Assembly (NCBI GenBank): GCA_947478755.1
Contig: CANJXH010000005.1
Span: 1 to 44,231 of the forward strand
Length of the DNA stretch: 44,231 bases
Reading direction: 5' to 3'
Origin: Betaproteobacteria bacterium
GTDB lineage: Bacteria > Pseudomonadota > Gammaproteobacteria > Burkholderiales > Rhodocyclaceae
Shown: positions 1-44,231 of the stretch, in pieces
Numbering within the stretch: the first letter of the stretch is position 1
Layout: each line of letters begins with the position of its first letter
Translations under genes and position numbers: made by a program
Notes under the pieces: model-generated
Seen by the model: only the letters and a program-made list of their open reading frames with translations
The model's database searches: none
What the model was told of the DNA's origin: nothing

Positions 1-822
1 GACCTTGATATACGGGGTGCCATCGTCCACCTCGGTACCGCTTGGCGATCGATGCAAGCCGGTCGTCACTATGCCGATGCCGCCAGTGCGTTGCTGGGCG
101 AAATGACTGCTGTAACGGCGCTGATCGGCAGCAACATCAAGACACCTGGGAAAATCAGCTTTCAGGTGCAGGGGCATGGTGCGATCAGTCTGATGGTAGT
201 GGATTGCAATGAACAATTGCATCTGCGCGGCATGGCGCGTGCTCCTGCCGACCTGGCCCCGGCCCCGATATCGGCGCTGTTTGGTGATGGCAACCTGGTA
301 CTCACCCTGCAGAACAGCAATCCGGACGACTGGCCTTACCAGAGCATCGTGCCGTTGCAGGGCGACAGCGTCGCAACCATCTTCGAAAGCTATCTCGCGC
401 TTTCGGAGCAGGCACCGTCGCGACTTTGGCTGACCGCCGACACCGCCTATGCCTGCGGCCTGTTCTTGCAGAAGCTTCCGGATGCGGACAAAAAGGATGC
501 CGATGGATGGAACAGGGTTCAGATACTGGCGGGAACCGTGACGCCGGGCGAACTCACTTTGCCGGCTGAAACATTGCTGGGCCGCCTTTTCCCGGAAGAA
601 AACGTACGCCTTTTCCCGGCGCGTGAGGCCAGTCACGTCTGCCTGCGAGACGAAGACAAGGTGACCGAGATGCTGCGCTCGCTCGGCCGCGAAGAACTGG
701 CTTCGATCTTTGCCGAACGCGGGGAAATCGTGATTCACGACGAAATCTGCAACCATGAATACCGTTTCGGGCCGGATCTGCTGGATCGCCTCTTCCCTGA
801 TGAAAAGCGGGTCATCCACTGA
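1..822 (+). CDS. hslO: Hsp33 redox-regulated chaperone, 5'-truncated by window edge, degenerate zinc site
   Basis: Cytosolic holdase chaperone of the Hsp33 family, which is normally activated by oxidation of a C-terminal four-cysteine zinc site. The reading frame is open from base 1. The residues before the first ATG (52) read like the conserved Hsp33 N-terminus (DIRGAIVHLGTAWRSM), so the true start lies a little upstream of the window. The conserved linker MLRSLGREEL and the C-terminal CN-x-Y-x-F are present. The family pattern CxC...CxxC is only half kept: the first cysteine (codon 640-642) and the fourth (748-750) remain. The second position is Arg (646-648) and the third is Asp (739-741). 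Zinc binding and the usual vicinal disulfides should therefore be impaired or absent. The stop overlaps the region just before the next gene (1 base gap), so the two are probably co-transcribed. Confidence 0.93.
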   Translation, partial: DLDIRGAIVHLGTAWRSMQAGRHYADAASALLGEMTAVTALIGSNIKTPGKISFQVQGHGAISLMVVDCNEQLHLRGMARAPADLAPAPISALFGDGNLVLTLQNSNPDDWPYQSIVPLQGDSVATIFESYLALSEQAPSRLWLTADTAYACGLFLQKLPDADKKDADGWNRVQILAGTVTPGELTLPAETLLGRLFPEENVRLFPAREASHVCLRDEDKVTEMLRSLGREELASIFAERGEIVIHDEICNHEYRFGPDLLDRLFPDEKRVIH

Positions 823-823
823 G

Positions 824-1474
824 ATGGATATCGCCGGGTTATCGCAACTCGTCATTCACTTTGACCAGCATGTTGGCAGCTTTGCCGTGCAGCACGGTAC
901 CGCAATCTACGCGATGCTGTTCGCGATAGTATTTGCCGAGATCGGCCTGATTCCCTTTTTCTTTCTACCCGGAGATCCACTGTTGTTTCTGTGCGGCGCC
1001 TACTGTGCTACCGGTGCAATCAGCATCTGGGTGCTGATGCCGGTCTTGTTTGCTGCCACTATCGGTGGCAGCACGTTAAGTTACGCGATTGGCAAGCGCG
1101 TCGGCGTGAAGGTCTTCAGCCTGAATTACCGTTGGCTGGACCAGCAGGCGCTCCATCGCAGCAAGGACTTTTATGAACGCCACGGGCACATCACCTTCCT
1201 CCTGTCCCCTTATATCGCCGTGGTGCGAACGTTTGCTCCCTTTGTCGCCGGTGTCTCGGCGATGGCGTACCCGAAGTTCCTGCTCTCAGTGATTGCTGGC
1301 GCAGCGCTCTGGACAGGTGGGCTTGTGATTGCCGGTTATTACTTCGGCAATGTGCCGATCATCCGCGACCATATGAATGCCATTGTACTGACAGGCATCG
1401 GGCTTGGCGTCGGTTCACTGGCGTTTGGCAGCATATGGCGCCATGTCAAATGCGCGAGATGCCCAGCGAACTGA
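824..1474 (+). CDS. DedA family (VTT domain) inner-membrane protein
   Basis: A protein of 216 residues with several hydrophobic segments and the DedA/VTT signature region: an acidic Glu in the first membrane segment (FAEIGLIPFFFLPGDPLL), then a later loop with Arg in VVRTFAPFVAGVS and a Gly-rich re-entrant stretch. DedA proteins act in the inner membrane as lipid flippases or in proton-dependent membrane homeostasis; the substrate of this one cannot be told. The ATG at 824 lies one base after the hslO stop and begins MDIAGLSQL, typical of the family. An in-frame upstream start at 755 would add a non-homologous 23-residue stretch inside hslO and is rejected. The gene ends 13 bases before a decayed DUF1295 stub. 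Confidence 0.88.
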   Translation: MDIAGLSQLVIHFDQHVGSFAVQHGTAIYAMLFAIVFAEIGLIPFFFLPGDPLLFLCGAYCATGAISIWVLMPVLFAATIGGSTLSYAIGKRVGVKVFSLNYRWLDQQALHRSKDFYERHGHITFLLSPYIAVVRTFAPFVAGVSAMAYPKFLLSVIAGAALWTGGLVIAGYYFGNVPIIRDHMNAIVLTGIGLGVGSLAFGSIWRHVKCARCPAN

Positions 1475-1486
1475 GCGGGTTATAAC

Positions 1487-1561
1487 GCCATGGGGTCTCG
1501 ATCCGGATATCAGAAGCTGATGTCGAAGACCAACAGCTTCTTACCGATTCCGCAGAGGAAA
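1487..1561 (+). pseudogene. C-terminal stub of a DUF1295 steroid-reductase-like gene
   Basis: Read in frame from 1487, 25 codons match the extreme C-terminus of the intact DUF1295 protein at 11039-11878. By hand alignment 17 of 25 residues are identical with no gaps, including the run KTNSFLPIP followed by x-R-K. The stop codon is lost (AAA CAG CCG follows), and nothing of the preceding 250 or so residues remains: DedA ends only 13 bases upstream. This is a deletion remnant, and it marks one edge of a duplicated segment whose other copy lies at 11039-12933. Confidence 0.8.
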
Positions 1562-1570
1562 CAGCCGAAC

Positions 1571-2731
1571 TTAGCCAAGATTGTTTTTCTTGATGCGGGC
1601 ACAAACATCCAGCTGGCGTCCAATGGACGCCTGGGCATCAGCGGGATCCAGCAGCAAGGGCAATAATTCAACCAGATCGATGCAGGTTGCACCTGCATCG
1701 ACAAAGGGCTGAATCTGCGCCGCCACCTGTTCCGCATTGCCCCAGATAAAACCCAGCTCCGACATCTTGCGCGTGACCTGCCCCAATATCCGGTCAACCT
1801 CGGCACGATCGGTGTACTGGTACGGAACAAGCTTCATGGAATAGTGCCAATCAACCGGAAACGCAGGCATCTCGCCGTAGGCGTGCCAGTCCGCCATGTT
1901 CATGCGGCCGTATATCGCCACCAGCCAGCGGAGCAAGGGGTTGTCAAGCGCCTTGCGGATGACCTCCGGGTCATCATGAATCAAGGTGAATACCCAGAGA
2001 CAAAAACCGAATTTCTCCGGATCGCGCCCCTTGGCTGCCACGTCGTTGCGCATTGAGCGAACCATGTCCGCAAATTTCTCCGGGGTCGCCACTACATTGG
2101 GGGCGACCGTGGCAAAGCCATCTGCATGGCTTGTCGCCAAGTCGATCAATTTGGGACCACCCCCAAGCGCATAGATCTGCGGTCTGTTCGGGCGCACGCC
2201 GCCAATCCATGCCTTGTCGAAATTCCAGCAATGGCCCTGCATGCTCACCATGCCGTCACCTTTCCAGAACTCGTCGTAATAGCGCAGATGGTCCTCCTGG
2301 CGCTTGAGCCCCTCCGAGCGTTTCCAGCCATAGGGCTGCGTCTGCTTCAATTCACCGGCACCGATCTGAAGCATCGCGCGGCCACCGCTAAGATTGGCAA
2401 GCGTCAGCATGGTCTGCATCATTTCCGCCGGGCCACGCCGAATCGCATCGGTACTGATGGTGATGCCGATACCCGGCGCCGCGGCAGAAGCATAAGCGGC
2501 GAGGACAGCAGGATCGGCTGTCGAATCAAGGTCGGGGATCATCGTCGCCAACGGACTGTTTTGTGGCGACCACAAGTGCGGCGGCCACCAGCCGTTCATC
2601 TGGTCGGCGACGTGCAGGTAGTCGACGCTCCCATTGGCGTGGATCGCACTGGCAATCTGTGTCAGGGCAGCTGCCGGAAGACTGCGATCGGCATTGAGCA
2701 TCAATGAGGTCTGAATCGTGTTTGACGTCAT
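1571..2731 (-). CDS. LLM-class (luciferase-like) flavin-dependent oxidoreductase
   Basis: A protein of 386 residues with the bacterial luciferase-like TIM-barrel pattern. It has an N-terminal strand and sampling loop, the family core LSGGRAMLQIGAGE after a RRGPAEMMQ segment, and a C-terminal half with regularly spaced helices ending in FVDAGATCIDLVE. Relatives use FMN or F420 to oxidise or reduce hydrophobic substrates; the cofactor is not decidable here. The start at 2731 is chosen because GAGGAGGAAG sits just upstream of the ATG; the frame stays open 47 codons further but without family similarity. It diverges from the sulfotransferase at 2853 across about 120 bases. It lies between a DUF1295 stub and that sulfotransferase, an arrangement not seen in the sister copy at 11039-12240, so it was inserted here or lost there. 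Confidence 0.85.
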   Translation of the reverse strand: MTSNTIQTSLMLNADRSLPAAALTQIASAIHANGSVDYLHVADQMNGWWPPHLWSPQNSPLATMIPDLDSTADPAVLAAYASAAAPGIGITISTDAIRRGPAEMMQTMLTLANLSGGRAMLQIGAGELKQTQPYGWKRSEGLKRQEDHLRYYDEFWKGDGMVSMQGHCWNFDKAWIGGVRPNRPQIYALGGGPKLIDLATSHADGFATVAPNVVATPEKFADMVRSMRNDVAAKGRDPEKFGFCLWVFTLIHDDPEVIRKALDNPLLRWLVAIYGRMNMADWHAYGEMPAFPVDWHYSMKLVPYQYTDRAEVDRILGQVTRKMSELGFIWGNAEQVAAQIQPFVDAGATCIDLVELLPLLLDPADAQASIGRQLDVCARIKKNNLG

Positions 2732-2749
2732 TTTCTTCCTCCTCGGTTT

Positions 2750-2799
2750 TATCTTACCCGGTTTGCAGCCGCAGCCCATCATGATGTGCAGGTAAGATA
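2750..2799. promoter_or_regulatory. Long-arm inverted repeat between divergent genes, candidate operator or leader stem
   Basis: An exact 9-base inverted repeat TATCTTACC (2750-2758) and GGTAAGATA (2791-2799) is separated by 32 bases. Between the arms is a second short palindrome CATCATGATG. It begins 19 bases upstream of the luciferase-like start at 2731 and lies inside the divergent promoter region shared with the sulfotransferase at 2853. It could bind a regulator of both genes or fold in the leader of the minus-strand transcript. No regulator gene is in the window, so the role is inference. Confidence 0.35.
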
Positions 2800-2852
2800 G
2801 CGCAAAGCAATGAGTCGCATCGAACTCAAGCGCAAATTGTGAGGAGAGCCAC

Positions 2853-4058
2853 ATGGCTGAAGCCAGCACCATTACAATGCCGGTAATCGGGATTGAAGAT
2901 CTGCATCCCGATCTTCTGCTTGCCGCCGCATCAAAAGCAACCGGCCTCGCTGATTACGGCGACATGGATTTTCTCGAAGGTTTCACCCTCTACCTTGAGG
3001 ATCTGCGCACCGACGCCGGGCTGAGCGAGAGCGGCGTCGGCAACATTCGTCAGGATATCCTGCGCATGCTGTCCAACCGGCTTGGATTCGTGCGTGATCT
3101 GACGCAGCACCCCGAAATTCTCGATGAAGCCATCGAACGACCAATCATCATCACCGGCTTGCCGCGCACTGGAACCACCAAGCTGCAGCGAATGATTTCC
3201 GCCGACCCGGGAGTGCAGCGGCTCGAAGCATGGCGCGTCAACTTTCCTGCTCCATTTCCCGACAGCGCTGTCATCAGACCGGATCCGCGGATTGTGCTGA
3301 TGGAACAGATCGAGAGTGTGCTGAAAACACAGTACCCGGAAATGATGGCGCGCCACCCCGTCGAAGCGCGCGAGCCGGACGAAGAGTGGTACCTGATGGA
3401 AATGACCTTCGCCTCCTCGTTCTCCTCGATCAGAACACCTGCGCCAAGGCATCGGGCGTGGATGGAAAGCCGGTCGCAGGTGCCGGTGTATGAGTATCTG
3501 CGCAGAATCCTGCAGTACCTGCAATGGCAAGACGGCGGTGGCCGTGGCCGGCCGTGGGTGCTCAAGACACCTGCTCATCTTGGCAACCTGCTGGAGCTGT
3601 TCGAGGTTTTCCACGATGCTACCCTGGTGCATTGCCATCGTCATCCGAATTCTGTGGTCGCCTCGGCGGTGTCGCTACTCGAAGCCGGACACGGCATCTA
3701 CTGCAAGCACCTCGACCTGCGTGTGATTGCAATGGGTTTTATCGACTTCTTCACCAAACAACTCGAACGCAATTTCTCTGCGCGGCAAACCCTCGGCGAG
3801 TCACGCATCGTGGATGTCTATTACGACGACATCCGCGACCGACCGCTGGATATCATCAGCGACATTTACGATCGTTGGGGACGTCGCCTGACGCCCGAAG
3901 CAAAAAGCGCCTTGACGGAATGGAACGAAAGCCGACCCGAAGGCTACAAGGGCAAGTATCGCAATGAGGCAGAACGGATCGGTGTGGATCGGGCCGAGAT
4001 TGAAGCCGCATTCGCAGATTACCTGCGCCGCTTTCCGCGTCTTGCAGAACATGACTGA
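2853..4058 (+). CDS. Sulfotransferase family protein (Sulfotransfer_3 type), copy 1
   Basis: A 401-residue cytosolic PAPS-dependent sulfotransferase-fold protein. The 5'-phosphosulfate loop is TGLPRTGTTKLQRM (residues 101-114). The LKTP segment lies near 237-240. The 3'-phosphate site is HRHPNSVVASAVSL, with Arg263 and Ser271 as the usual nucleotide-binding pair. An N-terminal helical segment of about 95 residues precedes the P-loop, as in the other three paralogues here. GAGGAGA lies upstream of the ATG. The family moves sulfate from PAPS to hydroxyl groups; in steroid and lipid degraders such genes sit in catabolic clusters but their acceptors are mostly unknown. This is the surviving sulfotransferase of a duplicated segment: a decayed copy of the same gene lies at 11927-12170. 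It is the most divergent of the four paralogues in the window. Confidence 0.85.
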   Translation: MAEASTITMPVIGIEDLHPDLLLAAASKATGLADYGDMDFLEGFTLYLEDLRTDAGLSESGVGNIRQDILRMLSNRLGFVRDLTQHPEILDEAIERPIIITGLPRTGTTKLQRMISADPGVQRLEAWRVNFPAPFPDSAVIRPDPRIVLMEQIESVLKTQYPEMMARHPVEAREPDEEWYLMEMTFASSFSSIRTPAPRHRAWMESRSQVPVYEYLRRILQYLQWQDGGGRGRPWVLKTPAHLGNLLELFEVFHDATLVHCHRHPNSVVASAVSLLEAGHGIYCKHLDLRVIAMGFIDFFTKQLERNFSARQTLGESRIVDVYYDDIRDRPLDIISDIYDRWGRRLTPEAKSALTEWNESRPEGYKGKYRNEAERIGVDRAEIEAAFADYLRRFPRLAEHD

Positions 4059-4541
4059 AGCCACACCCCTGAAAATCAAGCTCTATCCTGCACTGGATAC
4101 CAAACAGCTTTCACTCTGCCACATCCAAGAAACATCTAAACTGACTCGGTTGCCTGTACGCTCGCGTTCGTGCTCAATTGGTAATCCATTGTGTAGAAAC
4201 AAATGCAGAAAAGGCCGCTGGGATCCATATGCTCAATTTATTGGTCGCCGGCACACTTCAATACTTGGCCAGATGCGATGCTTGTGCCAATGTCAGGATT
4301 CCGGCAATTGCTTTAACCGAACACATGCCGCACCCAGCCCAGATAGCGGTGAAGACCTACGATTTGGCTGCACGTCCAATAGCCGACGTGGCCGTGCAAG
4401 AAAAGTAACGATCGAAGCAGGAACATCGCTAGCGCAACGGCGACATCTCAACTTCCCCCCCTGGAAAAGTGCTCGCTGCTTGCGGAGATAGGCACTAAAA
4501 AGGACAAAGTTTTTCGTCGCGTAGTGAAATACTTCCAGTCG
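4059..4541. other. Gene-free stretch carrying duplication remnants
   Basis: No credible gene. Bases about 4080-4135 align with 12180-12234 downstream of the sulfotransferase ghost (shared GGATACC, CAGCTTTCAC, GCC-CATCCA-GA). Bases 4136-4237 are the stub listed separately. Beyond about 4240 similarity to 12340 onward becomes too weak to follow by eye. The rest, up to the acyl-CoA dehydrogenase 3' end at 4542, shows lower coding character and nothing I can name. Confidence 0.5.
4136..4237 (-). pseudogene. C-terminal stub of the six-segment membrane protein gene
   Basis: On the minus strand, 33 codons ending in TAG (4136-4138) match the C-terminus of the intact membrane protein at 12235-12933 without gaps. 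Sixteen of 33 residues agree by hand alignment, including GLF-x-I-x-FY, YQL and the terminal ES. Upstream (toward higher coordinates) the frame is broken at once by TAA at 4238-4240, and the rest of the gene is gone. With the DUF1295 stub at 1487 this frames the intact sulfotransferase between two decayed neighbours. Confidence 0.75.
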
Positions 4542-5711
4542 CTAGGCCGACTTCGTCCGTAGTAGCTTGCCGTCGAACAGGCTCCTGCCGATGATGTATT
4601 TCATGATCTCGATTGAGCCACCGGCGATCTTGACGATGCGGGCGTCGGCATAGGCGCGGGCGATCGGGTATTCCCACATATAGCCCCAGCCGCCGAAGAG
4701 CTGCAGGCATTCGTCCACCACCTTGCAGTGCAGGGTCGACAGCCACATCTTGCCCATGGCGGCGTCGATGGCGTCGAGCTGATCGCTCATGAAGAGCTCG
4801 ATGCACTTGTCGGTGAACACGCGGCCGATGGTGGCCTCGGTCTTGAGTTCGGCGAGCTTGAACTGGGTGTTCTGGAAGTCGGCAATGGTCTTGCCGAAGG
4901 CTTCGCGCTGCAAGGTGTAGTCGATGGTGTATTCGATCACCTCTTCGGCGACGACGGCGGAGCGTATGGTTTGGGCCAGACGCTCCTGCGGCAGTTTAGT
5001 CATCATGAGCTCGAACCCCTGCCCCTCCTTGCCGAGCATGGCGCTGGCGGGCACGCGCAGGTTTTCGAAAAAGAGTTCCGAGGTGTCCTGGGCACGCAAT
5101 CCCAGCTTCTCGAGGTTCTTGCCGCGCATGAAGCCCGGCAGGCTGGTATCGACCAGGAACAGGGTGACACCCTTGGCCCCGGCGGCACTGTCGGTCTTGG
5201 TGGCCAGCACGATGACGTCGCACATCTGGCCGTTGGAGATGAAGACCTTCTGCCCGTTGATGATGAAGTCGTCGCCGTCCCGGACGGCACGGGTGCGGAT
5301 GGCCTTGAGGTCGGAGCCGGCGTGGGGCTCGGTCATGCCCAGCGCGCCGATGGCTTCGCCACTGACCATCTTCGGCAGCCACTGCCGCTTCTGCTCCTCG
5401 CTGCCGAAGGACTTGACGTAGGTGGCGACGAGGTCGCAGTGGATCAGGAAGCCGGGGCCGGTATAGCCGCAGCGGGCGATTTCTTCGAACACGACCACAT
5501 CGAACAGATAGTCGAGGCCGAGGCCGCCGTATTCTTCGGGGATGGTACAGCAGAGCATGCCGGCGGCGCCGGCCTTGTGCCACAGCTCGCGCGGGCAGAT
5601 GCCGTCCTTCTCCCACTGGGCGTGGTAGGGCGCGATTTCCTTTTCGATGAACTTGCGAACGGTGTCGCGAAACTGGTGGTGCTCTTCACGGAATAAGGTG
5701 CGTTCAATCAT
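4542..5711 (-). CDS. Acyl-CoA dehydrogenase, long-chain/isovaleryl type active site
   Basis: A 389-residue FAD enzyme that introduces a 2,3 double bond into an acyl-CoA. Order of parts: helical N-domain (1-120); FAD/substrate loop IGALGMTEPHAGSDLKAIRT (121-140); beta domain; C-terminal helical domain with REAFGKTI and QLFGGWGYMWEYPIARAY (338-354). The usual C-terminal catalytic Glu of medium-chain enzymes is Gly here (IAGGSIEIM, 362-370). The Glu in PQER (Glu243) takes the place used by long-chain and isovaleryl-CoA dehydrogenases. It is last in a minus-strand set with SnoaL-like, SDR and enoyl-CoA hydratase-like genes, so a beta-oxidation-like role on a large or branched acyl-CoA is likely. 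No electron-transfer flavoprotein gene is nearby. Confidence 0.93.
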   Translation of the reverse strand: MIERTLFREEHHQFRDTVRKFIEKEIAPYHAQWEKDGICPRELWHKAGAAGMLCCTIPEEYGGLGLDYLFDVVVFEEIARCGYTGPGFLIHCDLVATYVKSFGSEEQKRQWLPKMVSGEAIGALGMTEPHAGSDLKAIRTRAVRDGDDFIINGQKVFISNGQMCDVIVLATKTDSAAGAKGVTLFLVDTSLPGFMRGKNLEKLGLRAQDTSELFFENLRVPASAMLGKEGQGFELMMTKLPQERLAQTIRSAVVAEEVIEYTIDYTLQREAFGKTIADFQNTQFKLAELKTEATIGRVFTDKCIELFMSDQLDAIDAAMGKMWLSTLHCKVVDECLQLFGGWGYMWEYPIARAYADARIVKIAGGSIEIMKYIIGRSLFDGKLLRTKSA

Positions 5712-5736
5712 GGTGGGGTATCAATAAAAAACGTTT

Positions 5737-5862
5737 GCCACAGAGGACACAGAGATCACAGAGGAAAAGCCAAACCCATGGGAAAGCGATTCCACGCTGT
5801 AAAGACAAATATTCGCGTTCAATCGACGTGCCTTTCTCTGTGCCCTCTGTGAACTCTCTGGC
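5737..5862. repeat. Long imperfect inverted repeat, CACAGAGG family, copy 1
   Basis: The left arm (5737-5767) is built of CACAGAGGACACAGAG-type units. The right arm (5833-5862) is its imperfect complement, ending CTCTCTGGC. The loop is about 65 bases. It sits between the SnoaL-like gene and the acyl-CoA dehydrogenase of one operon, so the transcript would carry a stem of roughly 30 base pairs. A second member with the same arms lies at 36499-36590. Such GC-poor units built on CACAGAGG are a widespread family of dispersed non-coding repeats; mobility in trans is an inference. Confidence 0.85.
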
Positions 5863-5901
5863 TTCAATATAAGCGTAACCCCCGACAATGCCCGGTCGGC
5901 G

Positions 5902-6297
5902 TCAGTTATCGCTCAGAAACTGGACCAGCAGCTGCGTGTCCTGCGGATAGACATCGAGGTGCACCACCTTGTCGTTGCGACAGGTATAGACCTCGACATA
6001 CGGCATCATGATGCTCTTGCCGGTCTTGCGCGAGGTGAAGGTCAGGTCCATCGAGGCGGCGACCTTGTCGCCCGTTCCGAGCAGTTCGCAGCGGCCGAAC
6101 TTGATGATCAGCCGCCCCATCAGGACCCCCAGAACATCCTTTTTGAACGCCTCGGATCCAAGGTGCGTCCCGCCGTACGGTAGCGACGGCGGCTCAATAC
6201 ACTTCATGTCCTGATCGATGCAGGCCATCACGCCTGCGGCATCTTCGCGCTTGACGGCTTCGAGCATTGCACCAACCACTTCAGCAGCTGTTTTCAT
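5902..6297 (-). CDS. SnoaL-like / NTF2-fold protein
   Basis: A 131-residue protein of the NTF2-like cone fold (SnoaL, ketosteroid isomerase relatives). Sequence marks are an N-terminal helix MKTAAEVVGAMLEAVKRED, DQDMKCIEPPSLPYGGTHLG typical of SnoaL-like proteins, and strands ending in VHLDVYPQD. The ATG at 6297 is chosen because AAGGAGGAGC precedes it; an upstream in-frame start lacks that support. Members are isomerases, hydratases or cyclases acting on small polycyclic compounds. Here it lies between an SDR and an acyl-CoA dehydrogenase, so a step on a pathway intermediate is likely, but the reaction cannot be read from the sequence. Confidence 0.8.
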   Translation of the reverse strand: MKTAAEVVGAMLEAVKREDAAGVMACIDQDMKCIEPPSLPYGGTHLGSEAFKKDVLGVLMGRLIIKFGRCELLGTGDKVAASMDLTFTSRKTGKSIMMPYVEVYTCRNDKVVHLDVYPQDTQLLVQFLSDN

Positions 6298-6378
6298 GAT
6301 TGCTCCTCCTTGTTGTAAGCCTTGTTTCAATCATCGGGCGCCTCGATGCACCAGTCGTCTATGAAACACCGAACAAGT

Positions 6379-6472
6379 CCGTTCGTGGTGAGCCTGTCGA
6401 ACCACATGCCAACTAAACCACAGCAATTTATACTGTCTGACGCTTGCCCTTCGACAAGCTCAGGGCGAACGG
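6379..6472. repeat. REP-like inverted repeat (TTCGACAAGCTCAGG type)
   Basis: The left arm CCGTTCGTGGTGAGCCTGTC... (6379-6404) is the imperfect complement of the right arm (6446-6472), which contains CCTTCGACAAGCTCAGG and ends GCGAACGG. The loop is about 41 bases. This arm sequence is a commonly seen extragenic palindrome in many proteobacterial genomes. It lies in the 206-base gap between the SDR stop and the SnoaL-like start, inside a probable operon, and could act as an RNA stability or attenuation element. Confidence 0.8.
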
Positions 6473-6503
6473 AAGGCTTGGTCGGCGATTCCCTATGCAA
6501 AAA

Positions 6504-7319
6504 CTACGTGGCACCCTGCTCGCGGTCGTGCTGCGGCCGGCCGGCATCTTCGACCTTTGCGGCCAGTTCTTCGGGGCGCGGGAAGCGCTGCAGGAAATGC
6601 CCGCCGTTCAACTGCAGATTGATCCCGGTGGCGTAGCAGGGCCCGGCCAGCCACAGCACGGCGTTGGCAAAATCGCTGGGCACGCCTATGCGCTTGAGCG
6701 GTATCTCGTATTCCATGCGCTCCTTCACCTGCGGGTTGGTCAGCAGGTCCCAGGTCAGGTCGGACAATATCGGACCAGGCTGTACGGAATTCACCCGGAT
6801 GTTGCGCCCGCCGTATTCCACGGCCGCATAGCGCACCAGGCAATCGGTCGCTGCCTTGGCACAGGCATAGGGGAACAGCGGGCCCATGACATTGGTCGTT
6901 GCCATGGTCGAAATGATGACAATCGATCCGCCATTGCCCATCGCGGCGGCAGCGTGTTTGACGAAATAGACGTTGGCAAGGTAGTTGGTGTCGAGCGACG
7001 ATTGCAAGGTCGCGGTTTCGGCTGTCTCGATCGGGCCCATCAGCGCCGAGCCGGCGGCATTCACTGCAATGTCGAGCTGCCCGTATTCCTTGAGCGCCGT
7101 CGCGATCAGCAGCTTGATGTCGTCCTCGCTGGTGGCGTCACAGCGCACCGCGATGCCTCCGGTCTTTTTGGCCAACTCCTGCAGCGGCGCCAGCGTTCGC
7201 GCACCGACCACCACCTTTGCGCCCTGCGCTGCCAGTGCTTCGGCAATGGCCCAGCCCGTACCACGGGCCGACGAGGCCCCCAGCACCACGGCAACCTTTC
7301 CTGTGAAATCAGTACCCAT
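6504..7319 (-). CDS. SDR family NAD(P)-dependent oxidoreductase
   Basis: A 271-residue classical short-chain dehydrogenase/reductase. The Rossmann loop is GASSARGTG (14-22), NAAG is at 87-90, the catalytic Asn at 112, Ser137, and Tyr151-x3-Lys155 (YACAK), followed by the PG motif of the cofactor site. The C-terminus runs about 20 residues past the usual end (GGHFLQRF then a charged tail). GAGGAGG precedes the ATG. It lies 86 bases downstream of the enoyl-CoA hydratase-like gene on the same strand. Together with that gene it would give the 3-hydroxyacyl or hydroxysteroid dehydrogenase step; substrate unknown. Confidence 0.92.
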   Translation of the reverse strand: MGTDFTGKVAVVLGASSARGTGWAIAEALAAQGAKVVVGARTLAPLQELAKKTGGIAVRCDATSEDDIKLLIATALKEYGQLDIAVNAAGSALMGPIETAETATLQSSLDTNYLANVYFVKHAAAAMGNGGSIVIISTMATTNVMGPLFPYACAKAATDCLVRYAAVEYGGRNIRVNSVQPGPILSDLTWDLLTNPQVKERMEYEIPLKRIGVPSDFANAVLWLAGPCYATGINLQLNGGHFLQRFPRPEELAAKVEDAGRPQHDREQGAT

Positions 7320-7405
7320 TGAATGCTCCTCCTCTTGTTTTGGTTTTGCTCAACGCTGCCCCGGCGCTCAAACCGGGCAGAAACCCTTGTGTCTCTTGGC
7401 CGGCG

Positions 7406-8215
7406 TCAGCGTTTGGTGAAATTCGGCGCTCGTCGCTCACCGAATGCGCGAATCCCCTCCTTGAGATCCGCATTCTGCAGCATGGTAAGCCCTTCATAGG
7501 CCAGCGACGTTTCCAGCACGCTGTGGACGGCCTGGCGCAAGGGCAGGTTGACCGCCAGTTTGGTATAGGCCACTGCGGCATAAGAGTTCGCCAGCAGCTT
7601 GTCGACGAACTTCCGCACCGCGGCATCGAGTTCTTCTGCCTTGACCGCGTAATTGATCAGCCCGATCTGTGCCGCCTCGGGTGCCGAAATCGCACTGCCG
7701 GTGAGCAGGTATTCCTTGGCCTTTGCATAGCCGATGAGCTGCGGCCAGATCAGGGCGCCGCCATCGCCGGCGACGAGGCCGATCTTCACGTGCGGGTCGG
7801 CGATGCGCGCGGTATCGCAGGCGATGATCATGTCGCACATCAGGGCGATGCTGGCGCCAAGGCCGATGGCGTCGCCATTCAGGCGGCAGATGATCGGCTT
7901 GGGGCATTCCAGAATGCCTTTGACGATGCGCTGCCCGACCCGCATATTGTCCAGGTGCAGCGGCAGCGACTCTGCCAGTCCGGAAAGCCAGGGCAGATCA
8001 CCGCCGGCACAAAAGGCCTTGCCATTGCCGGTGAACAAGATGACGGACACGCGTTCGTCGTCAGTGAGCCGGTCGAAGATGGTCGACAGTTCGTGGTGCA
8101 GTTCGGCGTTGATCGAGTTCAGCGAGGCGGGACGGTTGATCGCCACCGTAGCAACGCGTTCCTCGATCGATACCTGCAGGGTCGTGTACGTCGAATAGTC
8201 AGCGTGGTCTGACAT
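7406..8215 (-). CDS. Enoyl-CoA hydratase/isomerase (crotonase) family, atypical active site
   Basis: A 269-residue crotonase-fold protein; the start at 8215 (MSDHADYS) has GGAGAG upstream. The two oxyanion-hole segments are present: CAGGD (69-73) and GLGA (118-121). The glutamates that hydrate enoyl-CoA in the rat enzyme align with Ser122 and His142, so both are missing. An Asp (151) in GDGGALIWP may be catalytic instead. It could therefore be a hydrolase, isomerase, lyase or dehalogenase-like member rather than a hydratase. As first gene of the minus-strand set (then SDR, SnoaL-like, acyl-CoA dehydrogenase) it likely acts on a CoA thioester in the same pathway. The 260 bases upstream, up to 8475, hold no gene and should contain the divergent promoters. 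Confidence 0.88.
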   Translation of the reverse strand: MSDHADYSTYTTLQVSIEERVATVAINRPASLNSINAELHHELSTIFDRLTDDERVSVILFTGNGKAFCAGGDLPWLSGLAESLPLHLDNMRVGQRIVKGILECPKPIICRLNGDAIGLGASIALMCDMIIACDTARIADPHVKIGLVAGDGGALIWPQLIGYAKAKEYLLTGSAISAPEAAQIGLINYAVKAEELDAAVRKFVDKLLANSYAAVAYTKLAVNLPLRQAVHSVLETSLAYEGLTMLQNADLKEGIRAFGERRAPNFTKR

Positions 8216-8475
8216 CGGGCTCTCCAGTATTAATTGTCTATGGCGTTCGAGACGGAATCCGGCAAGCGGTTGCCACACCGAAGACGTCTCTCAGGTTCCC
8301 GATGCTACTGTATTCCCGCATCAATCTGCTCGCGACCTGTGCGCGCAACAATTCCGCGGATGGCGGGCATTTTCTGCTACGATTTTCGCGCCCGAACACT
8401 ACGCATTCGATGTGCGGCTATCCGGATAAAAACGACCTGCACTCGCCAAAGCTGCAGGCATGAGGAGATACCACG

Positions 8476-9648
8476 ATGAGTTTCGCTGCACGCCTCGACG
8501 CATTTCACGAGCAGGCCATGGCCGCGGCCGGGGGGCTTGCCGACTTCGGCGACCCTGGCTACCTCGACCCCTTGCGCCTGCTGGCGAAGGATCTCGATTG
8601 CAATGCCAGGCTCAGCAAACTGGGTGAGCAGATCATCGCCGGCAATATCGTCGGAGACCTGATCGCGCGCCTGCTGGAGGAACAGGGCTACAAGTCCTTT
8701 CCGCAATTCGTCGAAGCCCCTATCGAGAAGCCGCTGATCATCATCGGCATGGCCCGAACGGGGACGACGGTGCTGCACCGGCTCATCGGCCTCGACCCTG
8801 CCCTGCAGACCTTGCCGATGTGGCTGGCTTGCGCACCAATGCCACGTCCACTTCGTGAAACCTGGGAGTCGAATCCCGTCTTCAAACAGGTACAGCAGGG
8901 GATCGAGCAGATCCAGCAACTGTCGCCGAAGTTCAAGCAGATGCACCCCCAGAGTGCGGAAGCGGCGGACGAATGCCGTTTCATCTTCAACCACAGTTTC
9001 ATCTCGCCTACCTATTCGGCGACCGCCCATGTTCCCGAATACACCGAAATGCTCAAGGCCGATTCCGGCTTTGGCAAGTACCGTCGCTATCACAAGACCC
9101 TGGGCGTGATCGGTGGCAACACCGACAGGCGCTGGCTGCTCAAGTGCCCGACGCACCTGTGGAACCTCCCTGCCCTGCTCGACATCTTTCCCGACGCCTG
9201 CATCATCATGACCCATCGCGACCCGGTCGACTCGATAACGTCGATCGTCAGCCTGGTGTATGAGTTGATCCGTATGGCTGCACCGTCGATCAGCCCGCAG
9301 GATTTTGCGCGCGAACACAGCGACACCTGGGGCTGGGTGCTGAACAAGGCCGAACGTGATCGCGAAGCCATCGACCCGGCGCGCATTTTCGACATCCATT
9401 TTGACGACATCCGGACCGATCCGATCGGATCGATCGAGCGTATCTACCGCCATTTCGACATTCCCGTCAGCGAGGCCGCGCGCACGGCGTGGCAGCAGCA
9501 GGTGCGCGAAGACCCTAAGGGCGGCCACGCCACGCATCACTATCGGCCCGAAGATTTCGGGCTGACGAAGGAAGGCATCCGGCGCTGTGCCGGCCGGTGT
9601 TACGATCGTTACCTGCAAGTCGAGGCGGCACGCTCGGCGCCGGCTTGA
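8476..9648 (+). CDS. Sulfotransferase family protein (Sulfotransfer_3 type), copy 2
   Basis: A 390-residue PAPS-type sulfotransferase. The 5'-phosphosulfate loop is IGMARTGTTVLHRL (about 90-104), WLLKCPTHLW follows near 220-229, and the 3'-phosphate site THRDPVDSITSIVSL gives Arg248 and Ser253/Ser256. GAGGAGA lies upstream of the ATG. It is first in a plus-strand set with a Sec-exported DUF1214 protein (90 bases later) and DUF1295. This repeats the sulfotransferase plus DUF1214 pairing seen at 35075-42055. It shares the N-terminal AAGGLADFGDPGYLDPL pattern with copy 1 rather than the DWREPF pattern of copies 3 and 4. Confidence 0.87.
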   Translation: MSFAARLDAFHEQAMAAAGGLADFGDPGYLDPLRLLAKDLDCNARLSKLGEQIIAGNIVGDLIARLLEEQGYKSFPQFVEAPIEKPLIIIGMARTGTTVLHRLIGLDPALQTLPMWLACAPMPRPLRETWESNPVFKQVQQGIEQIQQLSPKFKQMHPQSAEAADECRFIFNHSFISPTYSATAHVPEYTEMLKADSGFGKYRRYHKTLGVIGGNTDRRWLLKCPTHLWNLPALLDIFPDACIIMTHRDPVDSITSIVSLVYELIRMAAPSISPQDFAREHSDTWGWVLNKAERDREAIDPARIFDIHFDDIRTDPIGSIERIYRHFDIPVSEAARTAWQQQVREDPKGGHATHHYRPEDFGLTKEGIRRCAGRCYDRYLQVEAARSAPA

Positions 9649-9737
9649 TGCGAATGGAGGCACCGGACAATCGCCGGCTGATCGATTGAATAAGGCAGCC
9701 CAAAGCTGCAAAATGAGTACACGCGAGGAGACGCAAA

Positions 9738-10997
9738 ATGAAAACAAGGCTGCTGTCCACACTTACCCTTCTCGCCGCGCTGTGCGTGACCCCTCCGGCA
9801 TTCGCGGATGACGGCGCGGTGCCCGACGAGTGGTCCAAGATTGTCAATGGCTTCGCACACCTCGGTGCGCTGACCGGGCGTCTGTCCGATCCGCAGGACC
9901 CGCAGCTGCGCGAGGAGTTCTACAAATTCATGGTTTCCGCCGCCGCGCAGGGCTATCTTGGCCTGCTCTATGCCGACATCGACCATCCCGATTTCTATCC
10001 CGCCTTTGCTCCCGCCTACAATTTCATGGGGCCCAATCCGGACAACGTGTATTACATGACGCCAGTCGAAGACAAGGGTGTCTACCGGATCAGCGGCACG
10101 CGCGGGACCGTTCATATCATCGACTTCAACCTTGGCAGCGGAATGCTGCTGGCGAACGGCACCGGTCGGCTCGAAAAAACCAAGGCCAACTACGACATCG
10201 ACCTCAATGCCAAGGTGCGCAAGGACGGCACCTTCGACATCATCATGAGCCCGGAGCGCCCCCAGGGCTACAAGGGCGACTGGTGGAAGCTCGAACCTGG
10301 CACGACGGTGCTTTTCCTGCGTCAACTTTCCTATGACGCGGCAAAGGAGCTTGACGGCCGCATCGCCATCGAGCGCCTCGACCGCGCCGCGATCAAGCCG
10401 CGGCCGAGTGCCCAGCGCCTCGCGGAAAACCTCGCGCTGCTGTCGACATGGACCGAGAACTGGGTAAATTTCGGCTTTGACTGGCAGAAGCGCCTTGTTG
10501 ACCAGGGCCTGGTGAACAAGGTGGTCGCGCGCAACATCAATGACGTCGGCGGATTTACGACGCAGATCTACGTCGAAGGCACTTTCGACCTGGCGCCGGG
10601 CGAGGCGCTGATTTTCGAAACCGTGATTCCGAAGAAATGCCGTTACTGGAACATCCAGCTCACAGATGAAAAATTCTCCGCCGTCGACATCATCAACCGG
10701 CAGACCTGGCTCAACGGACGCAGCGCCCGCCTGGACCGCGACGGCAAGTTCCGCGCCGTCATCTCGGCCGAGGACCCCGGCGTACCGAACTGGCTCGACA
10801 CCGCAGGTTATCGCAAGGGCGAAATCCTCGGCCGCTGGAATACCTGCGACAGCGCGCCGACACCGGTGGTCACCAAGGTCGCGATCGGCGACGTCCGCAA
10901 GCAACTCCCTGCCGACACGCCGACAGTGACGGCGCAGGCTCGCGATGACTCCATCCGCGCCCGGCGCAAGGCGGTGCAGATGCGGCGGCGCTGGTAA
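9738..10997 (+). CDS. Sec-exported DUF1254/DUF1214-type protein
   Basis: A 419-residue protein with a clear Sec signal peptide: Lys/Arg start, hydrophobic LLSTLTLLAALCV, then a likely cut after AFA near residue 23. It is therefore periplasmic or secreted. The C-terminal third carries the DUF1214 pattern: an aromatic YWNIQL segment, then EDPGVPNWLDT and GRW. The N-terminal half has PAYNFMGPNPDN and VYRISGTRGTV, similar to DUF1254-type jelly rolls. Biochemistry of the family is unknown; members cluster with steroid and aromatic degradation genes. Preceded by GAGGAGACG. The other three DUF1214-type proteins in the window have Tat-like leaders and a different N-terminal half, so this is a separate subfamily. 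Confidence 0.82.
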   Translation: MKTRLLSTLTLLAALCVTPPAFADDGAVPDEWSKIVNGFAHLGALTGRLSDPQDPQLREEFYKFMVSAAAQGYLGLLYADIDHPDFYPAFAPAYNFMGPNPDNVYYMTPVEDKGVYRISGTRGTVHIIDFNLGSGMLLANGTGRLEKTKANYDIDLNAKVRKDGTFDIIMSPERPQGYKGDWWKLEPGTTVLFLRQLSYDAAKELDGRIAIERLDRAAIKPRPSAQRLAENLALLSTWTENWVNFGFDWQKRLVDQGLVNKVVARNINDVGGFTTQIYVEGTFDLAPGEALIFETVIPKKCRYWNIQLTDEKFSAVDIINRQTWLNGRSARLDRDGKFRAVISAEDPGVPNWLDTAGYRKGEILGRWNTCDSAPTPVVTKVAIGDVRKQLPADTPTVTAQARDDSIRARRKAVQMRRRW

Positions 10998-11038
10998 TCC
11001 CCGCTTCATCGAAAAAAATAAATCTCAAGGAGGACTGC

Positions 11039-11878
11039 ATGACGGAATTGCTCGCCGCTCTCGGCTTCGACATGGGCACGAACAGCGGCATTTTCTGGTT
11101 CGGTGTCGCCTGGACCGCTTTCATCATCACGGTGATATGGATCGTCGGCTACGCACTTGAAGGCCACCACGGCATGATCGACGCTTTCTACGGCTACGGC
11201 TTCGCGATGCAGATCTGGATCGCCTATTACTTCTCCGGCGCCAACTCGTCCATTGCGACGGCGCTATTGATCATGGGCTCGCTGCACAGTTGCCGGCTCG
11301 GCATCTACCTGTCCCGGCGCTGGCTGGGCTATCGACGGAAAGGCACCGGCGACCAGCGTTACATGGGCTTCGTGCCAAAGCTGTCGCCCGGTTACTGGTG
11401 GAAGAGTCTGCTCCTAGTGTTGCAGCCACAGACCGCGATGATCACCTTCGGCTGTATGGCAGCGACCTGGGGCATCCTGGCCAATGCACACAATATTGCG
11501 CCGCTGAATATCTTCTCCATCATTGGTATCGCCGTCTTCGGCATCGGCTATTACTACGAGACCGTCGCCGACGGCCAGCTCCAAGCCTTCAAGGCCGACC
11601 CGCACAACAAGGGGCGTTACCTGAACACGGGTGTCTGGACCTATACCCGGCATCCGAACTATTTCGGCAACGTCACCGTGTGGTGGGGAATCTACATTGT
11701 CGCGGTGGCCGGCAATCCTGACTACTGGTGGATCATCGCCGGACCGATCGTGAACACCATCCTGCTTACCGGCATCGTCGGCCGTGCCTTCCAGGACAAT
11801 TTCATGGGCGGACGACCGGAGTACCGCGAACTGATGGCGAAGACCAACAGCTTCCTGCCCATCCCGCCGCGAAAATGA
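11039..11878 (+). CDS. DUF1295 membrane protein, steroid 5-alpha-reductase-like
   Basis: A 279-residue polytopic membrane protein with about seven hydrophobic segments. The C-terminal reductase/methyltransferase signature of this superfamily is present: GRYLNTGVWTYTRHPNYFGN (about 196-215) followed by WWGIYIV. A charged DNFMGGRPEY motif sits at the end. Eukaryotic relatives reduce delta-4 double bonds of steroids with NADPH; bacterial DUF1295 proteins are mostly uncharacterised, so the activity is inferred. Excellent Shine-Dalgarno (AAGGAGGA). Third gene of the plus-strand set after the sulfotransferase and DUF1214 protein. A 25-codon stub of a second copy survives at 1487-1561. Confidence 0.85.
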   Translation: MTELLAALGFDMGTNSGIFWFGVAWTAFIITVIWIVGYALEGHHGMIDAFYGYGFAMQIWIAYYFSGANSSIATALLIMGSLHSCRLGIYLSRRWLGYRRKGTGDQRYMGFVPKLSPGYWWKSLLLVLQPQTAMITFGCMAATWGILANAHNIAPLNIFSIIGIAVFGIGYYYETVADGQLQAFKADPHNKGRYLNTGVWTYTRHPNYFGNVTVWWGIYIVAVAGNPDYWWIIAGPIVNTILLTGIVGRAFQDNFMGGRPEYRELMAKTNSFLPIPPRK

Positions 11879-11926
11879 ACTGACTCTGTCAGTTCGATCG
11901 CAGGCACAAATTGTGAGGCGAGTCAC

Positions 11927-12170
11927 TTGACTTAAGCCAGCAACATTTATTAGAACAGCCTGCGCAGACTGTCGAAGTGGCCAAGATTCGCCCGTGACCA
12001 GAAGCAGTATCGCGAAATTCTTGATTAGCGCATAGTGAAGCTGATAATCACCCGCTTGCCTCATACCGGCAGCACCAAATGTGCAACGAATGATATTCGC
12101 TGATCCCGGACTAAAGCAGCTCGAAGCCTGACGCGTCAACTTACCCACACCCCTTCGCGGCAACGCTGCC
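11927..12170 (+). pseudogene. Decayed, internally deleted sulfotransferase gene
   Basis: This is a ghost of the gene at 2853-4058. Bases 11895-11955 align with 2820-2880: the shared leader AAATTGTGAGG, then the start codon changed from ATG to TTG and the third codon from GAA to TAA. A deletion removes the equivalent of about 2880-3058. Bases 11959-12170 then align with 3059-3270 with few indels, including a mutated phosphosulfate loop (LPRTGTT became LPHTGST) and several stops. A further deletion of about 800 bases removes the rest, and 12180-12234 matches the 3' flank of the intact gene. It starts 16 bases after the DUF1295 stop, where a downstream operon gene would be expected. Confidence 0.82.
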
Positions 12171-12234
12171 AAGGCGGTACTATCGGATATCTGGATACCG
12201 CACAGCTTTCACCGTGCCGCATCCAGAGAAACGA

Positions 12235-12933
12235 CTATGCCGACTCGGCGGCCTGCCTTTTTGCCGCGTTGATCAGCTGGTAACCCATCACATAAAACCA
12301 GATGCTGAAGAGGCCACCCGGAATCCAGAAGGCGAGCAAACCATTCCATGCAAAGGGCCCGGTCTTGAACATGGTGATGAATCCGCCCGGCACGTACAGC
12401 AGCGCCAGCCAGAAATTGAAGAAGCCCACCCAACGCGGCATGATCGGGTTCGGGCGCTTGTCGCCGATGATGGCGGCACCGAGCGATACATTCTGCAGAA
12501 ACGGCAAGGTGAAGGGCATCACGAAAATGAACCAGCCGAGGTCGTTCAACGCCTGGGTGATTTCGGGGTTGCGATCGGGACGGAACGCCGCCACGGTCCA
12601 CAGCAGCGCCGGCAGGATGAAAAACAGGGTCTGCGGAATCGAGCCCGCCAGCTGGGCATAAGTCAGGACTGGCGTTTCACGATTTTCCATGCGGCGCATT
12701 TGCGCTGCAATTGCAGCACCGAAGGCGCCGGCAAGCGCGCCAGTGATGATGAACAGAATCGAGGCAAGTCGAATGCCGAACAGATTCTGTTGATAAAGCG
12801 CGGCAATTTCCTGCGCGCCGGAAGTCGGCAGCGTCGGCGGGAAAAACCCGGCGGCTGGCCACAAACCGGCAAACATGAAGACCGGGCACAGGTACCCGCA
12901 CCACGCACAAATGATCTGGCTTCTCGCATTCAT
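12235..12933 (-). CDS. Conserved membrane protein, about six transmembrane segments, function unknown
   Basis: A 232-residue hydrophobic protein. Segments begin with CGYLCPVFMFAGLWPAAGFF, followed by FGIRLASILFIITGALAGAFG, a FFILPALLW segment, FIFVMPFTLPFL, FFNFWLALLYVPGGF and FWIPGGLFSIWFYVMGYQL. Loops carry PRWVG and NPEITQALND. Relatives I recall occur next to steroid and acyl-CoA genes in actinobacteria and proteobacteria, without known function; I cannot give a firm family name. A GAGGGGAG ribosome site supports the ATG at 12933. It converges on the DUF1295 set with the sulfotransferase ghost between them. A stub of a second copy lies at 4136-4237. Confidence 0.72.
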   Translation of the reverse strand: MNARSQIICAWCGYLCPVFMFAGLWPAAGFFPPTLPTSGAQEIAALYQQNLFGIRLASILFIITGALAGAFGAAIAAQMRRMENRETPVLTYAQLAGSIPQTLFFILPALLWTVAAFRPDRNPEITQALNDLGWFIFVMPFTLPFLQNVSLGAAIIGDKRPNPIMPRWVGFFNFWLALLYVPGGFITMFKTGPFAWNGLLAFWIPGGLFSIWFYVMGYQLINAAKRQAAESA

Positions 12934-12983
12934 TGCTGCACTCCCCTCGTTGGTATAAGAAAATTCAGGCTATCACATTCCGC

Positions 12984-14957
12984 TCAGGCTGCCGGTGGCC
13001 AGAAGAACTCGCGTGGCGTGTACCAGAAGCGCTTCAGCACCAGCACAAACAAGGCCCAGCCCTGGCTGAACTCGACGCGGCGCGAGCGCAAGGCCACGCC
13101 CAGCGCCAGCGAAAAACTCACCATGAGATTGGTTGCCCCGATCAGGACAATACCCAGCAGGGACAGCAGCCACTGCTCCATCGTCAGTTGATAACCGGAA
13201 CCCGCGAGCGCAAAGGCGAAATTGGCACTGGAGAAGGTAATGTGCCGTATGTCGATGGGCAGCCCGAAGATAAAGCCAAGGATTCCCACGCTGCCGAGCA
13301 TGATGCCGAAGAAGAAGTTACCGGCAAGGGCGCCGAGGTTGTCGGCGATGTATTCCGTCATTCGCTGCAGACGCTCCTCGCCGAGCAGTCGACGCAGCCA
13401 GCGTAACTGACGCAGCCGTGCCGGAATCTCGTTGTAGGCTGCCTTGTTGTCGTAATAGCCGGCAATGAGCCCGGAAAGAAACAGGCAGATGCCGGCTATT
13501 GCCGCATGCGGCAAGGCGAGGCTACGGAAGGGATCGATATCGTGAAGCAGATGCTGCACCTTTTCCGGATCGGCCAGATGTTGCCCATGGAAAAATTTCC
13601 ACACTACCGCAATGGCAAGAGCCGTCGGCATGGCAACCATGATGTTGCCGACAATCGCAATGAACTGGGAACGCGCCACGCACACGACGAGTTCGGCCAG
13701 CTCGTGCAGTTTCTGTTCGCCCTTGTCGATGGAGGCGGCAATTGCGGCCGCCGTCATTGCCGGTTGCTTGGTAGCGACCGTGTAGTGCAGCACATGGATC
13801 AGCATGAAGCCAAACGAATAATTGAGGCTGTAAAAAAACAGGTAGCCGAAAGGCGCCAGTATCAGTTTTGAAAACAGGACCTTGATCATGGCCATGAAGC
13901 CGACAATGAATCCTGCCCCGGCGGCAGACCCGAACATTTCCTTCCACTCCGCTACGGTTCTGGTCACATAGTGCTCGCCAGTGCGGCTTGCCCTTTCCGT
14001 GACCTGCAAAGCCAGCAATTCCGTATTGGTCTGGAACAATCGCCTTATGCTGAGCTTGGTTGCATTTGCTGCTACCAATTGCTTGAACAGATCGATACCG
14101 TTATCGCGGGCAGCATCCAGCGACGCCGGATCAATCAGGGTCAGCAACATGCGCAATCGGTCAATGCTCTGGGTCAATCGCAGCAACAACCGTGTCAGGC
14201 TGACTGAAACGCCACTCACCGCTGCCTGGCGACGAATCCGGGTGACAATTTCCTCGCATTGGCCAAGCAGCACTTCGATGTGCCGGTGGTCTTCAAAGGG
14301 CTGATGGTGATCAAGCAGCCAGCGCTGAAGGCTTTCGACAAAAGCAACCACCTCTGTGTTCTGCCGTAAAAATGGTGATTCGAAATTTTCGATATCAGGA
14401 TGGTTGCGCACGAGTTCCGGCTCCAACCCGATTGCCGTGATCCGGTATGAAAGTACCTGCACGGCCTCCAGCAGCTCGCCCATTACAGCCGCATGAAACG
14501 CCTGAGAATTTCGCCAATGAAAACCTAGCGCCTTCACCAGGGCATCCCACACGTCGTTTTCGACGCCGCATACCCAGTGCCGGTCGCTAGTTCTCTCAAA
14601 CAACTGCCCCAGCACGTCTTTCATGTAGCTGTCGTTGACGGTCGGTGGCAACCACTTGTGATTGAGCCTTTGCCAAAGCTCGGCAAAGAAACCCTGATTC
14701 TCGAGGATGCCGATATCCGTGCACAAATGCACCAGCTTGCGCGTCCCGATCACCGCAACCACATGGTCGCGCAAGGCTACGGCCAGTTCGGGCCTGCTCT
14801 CCAGCAGGTAGGTAAGCGCACGAATGTTGCGGGTGGCCTCGGAAATGTCCGTCGCACGCTTCGGCCGCAGCTCCGAGATCAAGGCATGCAAGGGGTCGAT
14901 ATCGTGCCTGACCGCCTGGCTGGCATCAGCGCAAAGTTGTTCGAGAAGGATATCCAT
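12984..14957 (-). CDS. COG4389 'site-specific recombinase' (Gcr-like) large membrane protein
   Basis: A 657-residue protein. The N-terminal half (about 1-330) is soluble and helical, with two possible coiled stretches. The C-terminal half has at least six membrane segments (GFIVGFMAMIKVLFSKLILA, the YLFFYSLNYSFGFMLIHVLHY region, FIAIVGNIMVAMPTALAIAVV, AAIAGICLFLSGLIAGYYDN and others). It matches the family named site-specific recombinase after a Neisseria gene. No serine- or tyrosine-recombinase catalytic set is visible and the protein is clearly membrane-bound, so the name is probably misleading. It is transcribed toward the DUF1295-associated membrane gene. The 296 bases between its start and the bactofilin gene hold no gene. 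Confidence 0.82.
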   Translation of the reverse strand: MDILLEQLCADASQAVRHDIDPLHALISELRPKRATDISEATRNIRALTYLLESRPELAVALRDHVVAVIGTRKLVHLCTDIGILENQGFFAELWQRLNHKWLPPTVNDSYMKDVLGQLFERTSDRHWVCGVENDVWDALVKALGFHWRNSQAFHAAVMGELLEAVQVLSYRITAIGLEPELVRNHPDIENFESPFLRQNTEVVAFVESLQRWLLDHHQPFEDHRHIEVLLGQCEEIVTRIRRQAAVSGVSVSLTRLLLRLTQSIDRLRMLLTLIDPASLDAARDNGIDLFKQLVAANATKLSIRRLFQTNTELLALQVTERASRTGEHYVTRTVAEWKEMFGSAAGAGFIVGFMAMIKVLFSKLILAPFGYLFFYSLNYSFGFMLIHVLHYTVATKQPAMTAAAIAASIDKGEQKLHELAELVVCVARSQFIAIVGNIMVAMPTALAIAVVWKFFHGQHLADPEKVQHLLHDIDPFRSLALPHAAIAGICLFLSGLIAGYYDNKAAYNEIPARLRQLRWLRRLLGEERLQRMTEYIADNLGALAGNFFFGIMLGSVGILGFIFGLPIDIRHITFSSANFAFALAGSGYQLTMEQWLLSLLGIVLIGATNLMVSFSLALGVALRSRRVEFSQGWALFVLVLKRFWYTPREFFWPPAA

Positions 14958-15253
14958 ATCGGACGTCAGTGTGCCCGGTTGTTCATTTTTTGCAACGCCA
15001 AAAAAACGTCGTCAATCGGCGACAGCACATGTGCAGGCAAAACAGGCAGTTGCCGGGATAAAGCCATGCCGTCGTCTGTACCTGGCGACAAAGCTGCCCG
15101 CAGGGGGCTTTTTCTTTTACACCTCGTTTCCGTCATAAGCCGATGAATGTACATCGCTAATTGCCAATACTCTGCGACTGGCATGGGGCTTGCGAAAGGC
15201 AGGGCATCCAGGGTAGCCGTGTTGCGCCGCCTCGGTTCAGATAAGGAACTCCC

Positions 15254-15802
15254 ATGCAAAAGTCTGGTGGATTTTTTGGCCGCAGCGAAGACGCGGCACG
15301 AGATGCCAAGCTCAACCCCATCAAACCGGCCATCGCACCGCAACCCGCGCCCAACCCGTCGTTGCAACATATTGCCAGCAGCAATGGTGCCGTGACCAAA
15401 GACCTGATGCCGGCCAATGACCAGAGCATCGGCAACCGCCTGATCGTCGGTCCCGACGTCAAGTTGAAGGGCGCCGAAATCGTTGATTGCGACACCCTGA
15501 TCGTTGAAGGACGCGTCGAGGCCACTCTCGACAGCCGGATCATCCGTATCGCCGAGAAAGGCTCGTTTAGCGGTACTGTCGGAATCGACACTGCCGAAAT
15601 CCATGGCCACTTCGACGGCGAACTGACCGTTCGCAACCAGTTGTTCATCCACGCCACCGGCCACGTCAGCGGCAAGATCCGTTATGGAAAGATACTGATC
15701 GAGGAAGGTGGCCAGATATCCGGCGACATTCAAGCCATCGCATCGAATGAAGCAACGCTGCTGTCAACACTGAAACCCAAACCGGTGGCCTCCGTGAACT
15801 GA
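15254..15802 (+). CDS. Bactofilin (DUF583) cytoskeletal protein
   Basis: A 182-residue bactofilin. A polar, proline-rich N-terminal tail of about 55 residues (PAIAPQPAPNPS) precedes the right-handed beta-helix core (about 60-165) built of short repeats such as IVDCDTLIVEGRVEATLDSR and GRIIRI-like turns. A short C-terminal tail follows. Bactofilins polymerise without nucleotide and organise cell-envelope proteins such as peptidoglycan enzymes or stalk and polar factors. No partner peptidase (M23) is next to it. AAGGA precedes the ATG. It is a single-gene unit, closed downstream by the terminator at 15860-15911. Confidence 0.9.
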   Translation: MQKSGGFFGRSEDAARDAKLNPIKPAIAPQPAPNPSLQHIASSNGAVTKDLMPANDQSIGNRLIVGPDVKLKGAEIVDCDTLIVEGRVEATLDSRIIRIAEKGSFSGTVGIDTAEIHGHFDGELTVRNQLFIHATGHVSGKIRYGKILIEEGGQISGDIQAIASNEATLLSTLKPKPVASVN

Positions 15803-15859
15803 ACCCTCCGGTCGTTGCTGCCGCAGCAGGAACGACCGGACAGGTTCAACCATCCCCCT

Positions 15860-15911
15860 GCGCTACGGGCACTCTCCTCCCTCCCCCACTTTCAGCCCGT
15901 AGCGCTTTTTT
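15860..15911 (+). terminator. Rho-independent terminator after bactofilin gene
   Basis: An 11-base exact stem, GCGCTACGGGC (15860-15870) with GCCCGTAGCGC (15895-15905), is followed directly by six T residues. The loop is 24 bases, longer than usual. A second exact 9-base hairpin without a T run lies just upstream (15808-15816 with 15831-15839). Together they separate the bactofilin unit from the ACT-domain gene at 15984. Confidence 0.75.
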
Positions 15912-15983
15912 CACTGCCCGCAGCGCCCTGACTCGGTGCTTCGCTAGAATGCTGACTCAACCGTCATTCCGGGTCACGCACGC

Positions 15984-16499
15984 ATGTCAACCAATCTTGT
16001 TCTAACCGTCATCGGCAATGATCGTCCGGGGCTTGTGGAAGCGCTCTCTTCCGCCATCAGCGCTCACAAGGGCAATTGGCTGGAAGCCTCGATGTCGCGT
16101 CTGGCTGGTCAGTTCGCCGGCATCGTGCGCGTGGCACTGCCGGACGAAAACATTGCGCAGCTGCAGGGCGCACTGCGCAATATCAAGGGACTGGAAATCA
16201 CGACCGCCATTTCTTCGCCACAGCCACAGAGCGAAGGAAAGGTACTGCATTTGTCTCTGGTGGGACACGATCGCATCGGCATCGTCAGCGAAGTGGCGCA
16301 AGTGCTGGCAAGGCATGAGGTGAATGTCGAAAAGCTCACGACCTACGCTGCCAGCGCACCGATGTCGGCCGAGATGCTGTTCCACGCCAGCGCCGAGCTG
16401 CTGGCCAATCCCTCGCTTGACGCCCGTCTGCTGAAAGCCGAACTCGAAAAGCTCTCCGACGATTTGATGGTCGACATTTCGATCATCGAGAACGTCTGA
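15984..16499 (+). CDS. Two-ACT-domain regulator, GcvR family
   Basis: A 171-residue protein with two ACT domains: residues 1-80 begin LVLTVIGNDRPGLVEALSSA, and residues about 87-168 begin LHLSLVGHDRIGIVSEVAQV. Both have the DRxG ligand-binding turn. This layout matches GcvR, which in enterobacteria restrains GcvA activation of the glycine cleavage operon; glycine binding is likely but not shown. No glycine cleavage gene is in the window. The ABC exporter gene begins 30 bases after its stop, so co-transcription is possible. Confidence 0.85.
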   Translation: MSTNLVLTVIGNDRPGLVEALSSAISAHKGNWLEASMSRLAGQFAGIVRVALPDENIAQLQGALRNIKGLEITTAISSPQPQSEGKVLHLSLVGHDRIGIVSEVAQVLARHEVNVEKLTTYAASAPMSAEMLFHASAELLANPSLDARLLKAELEKLSDDLMVDISIIENV

Positions 16500-16529
16500 A
16501 ACCGGCATCACCAAAGTCTCCTTTTCCCG

Positions 16530-18272
16530 ATGCTCCGCTCCGGCTCACCTGTAGCCGTCATTCTGTCCTTGCTGCGCCCCTATCGAGGACGCGCGGCGCT
16601 GGCCGGCATTGCACTGGTAGTGGCCGCCGGCGCGATGCTGGGGGTTGGACAAGGCCTCCGTGCCGTCATCGACAAAGGCTTTTCTGCAGGCGACCCGGCC
16701 TGGCTCGACCGCACGCTGGCGGCCATGTTCGGCATCATCGCCCTGCTTGCCGCCGCGACCTATACCCGCTACTTCAATGTTGCCTGGCTGGGTGAACGCA
16801 TCACCGCCGACCTCCGGCGCAAGCTTTTCGACCATCTGCTGACGCTGCCACCCTCCTGGTTCGAGTCAGGGCGCACCGGCGACGTGATTTCACGAGTCAC
16901 CGCCGATACGACGCAGATTGAAGGCAGCATCGGCTCCAGCCTCTCGATTGCACTGCGCAACTCGCTTCTGTTGCTGGGCGGCCTCGCCATGCTGTTTACG
17001 ACCAGCCTCAAACTGACGCTGATGGTCCTGGCGGGCGTGCCGCTCGTGGTTGCCCCTATCCTGTTCTTTGGCAGACGCGTTCGCAGGCTCGCGCGCCAAA
17101 GCCAGGACCGCGTTGCCGATCTCGGCAGCCGCATTGATGAAACCATCCACGAGATTCGCATCGTGCAGGCTTATGGCCACGAAGATGCCGACCGTCACGA
17201 GTTCGCCACCTTGGTCGAACATGGCTTCGACGTCGCCCGAACCCGCATCCGGAGTCGCGCCATGTTGATCGTGTGCGTCATGGTGCTGGTGTTTGGCGCC
17301 ATCGCACTGATTCTGTGGGTGGGCGGCCATGATGTTCTGGAAGGTCGCATCACTGCCGGGCAACTTTCGGCCTTCGTCTTTTATGCCAGCGTTGTGGCTG
17401 GCGCCGTCGCGGCGCTTTCCGAAGCCTGGGGTGACCTGCAGCGCACCGCCGGCGCCACCGAGAGACTGATGGAGATTCTCGCGACCGAGGCCGAGTTGTC
17501 CCTGCCAGCCAATCCGGTGGCGATCCCCTTGCCGGTTCGCGGCAACATTCATTTCGATCATGTCACGTTTCACTATCCAACCCGGCCGGATATTGCCGCG
17601 CTGGATGATTTCTCGCTGACGGTATCCACGGGCGAAACCGTTGCACTCGTTGGCCCTTCCGGCGCGGGAAAGACCACCGTATTCCAGCTCATGCTGCGTT
17701 TTTATGATCCGCAGCAGGGTTTGGTAAGCCTCGACGGCATTTCGCTGTCGGAAACCGATCCTCGCGCCTTGCGTCAATGCCTCGCACTGGTACCGCAGGA
17801 GCCGGTTGTCTTCGCCGCCAGCGTTACCGAAAACATTCGCTATGCCCGCCCTGATGCCACGTCAGCCGATGTACTGGCCGCCGCCACTGCCGCCTATGCG
17901 GACGAGTTCATCCGCAAGCTGCCGCAAGGTTACGACACCTGGCTGGGCGAACGCGGTGTGCGCCTGTCTGGTGGGCAACGACAGCGTATTGCCATCGCCC
18001 GCGCCATACTGGCCGATCGGCCGGTTCTATTGCTTGACGAGGCGACATCGGCGCTGGATGCCGAGAGCGAGCGCCTGGTGCAGGCCGCGCTGGATGGATT
18101 GATGCGAAACCGCACCACGCTGGTCATTGCACATCGCCTCGCCACGGTCCAGAAAGCCGACCGCATCGTGGTAATGGAACATGGTCGTATCATCGAAACG
18201 GGCACCCACGCCGAGCTGATTGTCAGCGATGGCCTGTATGCCCATCTCGCCAGACTGCAATTTACCCACTGA
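16530..18272 (+). CDS. MsbA-like ABC exporter (fused membrane and ATPase domains)
   Basis: A 580-residue half-transporter. The six-helix membrane domain spans about 10-320 and contains the family coupling region VADLGSRIDETIHEIRIVQAYG. The ATPase follows: Walker A GPSGAGKTT (375-383), Q-loop VPQEP near 421, signature LSGGQRQR (479-486), Walker B VLLLDEATSALD (499-510), and the His switch in IAHRLA. Such homodimers flip lipid A or other lipids and drugs across the inner membrane; lipid A export is inferred, not shown. The next gene starts one base after its stop. No strong ribosome site precedes the ATG. Confidence 0.9.
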   Translation: MLRSGSPVAVILSLLRPYRGRAALAGIALVVAAGAMLGVGQGLRAVIDKGFSAGDPAWLDRTLAAMFGIIALLAAATYTRYFNVAWLGERITADLRRKLFDHLLTLPPSWFESGRTGDVISRVTADTTQIEGSIGSSLSIALRNSLLLLGGLAMLFTTSLKLTLMVLAGVPLVVAPILFFGRRVRRLARQSQDRVADLGSRIDETIHEIRIVQAYGHEDADRHEFATLVEHGFDVARTRIRSRAMLIVCVMVLVFGAIALILWVGGHDVLEGRITAGQLSAFVFYASVVAGAVAALSEAWGDLQRTAGATERLMEILATEAELSLPANPVAIPLPVRGNIHFDHVTFHYPTRPDIAALDDFSLTVSTGETVALVGPSGAGKTTVFQLMLRFYDPQQGLVSLDGISLSETDPRALRQCLALVPQEPVVFAASVTENIRYARPDATSADVLAAATAAYADEFIRKLPQGYDTWLGERGVRLSGGQRQRIAIARAILADRPVLLLDEATSALDAESERLVQAALDGLMRNRTTLVIAHRLATVQKADRIVVMEHGRIIETGTHAELIVSDGLYAHLARLQFTH

Positions 18273-18273
18273 C

Positions 18274-18843
18274 ATGGACAACGCCGTCATTGCTGCCATC
18301 GCCCGCTGGCCTAACGTGCCGCATGTTTACGGTTGGCTGTCGCTTGACCGGCGTGGCAAGTGGCGTCTGCAGGGCAGTCCGATCGACAATGCCCAGGTGA
18401 ACGGCTTCATCGGCCGAAACTACGAGTGCGATGCACGGGGTGCCTGGTTTTTCCAGAATGGTCCACAGCGGGTGTATGTCCAGCTCGATTACACGCCATG
18501 GATACTCCGTATCGGCAATCAACAGGAACTGGCGACGCATACGGGGAAGGCCGTCGACGACATCCGCTCCGCCTTGATCGACGAGAACGGCGACCTTCTG
18601 GTCGCCTTTGGCAACACCGTTGGCCTCATTGAAGACCGCGACCTGCCGGCCATGATCAATGCCATGGTCGATGACAAGGGAAACAGCCTGGACGACGACG
18701 CGCTGGCCGCGCTGATGCAAGGCACGAAATCTGCGGCCTGGCTGCAACTGAAAGCTGCCCGCATCGCAATAAGCACGATTTTCAGCAGCGAAGTGGCCGG
18801 GCGCTACGGCTTCCTGCCCGATCCCCAGGCGGATAGCGAATAA
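18274..18843 (+). CDS. Conserved proteobacterial protein of unknown function
   Basis: A 189-residue soluble protein. I recognise the pattern WPNVPHVYGWLSLDRRGKW and FIGRNYECDxxGAWFFQNGPQ as a conserved betaproteobacterial family that is annotated only as a DUF; I do not recall its number with certainty. It has LRIGNQ and DENGDLLVAFGN strand-turn motifs and an acidic C-terminal half. No catalytic motif is visible. Its start lies one base after the exporter stop (TGA-C-ATG), so translational coupling with the MsbA-like gene is likely. Confidence 0.7.
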   Translation: MDNAVIAAIARWPNVPHVYGWLSLDRRGKWRLQGSPIDNAQVNGFIGRNYECDARGAWFFQNGPQRVYVQLDYTPWILRIGNQQELATHTGKAVDDIRSALIDENGDLLVAFGNTVGLIEDRDLPAMINAMVDDKGNSLDDDALAALMQGTKSAAWLQLKAARIAISTIFSSEVAGRYGFLPDPQADSE

Positions 18844-18886
18844 AACCGTGGTACGCACTTCCAGCGCCGGGCGGCGCCGAAGGTGC

Positions 18887-19726
18887 TCAGGGCGTCAGTG
18901 CGGCGGTCAGGGACTCGATTTCCTCGGCTGAGTCCTTGAGGATGCCGGACAGGGTGTCGTTGCCAATGGCCATGTCGATATTCGCCTTCATTTCCTGCAC
19001 CTGTGATGCATCACCCAGCGAGTGAAGCGGCGAGACGACGGGCGCCAACTGGTCGGCCAGCACCAACGTGTCTGCCAGAGAGGTCGACGGTATGGTGAGA
19101 AAGCCTTCCCAGAACTCTTCAATGGCCGCCATCACTGCGTCAGGGACTTCAAGCGCCTTGAGGACTTCGCGGCCAATGCCTGCCTCGCCATATTCGATCC
19201 AGAACTCGTGGCCCTCCTGCAGGATGCCGGGAAAGTCCTTTGCTCGCGAGATCAGATAAAAACCGCCAATCTCATGGACGATCGCTGCAAACATCGCGGT
19301 ATCCGGATCTTGATGCGTGACGCGACGGGCGATCAACTGCGCCAGCGAGGCCACATGAGCCGTGTGCACCCATAGCTGCTCGGATAACCTGGCGCTGACC
19401 GGGTCACTGGTTCTGGCCGCGAGCTCACGCGTTGCGACGGAAGTCGCCAGGCTCTTCACTGTACGAAACCCGATGCGTTGAATGGCGGTCTTGACGTCGG
19501 TCGTGACCTTGCCGGCACGGTTGTAGATGACCGAATTCGAGACGGCCACCACCTTGGCAGAAAGGATTGGCTCTGCCTGTATCAAACGGGCAGCGTGGGC
19601 GATGTCGCAGTCATCGGCATCGAGGGCCTTGTTGACCTGCAATGCGACGCGGGCATGGGCGGAAAAGTGAACTCCGCCGCTGCTGATCTCGTCCACCATG
19701 GAACTGAATATTTTCTGGGCATCCAT
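18887..19726 (-). CDS. HDOD-domain signalling protein
   Basis: A 279-residue protein made almost entirely of one HDOD domain (about 15-210), a degenerate HD phosphohydrolase fold used in signalling. Marks are AARLIQAEPILSAKVVAVSN, AIQRIGFRTVKSLATS and AAIVHEIGGFYL. The His-Asp metal pair is replaced by HE in HEIGG, as is common in HDOD proteins that do not hydrolyse nucleotides. It is a stand-alone minus-strand gene that converges with the exporter pair. The 142 bases on its 5' side up to selD hold no gene. Confidence 0.87.
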   Translation of the reverse strand: MDAQKIFSSMVDEISSGGVHFSAHARVALQVNKALDADDCDIAHAARLIQAEPILSAKVVAVSNSVIYNRAGKVTTDVKTAIQRIGFRTVKSLATSVATRELAARTSDPVSARLSEQLWVHTAHVASLAQLIARRVTHQDPDTAMFAAIVHEIGGFYLISRAKDFPGILQEGHEFWIEYGEAGIGREVLKALEVPDAVMAAIEEFWEGFLTIPSTSLADTLVLADQLAPVVSPLHSLGDASQVQEMKANIDMAIGNDTLSGILKDSAEEIESLTAALTP

Positions 19727-19868
19727 AAATTGCTTGACGGCTGACGGTCATGAAAATTACTTGGTCAGCACCATTTACGTGCAAACAGACCAAACCTTGA
19801 GGCATTTCACTTTTTATTTGCACCATGTTGCAGCGGCTGGCGATTGACCAGACTCCGGAAGCGTCAGG

Positions 19869-20924
19869 TCAGCAGATTTCAAGCCGCGGCAAGCCCGACG
19901 TCATGGTGCCAACGACGGCAGCTTCAGCAAAGCTGCTGTCTCGCAGCAGTTTGAGTACGTCATCGACACCGTCTGGATCACAAGAAACAAGCAGTCCGCC
20001 ACTGGTCTGCGGGTCCGACAGCAGATTGCGCTGCCAATCGGAGAACCCCTCAGGCAGTGTCATCTCGCAGCCATAGCCGGACCAGTTGCGGCCCGAGGCA
20101 CCGGTGGAAATGCCGTTACGGCTGTGGGTCACCGCCTCGGCGATCAATGGTAGCCGGCTGAAATCAACCTGTGCGCCCAGACCCGAGCCACGACATATCT
20201 CCAGCAGATGACCGGCCAATCCGAAGCCGGTGACATCGGTCATGGCATGCACCGCGTCCATGGCGCCAAGCGCCATGCCCGGTGTATTCAGGCGCGTGGT
20301 CCATTTGATCATCTGGACGTAGCCATCTGCCGAGAGCACGCCTTTCTTGAGCGCCGCCGAGAGCATGCCGACGCCCAAGGGCTTGCTCAGGATCAGGCTG
20401 TCACCGGCACGCGCCGAACTGTTGCGTTTGATCCGGTCAGGATGCACCACGCCCAAGGCGACCAGGCCATAGATCGGTTCCAGCACATCGATGCTGTGGC
20501 CACCGGCGATCGGGATGCCGGCCTCGGCACACACTGATTCGCCGCCGGCGAGGATGCGGCGAATCACGTCCTCCGGTAGCTTGTCCAGTGGCATGCCCAC
20601 CAAGGCCAGCGCAAACAGTGGCTTGCCGCCCATGGCATAGATGTCGGAAAGCGCATTGCTTGCGGCAATGCGGCCGAAATCGTGGGGGTCGTCGACGATG
20701 GGCGTGAAAAAGTCCGTCGTGGCGACAATGGCCTGTTCATCGTTCAGGCGATAAACCGCAGCATCGTCGCTGGTCGCCGTGCCGACCAGCAGATCTGCGT
20801 GCATGGACTTGAAGGGCGATTCGGCCAGCAGGCGCGAAAGTACCGCAGGTGCGATCTTGCAACCGCAGCCGCCGCCGTGACTGAATTGGGTAAGCCGGAT
20901 CGGCTGGTTTTTCGGATCGTTCAT
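19869..20924 (-). CDS. selD: Selenide, water dikinase (cysteine form)
   Basis: A 351-residue enzyme that makes selenophosphate from selenide and ATP. The glycine-rich N-terminal active site reads SHGGGCGCK (15-23), with the catalytic Cys20 and Lys23 and no selenocysteine codon. The nucleotide and Mg sites are seen in the Asp-rich SDDAAVYRL, TTDFFTPIVDDP and SDIYAMGG segments and in TDVTGFGLAGHL. It is divergent from mnmH across 59 bases, so its selenophosphate is presumably used for tRNA 2-selenouridine. No selA, selB or selenocysteine tRNA is in the window. Confidence 0.96.
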   Translation of the reverse strand: MNDPKNQPIRLTQFSHGGGCGCKIAPAVLSRLLAESPFKSMHADLLVGTATSDDAAVYRLNDEQAIVATTDFFTPIVDDPHDFGRIAASNALSDIYAMGGKPLFALALVGMPLDKLPEDVIRRILAGGESVCAEAGIPIAGGHSIDVLEPIYGLVALGVVHPDRIKRNSSARAGDSLILSKPLGVGMLSAALKKGVLSADGYVQMIKWTTRLNTPGMALGAMDAVHAMTDVTGFGLAGHLLEICRGSGLGAQVDFSRLPLIAEAVTHSRNGISTGASGRNWSGYGCEMTLPEGFSDWQRNLLSDPQTSGGLLVSCDPDGVDDVLKLLRDSSFAEAAVVGTMTSGLPRLEIC

Positions 20925-20983
20925 GTTGGGTGGATGTCGTTAATATGCGGAACCTGATTTGCCTGCCGGATTGAAAACAGATC

Positions 20984-22030
20984 GTGACGGATTATTCGCG
21001 CGCCACCGTAGCACAACTTGTCGATTGCGATACCGTGATCGACGTGCGTTCGCCCGCCGAATTTGCCGAAGATCATATCCCGGGAGCGATCAATTGCCCG
21101 GTGCTGGACAACGACGAACGTGTCCGCGTCGGCACGCTGTACAAGCAAGTATCACCATTCGAAGCGCGCAAGGTCGGCGCAACCCTGGTCGCGCGCAATA
21201 TCGCCCGCCACATCGAGGAACAGTTCCTGCAACATCCGAAATCATGGCGGCCGCTGGTCTATTGCTGGCGCGGTGGACAGCGCAGCGGCGCCTTCACGCA
21301 CATCCTGCGCGAAGTTGGCTGGTCGGCGCGGCGACTGGATGGCGGCTATAAATCATGGCGTCATCACGTGATCGAGGACCTGGCTGCCCTGCCTGCCAAG
21401 CTCAGGTTTACGGTCATCACCGGTCCTACCGGCAGCGGCAAGAGCCGCCTGCTGGAGGCTCTTGCCACGCAAGGCGCGCAAGTATTGCATCTTGAGCAGC
21501 TTGCCGCGCACAAGGGATCGGTGCTGGGCGGCCTGCCGGATGAACCCCAGCCCTCGCAGAAGATGTTCGAGACTCGTCTGCATTCGGTGCTGGCGTCGCT
21601 TGATCAGGCAAGGCCCGTGTATGTGGAAGCCGAAAGCCGCCGCATCGGGCTGTTGAACCTGCCTGACGCCATCAATCTCGCCATTCACTCTTCGGCCTGC
21701 ATGCGCGTTGAGGCGAGCCTTGAGTCACGCGTTGATTTTCTGCTGCGCGACTACGACTACCTTTGCAATACCGGCGCTCTGGCCGAAATACTGCCGCGCT
21801 TGAAAGAGATACAGGGCAAGGAACGCATCGAGCGCTGGCAGGGCTTGGCCGAGGAAGGAGACTTCCGCTCCCTGGTCGCCGAGCTGCTGGTCCAGCATTA
21901 CGATCCGCTTTATGGTCGCTCGCAACAACGCAGCTTCTCGCAACTCGGCACGGCAGCCGTACACGCCACCGACGACCTGTCGCCTGCCGCCATTGACGCG
22001 CTAGCTGCCCGGGTACTGGCCTCCAACTGA
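20984..22030 (+). CDS. mnmH: tRNA 2-selenouridine synthase
   Basis: A 348-residue fusion of an N-terminal rhodanese domain (about 1-135, active Cys94 in YCWRGGQRSG) and a C-terminal P-loop ATPase-like domain (GPTGSGKS, 147-154). It converts wobble 2-thiouridine of tRNA for Glu, Gln and Lys to 2-selenouridine through a geranyl intermediate, using selenophosphate. The start is a GTG at 20984, since no ATG with family similarity is available. Its divergent neighbour selD supplies the selenium donor. The C-terminus (DALAARVLASN) ends at the expected length for the family. Confidence 0.95.
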   Translation: MTDYSRATVAQLVDCDTVIDVRSPAEFAEDHIPGAINCPVLDNDERVRVGTLYKQVSPFEARKVGATLVARNIARHIEEQFLQHPKSWRPLVYCWRGGQRSGAFTHILREVGWSARRLDGGYKSWRHHVIEDLAALPAKLRFTVITGPTGSGKSRLLEALATQGAQVLHLEQLAAHKGSVLGGLPDEPQPSQKMFETRLHSVLASLDQARPVYVEAESRRIGLLNLPDAINLAIHSSACMRVEASLESRVDFLLRDYDYLCNTGALAEILPRLKEIQGKERIERWQGLAEEGDFRSLVAELLVQHYDPLYGRSQQRSFSQLGTAAVHATDDLSPAAIDALAARVLASN

Positions 22031-22150
22031 TTGCCGCGTTGGCGGCACCTGGCACTCGGCACGCGACGCGCCTCCGCATCATTTTTTGCCACAGATTGAC
22101 GATGTCGCAGGTAAACTGCGCCCCTGCCCTGCAACTACCGAAAGAAACCC

Positions 22151-23815
22151 GTGGCCCAATATGTAATGTCGATGCTCAAAGTGAGCAAGACCGTTCCCCC
22201 CAAACGCCAGATCATCAAGGACATCTCGCTCAGCTTTTTCCCCGGCGCCAAGATCGGCCTGCTCGGCTTGAATGGTTCGGGAAAATCGACGGTACTGCGC
22301 ATCATGTCGCTTACGGACAAGGAGTTCGACGGCGAAGTGCAGCACCAGCCCAACCTCAACATCGGCTACCTGCCTCAGGAACCGGCACTGGATCCGGAAA
22401 AGACCGTGCGCCAGGAAGTCGAGTCCGGTATGGGCGAAGTGATGCAGGCGCAGCAAAAACTCGAAGAGGTCTATGCCGCGTACGCCGAGGAAGGCGCTGA
22501 CTTCGACAAGCTGGCGGAAGAGCAGGCGCGGCTCGAAGCCATCATTTCTGCATCTGGCTCCGACGCCGAAACCCAACTTGAAATCGCCGCCGATGCGTTG
22601 GGCCTGCCGGCGTGGGACGCCGTGATCAAGAACCTTTCCGGCGGCGAAAAACGCCGCGTCGCGCTGTGCAAGCTGCTGCTGTCGAAGCCGGACATGCTGT
22701 TGCTGGATGAGCCGACCAACCACCTCGATGCCGAATCGGTGGAATGGCTGGAACAGTTTCTCGTCCGCTTCCCCGGCACTGTGGTGGCGGTGACCCACGA
22801 CCGCTACTTCCTCGACAATGCGGCCGAATGGATTCTGGAACTCGACCGCGGTCATGGCATCCCGTGGAAGGGCAACTACTCCAGTTGGCTGGAACAGAAA
22901 CAGGCGCGCCTCGAAACCGAATCCAAACAGATCGACTCACACCAGAAGGCGATGAAGCAGGAACTGGAATGGGTGCGCCAGGGTGCCAAGGCACGCCAGT
23001 CCAAGAGCAAGGCGCGTCTCGCCCGCTACGAAGAAATGGCCAGCGTCGAATACCAGAAGCGCAACGAAACCCAGGAAATCTTCATCCCGCCCGGCGAACG
23101 TCTCGGCGACAAGGTGATCGAGTTCAAGAATGTGAGCAAGGCCTTCGGCGATCGCCTGCTGATCGACAACCTCAGCTTCACGGTGCCGCCCGGCGCCATC
23201 GTCGGCGTAATCGGCCCCAACGGTGCAGGCAAATCAACCCTGTTCAAGATGATTCGCGGCCTCGAAACTCCAGACAGCGGCGAAGTGGAGATGGGCACCA
23301 CGGTCAAGATCGCATCGGTCGACCAGTCACGCGAAGGTCTTGATGGGACCAAGACCGTATTCGACGTCATCTCCGACGGCGCCGACATCCTCACCGTCGG
23401 CAAATTCGAAATGCCGAGCCGTGCCTACATCGGCCGCTTCAATTTCAAGGGCGCAGACCAGGGCAAGATCGTCGGCAATCTCTCCGGCGGCGAACGCGGC
23501 CGTTTGCATCTGGCCAAGACGCTGATCGCCGGCGGCAACGTGCTGTTGCTTGACGAACCGTCGAACGATCTCGATGTGGAAACCCTGCGCGCGCTGGAAG
23601 ATGCGCTGCTTGAGTTCTCCGGCTGCGTGATGGTGATCAGCCACGATCGGTGGTTCCTTGACCGTATCGCGACCCACATCCTCGCCTGCGAAGGCAATTC
23701 TCAATGGACCTTCTTCAATGGCAACTACAACGAATACGAAGAGGACAAGAAAAAGCGTCTGGGTGAAGAAGGCGCCAAGCCGAAACGCATCCGCTACAAG
23801 CCGATCAGCCGCTAG
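22151..23815 (+). CDS. ettA: Energy-dependent translational throttle protein (ABC-F)
   Basis: A 554-residue cytosolic ABC-F ATPase with two nucleotide-binding domains and no membrane segments. First domain: Walker A GLNGSGKST, signature LSGGEKRR, Walker B LLLDEPTNHLD. Second domain: GPNGAGKST, LSGGERGR, LLLDEPSNDLD. The charged linker between them holds the P-site tRNA interaction motif. The arm insert in domain one and the C-terminal RYKPISR match EttA closely. The start is GTG at 22151 (GTG GCC CAA). It gates the 70S ribosome at the first peptide bond according to the ADP/ATP ratio. Followed by a strong terminator at 23852-23879. Confidence 0.96.
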   Translation: MAQYVMSMLKVSKTVPPKRQIIKDISLSFFPGAKIGLLGLNGSGKSTVLRIMSLTDKEFDGEVQHQPNLNIGYLPQEPALDPEKTVRQEVESGMGEVMQAQQKLEEVYAAYAEEGADFDKLAEEQARLEAIISASGSDAETQLEIAADALGLPAWDAVIKNLSGGEKRRVALCKLLLSKPDMLLLDEPTNHLDAESVEWLEQFLVRFPGTVVAVTHDRYFLDNAAEWILELDRGHGIPWKGNYSSWLEQKQARLETESKQIDSHQKAMKQELEWVRQGAKARQSKSKARLARYEEMASVEYQKRNETQEIFIPPGERLGDKVIEFKNVSKAFGDRLLIDNLSFTVPPGAIVGVIGPNGAGKSTLFKMIRGLETPDSGEVEMGTTVKIASVDQSREGLDGTKTVFDVISDGADILTVGKFEMPSRAYIGRFNFKGADQGKIVGNLSGGERGRLHLAKTLIAGGNVLLLDEPSNDLDVETLRALEDALLEFSGCVMVISHDRWFLDRIATHILACEGNSQWTFFNGNYNEYEEDKKKRLGEEGAKPKRIRYKPISR

Positions 23816-23851
23816 GGTTTGCCGCCAGGTTTCGCCTTAACACCCGCAATA

Positions 23852-23879
23852 AAAAAGCCCGCCATCTGGCGGGCTTTTT
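23852..23879 (+). terminator. Rho-independent terminator, probably bidirectional
   Basis: An exact 13-base inverted repeat, AAAAAGCCCGCCA and TGGCGGGCTTTTT, has a 2-base centre. The GC-rich part is flanked by an A run on one side and a T run on the other. It lies between ettA (plus) and the small minus-strand gene ending at 23897, so it can end both transcripts. Confidence 0.9.
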
Positions 23880-23896
23880 ACTGGAGAAAGCGATTT

Positions 23897-24181
23897 TCAA
23901 TGCTGGGCCCTGAGGCTGGCCTCCAGGATTGCGTGGCTACCTTCGGGAAACTGAAACTGGGCCAGTGTCTGGCTGATGCGTTCCGGGTGCTGGGTCGCGC
24001 CACGGTCTTCAAAACGGATGCCGATGATACGGCCATTGGCCGCCAGCGTCATGAAGGCAAAGCGCCAGCGCTGTGCTTCTGCCAGACGCTCCCGCAATTC
24101 GGGCTCATTGGTGATCGCGACCCCGGCCTGCTTCAATGACTCCAGAAATTCAGCAAAAGACTCGTTGCTCTGACTGCCCAT
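23897..24181 (-). CDS. Small hypothetical protein
   Basis: A 94-residue protein that I do not recognise. It begins MGSQSNESFAEFLESLKQAG, a helix-rich acidic start, followed by a charged segment RERLAEAQRWRFAFMTLAANG and a short beta-like stretch IIGIRFEDRG. No signal peptide or membrane segment. The ATG at 24181 has TGGAG at good distance; the open frame upstream overlaps the region before the next gene and is low in coding character. It is transcribed in the same direction as the gene at 24294-24659, about 110 bases downstream of it. Confidence 0.5.
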   Translation of the reverse strand: MGSQSNESFAEFLESLKQAGVAITNEPELRERLAEAQRWRFAFMTLAANGRIIGIRFEDRGATQHPERISQTLAQFQFPEGSHAILEASLRAQH

Positions 24182-24293
24182 CACATTCTCCACTTGGGGC
24201 GCAAATGTGCCCATTGGGTGCATTAACGCCGCCGGCAGGCACCAGGTTGACACGCCGGCATCGGGATTTGCATCATCGACGGGCGATCCAGCC

Positions 24294-24659
24294 TCAATCC
24301 GCACCGATCTGGCGCAGCCGGGCCTCCACAAACTCCCGCAGCACCGTGGGGACGTTTATCGCCTCGGCCCGGAAGCTGGCCAGCAACGATTCAGGGTTGA
24401 TGGCGCCATTGGCGTGAAGCAACGGCGTTTGCCCCATTCCCCACGCCTGCTCGCCATCATCCACGGCATAGTGGATCAGGCCCTTGGTGGCACTCCAGGA
24501 AACCAGATGTTCGCCACGATACTTGTCGTAGGCCAGCTGAAAAGCGGTCGGAAGGCCATCAGGTCCCACCCAGACGATCAAATCCATCTCATGCGAGAAA
24601 AACCAGCGGCGCTCGGGTTCGCCGTTCGGTTGCGATCTTTTGGGCAGTTCACGCAGCAT
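24294..24659 (-). CDS. Hypothetical protein, conserved-looking
   Basis: A 121-residue soluble protein of unknown family. Coding character is strong: RRWFFSHEMDLIVWVGPDG, FQLAYDKYRGEHLVSW, and a Leu/Ala-rich C-terminal helix ending EARLRQIGAD. The aromatic N-terminal motif with FSHEMDLIVW suggests a small beta-sheet protein. The ATG at 24659 is preferred; a TTG seven codons earlier is the alternative. It diverges from trhO across about 55 bases. Nothing in it points to a reaction. Confidence 0.6.
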   Translation of the reverse strand: MLRELPKRSQPNGEPERRWFFSHEMDLIVWVGPDGLPTAFQLAYDKYRGEHLVSWSATKGLIHYAVDDGEQAWGMGQTPLLHANGAINPESLLASFRAEAINVPTVLREFVEARLRQIGAD

Positions 24660-24715
24660 CCAGGATTGCCAGCAGTTCAAAAGACCGAGTTTACGCGGCC
24701 ATACGCCGCAAAAAA

Positions 24716-25510
24716 ATGGCGAATATCACGGTAAAGGACTGGATCGCCGATAATACGCAGGATTTTCCAGTACGCATTCACCCCCACATGATCGCCAATA
24801 TCGCTGCCTACAAATTCGTCACCCTGCCCGACCGTGAAACGCTGGAGGCACTGTTGCGTCAGTCCTGCAGCGAAAACGGACTCAAAGGAACGATCCTGCT
24901 GGCCCCGGAAGGCATCAATATGTTTCTGGCTGGCGAAAAAACTGGTATCGAGGTCTTTCTTTCCCTGCTGAAAACTGATGCCCGCTTTGCCGATCTTGAA
25001 CCCAAGTGGAGCTGGTCGGACTTTGTGCCCTTCAAGCGTCTGCGTGTAAAACTCAAGAAGGAAATCGTCACCTTCCGCACTCCCGGACTTGATCCGGTTG
25101 GCGCCCCGGCACCGCTCCTGAGCGCCGCCGAGCTGAGACGCTGGTACGACGAGGGACGGGATTTCGTGATTCTCGACACGCGCAACGACTGGGAGTATCG
25201 CGAAGGCACGTTCAAGAACGCGATCAACCCGCAACTCAACAACTTTTGCGAATTCCCGAAGGCGACCGAAAACCTCGACGAATTGAAGCAGAAGACGGTC
25301 GTCACTTTCTGTACCGGCGGCATTCGCTGTGAAAAGGCCGCACCTTTGCTGCAGCAGCAGGGCTTCAGCGACGTCTACCAATTGCAGGGCGGCATCCTCA
25401 AATACTTCGAAGAATGCGGCGGAGCGCACTGGAAGGGCAATTGCGTGGTATTCGACGAGCGCGGTTCGCTAGATCCGCAGCTGCGCCCGACCATCACGGC
25501 GCCGCAATAA
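24716..25510 (+). CDS. trhO: tRNA uridine(34) hydroxylase (rhodanese family, YceA/TrhO)
   Basis: A 264-residue protein of the TrhO family that makes 5-hydroxyuridine at the tRNA wobble position. The N-terminal domain has the pattern YKFVTLPD...KGTILLAPEGINMFLAG (about 32-73). The linker WSWSDFVPFKRLRVKLKKEIVTF follows, then the rhodanese domain with active Cys199 in FCTGGIRCEKA and the C-terminal GGILKYFEE. The first ATG (24716) gives about 25 residues more than most relatives; the ATG at 24788 (MIANIAAYKF) is a plausible alternative. Neither has a clear ribosome site. Being near mnmH, two wobble-uridine modification genes lie within 4 kb. Confidence 0.9.
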   Translation: MANITVKDWIADNTQDFPVRIHPHMIANIAAYKFVTLPDRETLEALLRQSCSENGLKGTILLAPEGINMFLAGEKTGIEVFLSLLKTDARFADLEPKWSWSDFVPFKRLRVKLKKEIVTFRTPGLDPVGAPAPLLSAAELRRWYDEGRDFVILDTRNDWEYREGTFKNAINPQLNNFCEFPKATENLDELKQKTVVTFCTGGIRCEKAAPLLQQQGFSDVYQLQGGILKYFEECGGAHWKGNCVVFDERGSLDPQLRPTITAPQ

Positions 25511-25531
25511 CGAGCCAGAGCCGCCGGCAGA

Positions 25532-26476
25532 TCACGGCCGGGGGAAAGTAGCGCCAAAAAGGCTGGCGGAAACATTGGCGTCGTCGCCGTCCGTCACCAG
25601 ATGCAGTCGAATCAGATCGCCCTCCAGCCTCGCATCGATGCCTTCGATCTTGTGCCGCCGATCGAGCCGGTGCAGGCAAAGCAGTTTCCCCTCTCGATCC
25701 AGCATACCAATCGCCGCGCCCAGGCAGGGGCCGTCGCTGTAGGTGTCATCAGTGCTCTCGGCGACTGCGCTGAAGACGACATCGCCGTTGGGCAGAACCG
25801 CACCATCGGTGAAACACAATGGCGTACCCGCGATGCTGCCGAGATCGACGCTATGTATGGCAAGGGGCGCTATGTGCCCGCTGTCGTCGGACGCTGCGAG
25901 CAAGTCGAACAGAGCAGACAGCGAAAACCGGATCAGCGCATTGCGCCCATCGCGCTTGTTGCCCCGCTGCAGCAATTGCAGTTCGTCGCCATTGACGAAG
26001 CCGCCTTCAATATTGAGTCCGTTGACATGGTCGTCCAGCGCAAGAAACAGGGCCGACAGATCAATGACCCGGGGAGCATCGCGCACCTGTCCCTGCGCAT
26101 CCAGCACAAGCAGCGCACCGCGGCGTCGTTTGCGCTTGGAGCCGGACCCCAGCGCGAGCAGTGCGCCGTGGGGATATCCGGCGCAGGGCGGAACCTGCAT
26201 CAGGGTTTCCAGATCCGGCTTGCGCGCCTTGCGTTCTTCGGTGTCATCCGGCAGTTCCCCCGCAAACAGCCTGATCAGTGTGCCGGGTCGGCTGTCATCA
26301 ACATCGAACACGCCGAGATGAAACTCGTCATCGGCCACCACATAGAAATGTCGATCGGCGAAAACCAGCCCGCTCGCCGCGCTCAGATGCAGATTCCTGC
26401 CGGGGCTGGTCGCCATCGACAAGTCGAGGTCGCGAATTTTGCTCAGCGTGATCAAGAGCTCAGTACTTCTCGGCAA
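25532..26476 (-). CDS. Beta-propeller-like protein (DUF6929-like), function unknown
   Basis: A 314-residue protein rich in short strands and turns. Repeated units include FADRHFYVVADDEFHLGVFD, GALLVLDAQGQV, LCFTDGAVLPNGDVVFSAVAE and AAIGMLDREGKLLCLHRLD. This fits a DUF6929-type propeller, a name I recall but cannot verify. No signal peptide, so probably cytoplasmic. No ATG is available at the 5' end; the start is a TTG at 26476 or at 26455. The first choice overlaps by 17 bases the SRPBCC fragment upstream. It is last in a minus-strand run reaching back to 32891. Confidence 0.65.
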   Translation of the reverse strand: MPRSTELLITLSKIRDLDLSMATSPGRNLHLSAASGLVFADRHFYVVADDEFHLGVFDVDDSRPGTLIRLFAGELPDDTEERKARKPDLETLMQVPPCAGYPHGALLALGSGSKRKRRRGALLVLDAQGQVRDAPRVIDLSALFLALDDHVNGLNIEGGFVNGDELQLLQRGNKRDGRNALIRFSLSALFDLLAASDDSGHIAPLAIHSVDLGSIAGTPLCFTDGAVLPNGDVVFSAVAESTDDTYSDGPCLGAAIGMLDREGKLLCLHRLDRRHKIEGIDARLEGDLIRLHLVTDGDDANVSASLFGATFPRP

Positions 26477-26572
26477 GGCTTTTCATGTTCGCGAGTCCTG
26501 TATCAAAGTCTTTTCCCACCATCTTGTCCATCGTGAAAAAATGCCCATCAGTATTTTCAATATCGCCTTGCT
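26460..26572 (-). pseudogene. C-terminal fragment of an SRPBCC-type gene
   Basis: Between the GST stop and the propeller-like gene, the minus strand encodes about 37 residues ending at a stop at 26460-26462: LKQGDIENTDGHFFTMDK followed by a MVGKDFDTGLANMKSLAEK-type helix. The second part resembles the C-terminal helix of polyketide-cyclase/SRPBCC proteins. There is no start codon and no N-terminal part, and the frame runs back into the GST gene. It looks like the surviving 3' end of a deleted SRPBCC gene, matching the intact SRPBCC gene in the same cluster only in type. Confidence 0.45.
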
Positions 26573-27238
26573 TCAGTCCCGATCGGGCGCACCGAGCGGA
26601 AAATACTGACGAAACGGCCGCGCCTCGTCGACCGCCCGTGCGAACGAAGGCCGCGCCAGCAGACGCTGCCGGTAGGCGTGCACATTGGCGAACTCGGCCG
26701 CAATCTTGTGGGTCCAGTCCGCATAGAAAAGCGCCGGGGCAGCCACGCAATCGGCCAGACTGAAACTGCCGCCCGCTGCCCATTCTCGATCCTTCATCAC
26801 GCCATCCAGCCAGCGGTAGGACGTCTCCAGCATCCGCCGTGCTTCGGCAACGCCAAAAGGGTCGCGGCTGTCGGCCGGACGCAGGCTGTCGAACACCACC
26901 TTCTGCTGCGGCGTCATCACGTAGTTGTCGAAAAACCGGTCCATGAAGCGCACCTCAAGTGCCACGCGCGCATCGTCCGGGATCAGCTTCACCGGGCCGG
27001 GATGATGCAGGCCCAGATACTCAATGATGATGGTCGCCTCGCGCAGCACGCGATCACCGTCTTCCAGCACCGGGAATTTCCTGAATGGCCACAGTACTTC
27101 CAGATCGGCCATCGCCTGCTCCGAACCCAGCATGACGAACTCGAAGGGCGTGCCGTTCTCGTAGAGTGCGATCAGCACCTTCTGGCAATACGATGAAAAC
27201 GGATGGGCATGGAGCTGAAGTTTTGTATCCCGGTTCAT
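26573..27238 (-). CDS. Glutathione S-transferase family protein
   Basis: A 221-residue cytosolic GST. The thioredoxin-like N-domain (1-80) has LHAHPFSSYCQKVLIALYENG, with Ser/Cys in the usual active-site region, then FPVLEDGDRVLREATIIIEYL, which contains the cis-Pro and the glutathione gamma-glutamyl contact. The helical C-domain follows, with GSFSLADCVAAPALFYADW as the N-capping motif. The ATG overlaps the stop of the upstream VOC gene (ATGA), so the two are translationally coupled. A role in conjugation or isomerisation of a pathway intermediate or in detoxification is possible. Confidence 0.9.
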   Translation of the reverse strand: MNRDTKLQLHAHPFSSYCQKVLIALYENGTPFEFVMLGSEQAMADLEVLWPFRKFPVLEDGDRVLREATIIIEYLGLHHPGPVKLIPDDARVALEVRFMDRFFDNYVMTPQQKVVFDSLRPADSRDPFGVAEARRMLETSYRWLDGVMKDREWAAGGSFSLADCVAAPALFYADWTHKIAAEFANVHAYRQRLLARPSFARAVDEARPFRQYFPLGAPDRD

Positions 27239-27723
27239 TTTGATAAGCCCTCGCCACGCACCGCGGCCTCGATTTTGGCGACGTCGATTTTCTGCATGGG
27301 CATCATGGCTTCGAAGGCCCGCTTTGCCACCTCACCGCCTTGGGCCATCGCATTGGTCAGGACGCGCGGCGTGATCTGCCACGACAAGCCCCATTTGTCC
27401 TTGCACCAGCCGCACTCGCTCTCTGCCCCGCCATTGCCGACAATGGCATTCCAGTAGCGGTCCGTCTCTTCCTGGCTGTCGGTGGCGATCTGAAACGAAA
27501 ACGCCTCGCTCTGCTTGAAGAAGTCGCCGCCGTTGAGGCCGATGCATGGCACGCCGCACACCGTGAACTCGACGGTCAGGACATCGCCCGCCTTGCCGCC
27601 GGGAAAGTCGGACGGCGCCCGGTGAACCGCACCGACCACGCTGTCGGGAAAGGTCATGGCATAAAACCGTGCCGCTTCCTCGGCGTCATGTTGGTACCAC
27701 AGACAGATCGTGTTCTTGTTCAT
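27235..27723 (-). CDS. VOC superfamily protein, PhnB-like
   Basis: A 162-residue PhnB-type vicinal-oxygen-chelate protein, often annotated as 3-demethylubiquinone methyltransferase although it has no methyltransferase domain. It begins ICLWYQHDAEEAARFY and has the family segments SFQIATDSQEETDRYWNAI and CGWCKDKWGLSWQITPR. The C-terminal helix includes AFEAMMPMQKIDVAKIEAA. Its stop overlaps the GST start by four bases and it starts 25 bases after the next VOC gene ends. Function unknown. Confidence 0.88.
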   Translation of the reverse strand: MNKNTICLWYQHDAEEAARFYAMTFPDSVVGAVHRAPSDFPGGKAGDVLTVEFTVCGVPCIGLNGGDFFKQSEAFSFQIATDSQEETDRYWNAIVGNGGAESECGWCKDKWGLSWQITPRVLTNAMAQGGEVAKRAFEAMMPMQKIDVAKIEAAVRGEGLSK

Positions 27724-27747
27724 CGTTACGCCCCTTCCGCACTGCCC

Positions 27748-28158
27748 CTATTGCATCGAATGCAGACCGATGGTGTTGCCTTCGGTATCCATGACCAAGG
27801 CGATGTGCCCATACTGCCCAATGGACATCTTTGGTTTGACCAACTTGCCGCCGCATTTCGCAGCCTTCGCTGCTTCGACGGCGCAGTCCGCGCAAATGAA
27901 GTACACGATGACGCCGTGGCCGCCGGCCTCCAGCCCCGGCATTTTCACCAGGGCGCCGGTAATCCCCATGGCACCCTGATTCATCGGGAAGGCCCACATT
28001 TCCATGCCCGATGGCTGTCCCGGGTTTTCCAACACGGAAAGCTGCATGCCGAGCAGCGATTCGTAGAATGCCCGGGCACGCGCCATGTCGTCGACGTAGA
28101 TTTCAAACCAGCCAACCGGGTTGTGGGAAAACGTTGTTTGTCCGGCTGTATCACTCAT
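27748..28158 (-). CDS. VOC superfamily (glyoxalase-like) protein
   Basis: A 136-residue VOC protein of two beta-alpha-beta-beta-beta modules. It has the opening VGWFEIYVDDMARARAFYES and the closing IALVMDTEGNTIGLHSMQ. Metal ligands would be Glu19 in the first module and residues of the last strand; a His is absent at the usual first position. Preceded by AAAGGAGAAAC. It lies between the SRPBCC and PhnB-like genes, a combination common in small proteobacterial gene clusters of unknown purpose. Confidence 0.88.
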   Translation of the reverse strand: MSDTAGQTTFSHNPVGWFEIYVDDMARARAFYESLLGMQLSVLENPGQPSGMEMWAFPMNQGAMGITGALVKMPGLEAGGHGVIVYFICADCAVEAAKAAKCGGKLVKPKMSIGQYGHIALVMDTEGNTIGLHSMQ

Positions 28159-28183
28159 GCGTTTCTCCTTTCAGTTGGTCGGC

Positions 28184-28630
28184 TCAGTCGGGAATTTCCG
28201 GCTCGACCAGCCGTGCCAGGCTGTCAAGCGACTCCTGCCAGCCGAGATGGCAAAACTCGGTCGGGATCATCTCGGGAATACCTTCCTGCAACACATTCAG
28301 CTCAGTGCCGCATATCACCTGGCGAAACTCCACCGTCGTGATCATCTCGCCCGGCAAATTGGGATCGTCGAACTTGTCGGAATAACGAATCCGCTGTTCG
28401 GGCACCAGTTCGAGGTAGGTGCCGCCGAAGGCATTGCCATTGCCGGTGCTGAAGTTGGTGAACGCCATGCGAAAAGTACCGCCAACCCTGGCATCAAGAT
28501 GATCGACCTTGCAGGTAAAGCCGTTCGGCGGCAACCAGCGGGCCACCGCATCCGCTTTGAGGAAAGCACGATAGACCTTCTCCGGTTTTGCGCGTATGAC
28601 GCGGTGCAGGCGAACGGAACTGGTAGTCAT
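28184..28630 (-). CDS. SRPBCC family (AHSA1-like) protein
   Basis: A 148-residue protein with the START-like fold of the AHSA1 group. Family marks are RVIRAKPEKVYRAFLKADAV, RWLPPNGF, VGGTFRMAFTN, GTYLELVPEQRIRYSDKFD and a C-terminal HLGWQESLDSLARL. The ATG at 28630 has GGAGA upstream; an earlier in-frame start adds only eight unsupported residues. The fold binds hydrophobic ligands in a deep cavity. Grouped with two VOC genes and the GST on one strand. Confidence 0.9.
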   Translation of the reverse strand: MTTSSVRLHRVIRAKPEKVYRAFLKADAVARWLPPNGFTCKVDHLDARVGGTFRMAFTNFSTGNGNAFGGTYLELVPEQRIRYSDKFDDPNLPGEMITTVEFRQVICGTELNVLQEGIPEMIPTEFCHLGWQESLDSLARLVEPEIPD

Positions 28631-28700
28631 GAGGTTTCTCCGGTGTGGGGGCATTCATTTAGACAACGAGGGCTTTTCTTCGCCAGCATCAACAGCGCTG

Positions 28701-29396
28701 TCAGGTCAACGTGATCAAGGCCGGATCGGCAGCCTGTTCAAGGTGGGCCAGTGAATTGAACAAGGTCAAGGCAAACTTTCCATTCTTCCATTCCAGCCGG
28801 GTCACCGAGGTATTGCTGATCACCCACATCATGTCTGACGTGGCCTCGTCACCGAGCGGCATCACCAGCCGGCAGATCATTGCGATGGTGCCGCCCGACG
28901 TAAACGCGGCGACAGTTTCACCGCTTTGCGCCAGACGGATGGCGCGGTCAATCGCGCCGGAACATGACGCGCTGAACTTCGGGAACGGCAACTTGTACTG
29001 ATGGTCGAAGCGGCCGCTGGTCCAGCGGAAGTAGGCCGGCGTCAGGTTCTGGCGGAACTCCTCGAAGGTCATGTTGGCGGTGCCATTTTTCAACGGACCG
29101 CCTTCTTCACCCGTGGCCGGATTCATCATGTCGACCTGATCAACTTCGTCAAAATCCGGATCGCGATGGATCAAAGGACCAGGCGTTGCCGCGTCGGCGT
29201 AGCCGGTGAAAAAAGCCTCCGCCGTCTGCACGTGGCGCTTCAGGCCACCCGCCACGGCGTGACGAATATCGATCCCGCAACGCCTGAACCACTCGCCCGT
29301 CAGGCGCGACTGTTCCGCACCGAGAGGAGAAAGCCGGTCATAGTCGGTCGTTCCGTAAGAGGCTTGGCCATGGCGAATGAGGTAGAGCGTGCGCAT
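28701..29396 (-). CDS. Histidine phosphatase family protein
   Basis: A 231-residue phosphoglycerate-mutase-like protein. The catalytic RHG is at residues 8-10 (LIRHGQASYG), the second arginine is in GGLKRHVQTAEAF, and a late FTSGGTIAMI segment takes the place where most members have His-Gly-Gly. This Ser variant is common in one bacterial clade of the family. The start at 29396 is set by the RHG motif being at the N-terminus; the longer frame covers the previous gene's region. The substrate could be a phosphorylated metabolite, possibly a product of one of the kinases nearby, but this is inference. Confidence 0.88.
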   Translation of the reverse strand: MRTLYLIRHGQASYGTTDYDRLSPLGAEQSRLTGEWFRRCGIDIRHAVAGGLKRHVQTAEAFFTGYADAATPGPLIHRDPDFDEVDQVDMMNPATGEEGGPLKNGTANMTFEEFRQNLTPAYFRWTSGRFDHQYKLPFPKFSASCSGAIDRAIRLAQSGETVAAFTSGGTIAMICRLVMPLGDEATSDMMWVISNTSVTRLEWKNGKFALTLFNSLAHLEQAADPALITLT

Positions 29397-29422
29397 AATG
29401 ACTTTCGAATGGAAAATTGGGT

Positions 29423-29884
29423 TCAAGGCGTGGCGGCAATGTTCTTGCCGTCGATGCCCAGGGTAATGAAATCGGCGGTCTGCGGCAGCGACATCATCAC
29501 CGTCAACAAGGCCGCTGGTGGTGCCATGCGCTTGCGCGAGGTGATGCCGATCCACGAGCCGCTGCTGCGGACAGTGGCACACAGGCGTCCATCCTCGCGG
29601 ATGAACTCGTTGTGCATGATGAAGCGGCTGCCATCGGTGGACATGCCGGCGATAGCCAAGGTGATGGTGATCACCTGCATGAATCCGATTTCCTTGAAAT
29701 ACTCGACCTCATCTCGCACCACCACCGGTCCCAGCCCGGCCCGAAAAATCTCGCTTACCGGAAAACCATTGTCAGCAAAGAAGGCCATGCGCATGTTCGC
29801 CACCTTGTCCAGGTAGGCGGGGCTGCGCATGTGATGGTTGGCATCAAGGTCGCTCCAGCCGATCGTCTGGGTTATGGCGTACAT
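29423..29884 (-). CDS. Acyl-CoA thioesterase (4HBT hotdog family)
   Basis: A 153-residue hotdog-fold thioesterase. The N-terminal motif GWSDLDANHHMRSPAYLD (9-26) matches the catalytic Asp and helix start of the 4-hydroxybenzoyl-CoA thioesterase family. The central strand VVVRDEVEYFKEIGFMQ and RFIMHNEFIREDGRLCATV follow. Such enzymes release CoA from acyl or aryl thioesters. It starts 57 bases after the CDGSH gene stop and ends 26 bases before the phosphatase start, so one transcript is likely. Confidence 0.9.
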   Translation of the reverse strand: MYAITQTIGWSDLDANHHMRSPAYLDKVANMRMAFFADNGFPVSEIFRAGLGPVVVRDEVEYFKEIGFMQVITITLAIAGMSTDGSRFIMHNEFIREDGRLCATVRSSGSWIGITSRKRMAPPAALLTVMMSLPQTADFITLGIDGKNIAATP

Positions 29885-29941
29885 GGCGCTTGCGACAATC
29901 CCGACATCAACGGTTCAGCACGCTCGGCTTCTGACTGCAGG

Positions 29942-30193
29942 TCATGACTTCAGGTTGGCAATCTTGTGCGAACCATCGCAAAGCGCGCCCTTCCGGGTCT
30001 GCTTGCAGCCGCAGAAATAGACAGTCCCGCTCTCGGTGGCGTTGTATTGCAGCGGCGTGAATTCCGAACCCTTGTGGCTGCCATCGCAGAAAGGCTGCGT
30101 CTTGCTCTCGCCGCAGGAACACCACCAGTAATCCTTTCCTGCTTCGACCGCAACTTCAAACGGGGTGGTTTGTACGACTCTGGCCTTGGTCAT
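29942..30193 (-). CDS. Dual CDGSH iron-sulfur protein
   Basis: An 83-residue protein with two CDGSH-type 2Fe-2S motifs. The first has Cys25, Cys27, Cys36 and His40 (CSCG...FCDGSH); the second has Cys61, Cys63, Cys72 and His76 (CGC...LCDGSH). No membrane anchor is present, unlike mitochondrial mitoNEET. Bacterial dual-motif members are thought to transfer electrons or clusters. Here it could serve as a redox partner for an oxygenase, for example the Rieske enzyme at 33864 which lacks a reductase gene nearby; this is speculation. Confidence 0.93.
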   Translation of the reverse strand: MTKARVVQTTPFEVAVEAGKDYWWCSCGESKTQPFCDGSHKGSEFTPLQYNATESGTVYFCGCKQTRKGALCDGSHKIANLKS

Positions 30194-30261
30194 GTTTTCT
30201 CCGGGTAACTTCCAAAAATGGGTTGCTCAATTCTATTGCGAACGACATCATCGGCAGGCGC

Positions 30262-31755
30262 TCAAATTGCCCATTGTCGAATCAGGGTCGTTACACGCTC
30301 GATGTAATGCGGAATGAAGCGGGTCGCAAACACGCCATACCGCACATGTTTCAGGTGGCCGCTGGCAAACTGGTCCAGCGCGATGCTGGCGATCATCAGG
30401 TTGCGCAGGTTCATCCATATCTCGTAATAGCGGACGCGCGACATGTCGGGCATCAAGCCTCCGCTGCCGCAGTACTCGGCGATAAACTCGTCCCAGTCGA
30501 GCTGGTTCAGCATCACGGTGTAGATGATACCGAGGTCTTCCGCGGGGTCGCCGATATGGGCGAACTCCCAGTCCAGCACGCTCGACAGACGCCCTGCGTC
30601 AAACAGCAGGTTGTGCATGCCGATATCACCATGCACCACGGTCGGCCGGTCATCCGACGCCGGCACATGGGCCAGCAGCCAATCCACCATGCCATGGACC
30701 GCCGGTATCGGCATGTGCGATTTCTTCAGGTACAGGTCGTACCACGCGTTGATGTAATGCCGCGTGCAGTCGGCAGTCGACATCTGCCACAACACAGGGT
30801 CGAATTCCGGTGTTCCTTCGCCCAGATCATGCAACGGCGGCAGCTGGTGAAGACGTGCGGTGACCCGGGCCAGTTCGGTCTGTAAGGTTTTTGCCAGCTT
30901 GCCTTCGCCACCGAACATGTCGCCTTCCACCTTGCCCGGCATGCGCCGCATGATGATGAAATCCGGCCCAGGCACCGTCGCGGACGCACGCTCCAGAAAC
31001 AGCGATTCAGGCACCGGAAAACCTTTTTCGAAGAGCGATTTCAGCAAGGGATATTCCTGCCGCACCTCGTGGCAATCCACCCCGGTGATCAGGCTGGCAT
31101 CGACATCGCGGCGCATCACCAGGTCAACACGGCCGTTGGCACCATCGGTTCGAAACAGGCAGGTCTCCTTGCCAAAACCGCCGGGCAGGATGGTCCACTC
31201 GCTCACCGTCAGGCTCTCGTCATTGAAGCGCCCGCGCAGCAGTGTCTGCATGTCCTCGATCCTGACACCACCGCCTTTGCCCTCCGCTGCCGCAGCCCCC
31301 GCAGGTACCTGGCCCAACGCATTGGCAGCGACCTGCCACTCCATCAGGCTGGCCGCAATACCGGAAAACAAGGCCTGATCCGCTACGCCGCCATCTCTGG
31401 CCTTGGCTGCCATGGCATCAAAACGGCGCAGCAGACTGTCAAACGCCAGCGGCAGGTCAGCGACAACCGGCGCTGCCTCGGCCATGTTGACTGCCTCGGC
31501 GCACAGCGCAGCCACCGACGCCTTCAATCCGACATCACTGGTTTGACCGATCAATACGGTAAGCAAGCCGGCCAGTTCGCCGCAGCGTTGGCGGATGATG
31601 GCATTGCCCTCGGTCGTCAGGTGCCGGCCGTAGGCCAGCATGCCGGCGGCAACGCGCAGATCCATCACGGCATCCTGCGGCATGTCGGATCGTGACGCCA
31701 GCAGTTCCAGCGCTTCGATCGTGGCGTCACGGATGCGGTCAGGCAATACAAGCAT
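30262..31755 (-). CDS. APH-family phosphotransferase with N-terminal helical extension
   Basis: A 497-residue protein. The C-terminal two thirds (about 180-490) is an aminoglycoside-phosphotransferase-like kinase: PGGFGKETCLF glycine-rich loop near 191-201, MRR lysine-equivalent strand, catalytic HGDIGMHN (375-382, Asp377) and the metal-binding DWEF (Asp395). The first 170 residues are an all-helical domain like those found fused to acyl-CoA-dehydrogenase-associated kinases (DUF6285-like, uncertain). The start at 31755 has AAGGAAGGGGA upstream. The family in such clusters phosphorylates small hydroxylated metabolites, as ACAD10/11 kinases do with hydroxyacyl-CoA; the substrate here is unknown. 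Confidence 0.87.
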   Translation of the reverse strand: MLVLPDRIRDATIEALELLASRSDMPQDAVMDLRVAAGMLAYGRHLTTEGNAIIRQRCGELAGLLTVLIGQTSDVGLKASVAALCAEAVNMAEAAPVVADLPLAFDSLLRRFDAMAAKARDGGVADQALFSGIAASLMEWQVAANALGQVPAGAAAAEGKGGGVRIEDMQTLLRGRFNDESLTVSEWTILPGGFGKETCLFRTDGANGRVDLVMRRDVDASLITGVDCHEVRQEYPLLKSLFEKGFPVPESLFLERASATVPGPDFIIMRRMPGKVEGDMFGGEGKLAKTLQTELARVTARLHQLPPLHDLGEGTPEFDPVLWQMSTADCTRHYINAWYDLYLKKSHMPIPAVHGMVDWLLAHVPASDDRPTVVHGDIGMHNLLFDAGRLSSVLDWEFAHIGDPAEDLGIIYTVMLNQLDWDEFIAEYCGSGGLMPDMSRVRYYEIWMNLRNLMIASIALDQFASGHLKHVRYGVFATRFIPHYIERVTTLIRQWAI

Positions 31756-31784
31756 GCAAAATCCCCTTCCTTGTTGCTGCGTTG

Positions 31785-32195
31785 TCAGGTGCCCACGAAT
31801 GCGGCCGTATCCCAGAAAAAGGGATGGATCGACACCATCTTCCCGCCCTTGATCACATAACACTCGGCAAGCGGCACCACCCGCGTCTGGTCACCCTTTT
31901 CGCCACGCCAGACAACGCTGCCGTAGGCAATCACCAGATCGCGATCAACGGCAAAGTGATGCATCTTCAATTGCGAGAAATCGAGATACTTCGCCAGTTG
32001 GGTAACCAGCCTCACGTTCTCTTCCATTCCCCGGTATACCCCGCCCCACGGCAGCGATTCGTTCTCGTGGGCCGTGAAATCCGGCGCCATGGCGTCGAAC
32101 AGCGGCTGCACATTGCCCTGTGCGGCCGAGTCATAGATGTGCTTGATCAGTGCCCGATTGGCAGCTTCATCCTTGCGGTCGTCATCCATATCCAT
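31785..32195 (-). CDS. NTF2-like / SnoaL-like protein
   Basis: A 136-residue NTF2-fold protein: helical start ANRALIKHIYDSAAQGN, then VQPLFDAMAPDFTAHENESLPWGGVYRG, LVIAYGSVVWRGEKG and the closing HPFFWDT. It belongs to the same superfamily as the gene at 5902-6297 but is not close to it. The ATG directly follows the isochorismatase-like stop (TAA-ATG), which indicates translational coupling. Likely a hydratase, isomerase or ligand-binding protein of the pathway. Confidence 0.85.
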   Translation of the reverse strand: MDMDDDRKDEAANRALIKHIYDSAAQGNVQPLFDAMAPDFTAHENESLPWGGVYRGMEENVRLVTQLAKYLDFSQLKMHHFAVDRDLVIAYGSVVWRGEKGDQTRVVPLAECYVIKGGKMVSIHPFFWDTAAFVGT

Positions 32196-32891
32196 TTACC
32201 CCGCTACCGCCATGCCTGGCGCCGTACAGGCGGTATTGGCCGCCTGCAGCAACGCCAGCATCGATTCGGTGGAACGCACGTCGCCGAAAATCGCGCCGAC
32301 GTTCAGCAGCGTCGCGTTGTGTTCCTCATCCGTCAATGTCGCCGTGGCATCGGAGATGAAAAACACCTTGTAGTTGAGCATGCTGCCGTCGCGCGCCGTC
32401 GATTCGCAGCAGACATTGGTGGCCACCCCGGTCACGATCAGGGTATCGATCCCGCGCGCCTGCAGCCGGGCATGGAGATCGGAAGAGTGATGGATGAAGG
32501 CACTCATGTGGAACTTGTCGACCACAATGTCGCCAGGCCGGCAATCCATCCGTCCATCAACGCCATGGCCTCGGAGACCCGGGCGAAAAACCTCTGCGCC
32601 AAGGTGCCACGCTGGGACCTCCTGCTGGAAGGCCGGTTTCGCCTCCGGCCCATCGTCGGCGACGGTATGCCGGGTAAAGGCGATGGTGCCACCCGCCTTG
32701 CGCAGAGCGTCGATGATGCGGTTGGTATTGACAGCCACCTCGCCCGCGTGCGCCATGGCAAACGGTTGGCCGGGCTCGACAAAGGCCACCTGCATGTCGA
32801 TCGACAGCAATGCGGTACTGCGAGGGGTAATTGACTTGAAGTTGTAGAACGCCCGACCGGCCATCCAGTCCGGTATCGATATCCTGTGCAT
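32196..32891 (-). CDS. Isochorismatase-like cysteine hydrolase
   Basis: A 231-residue cysteine hydrolase. The catalytic triad is visible: Asp32 in LLSIDMQVAF, Lys126 in VVDKFHMSAF, and Cys161 in GVATNVCCES. The cis-peptide motif GVAT is intact. The family includes isochorismatases, nicotinamidases and N-carbamoyl or ureido hydrolases; the specific substrate cannot be told. GAGGAGGGC precedes the ATG. It is the first gene of the minus-strand run ending near 25532 and diverges from the LLM gene at 33032 across 140 bases that contain a palindrome. Confidence 0.92.
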   Translation of the reverse strand: MHRISIPDWMAGRAFYNFKSITPRSTALLSIDMQVAFVEPGQPFAMAHAGEVAVNTNRIIDALRKAGGTIAFTRHTVADDGPEAKPAFQQEVPAWHLGAEVFRPGLRGHGVDGRMDCRPGDIVVDKFHMSAFIHHSSDLHARLQARGIDTLIVTGVATNVCCESTARDGSMLNYKVFFISDATATLTDEEHNATLLNVGAIFGDVRSTESMLALLQAANTACTAPGMAVAG

Positions 32892-32932
32892 GATGCCCTC
32901 CTCGTTTTTATATGTTCTTGCCTGTGCCAGCC

Positions 32933-32945
32933 TGAATCTGATTCA
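32933..32945. promoter_or_regulatory. 13-base palindrome in divergent promoter, candidate operator
   Basis: TGAATCtGATTCA is an exact 6-1-6 inverted repeat in the 140-base divergent region between the isochorismatase-like gene (minus) and the LLM gene that opens the 11-kb plus operon. A GC-rich hairpin (GCCCGG 32996-33001 with CCGGGC 33007-33012) lies just before the LLM ribosome site. The position suits a regulator controlling both arms. No regulator gene is in the window, so the assignment is tentative. Confidence 0.4.
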
Positions 32946-33031
32946 AAAGCACGCAGAAGATTACCATTCAGTTACGATGCACAACAACCAGAATAGCCCG
33001 GCACAACCGGGCGGTACGAGGAGAAAGAAAA

Positions 33032-33847
33032 ATGAAAGTCAATATCGGTTTTCAGGTCATTGCCATGTATGGCGACCTGCCAGACATGCAGAAGGCCTGG
33101 ATGGATGCCGAAGAACTGGGTGCCGACCGGCTGTACACCTCCGACCACCTCAATGCCTTCACCTTCGACACCTCGGTGCTGGAAGGCGACCAGCATCAAT
33201 CGAAACTCACCGCTGGCGGCCAGGTCTATGAAGGCACCACGGTGCAGGCCGCGATGGCGGTGACAACGCGGCGCGCCGAAATCGGCTGTGTCGTGCATGC
33301 CAACAGCTACCGCAACCCGAACATGATGGCCTACATCGCCGGCACCATCGACCATCTATCGCGCGGACGCTTCATCCTCGGCATGGGGACCGGCTTTTTC
33401 CAGCATGACTATGAATCCTTCGGCTACCCCTGGGGCACGCAGACCAGCCGCGCCGAAGACATGGCCCGCGACGTGCCGATCATCAAGTCGCGGCTTGCGC
33501 AGCTCAATCCTAAACCCTTGCGCCACATTCCGATCATGATCGCGTCAATGGGCGAAAAAATCGGCATGCGCGTGGTGGCCGAACATGCCGACATCTGGCA
33601 CCTCTATGGGCCACTGGAAAAAATGGCGCAGAAAATCGATGCCCTCAAATCCATCTGCCGAGAAATCGGGCGCGACCCTGCCGACATCGAGATTGCCACC
33701 AACTACACCCCCGCACTGCTGAAGGATGCCGACCCGGACAAATACCTGGCACTCGGCATCACCCATCTCATCTGCCTTGAGCAGGGGCCGGTCTGGGATC
33801 GCGGGCTGCTGCGCGAGGTGCTGGCATGGCGCAAGGCGCTGGGCTGA
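33032..33847 (+). CDS. LLM-class flavin-dependent oxidoreductase, F420-like
   Basis: A 271-residue luciferase-like protein, shorter than the one at 1571-2731. It has the N-terminal FQVIAMYGDLPDMQKAW, the sampling helix AEELGADRLYTSDHLNAF, the NPNMMAYIAGTIDHLSRGRF signature, LGMGTGFFQHDYE, and PIMIASMGEKIGMRVVAEHADIWH late in the barrel. The start has GAGGAGAAAG upstream. It opens the plus-strand operon; the Rieske gene starts 16 bases after its stop. Likely a flavin- or F420-dependent oxidoreductase on a pathway intermediate. Confidence 0.87.
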   Translation: MKVNIGFQVIAMYGDLPDMQKAWMDAEELGADRLYTSDHLNAFTFDTSVLEGDQHQSKLTAGGQVYEGTTVQAAMAVTTRRAEIGCVVHANSYRNPNMMAYIAGTIDHLSRGRFILGMGTGFFQHDYESFGYPWGTQTSRAEDMARDVPIIKSRLAQLNPKPLRHIPIMIASMGEKIGMRVVAEHADIWHLYGPLEKMAQKIDALKSICREIGRDPADIEIATNYTPALLKDADPDKYLALGITHLICLEQGPVWDRGLLREVLAWRKALG

Positions 33848-33863
33848 TGGCGAAGGGGAGCGC

Positions 33864-35078
33864 ATGAAACCGGAACGCATAGCAGAGTTCAAACAACAAA
33901 TAGAAGCCGAGTACGCCCGCAGCAAGGCTGGTCAATACCCGTCAGGCTTTCCAGAGCGCATGGAAATCCCGGTGGCACGCTATGTAGACCCGACGTTCTA
34001 CGAACTGGAGAAGAAACACCTGTGGTCCAAGGTCTGGCTGATCGCGGGACATGTCGACGAACTGCCCGAGATCGGCAGCTTCAAGCAATGGACGCTCACC
34101 GACGACCCCGTCCTCCTCGTACGCGGCAAGGACAACAGGATCCGCGCCTTCTACAACAGTTGCCGCCACCGTGGTGCCGCAGTGGTGAGGGAAGAAAAAG
34201 GCACCGCCAAAGTACTGGCCTGCAAGTTCCATGCGTGGACCTACGACCTTCAAGGTGACCTGTTGTTCGTGCCGGAGGAGGCCGACTTCGCCGGCCTGAA
34301 CAAGCAGGATTACCACCTGATACCGCTGCGCTGCGAACTGTGGGGCAACCTGATCTTCATCAACCGCGACCCTGATGCCATGCCTTTGTCGCAGTACTTC
34401 GGCAAGGCCAATACCGAAATGGCGCATTTCGAATTTGACACCCTGCGCCTTGGTGCCGTGCTGACGTACGACCTGAAATGCAATTGGAAGACAGCATTCG
34501 AAGCATTTCTCGAGGCCTACCACGTCGACACCACGCATCCCCGGACGGTGGCCCCGTTTCTCGATTCGCGCGGCGTGGTGCACGAGATGTGGGGCTATTC
34601 CTCGCTGATGGTGTTGCCCAACTACAAGAACATCGAGTTTCCCTACAGCACCAGTGTCAGCACCGACCCGCGCCATGAACTGACGCGGGCCAGCAGCATG
34701 AATTTCGATGTCTTCCCCAATCTGCACATTCCGCTCACCGAGTTTTCATTCCCGCTGATGGTGTTCTGGCCGACCGGCATCGACACCTGCCGCTCGCAGG
34801 TGATCTTCATGGAGCCGCCCGACAATCCGCGACCGACCGCGGAGCAGGAGCAGGCGGTCTATCAGCAGGTCGATAACGTCATGCTTGAGGATTTCGGCAA
34901 TGTCGAATCGCAGCAGAAGACCAACGAGTGCGGCGTGATGAAACACATACGCATCGGCTACCGCGAATGGCGCATCTATCGCTGGAACGAATTGATCGAC
35001 CTGACCATCGGCCAGGAAAAAATCCCCCCGTCGCTGCAGGTGCCGATACTGCTCAACTCACTACTGGAGAAATCATGA
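33864..35078 (+). CDS. Rieske non-heme iron oxygenase, alpha subunit
   Basis: A 404-residue oxygenase. The Rieske 2Fe-2S site is Cys100-x-His102 (SCRHRG) and Cys120-x2-His123 (CKFHAW). The mononuclear iron site is His220 and His225 in EAYHVDTTHP, with Asp343 in VMLEDFGN as third ligand. It therefore hydroxylates or dihydroxylates a ring or side chain in the cytoplasm. No beta subunit, ferredoxin or reductase gene follows, so electrons must come from elsewhere. Start chosen at 33864 with AAGGGGAG upstream. Its stop overlaps the start of the next, Tat-leader gene by four bases (ATGA), so the two are tightly coupled. Confidence 0.93.
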   Translation: MKPERIAEFKQQIEAEYARSKAGQYPSGFPERMEIPVARYVDPTFYELEKKHLWSKVWLIAGHVDELPEIGSFKQWTLTDDPVLLVRGKDNRIRAFYNSCRHRGAAVVREEKGTAKVLACKFHAWTYDLQGDLLFVPEEADFAGLNKQDYHLIPLRCELWGNLIFINRDPDAMPLSQYFGKANTEMAHFEFDTLRLGAVLTYDLKCNWKTAFEAFLEAYHVDTTHPRTVAPFLDSRGVVHEMWGYSSLMVLPNYKNIEFPYSTSVSTDPRHELTRASSMNFDVFPNLHIPLTEFSFPLMVFWPTGIDTCRSQVIFMEPPDNPRPTAEQEQAVYQQVDNVMLEDFGNVESQQKTNECGVMKHIRIGYREWRIYRWNELIDLTIGQEKIPPSLQVPILLNSLLEKS

Positions 35079-36478
35079 AACGACGAGATGCCTTGCGTTC
35101 AATGGGCACCATCGGTGCCGCTGCCCTGCTGCCGGCGTCCGGCAGCGCCATCGCGGCTGGCCACAAGGGCAAGCCGATCAGCGAGCGGATCGCCCTCGGC
35201 AACACGCATTTCCTGTCGAAGACCAACCCGATCGCGACGGCGGACCAGCGCGCCATCGAAGCCACGGCGCTGGAGATGATGCAGCTGCCGATCATCCGCG
35301 ACGCTAGGGAGCAGGCAGCGTATCGCTTCAAGACCCTTGCCGGAGCCGAAGCGACCGCCGAAGCGATGCGGGGCTTCGACGAGCGGATGGAAGAATGGAC
35401 CTTCCATTACGTCCAACTGGCGCTGGTATCCGACCCGAATTACCCACGGATACTCGGTAGCGACTACGGCCCGCCGCACGAATGGTTCGGCATGAAGGTG
35501 CCCGGCTGCCGCGGACCCGGCACCGGCGAAAACGCCGACAACAACTATTCGGTGACGTCGATCGACCCGAATGCCCGCTACGAGCTGTACGGCCAGCGCC
35601 AGAGCCCGGCCATCGGCGACAGCCCGCTGCACCTGGTGACCTGCCTCTCGATGGGCATGAACGCGGCCAGTTTCGATTCACGCGACATCAAGTACAAATC
35701 CGATGGTTCATTTGTCGTCACCATCGACAACACGCCAGCGAAGGGCCGCGCGAACCATATCCAGAGCACCATCGACACGCGCTACCTGTTCATCCGCGAC
35801 GGTCGCGTGGACTGGAAGCAGACACCCAACGCCTACCGCATCCATCGCATCGACCCGCCGGCAGCGCCACCACTGACGAAGGAACAATACGCCGCGCTGG
35901 CGGCGCGCTTCATCGTCGATGACGTTGCGATGAATTACTTTTTCACCAAGATGGTCCGCGCCTTGCCGGTCAATACCGTGGCGTTGCCGGCACGCAGCAA
36001 CCTGTTCGGCGGCCAGCCACTGCAGAAGCTGGCGCGCGGCCACCTCAAGCTCGATGACGACGAGGCCTTCGTGCTGACCATCACGCCCGGCGGCAGCCAT
36101 TACCACGTGCTGATGCTGTACGACTTCTGGTTGATGTCCGGCAATTTCTGGAGCCGCACCAGCAGCATGAACGCGACACAAAGCGCCATGAATGCGGACG
36201 GCACTTACACCTACGTGTTCTCGATCACGGACCCCGGTGTGCACAACTGGATCGACGTGCTCGACCTGCACGAGCCGACCTTCCTGATCCGCTTCCAGCT
36301 CCTGCCGCGCAATGCCGACGGCAGCTATGGCGGCACCACCACCACCAGCAGCCAGCTGGTCAAGCTGAAAGACCTCGCCAGTGTGCTGCCGAAGGAAACC
36401 AGATGGGTCACGGCAGACGAACGCCGGCAGCAACTCGACGCTCGCCTTGCCGCCTTCAAGCGACGCTACGAAGTATGA
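35075..36478 (+). CDS. Tat-leader DUF1214-type protein, paralogue A
   Basis: A 467-residue protein. The N-terminus MKRRDALRSMGTIGAAALLP followed by an Ala-x-Ala region resembles a twin-arginine signal (RR then Ala-Leu-Arg instead of Phe-Leu-Lys), so export in a folded state is likely. Conserved blocks shared with paralogues B and C are NPIATxxQR, GPPHEWFGMKVPGCRGPGTG (near 138-157), TRYLFIRDGRVDW, DDDEAFVL-x-ITPGG, and DPGVHNWIDVLDLHE at the DUF1214 end. No catalytic motif is recognisable. Translationally coupled to the Rieske oxygenase. The CACAGAGG hairpin lies 20 bases after its stop, before the sulfotransferase. Confidence 0.8.
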   Translation: MKRRDALRSMGTIGAAALLPASGSAIAAGHKGKPISERIALGNTHFLSKTNPIATADQRAIEATALEMMQLPIIRDAREQAAYRFKTLAGAEATAEAMRGFDERMEEWTFHYVQLALVSDPNYPRILGSDYGPPHEWFGMKVPGCRGPGTGENADNNYSVTSIDPNARYELYGQRQSPAIGDSPLHLVTCLSMGMNAASFDSRDIKYKSDGSFVVTIDNTPAKGRANHIQSTIDTRYLFIRDGRVDWKQTPNAYRIHRIDPPAAPPLTKEQYAALAARFIVDDVAMNYFFTKMVRALPVNTVALPARSNLFGGQPLQKLARGHLKLDDDEAFVLTITPGGSHYHVLMLYDFWLMSGNFWSRTSSMNATQSAMNADGTYTYVFSITDPGVHNWIDVLDLHEPTFLIRFQLLPRNADGSYGGTTTTSSQLVKLKDLASVLPKETRWVTADERRQQLDARLAAFKRRYEV

Positions 36479-36498
36479 AATGAAACTCAAAAGCTTTA

Positions 36499-36590
36499 GC
36501 CACAGAGGTCACAGAGGACACAGAGAAAGTCATTGGCGTATGAATGGCCAAGTCTGCGGTTTCCTCTGTGATCTCTGTGTCCTCTGTGGC
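36499..36590. repeat. Long imperfect inverted repeat, CACAGAGG family, copy 2
   Basis: The left arm (36499-36528) GCCACAGAGGTCACAGAGGA... and the right arm (36560-36590), ending CTCTGTGTCCTCTGTGGC, pair almost perfectly over about 30 bases with a loop of about 31 bases. The arms match those of the copy at 5737-5862. It fills the 136-base gap between paralogue A and the next sulfotransferase, the longest gap in this operon. A stem of this size in the message could stabilise the upstream part or reduce read-through. Confidence 0.88.
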
Positions 36591-36614
36591 AAACAAGATT
36601 TTTAATGGAAAAAC

Positions 36615-37880
36615 ATGACTGACAACACAGACCACCGCACCCAATGGACGCCTCCACCACGACCCGAGTGGGTCAGGAAAATCAACGAAGAAGGCGATTG
36701 CATGGACATCAGCGGCGTGGTGCCGCTCGACGAAAGCTCGTTGCTGGACACCGCCATGCGCAATACCGGCCTCTCGGATTTTGGCGCCGACGACTGGCGC
36801 GAGCCCTTTCGCATCTACATCAATGCGCTCGAAGAAGAAGCCGAGCTCAACCTGATCGGCCGCCTGCGCGCGCGCTGGCAGATCCTCTACTTTCTCGAAG
36901 CCCGACTGCAGATCGAGGACACGTACCAACGCCACCCGGAAATCGAAGACGAGCAGATCCGGCAGCCGATCATCATCGTCGGCCAGGGTCGCTCGGGCAC
37001 CTCCTTCCTGCAGAACATCCTCGCTGCCGACCCCGACAATGGCGCGCTGATGCACTGGGAAATGATGTTCCCCTGCCCGCCACCGGAAAAGGCCACCTAC
37101 AAAACCGATCCGCGCATCGCCAAGGCCGACCGGCTGGTCGACCAGTGGAACCGCGTCATCCCGACGCTGGAATCGATGCACGAACTGCGCGGCCACATGC
37201 CTTTCGAAGACAGCGTGATCATGTCCATCAACTTCATGGCCCCGACCTGGATGGACACCATCGGCCAGGTGCCGAGCTACGACGGCTACATTTTCCAGCA
37301 GGACCCCGCTCCCGCCTTTGCCTACCACCGACGCGTGCTCAAGCTGCTGCAGTGGAAGAACCCGCGCAAGCGCTGGGTACTGAAGGACCCGATGCACCTC
37401 GACCGCATGACCGACATCCTCAAGGTCTATCCCGACGCCTGCTTCCTCTGGCCACACCGCGACCCGGTGCGCTCGCTGGCCTCGCTGGTCAGCATCATCG
37501 GTACGCTGCAATGGTCGGGCAGCGACCACCCGTTCAAGGGCGGGTCGCTCGCATACATGACCGACCCCAACTTCTCGGCCGGCCGCTTCAATGCCATGAT
37601 CGACCGCATCGATTCCGGTGCCGTACCTGCCGGGCAGATTTGCAACCTGCTCTATCGTGATCTGGTCAGTGACACCATCGGAACGGTCGAAGACATCTAC
37701 CGTCATTTCGGCATCCCGCTATCTGCCACCAGCCGCGCTGCCATGGCGCAGTACCTCGCCGACAACCCGCGCGATGCACGGCCGACACACCAGTTCAACG
37801 CCGGTTCGCCGGAAGCGATAGCCAAGGCGCGAACGGCCTTCCAGCGTTATCAGCAACGCTTCCAGATTCCGGACGAATGA
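36615..37880 (+). CDS. Sulfotransferase family protein, copy 3
   Basis: A 421-residue PAPS-type sulfotransferase. Phosphosulfate loop VGQGRSGTSFLQN (122-134), WVLKDPMHLDRM (254-265) and 3'-phosphate motif PHRDPVRSLASLVSI (Arg282, Ser287/Ser290). The N-terminal region has TGLSDFGADDWREPF, a block shared only with copy 4. The two are close paralogues over their full length, down to the C-terminal ARPTHxFNAGSPEA. The ribosome site is weak (GGAAAAAC). It lies between DUF1214-type paralogues A and B. The acceptor alcohol is unknown; a hydroxysteroid or similar is an inference from the cluster. Confidence 0.88.
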   Translation: MTDNTDHRTQWTPPPRPEWVRKINEEGDCMDISGVVPLDESSLLDTAMRNTGLSDFGADDWREPFRIYINALEEEAELNLIGRLRARWQILYFLEARLQIEDTYQRHPEIEDEQIRQPIIIVGQGRSGTSFLQNILAADPDNGALMHWEMMFPCPPPEKATYKTDPRIAKADRLVDQWNRVIPTLESMHELRGHMPFEDSVIMSINFMAPTWMDTIGQVPSYDGYIFQQDPAPAFAYHRRVLKLLQWKNPRKRWVLKDPMHLDRMTDILKVYPDACFLWPHRDPVRSLASLVSIIGTLQWSGSDHPFKGGSLAYMTDPNFSAGRFNAMIDRIDSGAVPAGQICNLLYRDLVSDTIGTVEDIYRHFGIPLSATSRAAMAQYLADNPRDARPTHQFNAGSPEAIAKARTAFQRYQQRFQIPDE

Positions 37881-37906
37881 AAAAGCTCACGCCATGAGGA
37901 GACACA

Positions 37907-39310
37907 ATGGAACGACGACAGGCGCTGTGCACCATGGGATTGCTGGCAATGGCCGGCCATGCGGCGGAAGCCATGGCGAAGGGAGCCACGATGACTGACC
38001 CGCAACGCAACGGCTCGAAAATCCGCCTCGGCAGCGGCCCCTTTCTCTCGAGCACCAATCCGATCGCCACGGTCGAACAGCGTGACCTTGAAGCGCTGGC
38101 CCTGCAATTGATTGCGACACCACAGATTCGCGCCGCCAGGGATCAGGCCCGGCGCCGCTTCCTCACCCTCGCCGGACCGGACGTTCCTGCCGAAGCCTTG
38201 CAGGATTTCGACAGCATGATGGACGAATGGACCTTCCACAAGCTGCTGCTGGCATTGAATGGCGACCCGAACTATCCGACGGTGCTGGGCAGTACCTACG
38301 GCCCGCCGCATCAATGGTTCGGCCGGCAGGTGCCGGGATGCCGCGGTCCCGGCACGGCGGAGAACGTCGACAACAACTACGTCATCATTCCGGTCGACGG
38401 CCATTCCCGATTCGAGATTCACGGCCAGCGCTTCGATCCGCCGACCGGCGATTGCCCGATCCATCTGGAAAGCAATCTCTCGATGTCGATGAACATCGAC
38501 AGCCTGCTGTTTCACGACACGGTGATCGCTGCCGACGGCAGCTTCATCATCACTGTCGACCCACACGCTGCCGGCGGCAGGCGCAACCATCTGCAGTCGA
38601 CACCGGACACCCGGTACGTCTACATCCGCGACGCCCGCGTCAACTGGAATCAGATACCCAGTGCCTTCACCGTCAGGCGACTTGATCCGCCCACGGCACC
38701 ACCGCTGACGGTGGAACAGAAGGCTGCGATGGGTGCCCGCTTCATCCTCGATGACGTCTCCACCTGTTTCGGTTATCGCCAGATCATCGCCTCGACGCCC
38801 ATTAACACCCTCATGCCGCCCGCAGGCAGCGGCTTTGTCGGCGGGCAGGCATCGCAGATGCTCGGCACGGCCCACCTCAAGCTCACCGACGACGAGGCCT
38901 TCGTTATCCACGTATCGCCAGGCGGAGCCGGTTATCACCTTGTCGTTGCCAACAACTGGTGGATGATGAGCCTCGACTTCTGGAATCACACCAGCACGCT
39001 GAACAACACGCAGGCCGTCGCCAATGCCGACGGCAGCTATACCTATGTCGTCTCGGTCCGCGACCCCGGCGTGCATAACTGGATTGATACCGTGGGGCTG
39101 CACGAAACGCTGATCGTGATCCGCTGGCAGCTGCTGCCACGCGCTGCCGACGGCAGTTTTGCCGCCACGGCCTCGACACAGGGTAGCGTAATCAGGCTGC
39201 AGGATCTCGACCAGGCACTGCCCGCAGGAACGCAACGCGTGACAACGGCAGAACGTGCGCGGCAAAGGGCTACCCGGATTGCCGAATTCGGAAAGCGCTA
39301 CACGGTTTGA
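37907..39310 (+). CDS. Tat-leader DUF1214-type protein, paralogue B
   Basis: A 467-residue protein that starts 26 bases after copy 3 of the sulfotransferase, with GAGGAGA upstream. The leader MERRQALCTMGLLAMAGHAA has the twin Arg and a short hydrophobic stretch, less hydrophobic than in A and C. The mature part has the shared blocks: NPIATVEQR, YGPPHQWFGRQVPGCRGPG, TRYVYIRDARVNW, DDEAFVIHVSPGG and DPGVHNWIDTVGLHE. It is nearer to paralogue C than to A by eye (both have STLNNTQ and GLHETLIV). Likely periplasmic; function unknown. Confidence 0.8.
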   Translation: MERRQALCTMGLLAMAGHAAEAMAKGATMTDPQRNGSKIRLGSGPFLSSTNPIATVEQRDLEALALQLIATPQIRAARDQARRRFLTLAGPDVPAEALQDFDSMMDEWTFHKLLLALNGDPNYPTVLGSTYGPPHQWFGRQVPGCRGPGTAENVDNNYVIIPVDGHSRFEIHGQRFDPPTGDCPIHLESNLSMSMNIDSLLFHDTVIAADGSFIITVDPHAAGGRRNHLQSTPDTRYVYIRDARVNWNQIPSAFTVRRLDPPTAPPLTVEQKAAMGARFILDDVSTCFGYRQIIASTPINTLMPPAGSGFVGGQASQMLGTAHLKLTDDEAFVIHVSPGGAGYHLVVANNWWMMSLDFWNHTSTLNNTQAVANADGSYTYVVSVRDPGVHNWIDTVGLHETLIVIRWQLLPRAADGSFAATASTQGSVIRLQDLDQALPAGTQRVTTAERARQRATRIAEFGKRYTV

Positions 39311-39327
39311 AAAAACAGGAGGAGAAC

Positions 39328-40752
39328 ATGAAAAGAAGAGACGCAATTCGCACCATCGGTGCCGCAGCGCTGGCGCCATTGGCCGTCAGTGCCATTGCCG
39401 CCGAACAGGGCGACCACAAGGCCGGTGTTACCGGCAAAGTCAAATCTTCTCCGCAGAAGCTCGTACTCGGCGACGGCTTTTTCCTGTCGATGACCAACCC
39501 GATCGCCACCGTCGACCAACGCGACATGGAAGTGATGACGCTGCAGATGCTGCAGTTGCCCGAAATCCGCGCCGCCAAGGCGCTGGCAGCGCAGCGCTTC
39601 AAGATACTGATCGGCCCCGACATCCCCGAAGAAGCATTGCGCAACTTCGACGAGGTCATGGAAGAGTGGGCAGTCCACTACCTGCAGCTCGCGATCAATG
39701 GCGACTCGAATTATCCAAAAGTGCTGCATAGTACCTTCGGCCCGCCGCACGAATGGTTCGGCATGAAGGTGCCCGGCTGTCGCGGTCCGGGCACCGGCGA
39801 AAACGTCGACAACAACTGCGTCTTCATTCCGGTGGATGGCCGCTCGCACTTTGAACTGCACGGCAAGCGTGGCAACCCGCCGACCGGCGATTGCCCGATC
39901 CATCTCACCACCAACCTTGGGGCCTCGCAGAACGTCGATTTTATTGGCGTGCGCGAAACGAAGTTCAATCCCGACGGCAGCTATGTCATCACCATCAGCC
40001 CCGAACCCGCCAACGGTCGCCCCAACCACCTGCAGACGACGCTGGATACCCGCTATGTTTTCATTCGCGACGGCCGCATGGACTGGCGGCAGCAGCCCAG
40101 CGCGTTGCGCATCCACCGGATCACGCCGCCCACGGCCCCACCCCTCAGCCATGACCAGATCGTCGCCCTCGGTGCGCGTTACATCATCGACGACGTGGGG
40201 CCAAGCGCCAGCTGGCGACAACTGGTGGCGCACCAGGAAATCAACACGGTGGTAACGGCGCAGCCCAGCACCACCTTCGGCGGCCAGTTCTCGCAGCGAC
40301 TCGGTCGCGCCCACCTCAGGCTGGACGACGACGAGGCCTTCGTGATGACCATGAGCCCCGGTGGTGCGGCCTACCACATCGTGGTCGTCAACAACTTCTG
40401 GCTCATGTCGCTGGATTACTGGAACAACACCAGTACGCTCAACAATACGCAAAGCGTGCCCAATGCCGATGGCAGCTACACCTATGTCATCTCGAACCGG
40501 GATCCGGGCGTGCATAACTGGATCGACACCACCGGGCTGCACGAAACCCTGATTGTCGTGCGCTGGCAGTTGCTACCGAAGAATCCCGATGGCAGCTACG
40601 GCGGCACCCCCTGGACACGGGGCAGAAAGATAAAGCTGGACGATCTGGAGGCCGAACTGCCCGAGGGGATGAAGCGCATCACCGCGGAGGGAAGAAAGCA
40701 GCAGCTTGCCGAGCGACTCGCGGCATTCAAGCAGCGCTATATCGATCACTGA
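39328..40752 (+). CDS. Tat-leader DUF1214-type protein, paralogue C
   Basis: A 474-residue protein with start at 39328 after AGGAGGAGAAC; an upstream in-frame start overlaps the previous stop and is less likely. The leader MKRRDAIRTIGAAALAPLAV is followed by SAIAAEQG, a good signal-peptidase site. Blocks as in A and B: NPIATVDQR, GPPHEWFGMKVPGCRGPGTG, TRYVFIRDGRMDW, DDDEAFVMTMSPGG, DPGVHNWIDTTGLHE. It directly follows paralogue B (17-base gap), so B and C are a tandem pair. Copy 4 of the sulfotransferase follows 34 bases later. Confidence 0.8.
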   Translation: MKRRDAIRTIGAAALAPLAVSAIAAEQGDHKAGVTGKVKSSPQKLVLGDGFFLSMTNPIATVDQRDMEVMTLQMLQLPEIRAAKALAAQRFKILIGPDIPEEALRNFDEVMEEWAVHYLQLAINGDSNYPKVLHSTFGPPHEWFGMKVPGCRGPGTGENVDNNCVFIPVDGRSHFELHGKRGNPPTGDCPIHLTTNLGASQNVDFIGVRETKFNPDGSYVITISPEPANGRPNHLQTTLDTRYVFIRDGRMDWRQQPSALRIHRITPPTAPPLSHDQIVALGARYIIDDVGPSASWRQLVAHQEINTVVTAQPSTTFGGQFSQRLGRAHLRLDDDEAFVMTMSPGGAAYHIVVVNNFWLMSLDYWNNTSTLNNTQSVPNADGSYTYVISNRDPGVHNWIDTTGLHETLIVVRWQLLPKNPDGSYGGTPWTRGRKIKLDDLEAELPEGMKRITAEGRKQQLAERLAAFKQRYIDH

Positions 40753-40786
40753 TACAAGACACACAAAAACAAAAGAGGAGAGGACG

Positions 40787-42055
40787 ATGGAAAAGTCAGG
40801 CGCAGATCACCGCCAGCAATGGGAACCGCCGCCGCGCCCGGACTGGGTACAACGCATCAACGAGGAAGGCGATTGCATGAACATCGACGGCGTCGTGCCG
40901 CTCGACGAAGAATCGCTGCTGGAATCGGCCATGCGCAGCACCGGCCTGTCGGATTTCGGCAGCGATGACTGGCGCGAACCTTTTCGCGTTTTCCTCCGCG
41001 CGCTGGAGGATGAGTCGGAATTGAACCTCATGGGCCGCATCCGCACCCGTTCCGAAGTGTTGATGCTGCTCGAAGCACGGCTGCGCATCGAGGACACCTA
41101 CAAGCGCCATCCCGAGATCGAGGACGAACAGATCGTCCGGCCGCTCATCATCGTCGGCCAGGGGCGTTCCGGCACGTCCTTCCTGCAAAACACGCTGGCC
41201 TCTGACCCGGCCAACGGCACGCTCATGCACTGGGAAGCCGTCTTCCCCTGTCCGCCGCCGGAAAAGTCGACCTACCTCACCGACCCACGCATCGAAAACG
41301 CCAACCGCGTGCTCGACCAGTGGAACCGCGTCACACCGACGCTCAAATCGATGCACGAGATCGCCGGCAACATCCCGACCGAAGACTGCGCCATCCTTGC
41401 CATCAACTTCATGTCGCCCAACTACCTCGGCGCGTTCGGTCAGATTCCAGGCTTCGACAAGTACATTTTCCAGCAGGACATGGAACCCGGCCTGCGCTAC
41501 GAAAAGCGCATCCTCAAGTTGCTGCAGTGGAAAAACCCACGCCAGCGCTGGGTGATCAAGGAGCCCATGCACCTCTACCGACTCGCCACACTGCGCAAGG
41601 TTTTCCCCGATGCCTGTCTGGTCTGGCCGCATCGCGACCCGGTGCGCTCGCTGGCATCGCTGGTCAGCATCATCGGCACCATCCAGTGGGGGCGCAGCGA
41701 CCATCCCTTCAAATACGGCAGCCAGGAATACATGACCGACCCGAAGCTTTCCGCTGGCGCCTTCGACAGCGTGATCGATCAACTGGAGGGCGGTGTATTC
41801 CCACCCGGACAGATCCATCACATGCTGTACCGCGACCTGGTGGACGACACGCTGGGCGCGATCGATGCCATGTACCGCCACTTCGACATGCCGCTTTCAC
41901 CCGACAGCCGTGCCGCCATGGCGAAATACCTCGCCGACAGCCCGCGTGATGCGCGGCCGACGCACCTGTTCAACGCCGGCTCGCCGGAAGCGGTAGCCAA
42001 GGCACGCGCAGCCTTCAAACGCTATCAGAACCATTTCGGGATTCCCAGCGAATAG
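40787..42055 (+). CDS. Sulfotransferase family protein, copy 4
   Basis: A 422-residue close paralogue of copy 3 at 36615. Loop VGQGRSGTSFLQN (about 123-135), WVIKEPMHLYRL and PHRDPVRSLASLVSIIG with the Arg and Ser nucleotide contacts. The N-terminal pattern PPPRPDWVQRINEEGDCM and DFGSDDWREPF repeats that of copy 3. Differences cluster in the acceptor-side segments (for example NYLGAFGQIPGFDKYIFQQD), which may mean a different alcohol substrate. AGAGGAGAGG precedes the ATG. The gene lies between paralogue C and the ecdysteroid-kinase-like gene. Confidence 0.88.
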   Translation: MEKSGADHRQQWEPPPRPDWVQRINEEGDCMNIDGVVPLDEESLLESAMRSTGLSDFGSDDWREPFRVFLRALEDESELNLMGRIRTRSEVLMLLEARLRIEDTYKRHPEIEDEQIVRPLIIVGQGRSGTSFLQNTLASDPANGTLMHWEAVFPCPPPEKSTYLTDPRIENANRVLDQWNRVTPTLKSMHEIAGNIPTEDCAILAINFMSPNYLGAFGQIPGFDKYIFQQDMEPGLRYEKRILKLLQWKNPRQRWVIKEPMHLYRLATLRKVFPDACLVWPHRDPVRSLASLVSIIGTIQWGRSDHPFKYGSQEYMTDPKLSAGAFDSVIDQLEGGVFPPGQIHHMLYRDLVDDTLGAIDAMYRHFDMPLSPDSRAAMAKYLADSPRDARPTHLFNAGSPEAVAKARAAFKRYQNHFGIPSE

Positions 42056-42119
42056 GCCCGTGCCGGATGGCCGGAGTCATGGCGAACGTTTCGCCGCAAA
42101 AAATCAGAGGAGAAAAACA

Positions 42120-43328
42120 ATGTTGTTGGCCGAAAAAGTGACCTTGCGTGGCGGGCTCAGGTTGGGCACGTCAATGCTTCGGGTTGCCGCCTACAAGACG
42201 CTGGAAAAATACGCCGAGCCGCGCGCAAAAACCTGGCGCGACGTACCCAGTTCGCCAGCAAAGTTCAACCTTGACTGGCTCAACGACGTACTGTGCCGCG
42301 ATGTTCCCGGTGCGTGCGTCGAATCGTTCGACTTCGGTCGCACCAGTTCAGGCGCGACGGATCGTCAGGCGCTGACGCTGCACTACAACGACGCTGGCGT
42401 CCGCGCCGGCCTGCCCCCGGCGGTTTTCTGCAAATACTCAAACTCCTTGCAGCAACGCCTCTGGCTCGGCAATTCCGAGCTGATGCAGCATGAGGTGGAG
42501 TTCTATCGTGCCATGCGTTCCGAACTGGATATCGAGACGCCGAAGTCCTACCACGTGGCCTACCATCCTCGGGGCTGGCAGTCGGTGGTAATGCTCGAAG
42601 ACCTCGGCGCCACCAAGGGTGCCACCTTCTGCGCCACCACCATGCCGATGACGCTCGACCTGATGAAGGACATCCTCGGCGAACTGGCCAAGTTCCATGG
42701 CCACTATTGGAATGATCCGCGGCTGGACCGGGAATTCACCTGGCTGCGCACGCCACTGCAACTGTTCCAGCGCTTTTGCGAAACCTTCAGCTTTCGCAAG
42801 CAGGTCTTCGTCGGGCTGGAGCGTGCCGATCACGTGGTGCCCGATGCGCTCAAGGGAATAAACGACCAGCTGTGGCTGGCCTACGGTCGTTCCTGCGAGC
42901 AGAGCAATCGCAACCCGCCGCGCACCCTGCTCCATGGCGACCCGCATATCGGCAACTGCTACCTCACGGCACAGGGCAAGATGGGCATCAACGACTGGCA
43001 GGTGTGCATGAAGGGCAACTGGGCATGGGACGTCACCTACCTGCTGCTGACGGCACTGCCGATCGAAGACCGGCGCAATTGGGAACGCGAGCTGCTGAGC
43101 CATTACCGCGAACGCCTCGCGGCGTTTGGCGGCCAGCCCGGTACCTTCGACGAACTCTGGCAGGACTATCGTCGCCATACCCTGCACGCATTGATGGGCT
43201 GGCTGGTCACCATCGGGGCCGGCGGGGTTCAACCCAAGCAACAGCAAGTGGACAAGGTCAGTCTCGATGTCATCCAACGCGCTGCCGCCGCGATGGTCGA
43301 TCTTGAGTCGATTGCGTGTCTGACCTGA
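42120..43328 (+). CDS. Ecdysteroid-kinase-like phosphotransferase (EcKL/CHK type)
   Basis: A 402-residue kinase of the choline/ecdysteroid kinase-like branch of the APH fold. It has the ATP-side strand LPPAVFCKYS (about 98-107), the helix SELMQHEVEFYRAMRSELDIETP, LEDLG (159-163), the catalytic HGDPHIGN (272-279, Asp274), the metal-binding NDWQ (Asp292), and the closing NWAWDVTYLLL. Eukaryotic members phosphorylate steroid hydroxyls; bacterial members are common in catabolic clusters of unknown substrate. Preceded by GAGGAG. In this operon it may phosphorylate a hydroxylated intermediate; the reaction is inferred only. Confidence 0.83.
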   Translation: MLLAEKVTLRGGLRLGTSMLRVAAYKTLEKYAEPRAKTWRDVPSSPAKFNLDWLNDVLCRDVPGACVESFDFGRTSSGATDRQALTLHYNDAGVRAGLPPAVFCKYSNSLQQRLWLGNSELMQHEVEFYRAMRSELDIETPKSYHVAYHPRGWQSVVMLEDLGATKGATFCATTMPMTLDLMKDILGELAKFHGHYWNDPRLDREFTWLRTPLQLFQRFCETFSFRKQVFVGLERADHVVPDALKGINDQLWLAYGRSCEQSNRNPPRTLLHGDPHIGNCYLTAQGKMGINDWQVCMKGNWAWDVTYLLLTALPIEDRRNWERELLSHYRERLAAFGGQPGTFDELWQDYRRHTLHALMGWLVTIGAGGVQPKQQQVDKVSLDVIQRAAAAMVDLESIACLT

Positions 43329-43396
43329 GGCCGGCGTATCCTTGACACGGCCATCCCTGACAGAACAACAAACCGTTTCACGAGGAGAGCACGAAA

Positions 43397-44191
43397 ATGG
43401 ATGACGAAGCACTGAGCAGCATTCTTGATCTGCACGACAAGGTCGCCCTTGTCACCGGCAGTGGACGCGGCATCGGTCGTGGCATTGCCTGCCGGCTCGC
43501 CGAAGCTGGCGCGACGCTGGTGGTTGCCGATGTTGACGCCGGGTTGGCTGCCGAGACAGTCACCCGTATCCAGCATGCCGGCGGCAAAGCCACCAGCATC
43601 GCCGCCGACGCAAGCAAGGTCAGCGAGGCCGACCGGGTGATGCGCTTTGCACTGGAATCCTTTGGCGACCTCGACATCCTGGTCAACAACGCCGCCATGT
43701 TTCCCCCAGTGCCGGTGCTGGATATCAGTGAGCAGCAATGGGACCGGCTGATGGACCTGAATCTGAAGGGCGCATTTTTCCTCGCCCAGGCAGCGGCAAA
43801 GACAATGATCGCCAAGGGGCACGGCGGCAAGATCATCAACATCGCCTCGCTCGGCTGGGCCATCCCGGCCGGCTTGCTCAGCCATTACGATGCGTCCAAG
43901 GGCGGCATGGTGTCCTTCACCCGCTCCTTCGCCAAGGAACTGGGGCCCCATGGCATCCACGTCAACGCGATCGCGCCGGGCATCGTCATGACGCCGGGCG
44001 GCGACCTCGCATCGGCAAAGATGGCGGAAACCATGAAGCTGAACCTGGATGTGCTGCCCATCCGGTCAGTACTGGGGCGCAATGGCGTTGCAGACGACAT
44101 TGCAAAAGTCGCCTATTTCCTCGCGACCGGTCTCTCGGACTACGTGACCGGCAGCGTGATCGAAGTCGGTGGTGGCTACCACCTTTGTTGA
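43397..44191 (+). CDS. SDR family NAD(P)-dependent oxidoreductase
   Basis: A 264-residue classical SDR. Rossmann motif TGSGRGIG (20-27), acidic NAD-selecting Asp in VVADVD (45-47), NNAA (97-100), Asn122, Ser151, Tyr164-x3-Lys168 (YDASK), then the PG motif in AIAPGIVMTPGG. The acidic residue after beta-2 favours NAD over NADP. GAGGAGAGC precedes the ATG. It is the last gene visible in the plus operon; the window ends 40 bases after its stop. It probably oxidises an alcohol made or unmasked by the other enzymes. Confidence 0.93.
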   Translation: MDDEALSSILDLHDKVALVTGSGRGIGRGIACRLAEAGATLVVADVDAGLAAETVTRIQHAGGKATSIAADASKVSEADRVMRFALESFGDLDILVNNAAMFPPVPVLDISEQQWDRLMDLNLKGAFFLAQAAAKTMIAKGHGGKIINIASLGWAIPAGLLSHYDASKGGMVSFTRSFAKELGPHGIHVNAIAPGIVMTPGGDLASAKMAETMKLNLDVLPIRSVLGRNGVADDIAKVAYFLATGLSDYVTGSVIEVGGGYHLC

Positions 44192-44231
44192 AATCCTGAC
44201 CATACGCACGTACCCATTCTGTCCCCGTCAA

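Follow-up and report, generated by a model that had tools for sequence, protein, structure and literature searches.

Genes can be reordered when a segment is copied and genes are then lost at random from either copy, a route known as tandem duplication-random loss (TDRL), and remnants of the lost genes may separate the survivors. A 2022 paper from the group behind SNAP (Selection during Niche Adaptation) reportedly claims in its title a large-scale rearrangement by such a duplication-and-loss route. TDRL has been reported for mitochondrial genomes (PMC3283314). In SNAP, as outlined by its authors, a segment duplication followed by differential loss leads to a new gene order (Brandis and Hughes, 2020; PMC7055797). 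Their account proposes pseudogenes with matching active copies as the intermediates to be sought, and it describes direct empirical evidence of such rearrangements in modern bacterial species as so far absent (PMC7055797). For Psychromonas ingrahamii, a second alpha-operon segment is described together with its genes under an asymmetric loss model, and a natural bacterial segmental duplication (or a transfer from a close relative) is invoked in that text for changes of gene order (PMC8046335).

The locus considered here lies in a window of 44,231 nucleotides (the whole stretch of DNA analyzed), where a block composed of a DUF1295 gene, a sulfotransferase gene (ST) and a membrane-protein gene (MP) on the opposite strand (DUF1295 > ST > < MP) is recognizable twice. 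As in the SNAP account, different genes were lost from the two copies and a pseudogene is present with its matching active copy; however, the SNAP process is described as beginning when positive selection, during niche adaptation, favors a duplicated stretch of chromosome, whereas the traceable block here is small. With TDRL it would share reordering by copying and loss and the possibility of remnants between survivors, but TDRL concerns compact organelle genomes, while here a bacterial chromosome, protein genes and extra genes between the copies are involved. In contrast to P. ingrahamii, whose second segment is presented with its genes, both copies are partly destroyed, in a complementary way. 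By analogy, the locus appears to work as SNAP and the duplication-and-loss models describe. No earlier description of a bacterial locus with complementary remnants was found in the literature searched.

Collinear homology of the two copies

Comparison of the copy-one region (1400-4560) with the copy-two region (9600-13100) by blastn with a word size of 7 gave four collinear plus/plus matches of 70-82% identity, with a diagonal running across all three gene remnants: 1517-1561 with 11831-11875 (82%, E 1e-7; DUF1295 stub), 2820-2873 with 11894-11947 (81% over 54 nt, E 8e-10; ST start and upstream DNA), 3040-3273 with 11940-12171 (70%, E 5e-25; ST ghost) and 4093-4216 with 12191-12315 (72%, E 5e-12; ST/MP junction and MP end). 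The chain of four HSPs (1400-4560 against 11803-12330) scored 266 bits, above all controls, the best of which reached 72 bits among 1000 random 3161-bp segments drawn from 33 stretches of the same genome and 86 bits among 1000 first-order shuffles; chance collinearity is thereby ruled out. Two collinear homologous segments are present within one genome, each carrying remnants of genes that are intact in the other (for the MP stub, at the DNA level only), and the remnants are nearer to their partner copy than to other paralogs across the whole genome (assembly 95.87% complete), with a finer comparison within the 33 stretches. Among the 20 largest families of direct repeats in 1400-13100, the longest is the block itself.

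Differences between the copies, pooled over the three remnants, were distributed over codon positions as 24/132, 26/134 and 54/131 (p 1e-5), which confirms that the remnants were once coding and in register. The third-position excess was rejected as evidence for a period with both copies functional, since it could be explained by the intact branch together with third-position saturation.

Survivors and remnants

The intact genes lie where the preliminary description had placed them. The DUF1295 gene survives in copy two (11039-11878, plus strand; PF06966, E 1.9e-44), and the genome contains this one gene, a single stub in copy one and no further place. The stub (plus strand), which lies 14 bp past the stop of the VTT-domain gene, retains the last ~24 codons but has lost its stop codon, so that the frame runs on. 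Its identity was borne out by the 82% match, and its extent had to be adjusted to 1489-1561, since the alignment can be extended to 1489 at 71% over 73 nt (against 11803-11875).

The surviving sulfotransferase, ST1 (2853-4058, plus strand; PF13469, E 2.1e-32), belongs to copy one, where the upstream DNA at 2820-2852, same strand, is common to both copies as part of the 54-nt match (81%). Its counterpart in copy two is, as suspected earlier, a ghost, identified with its upstream DNA at 11894-12171 (plus strand) by DNA matches to ST1 and the DNA before it. The start is lost (ATG to TTG, 11927), codon 3 is a TAA stop (11933), 174 bp are deleted at 11940, and an 800-bp deletion has removed everything beyond ~12171; small gaps are also present, at least one with a length that is not a multiple of three. 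The 174-bp deletion is bounded exactly by the 8-bp repeats GCACCATT (2866) and GCAACATT (3040), one of which is left in copy two. When the changes were polarized with the contig C9 sulfotransferase, the one closest to ST1, 227 sites gave 10/12/14 changes by codon position on the ghost branch and 2/2/5 on the ST1 branch, and three more outgroups agreed. The decay of the ghost has been almost position-blind and near-neutral. Searched against the whole genome, the stretch 11879-12234 matched three copy-one pieces at 104, 54 and 46 bits and one other sulfotransferase (contig C149) at 51 bits, the remainder being at chance level; judged by these matches, copy one is the best fit for the ghost genome-wide, with nothing better elsewhere.

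The MP gene is intact in copy two (12235-12933, minus strand), as an open reading frame with no Pfam family. Its stub in copy one (4136-4227, minus strand) comprises ~30 codons of the 3' end and was recognized by its DNA match to the end of the MP gene; the earlier boundary of 4237 moves to near 4227. The strongest part of the MP-side match (35 nt at 86%) is intergenic, within the ST-MP spacer at 4093-4132, which is homologous to about 12191-12231. The stub was seen neither by a profile of 12 MP proteins (best E 0.2) nor in the protein screen of intergenic pieces; with 4059-4541 as query against the whole genome, copy two was found at 62 bits and all else was at chance level. The DUF1295 and MP remnants are short, with 45-73 nt and about 80-90 coding nt, respectively.

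The segmental duplication with reciprocal loss proposed beforehand is supported by collinear homology that includes intergenic DNA and by local partners that are the best genome-wide, but the block is not cleanly one of three genes. In copy one, a luciferase-like monooxygenase gene (1571-2731, minus strand; PF00296, E 3.5e-30 for 1571-2761), its start at 2731 being our choice within the open reading frame, sits between the DUF1295 stub and ST. It is absent from copy two, and the copy-to-copy offset falls across it from 10314 to 9074, corresponding to 1240 extra bp. A role as an F420 enzyme was considered and set aside: a search of the genome for the CofD family gave no match (0 of 1).

Origin of the second copy

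The duplicated block is real and old, and its losses are complementary. That it arose by duplication within the chromosome, followed by complementary gene loss, is in our judgment probable. An ancestral DUF1295 > ST > < MP block would have been copied in direct orientation, for which a tandem duplication of one segment is the simplest route. Independent losses would then have stripped copy one of DUF1295, down to the final ~24 codons, and of the greater part of MP, and copy two of ST through start loss, nonsense mutation and two deletions. ST1 now ends 7 kb upstream of DUF1295, beside a new divergent neighbor, and would in effect have been relocated through copying and loss. The order of the survivors (ST1 ... 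DUF1295, MP) is unlike that read in copy two, a possible change of linear order. Counting against this reading, the order before duplication was seen in no relative: at an E threshold of 1e-5, neither DUF1295 nor MP was matched in the flanks (at most 8 kb and often shorter) of any of 37 ST loci from other genomes, and no intact block was present at the DUF1295 and MP loci within flanks of about 1.5 kb, in genomes that are not closely related. The preliminary description took the complementary pattern as telling; such a pattern can arise without selection, as six of the eight outcomes are reciprocal if each of the three genes keeps one random copy.

The genes between the copies (4542-10997) encode, by Pfam, an acyl-CoA dehydrogenase, a SnoaL-like protein, an SDR, an enoyl-CoA hydratase, a second sulfotransferase and a DUF1214 protein. 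No further copy of them was found beside either block (left flank 1.5 kb to the contig end), which would suit a small tandem duplication (~3 kb, DUF1295-ST-MP twice) with 6.4 kb of intervening genes inserted later. This is a variant of the main explanation, included in the confidence given to it, and accounts for a modest share of that confidence. Against it, the DUF1214 gene lies 41 bp before DUF1295 in what looks like a native operon order, ST with DUF1214 nearby recurs (among the 37 ST loci outside this genome, 25 have a DUF1214 match in the available DNA, and in 11 of the 37 it immediately follows ST in the same direction) and is also seen in this genome, and the six genes between the copies include no mobile-element family. 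A Pfam scan of the 15 proteins of 52-16496 revealed no transposase family; one of them, directly right of copy two (12984-14957), belongs to PF10136, named "Site-specific recombinase". It is taken as a resident gene because the congener has it at 72%, and a role in the duplication is possible.

Unlikely on balance is a xenologous second copy, that is, a diverged homologous block from a related strain recombined nearby, with complementary losses afterward. The 38-46% third-position difference implies copies long apart, and the outlier family repertoire, with at least 26 Sulfotransfer_3 (PF13469) matches in this genome against none in one congener and at most 10 in every other of 101 genomes, suggests that at least part of it was imported. 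However, the like orientation and the 8-10 kb spacing are simplest under tandem duplication, the 500-bp GC content is 0.51-0.60 across copy one, with its minimum at the MP stub, and 0.56-0.59 across copy two, and no outside sequence near enough to separate the copies was found. Plasmid relatives (63 records for DUF1295, 18 for MP) were all below 60% identity. A genomic island flanked by conserved neighbors, Hsp33-VTT to its left and SpecificRecomb to its right, was also considered and set aside. Nine relatives around Hsp33 and one congener around SpecificRecomb had only low-identity ABC-transporter matches as further common neighbors, and the congener had no Hsp33 match, so that context gives no polarity.

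That the stubs arose separately from scattered paralogs of ST and MP, and fell into the same order by accident, is highly improbable. The amplification of the two families speaks for it, as does further gene debris, since a screen of 475 kb gave a match to a sample protein for 13 of 162 intergenic pieces, but the chain score far exceeds both controls, homology continues through intergenic DNA, and the whole-genome partner searches, which gave no better fit for the ghost or the MP-stub stretch, rule out debris of other paralogs.

Family expansion and gene order

Besides its sulfotransferases, the genome keeps at least 28 matches to the MP family. Because both families are amplified, the earlier suggestion that one copy of each gene was enough is weak for ST and MP; only DUF1295 is single. 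Older duplicated modules recur in the genome, for example 35194-37878 with 38026-42053 in the same window.

Gene order in bacteria can change without a gene being cut out and moved, and probable fossils of such a route are visible here. In the debate on how this happens, cut-and-move rearrangements are regarded as costly in most cases, and an alternative has been put forward in which genes are first duplicated and then lost. With a natural trace that has lesions in both copies, and with other old modules and gene debris around it, the process would be open to measurement and need not be taken for granted. Tentatively, the locus may preserve, in directly legible form, a change of gene order by duplication and complementary loss in a bacterial chromosome. 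In its lineage, repeated duplication would have enlarged the set of degradative genes, and SNAP-like events might then be countable genome-wide in one organism.

Collinearity of the two copies

Copy one (about 1489-4227) consists of a DUF1295 stub, a monooxygenase gene, an intact sulfotransferase gene (ST1, 2853-4058) and a stub of a membrane-protein (MP) gene, and copy two (about 11039-12933) of the intact DUF1295 gene, a decayed sulfotransferase ("ghost") and the intact MP gene (12235-12933), which encodes a 230-aa protein without a Pfam family. Comparison at the DNA level gave four matches in the same order, all on the plus strand, with E-values from 1e-7 to 5e-25: 1517-1561 with 11831-11875 (82% identity), 2820-2873 with 11894-11947 (81%), 3040-3273 with 11940-12171 (70%) and 4093-4216 with 12191-12315 (72%). 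The collinear diagonal over three gene remnants supposed in the preliminary description is thus present. Against the control target 11803-12330, the real pair scored 266 bits vs 72 for the best of 1000 random segments drawn from 33 own-genome stretches and 86 for the best of 1000 first-order shuffles of copy one. A 51-bit match known from the finer comparison within the 33 stretches was absent from the best random segments listed; by itself, it would not change the control outcome.

The own assembly (2.63 Mb, 193 contigs, 95.87% complete; the window is its contig C5) holds at least 26 Sulfotransfer_3 matches (26 of 61 candidates scored), at least 28 MP matches (28 of 40 candidates scored), and one DUF1295 gene plus one stub. 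Sulfotransferase sites in the window lie at 2853-4058, 8476-9648, 36615-37880 and 40706-42055. Searched against the whole genome, the ghost (11879-12234) found three pieces of copy one at 104, 54 and 46 bits and one other sulfotransferase, on contig C149, at 51 bits, the remainder being at chance level; for 4059-4541, which includes the MP stub, only copy two stood above chance level (62 bits). The finer comparison within the 33 stretches agreed with these partner searches. The MP stub is the weakest of the three remnants: it was unrecognised by a profile of 12 MP proteins (best E 0.2) and missed by the intergenic protein screen, and it therefore rests on DNA similarity continuing from the intergenic part.

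Lesions and decay

The DUF1295 stub, located 14 bp past the stop of the VTT gene, retains only the last 24 or so codons, and its stop codon is gone. Copy one also carries 1240 bp extra (copy-to-copy spacing 10314 to 9074) with a minus-strand gene for a luciferase-like monooxygenase (1571-2731), either an insertion in copy one or a clean deletion from copy two. Its product resembles F420-dependent subfamilies but scores far below their cut-offs; since the CofD family of F420 synthesis was not found in the own genome, FMN use is likelier than F420. A second luciferase-like monooxygenase lies at 33032-33847.

By sequence and alignment, TTG replaces ATG at the start of the ghost, and its codon 3 is TAA. 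A 174-bp deletion (spacing 9074 to 8900) ends at the repeats GCACCATT at 2866 and GCAACATT at 3040 (ST1 positions), and a single such octamer remains in copy two. Small gaps follow, at least one of them no multiple of three, and 800 bp of the 3' part are missing up to the intergenic region (spacing 8898 to 8098).

Pooled over the three remnants, the copies differ at 24/132, 26/134 and 54/131 sites of codon positions 1, 2 and 3 (p 1e-5); for the remnants taken singly, p is 0.004 (ghost), 0.12 (DUF1295 stub) and 0.009 (MP stub). The surplus at third positions marks the remnants as formerly coding and aligned in frame, but is no proof of a time when the two copies functioned together. For the ghost and ST1 (this pair only), changes were assigned to branches by using ST1's closest sulfotransferase, on contig C9, as outgroup over 227 sites, 15 sites with all three different being set aside. 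The ghost branch had 36 changes (10/12/14 by codon position), and the ST1 branch had 9 (2/2/5). Other outgroups gave 11/11/15 and 0/3/8 (C18), 8/11/15 and 1/4/7 (C14), and 9/9/14 and 0/5/6 (C149), where C18 and C14 have one in-frame stop each and C149 stops at its contig end. The ghost thus accumulated about four times as many changes as ST1 when C9 is the outgroup, and about three times as many under the other three. These changes depend little on codon position, which fits a sequence free of constraint for most of its existence.

Relatives and other duplications in the genome

Among 100 relatives plus the own genome (101), the ST protein was matched in 7 genomes, MP in 5 and DUF1295 in 11; across class-wide samples of 369 genomes, MP was matched in 6 (best identity elsewhere 50%) and DUF1295 in 68 (best elsewhere 42%, in an alignment covering part of the protein), the own genome included throughout. 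MP relatives occur on plasmids of Novosphingobium, Rhodococcus, Mycobacterium and others (18 records), the annotated ones mostly as hypothetical protein. At 37 ST loci of named genomes (Mycobacterium, Zhongshania, sphingomonads and others), no DUF1295 or MP match lay anywhere in the flanking DNA examined (up to 8 kb, often less); DUF1214 matches were present at 25 of them, in 11 cases immediately following ST in the same orientation. ST was absent around the relatives' DUF1295 and MP loci (flanks of about 1.5 kb) and from a 17-kb stretch of another genome, G003, with MP. Conserved genes flanking the region had no common context in the relatives looked at. The search for the same block in relatives, proposed earlier, therefore did not recover the pre-duplication order, which is read from copy two alone.

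The own genome, with the highest Sulfotransfer_3 count of the 101 (next 10; 0 in the one congener compared), has old duplications of other modules. A non-random 475-kb sample (the window plus 33 stretches picked around ST and MP matches) gave 18 listed chains of at least two collinear matches, several inside one gene and others over two. A DUF1214-sulfotransferase module stands twice in direct order (35194-37878 and 38026-42053; 68 and 74% DNA identity), with an additional DUF1214 gene between. A simple gene finder left 162 intergenic pieces of at least 70 bp, of which 13, including the DUF1295 stub and the ghost, matched a protein of the same sample; some of these probably reflect mistakes in gene calling, and two come from a single gene. 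Other possible remnants with same-genome relatives lie at 51880-51999 of contig C3, 8908-9744 of stretch L109, 10052-10416 of L128 and elsewhere. The DUF1214 gene after the C9 sulfotransferase (L103, 10745-12022) seems broken: two parts of it lie in gene-finder gaps, yet a single tblastn match spans it.

Probable duplication with complementary loss

Collinear matches, best-fitting local partners and lesions in both copies uphold segmental duplication with reciprocal loss as the simplest account: the block would have been duplicated in direct orientation and then have lost complementary genes from its two copies, which we regard as likely. Import of an already diverged version of the block from a related strain is improbable. 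No mobile-element families were found among the genes between the copies. The right neighbour of copy two belongs to PF10136, named 'Site-specific recombinase', of which a congener also has a member (72%). Under duplication and loss, the complementary pattern by itself is not evidence of selection, because when three genes each keep one copy at random, 6 of the 8 possible results are reciprocal. The earlier suggestion that one copy of each gene was enough may hold for DUF1295 and does not plainly extend to ST and MP, whose families have more than 20 members here. Text in PMC8046335 appeals to a segmental duplication followed by asymmetric loss to explain operon rearrangements; with such published models, the mechanism is already known in principle, and the locus is a new, unusually legible example of duplication with complementary loss.
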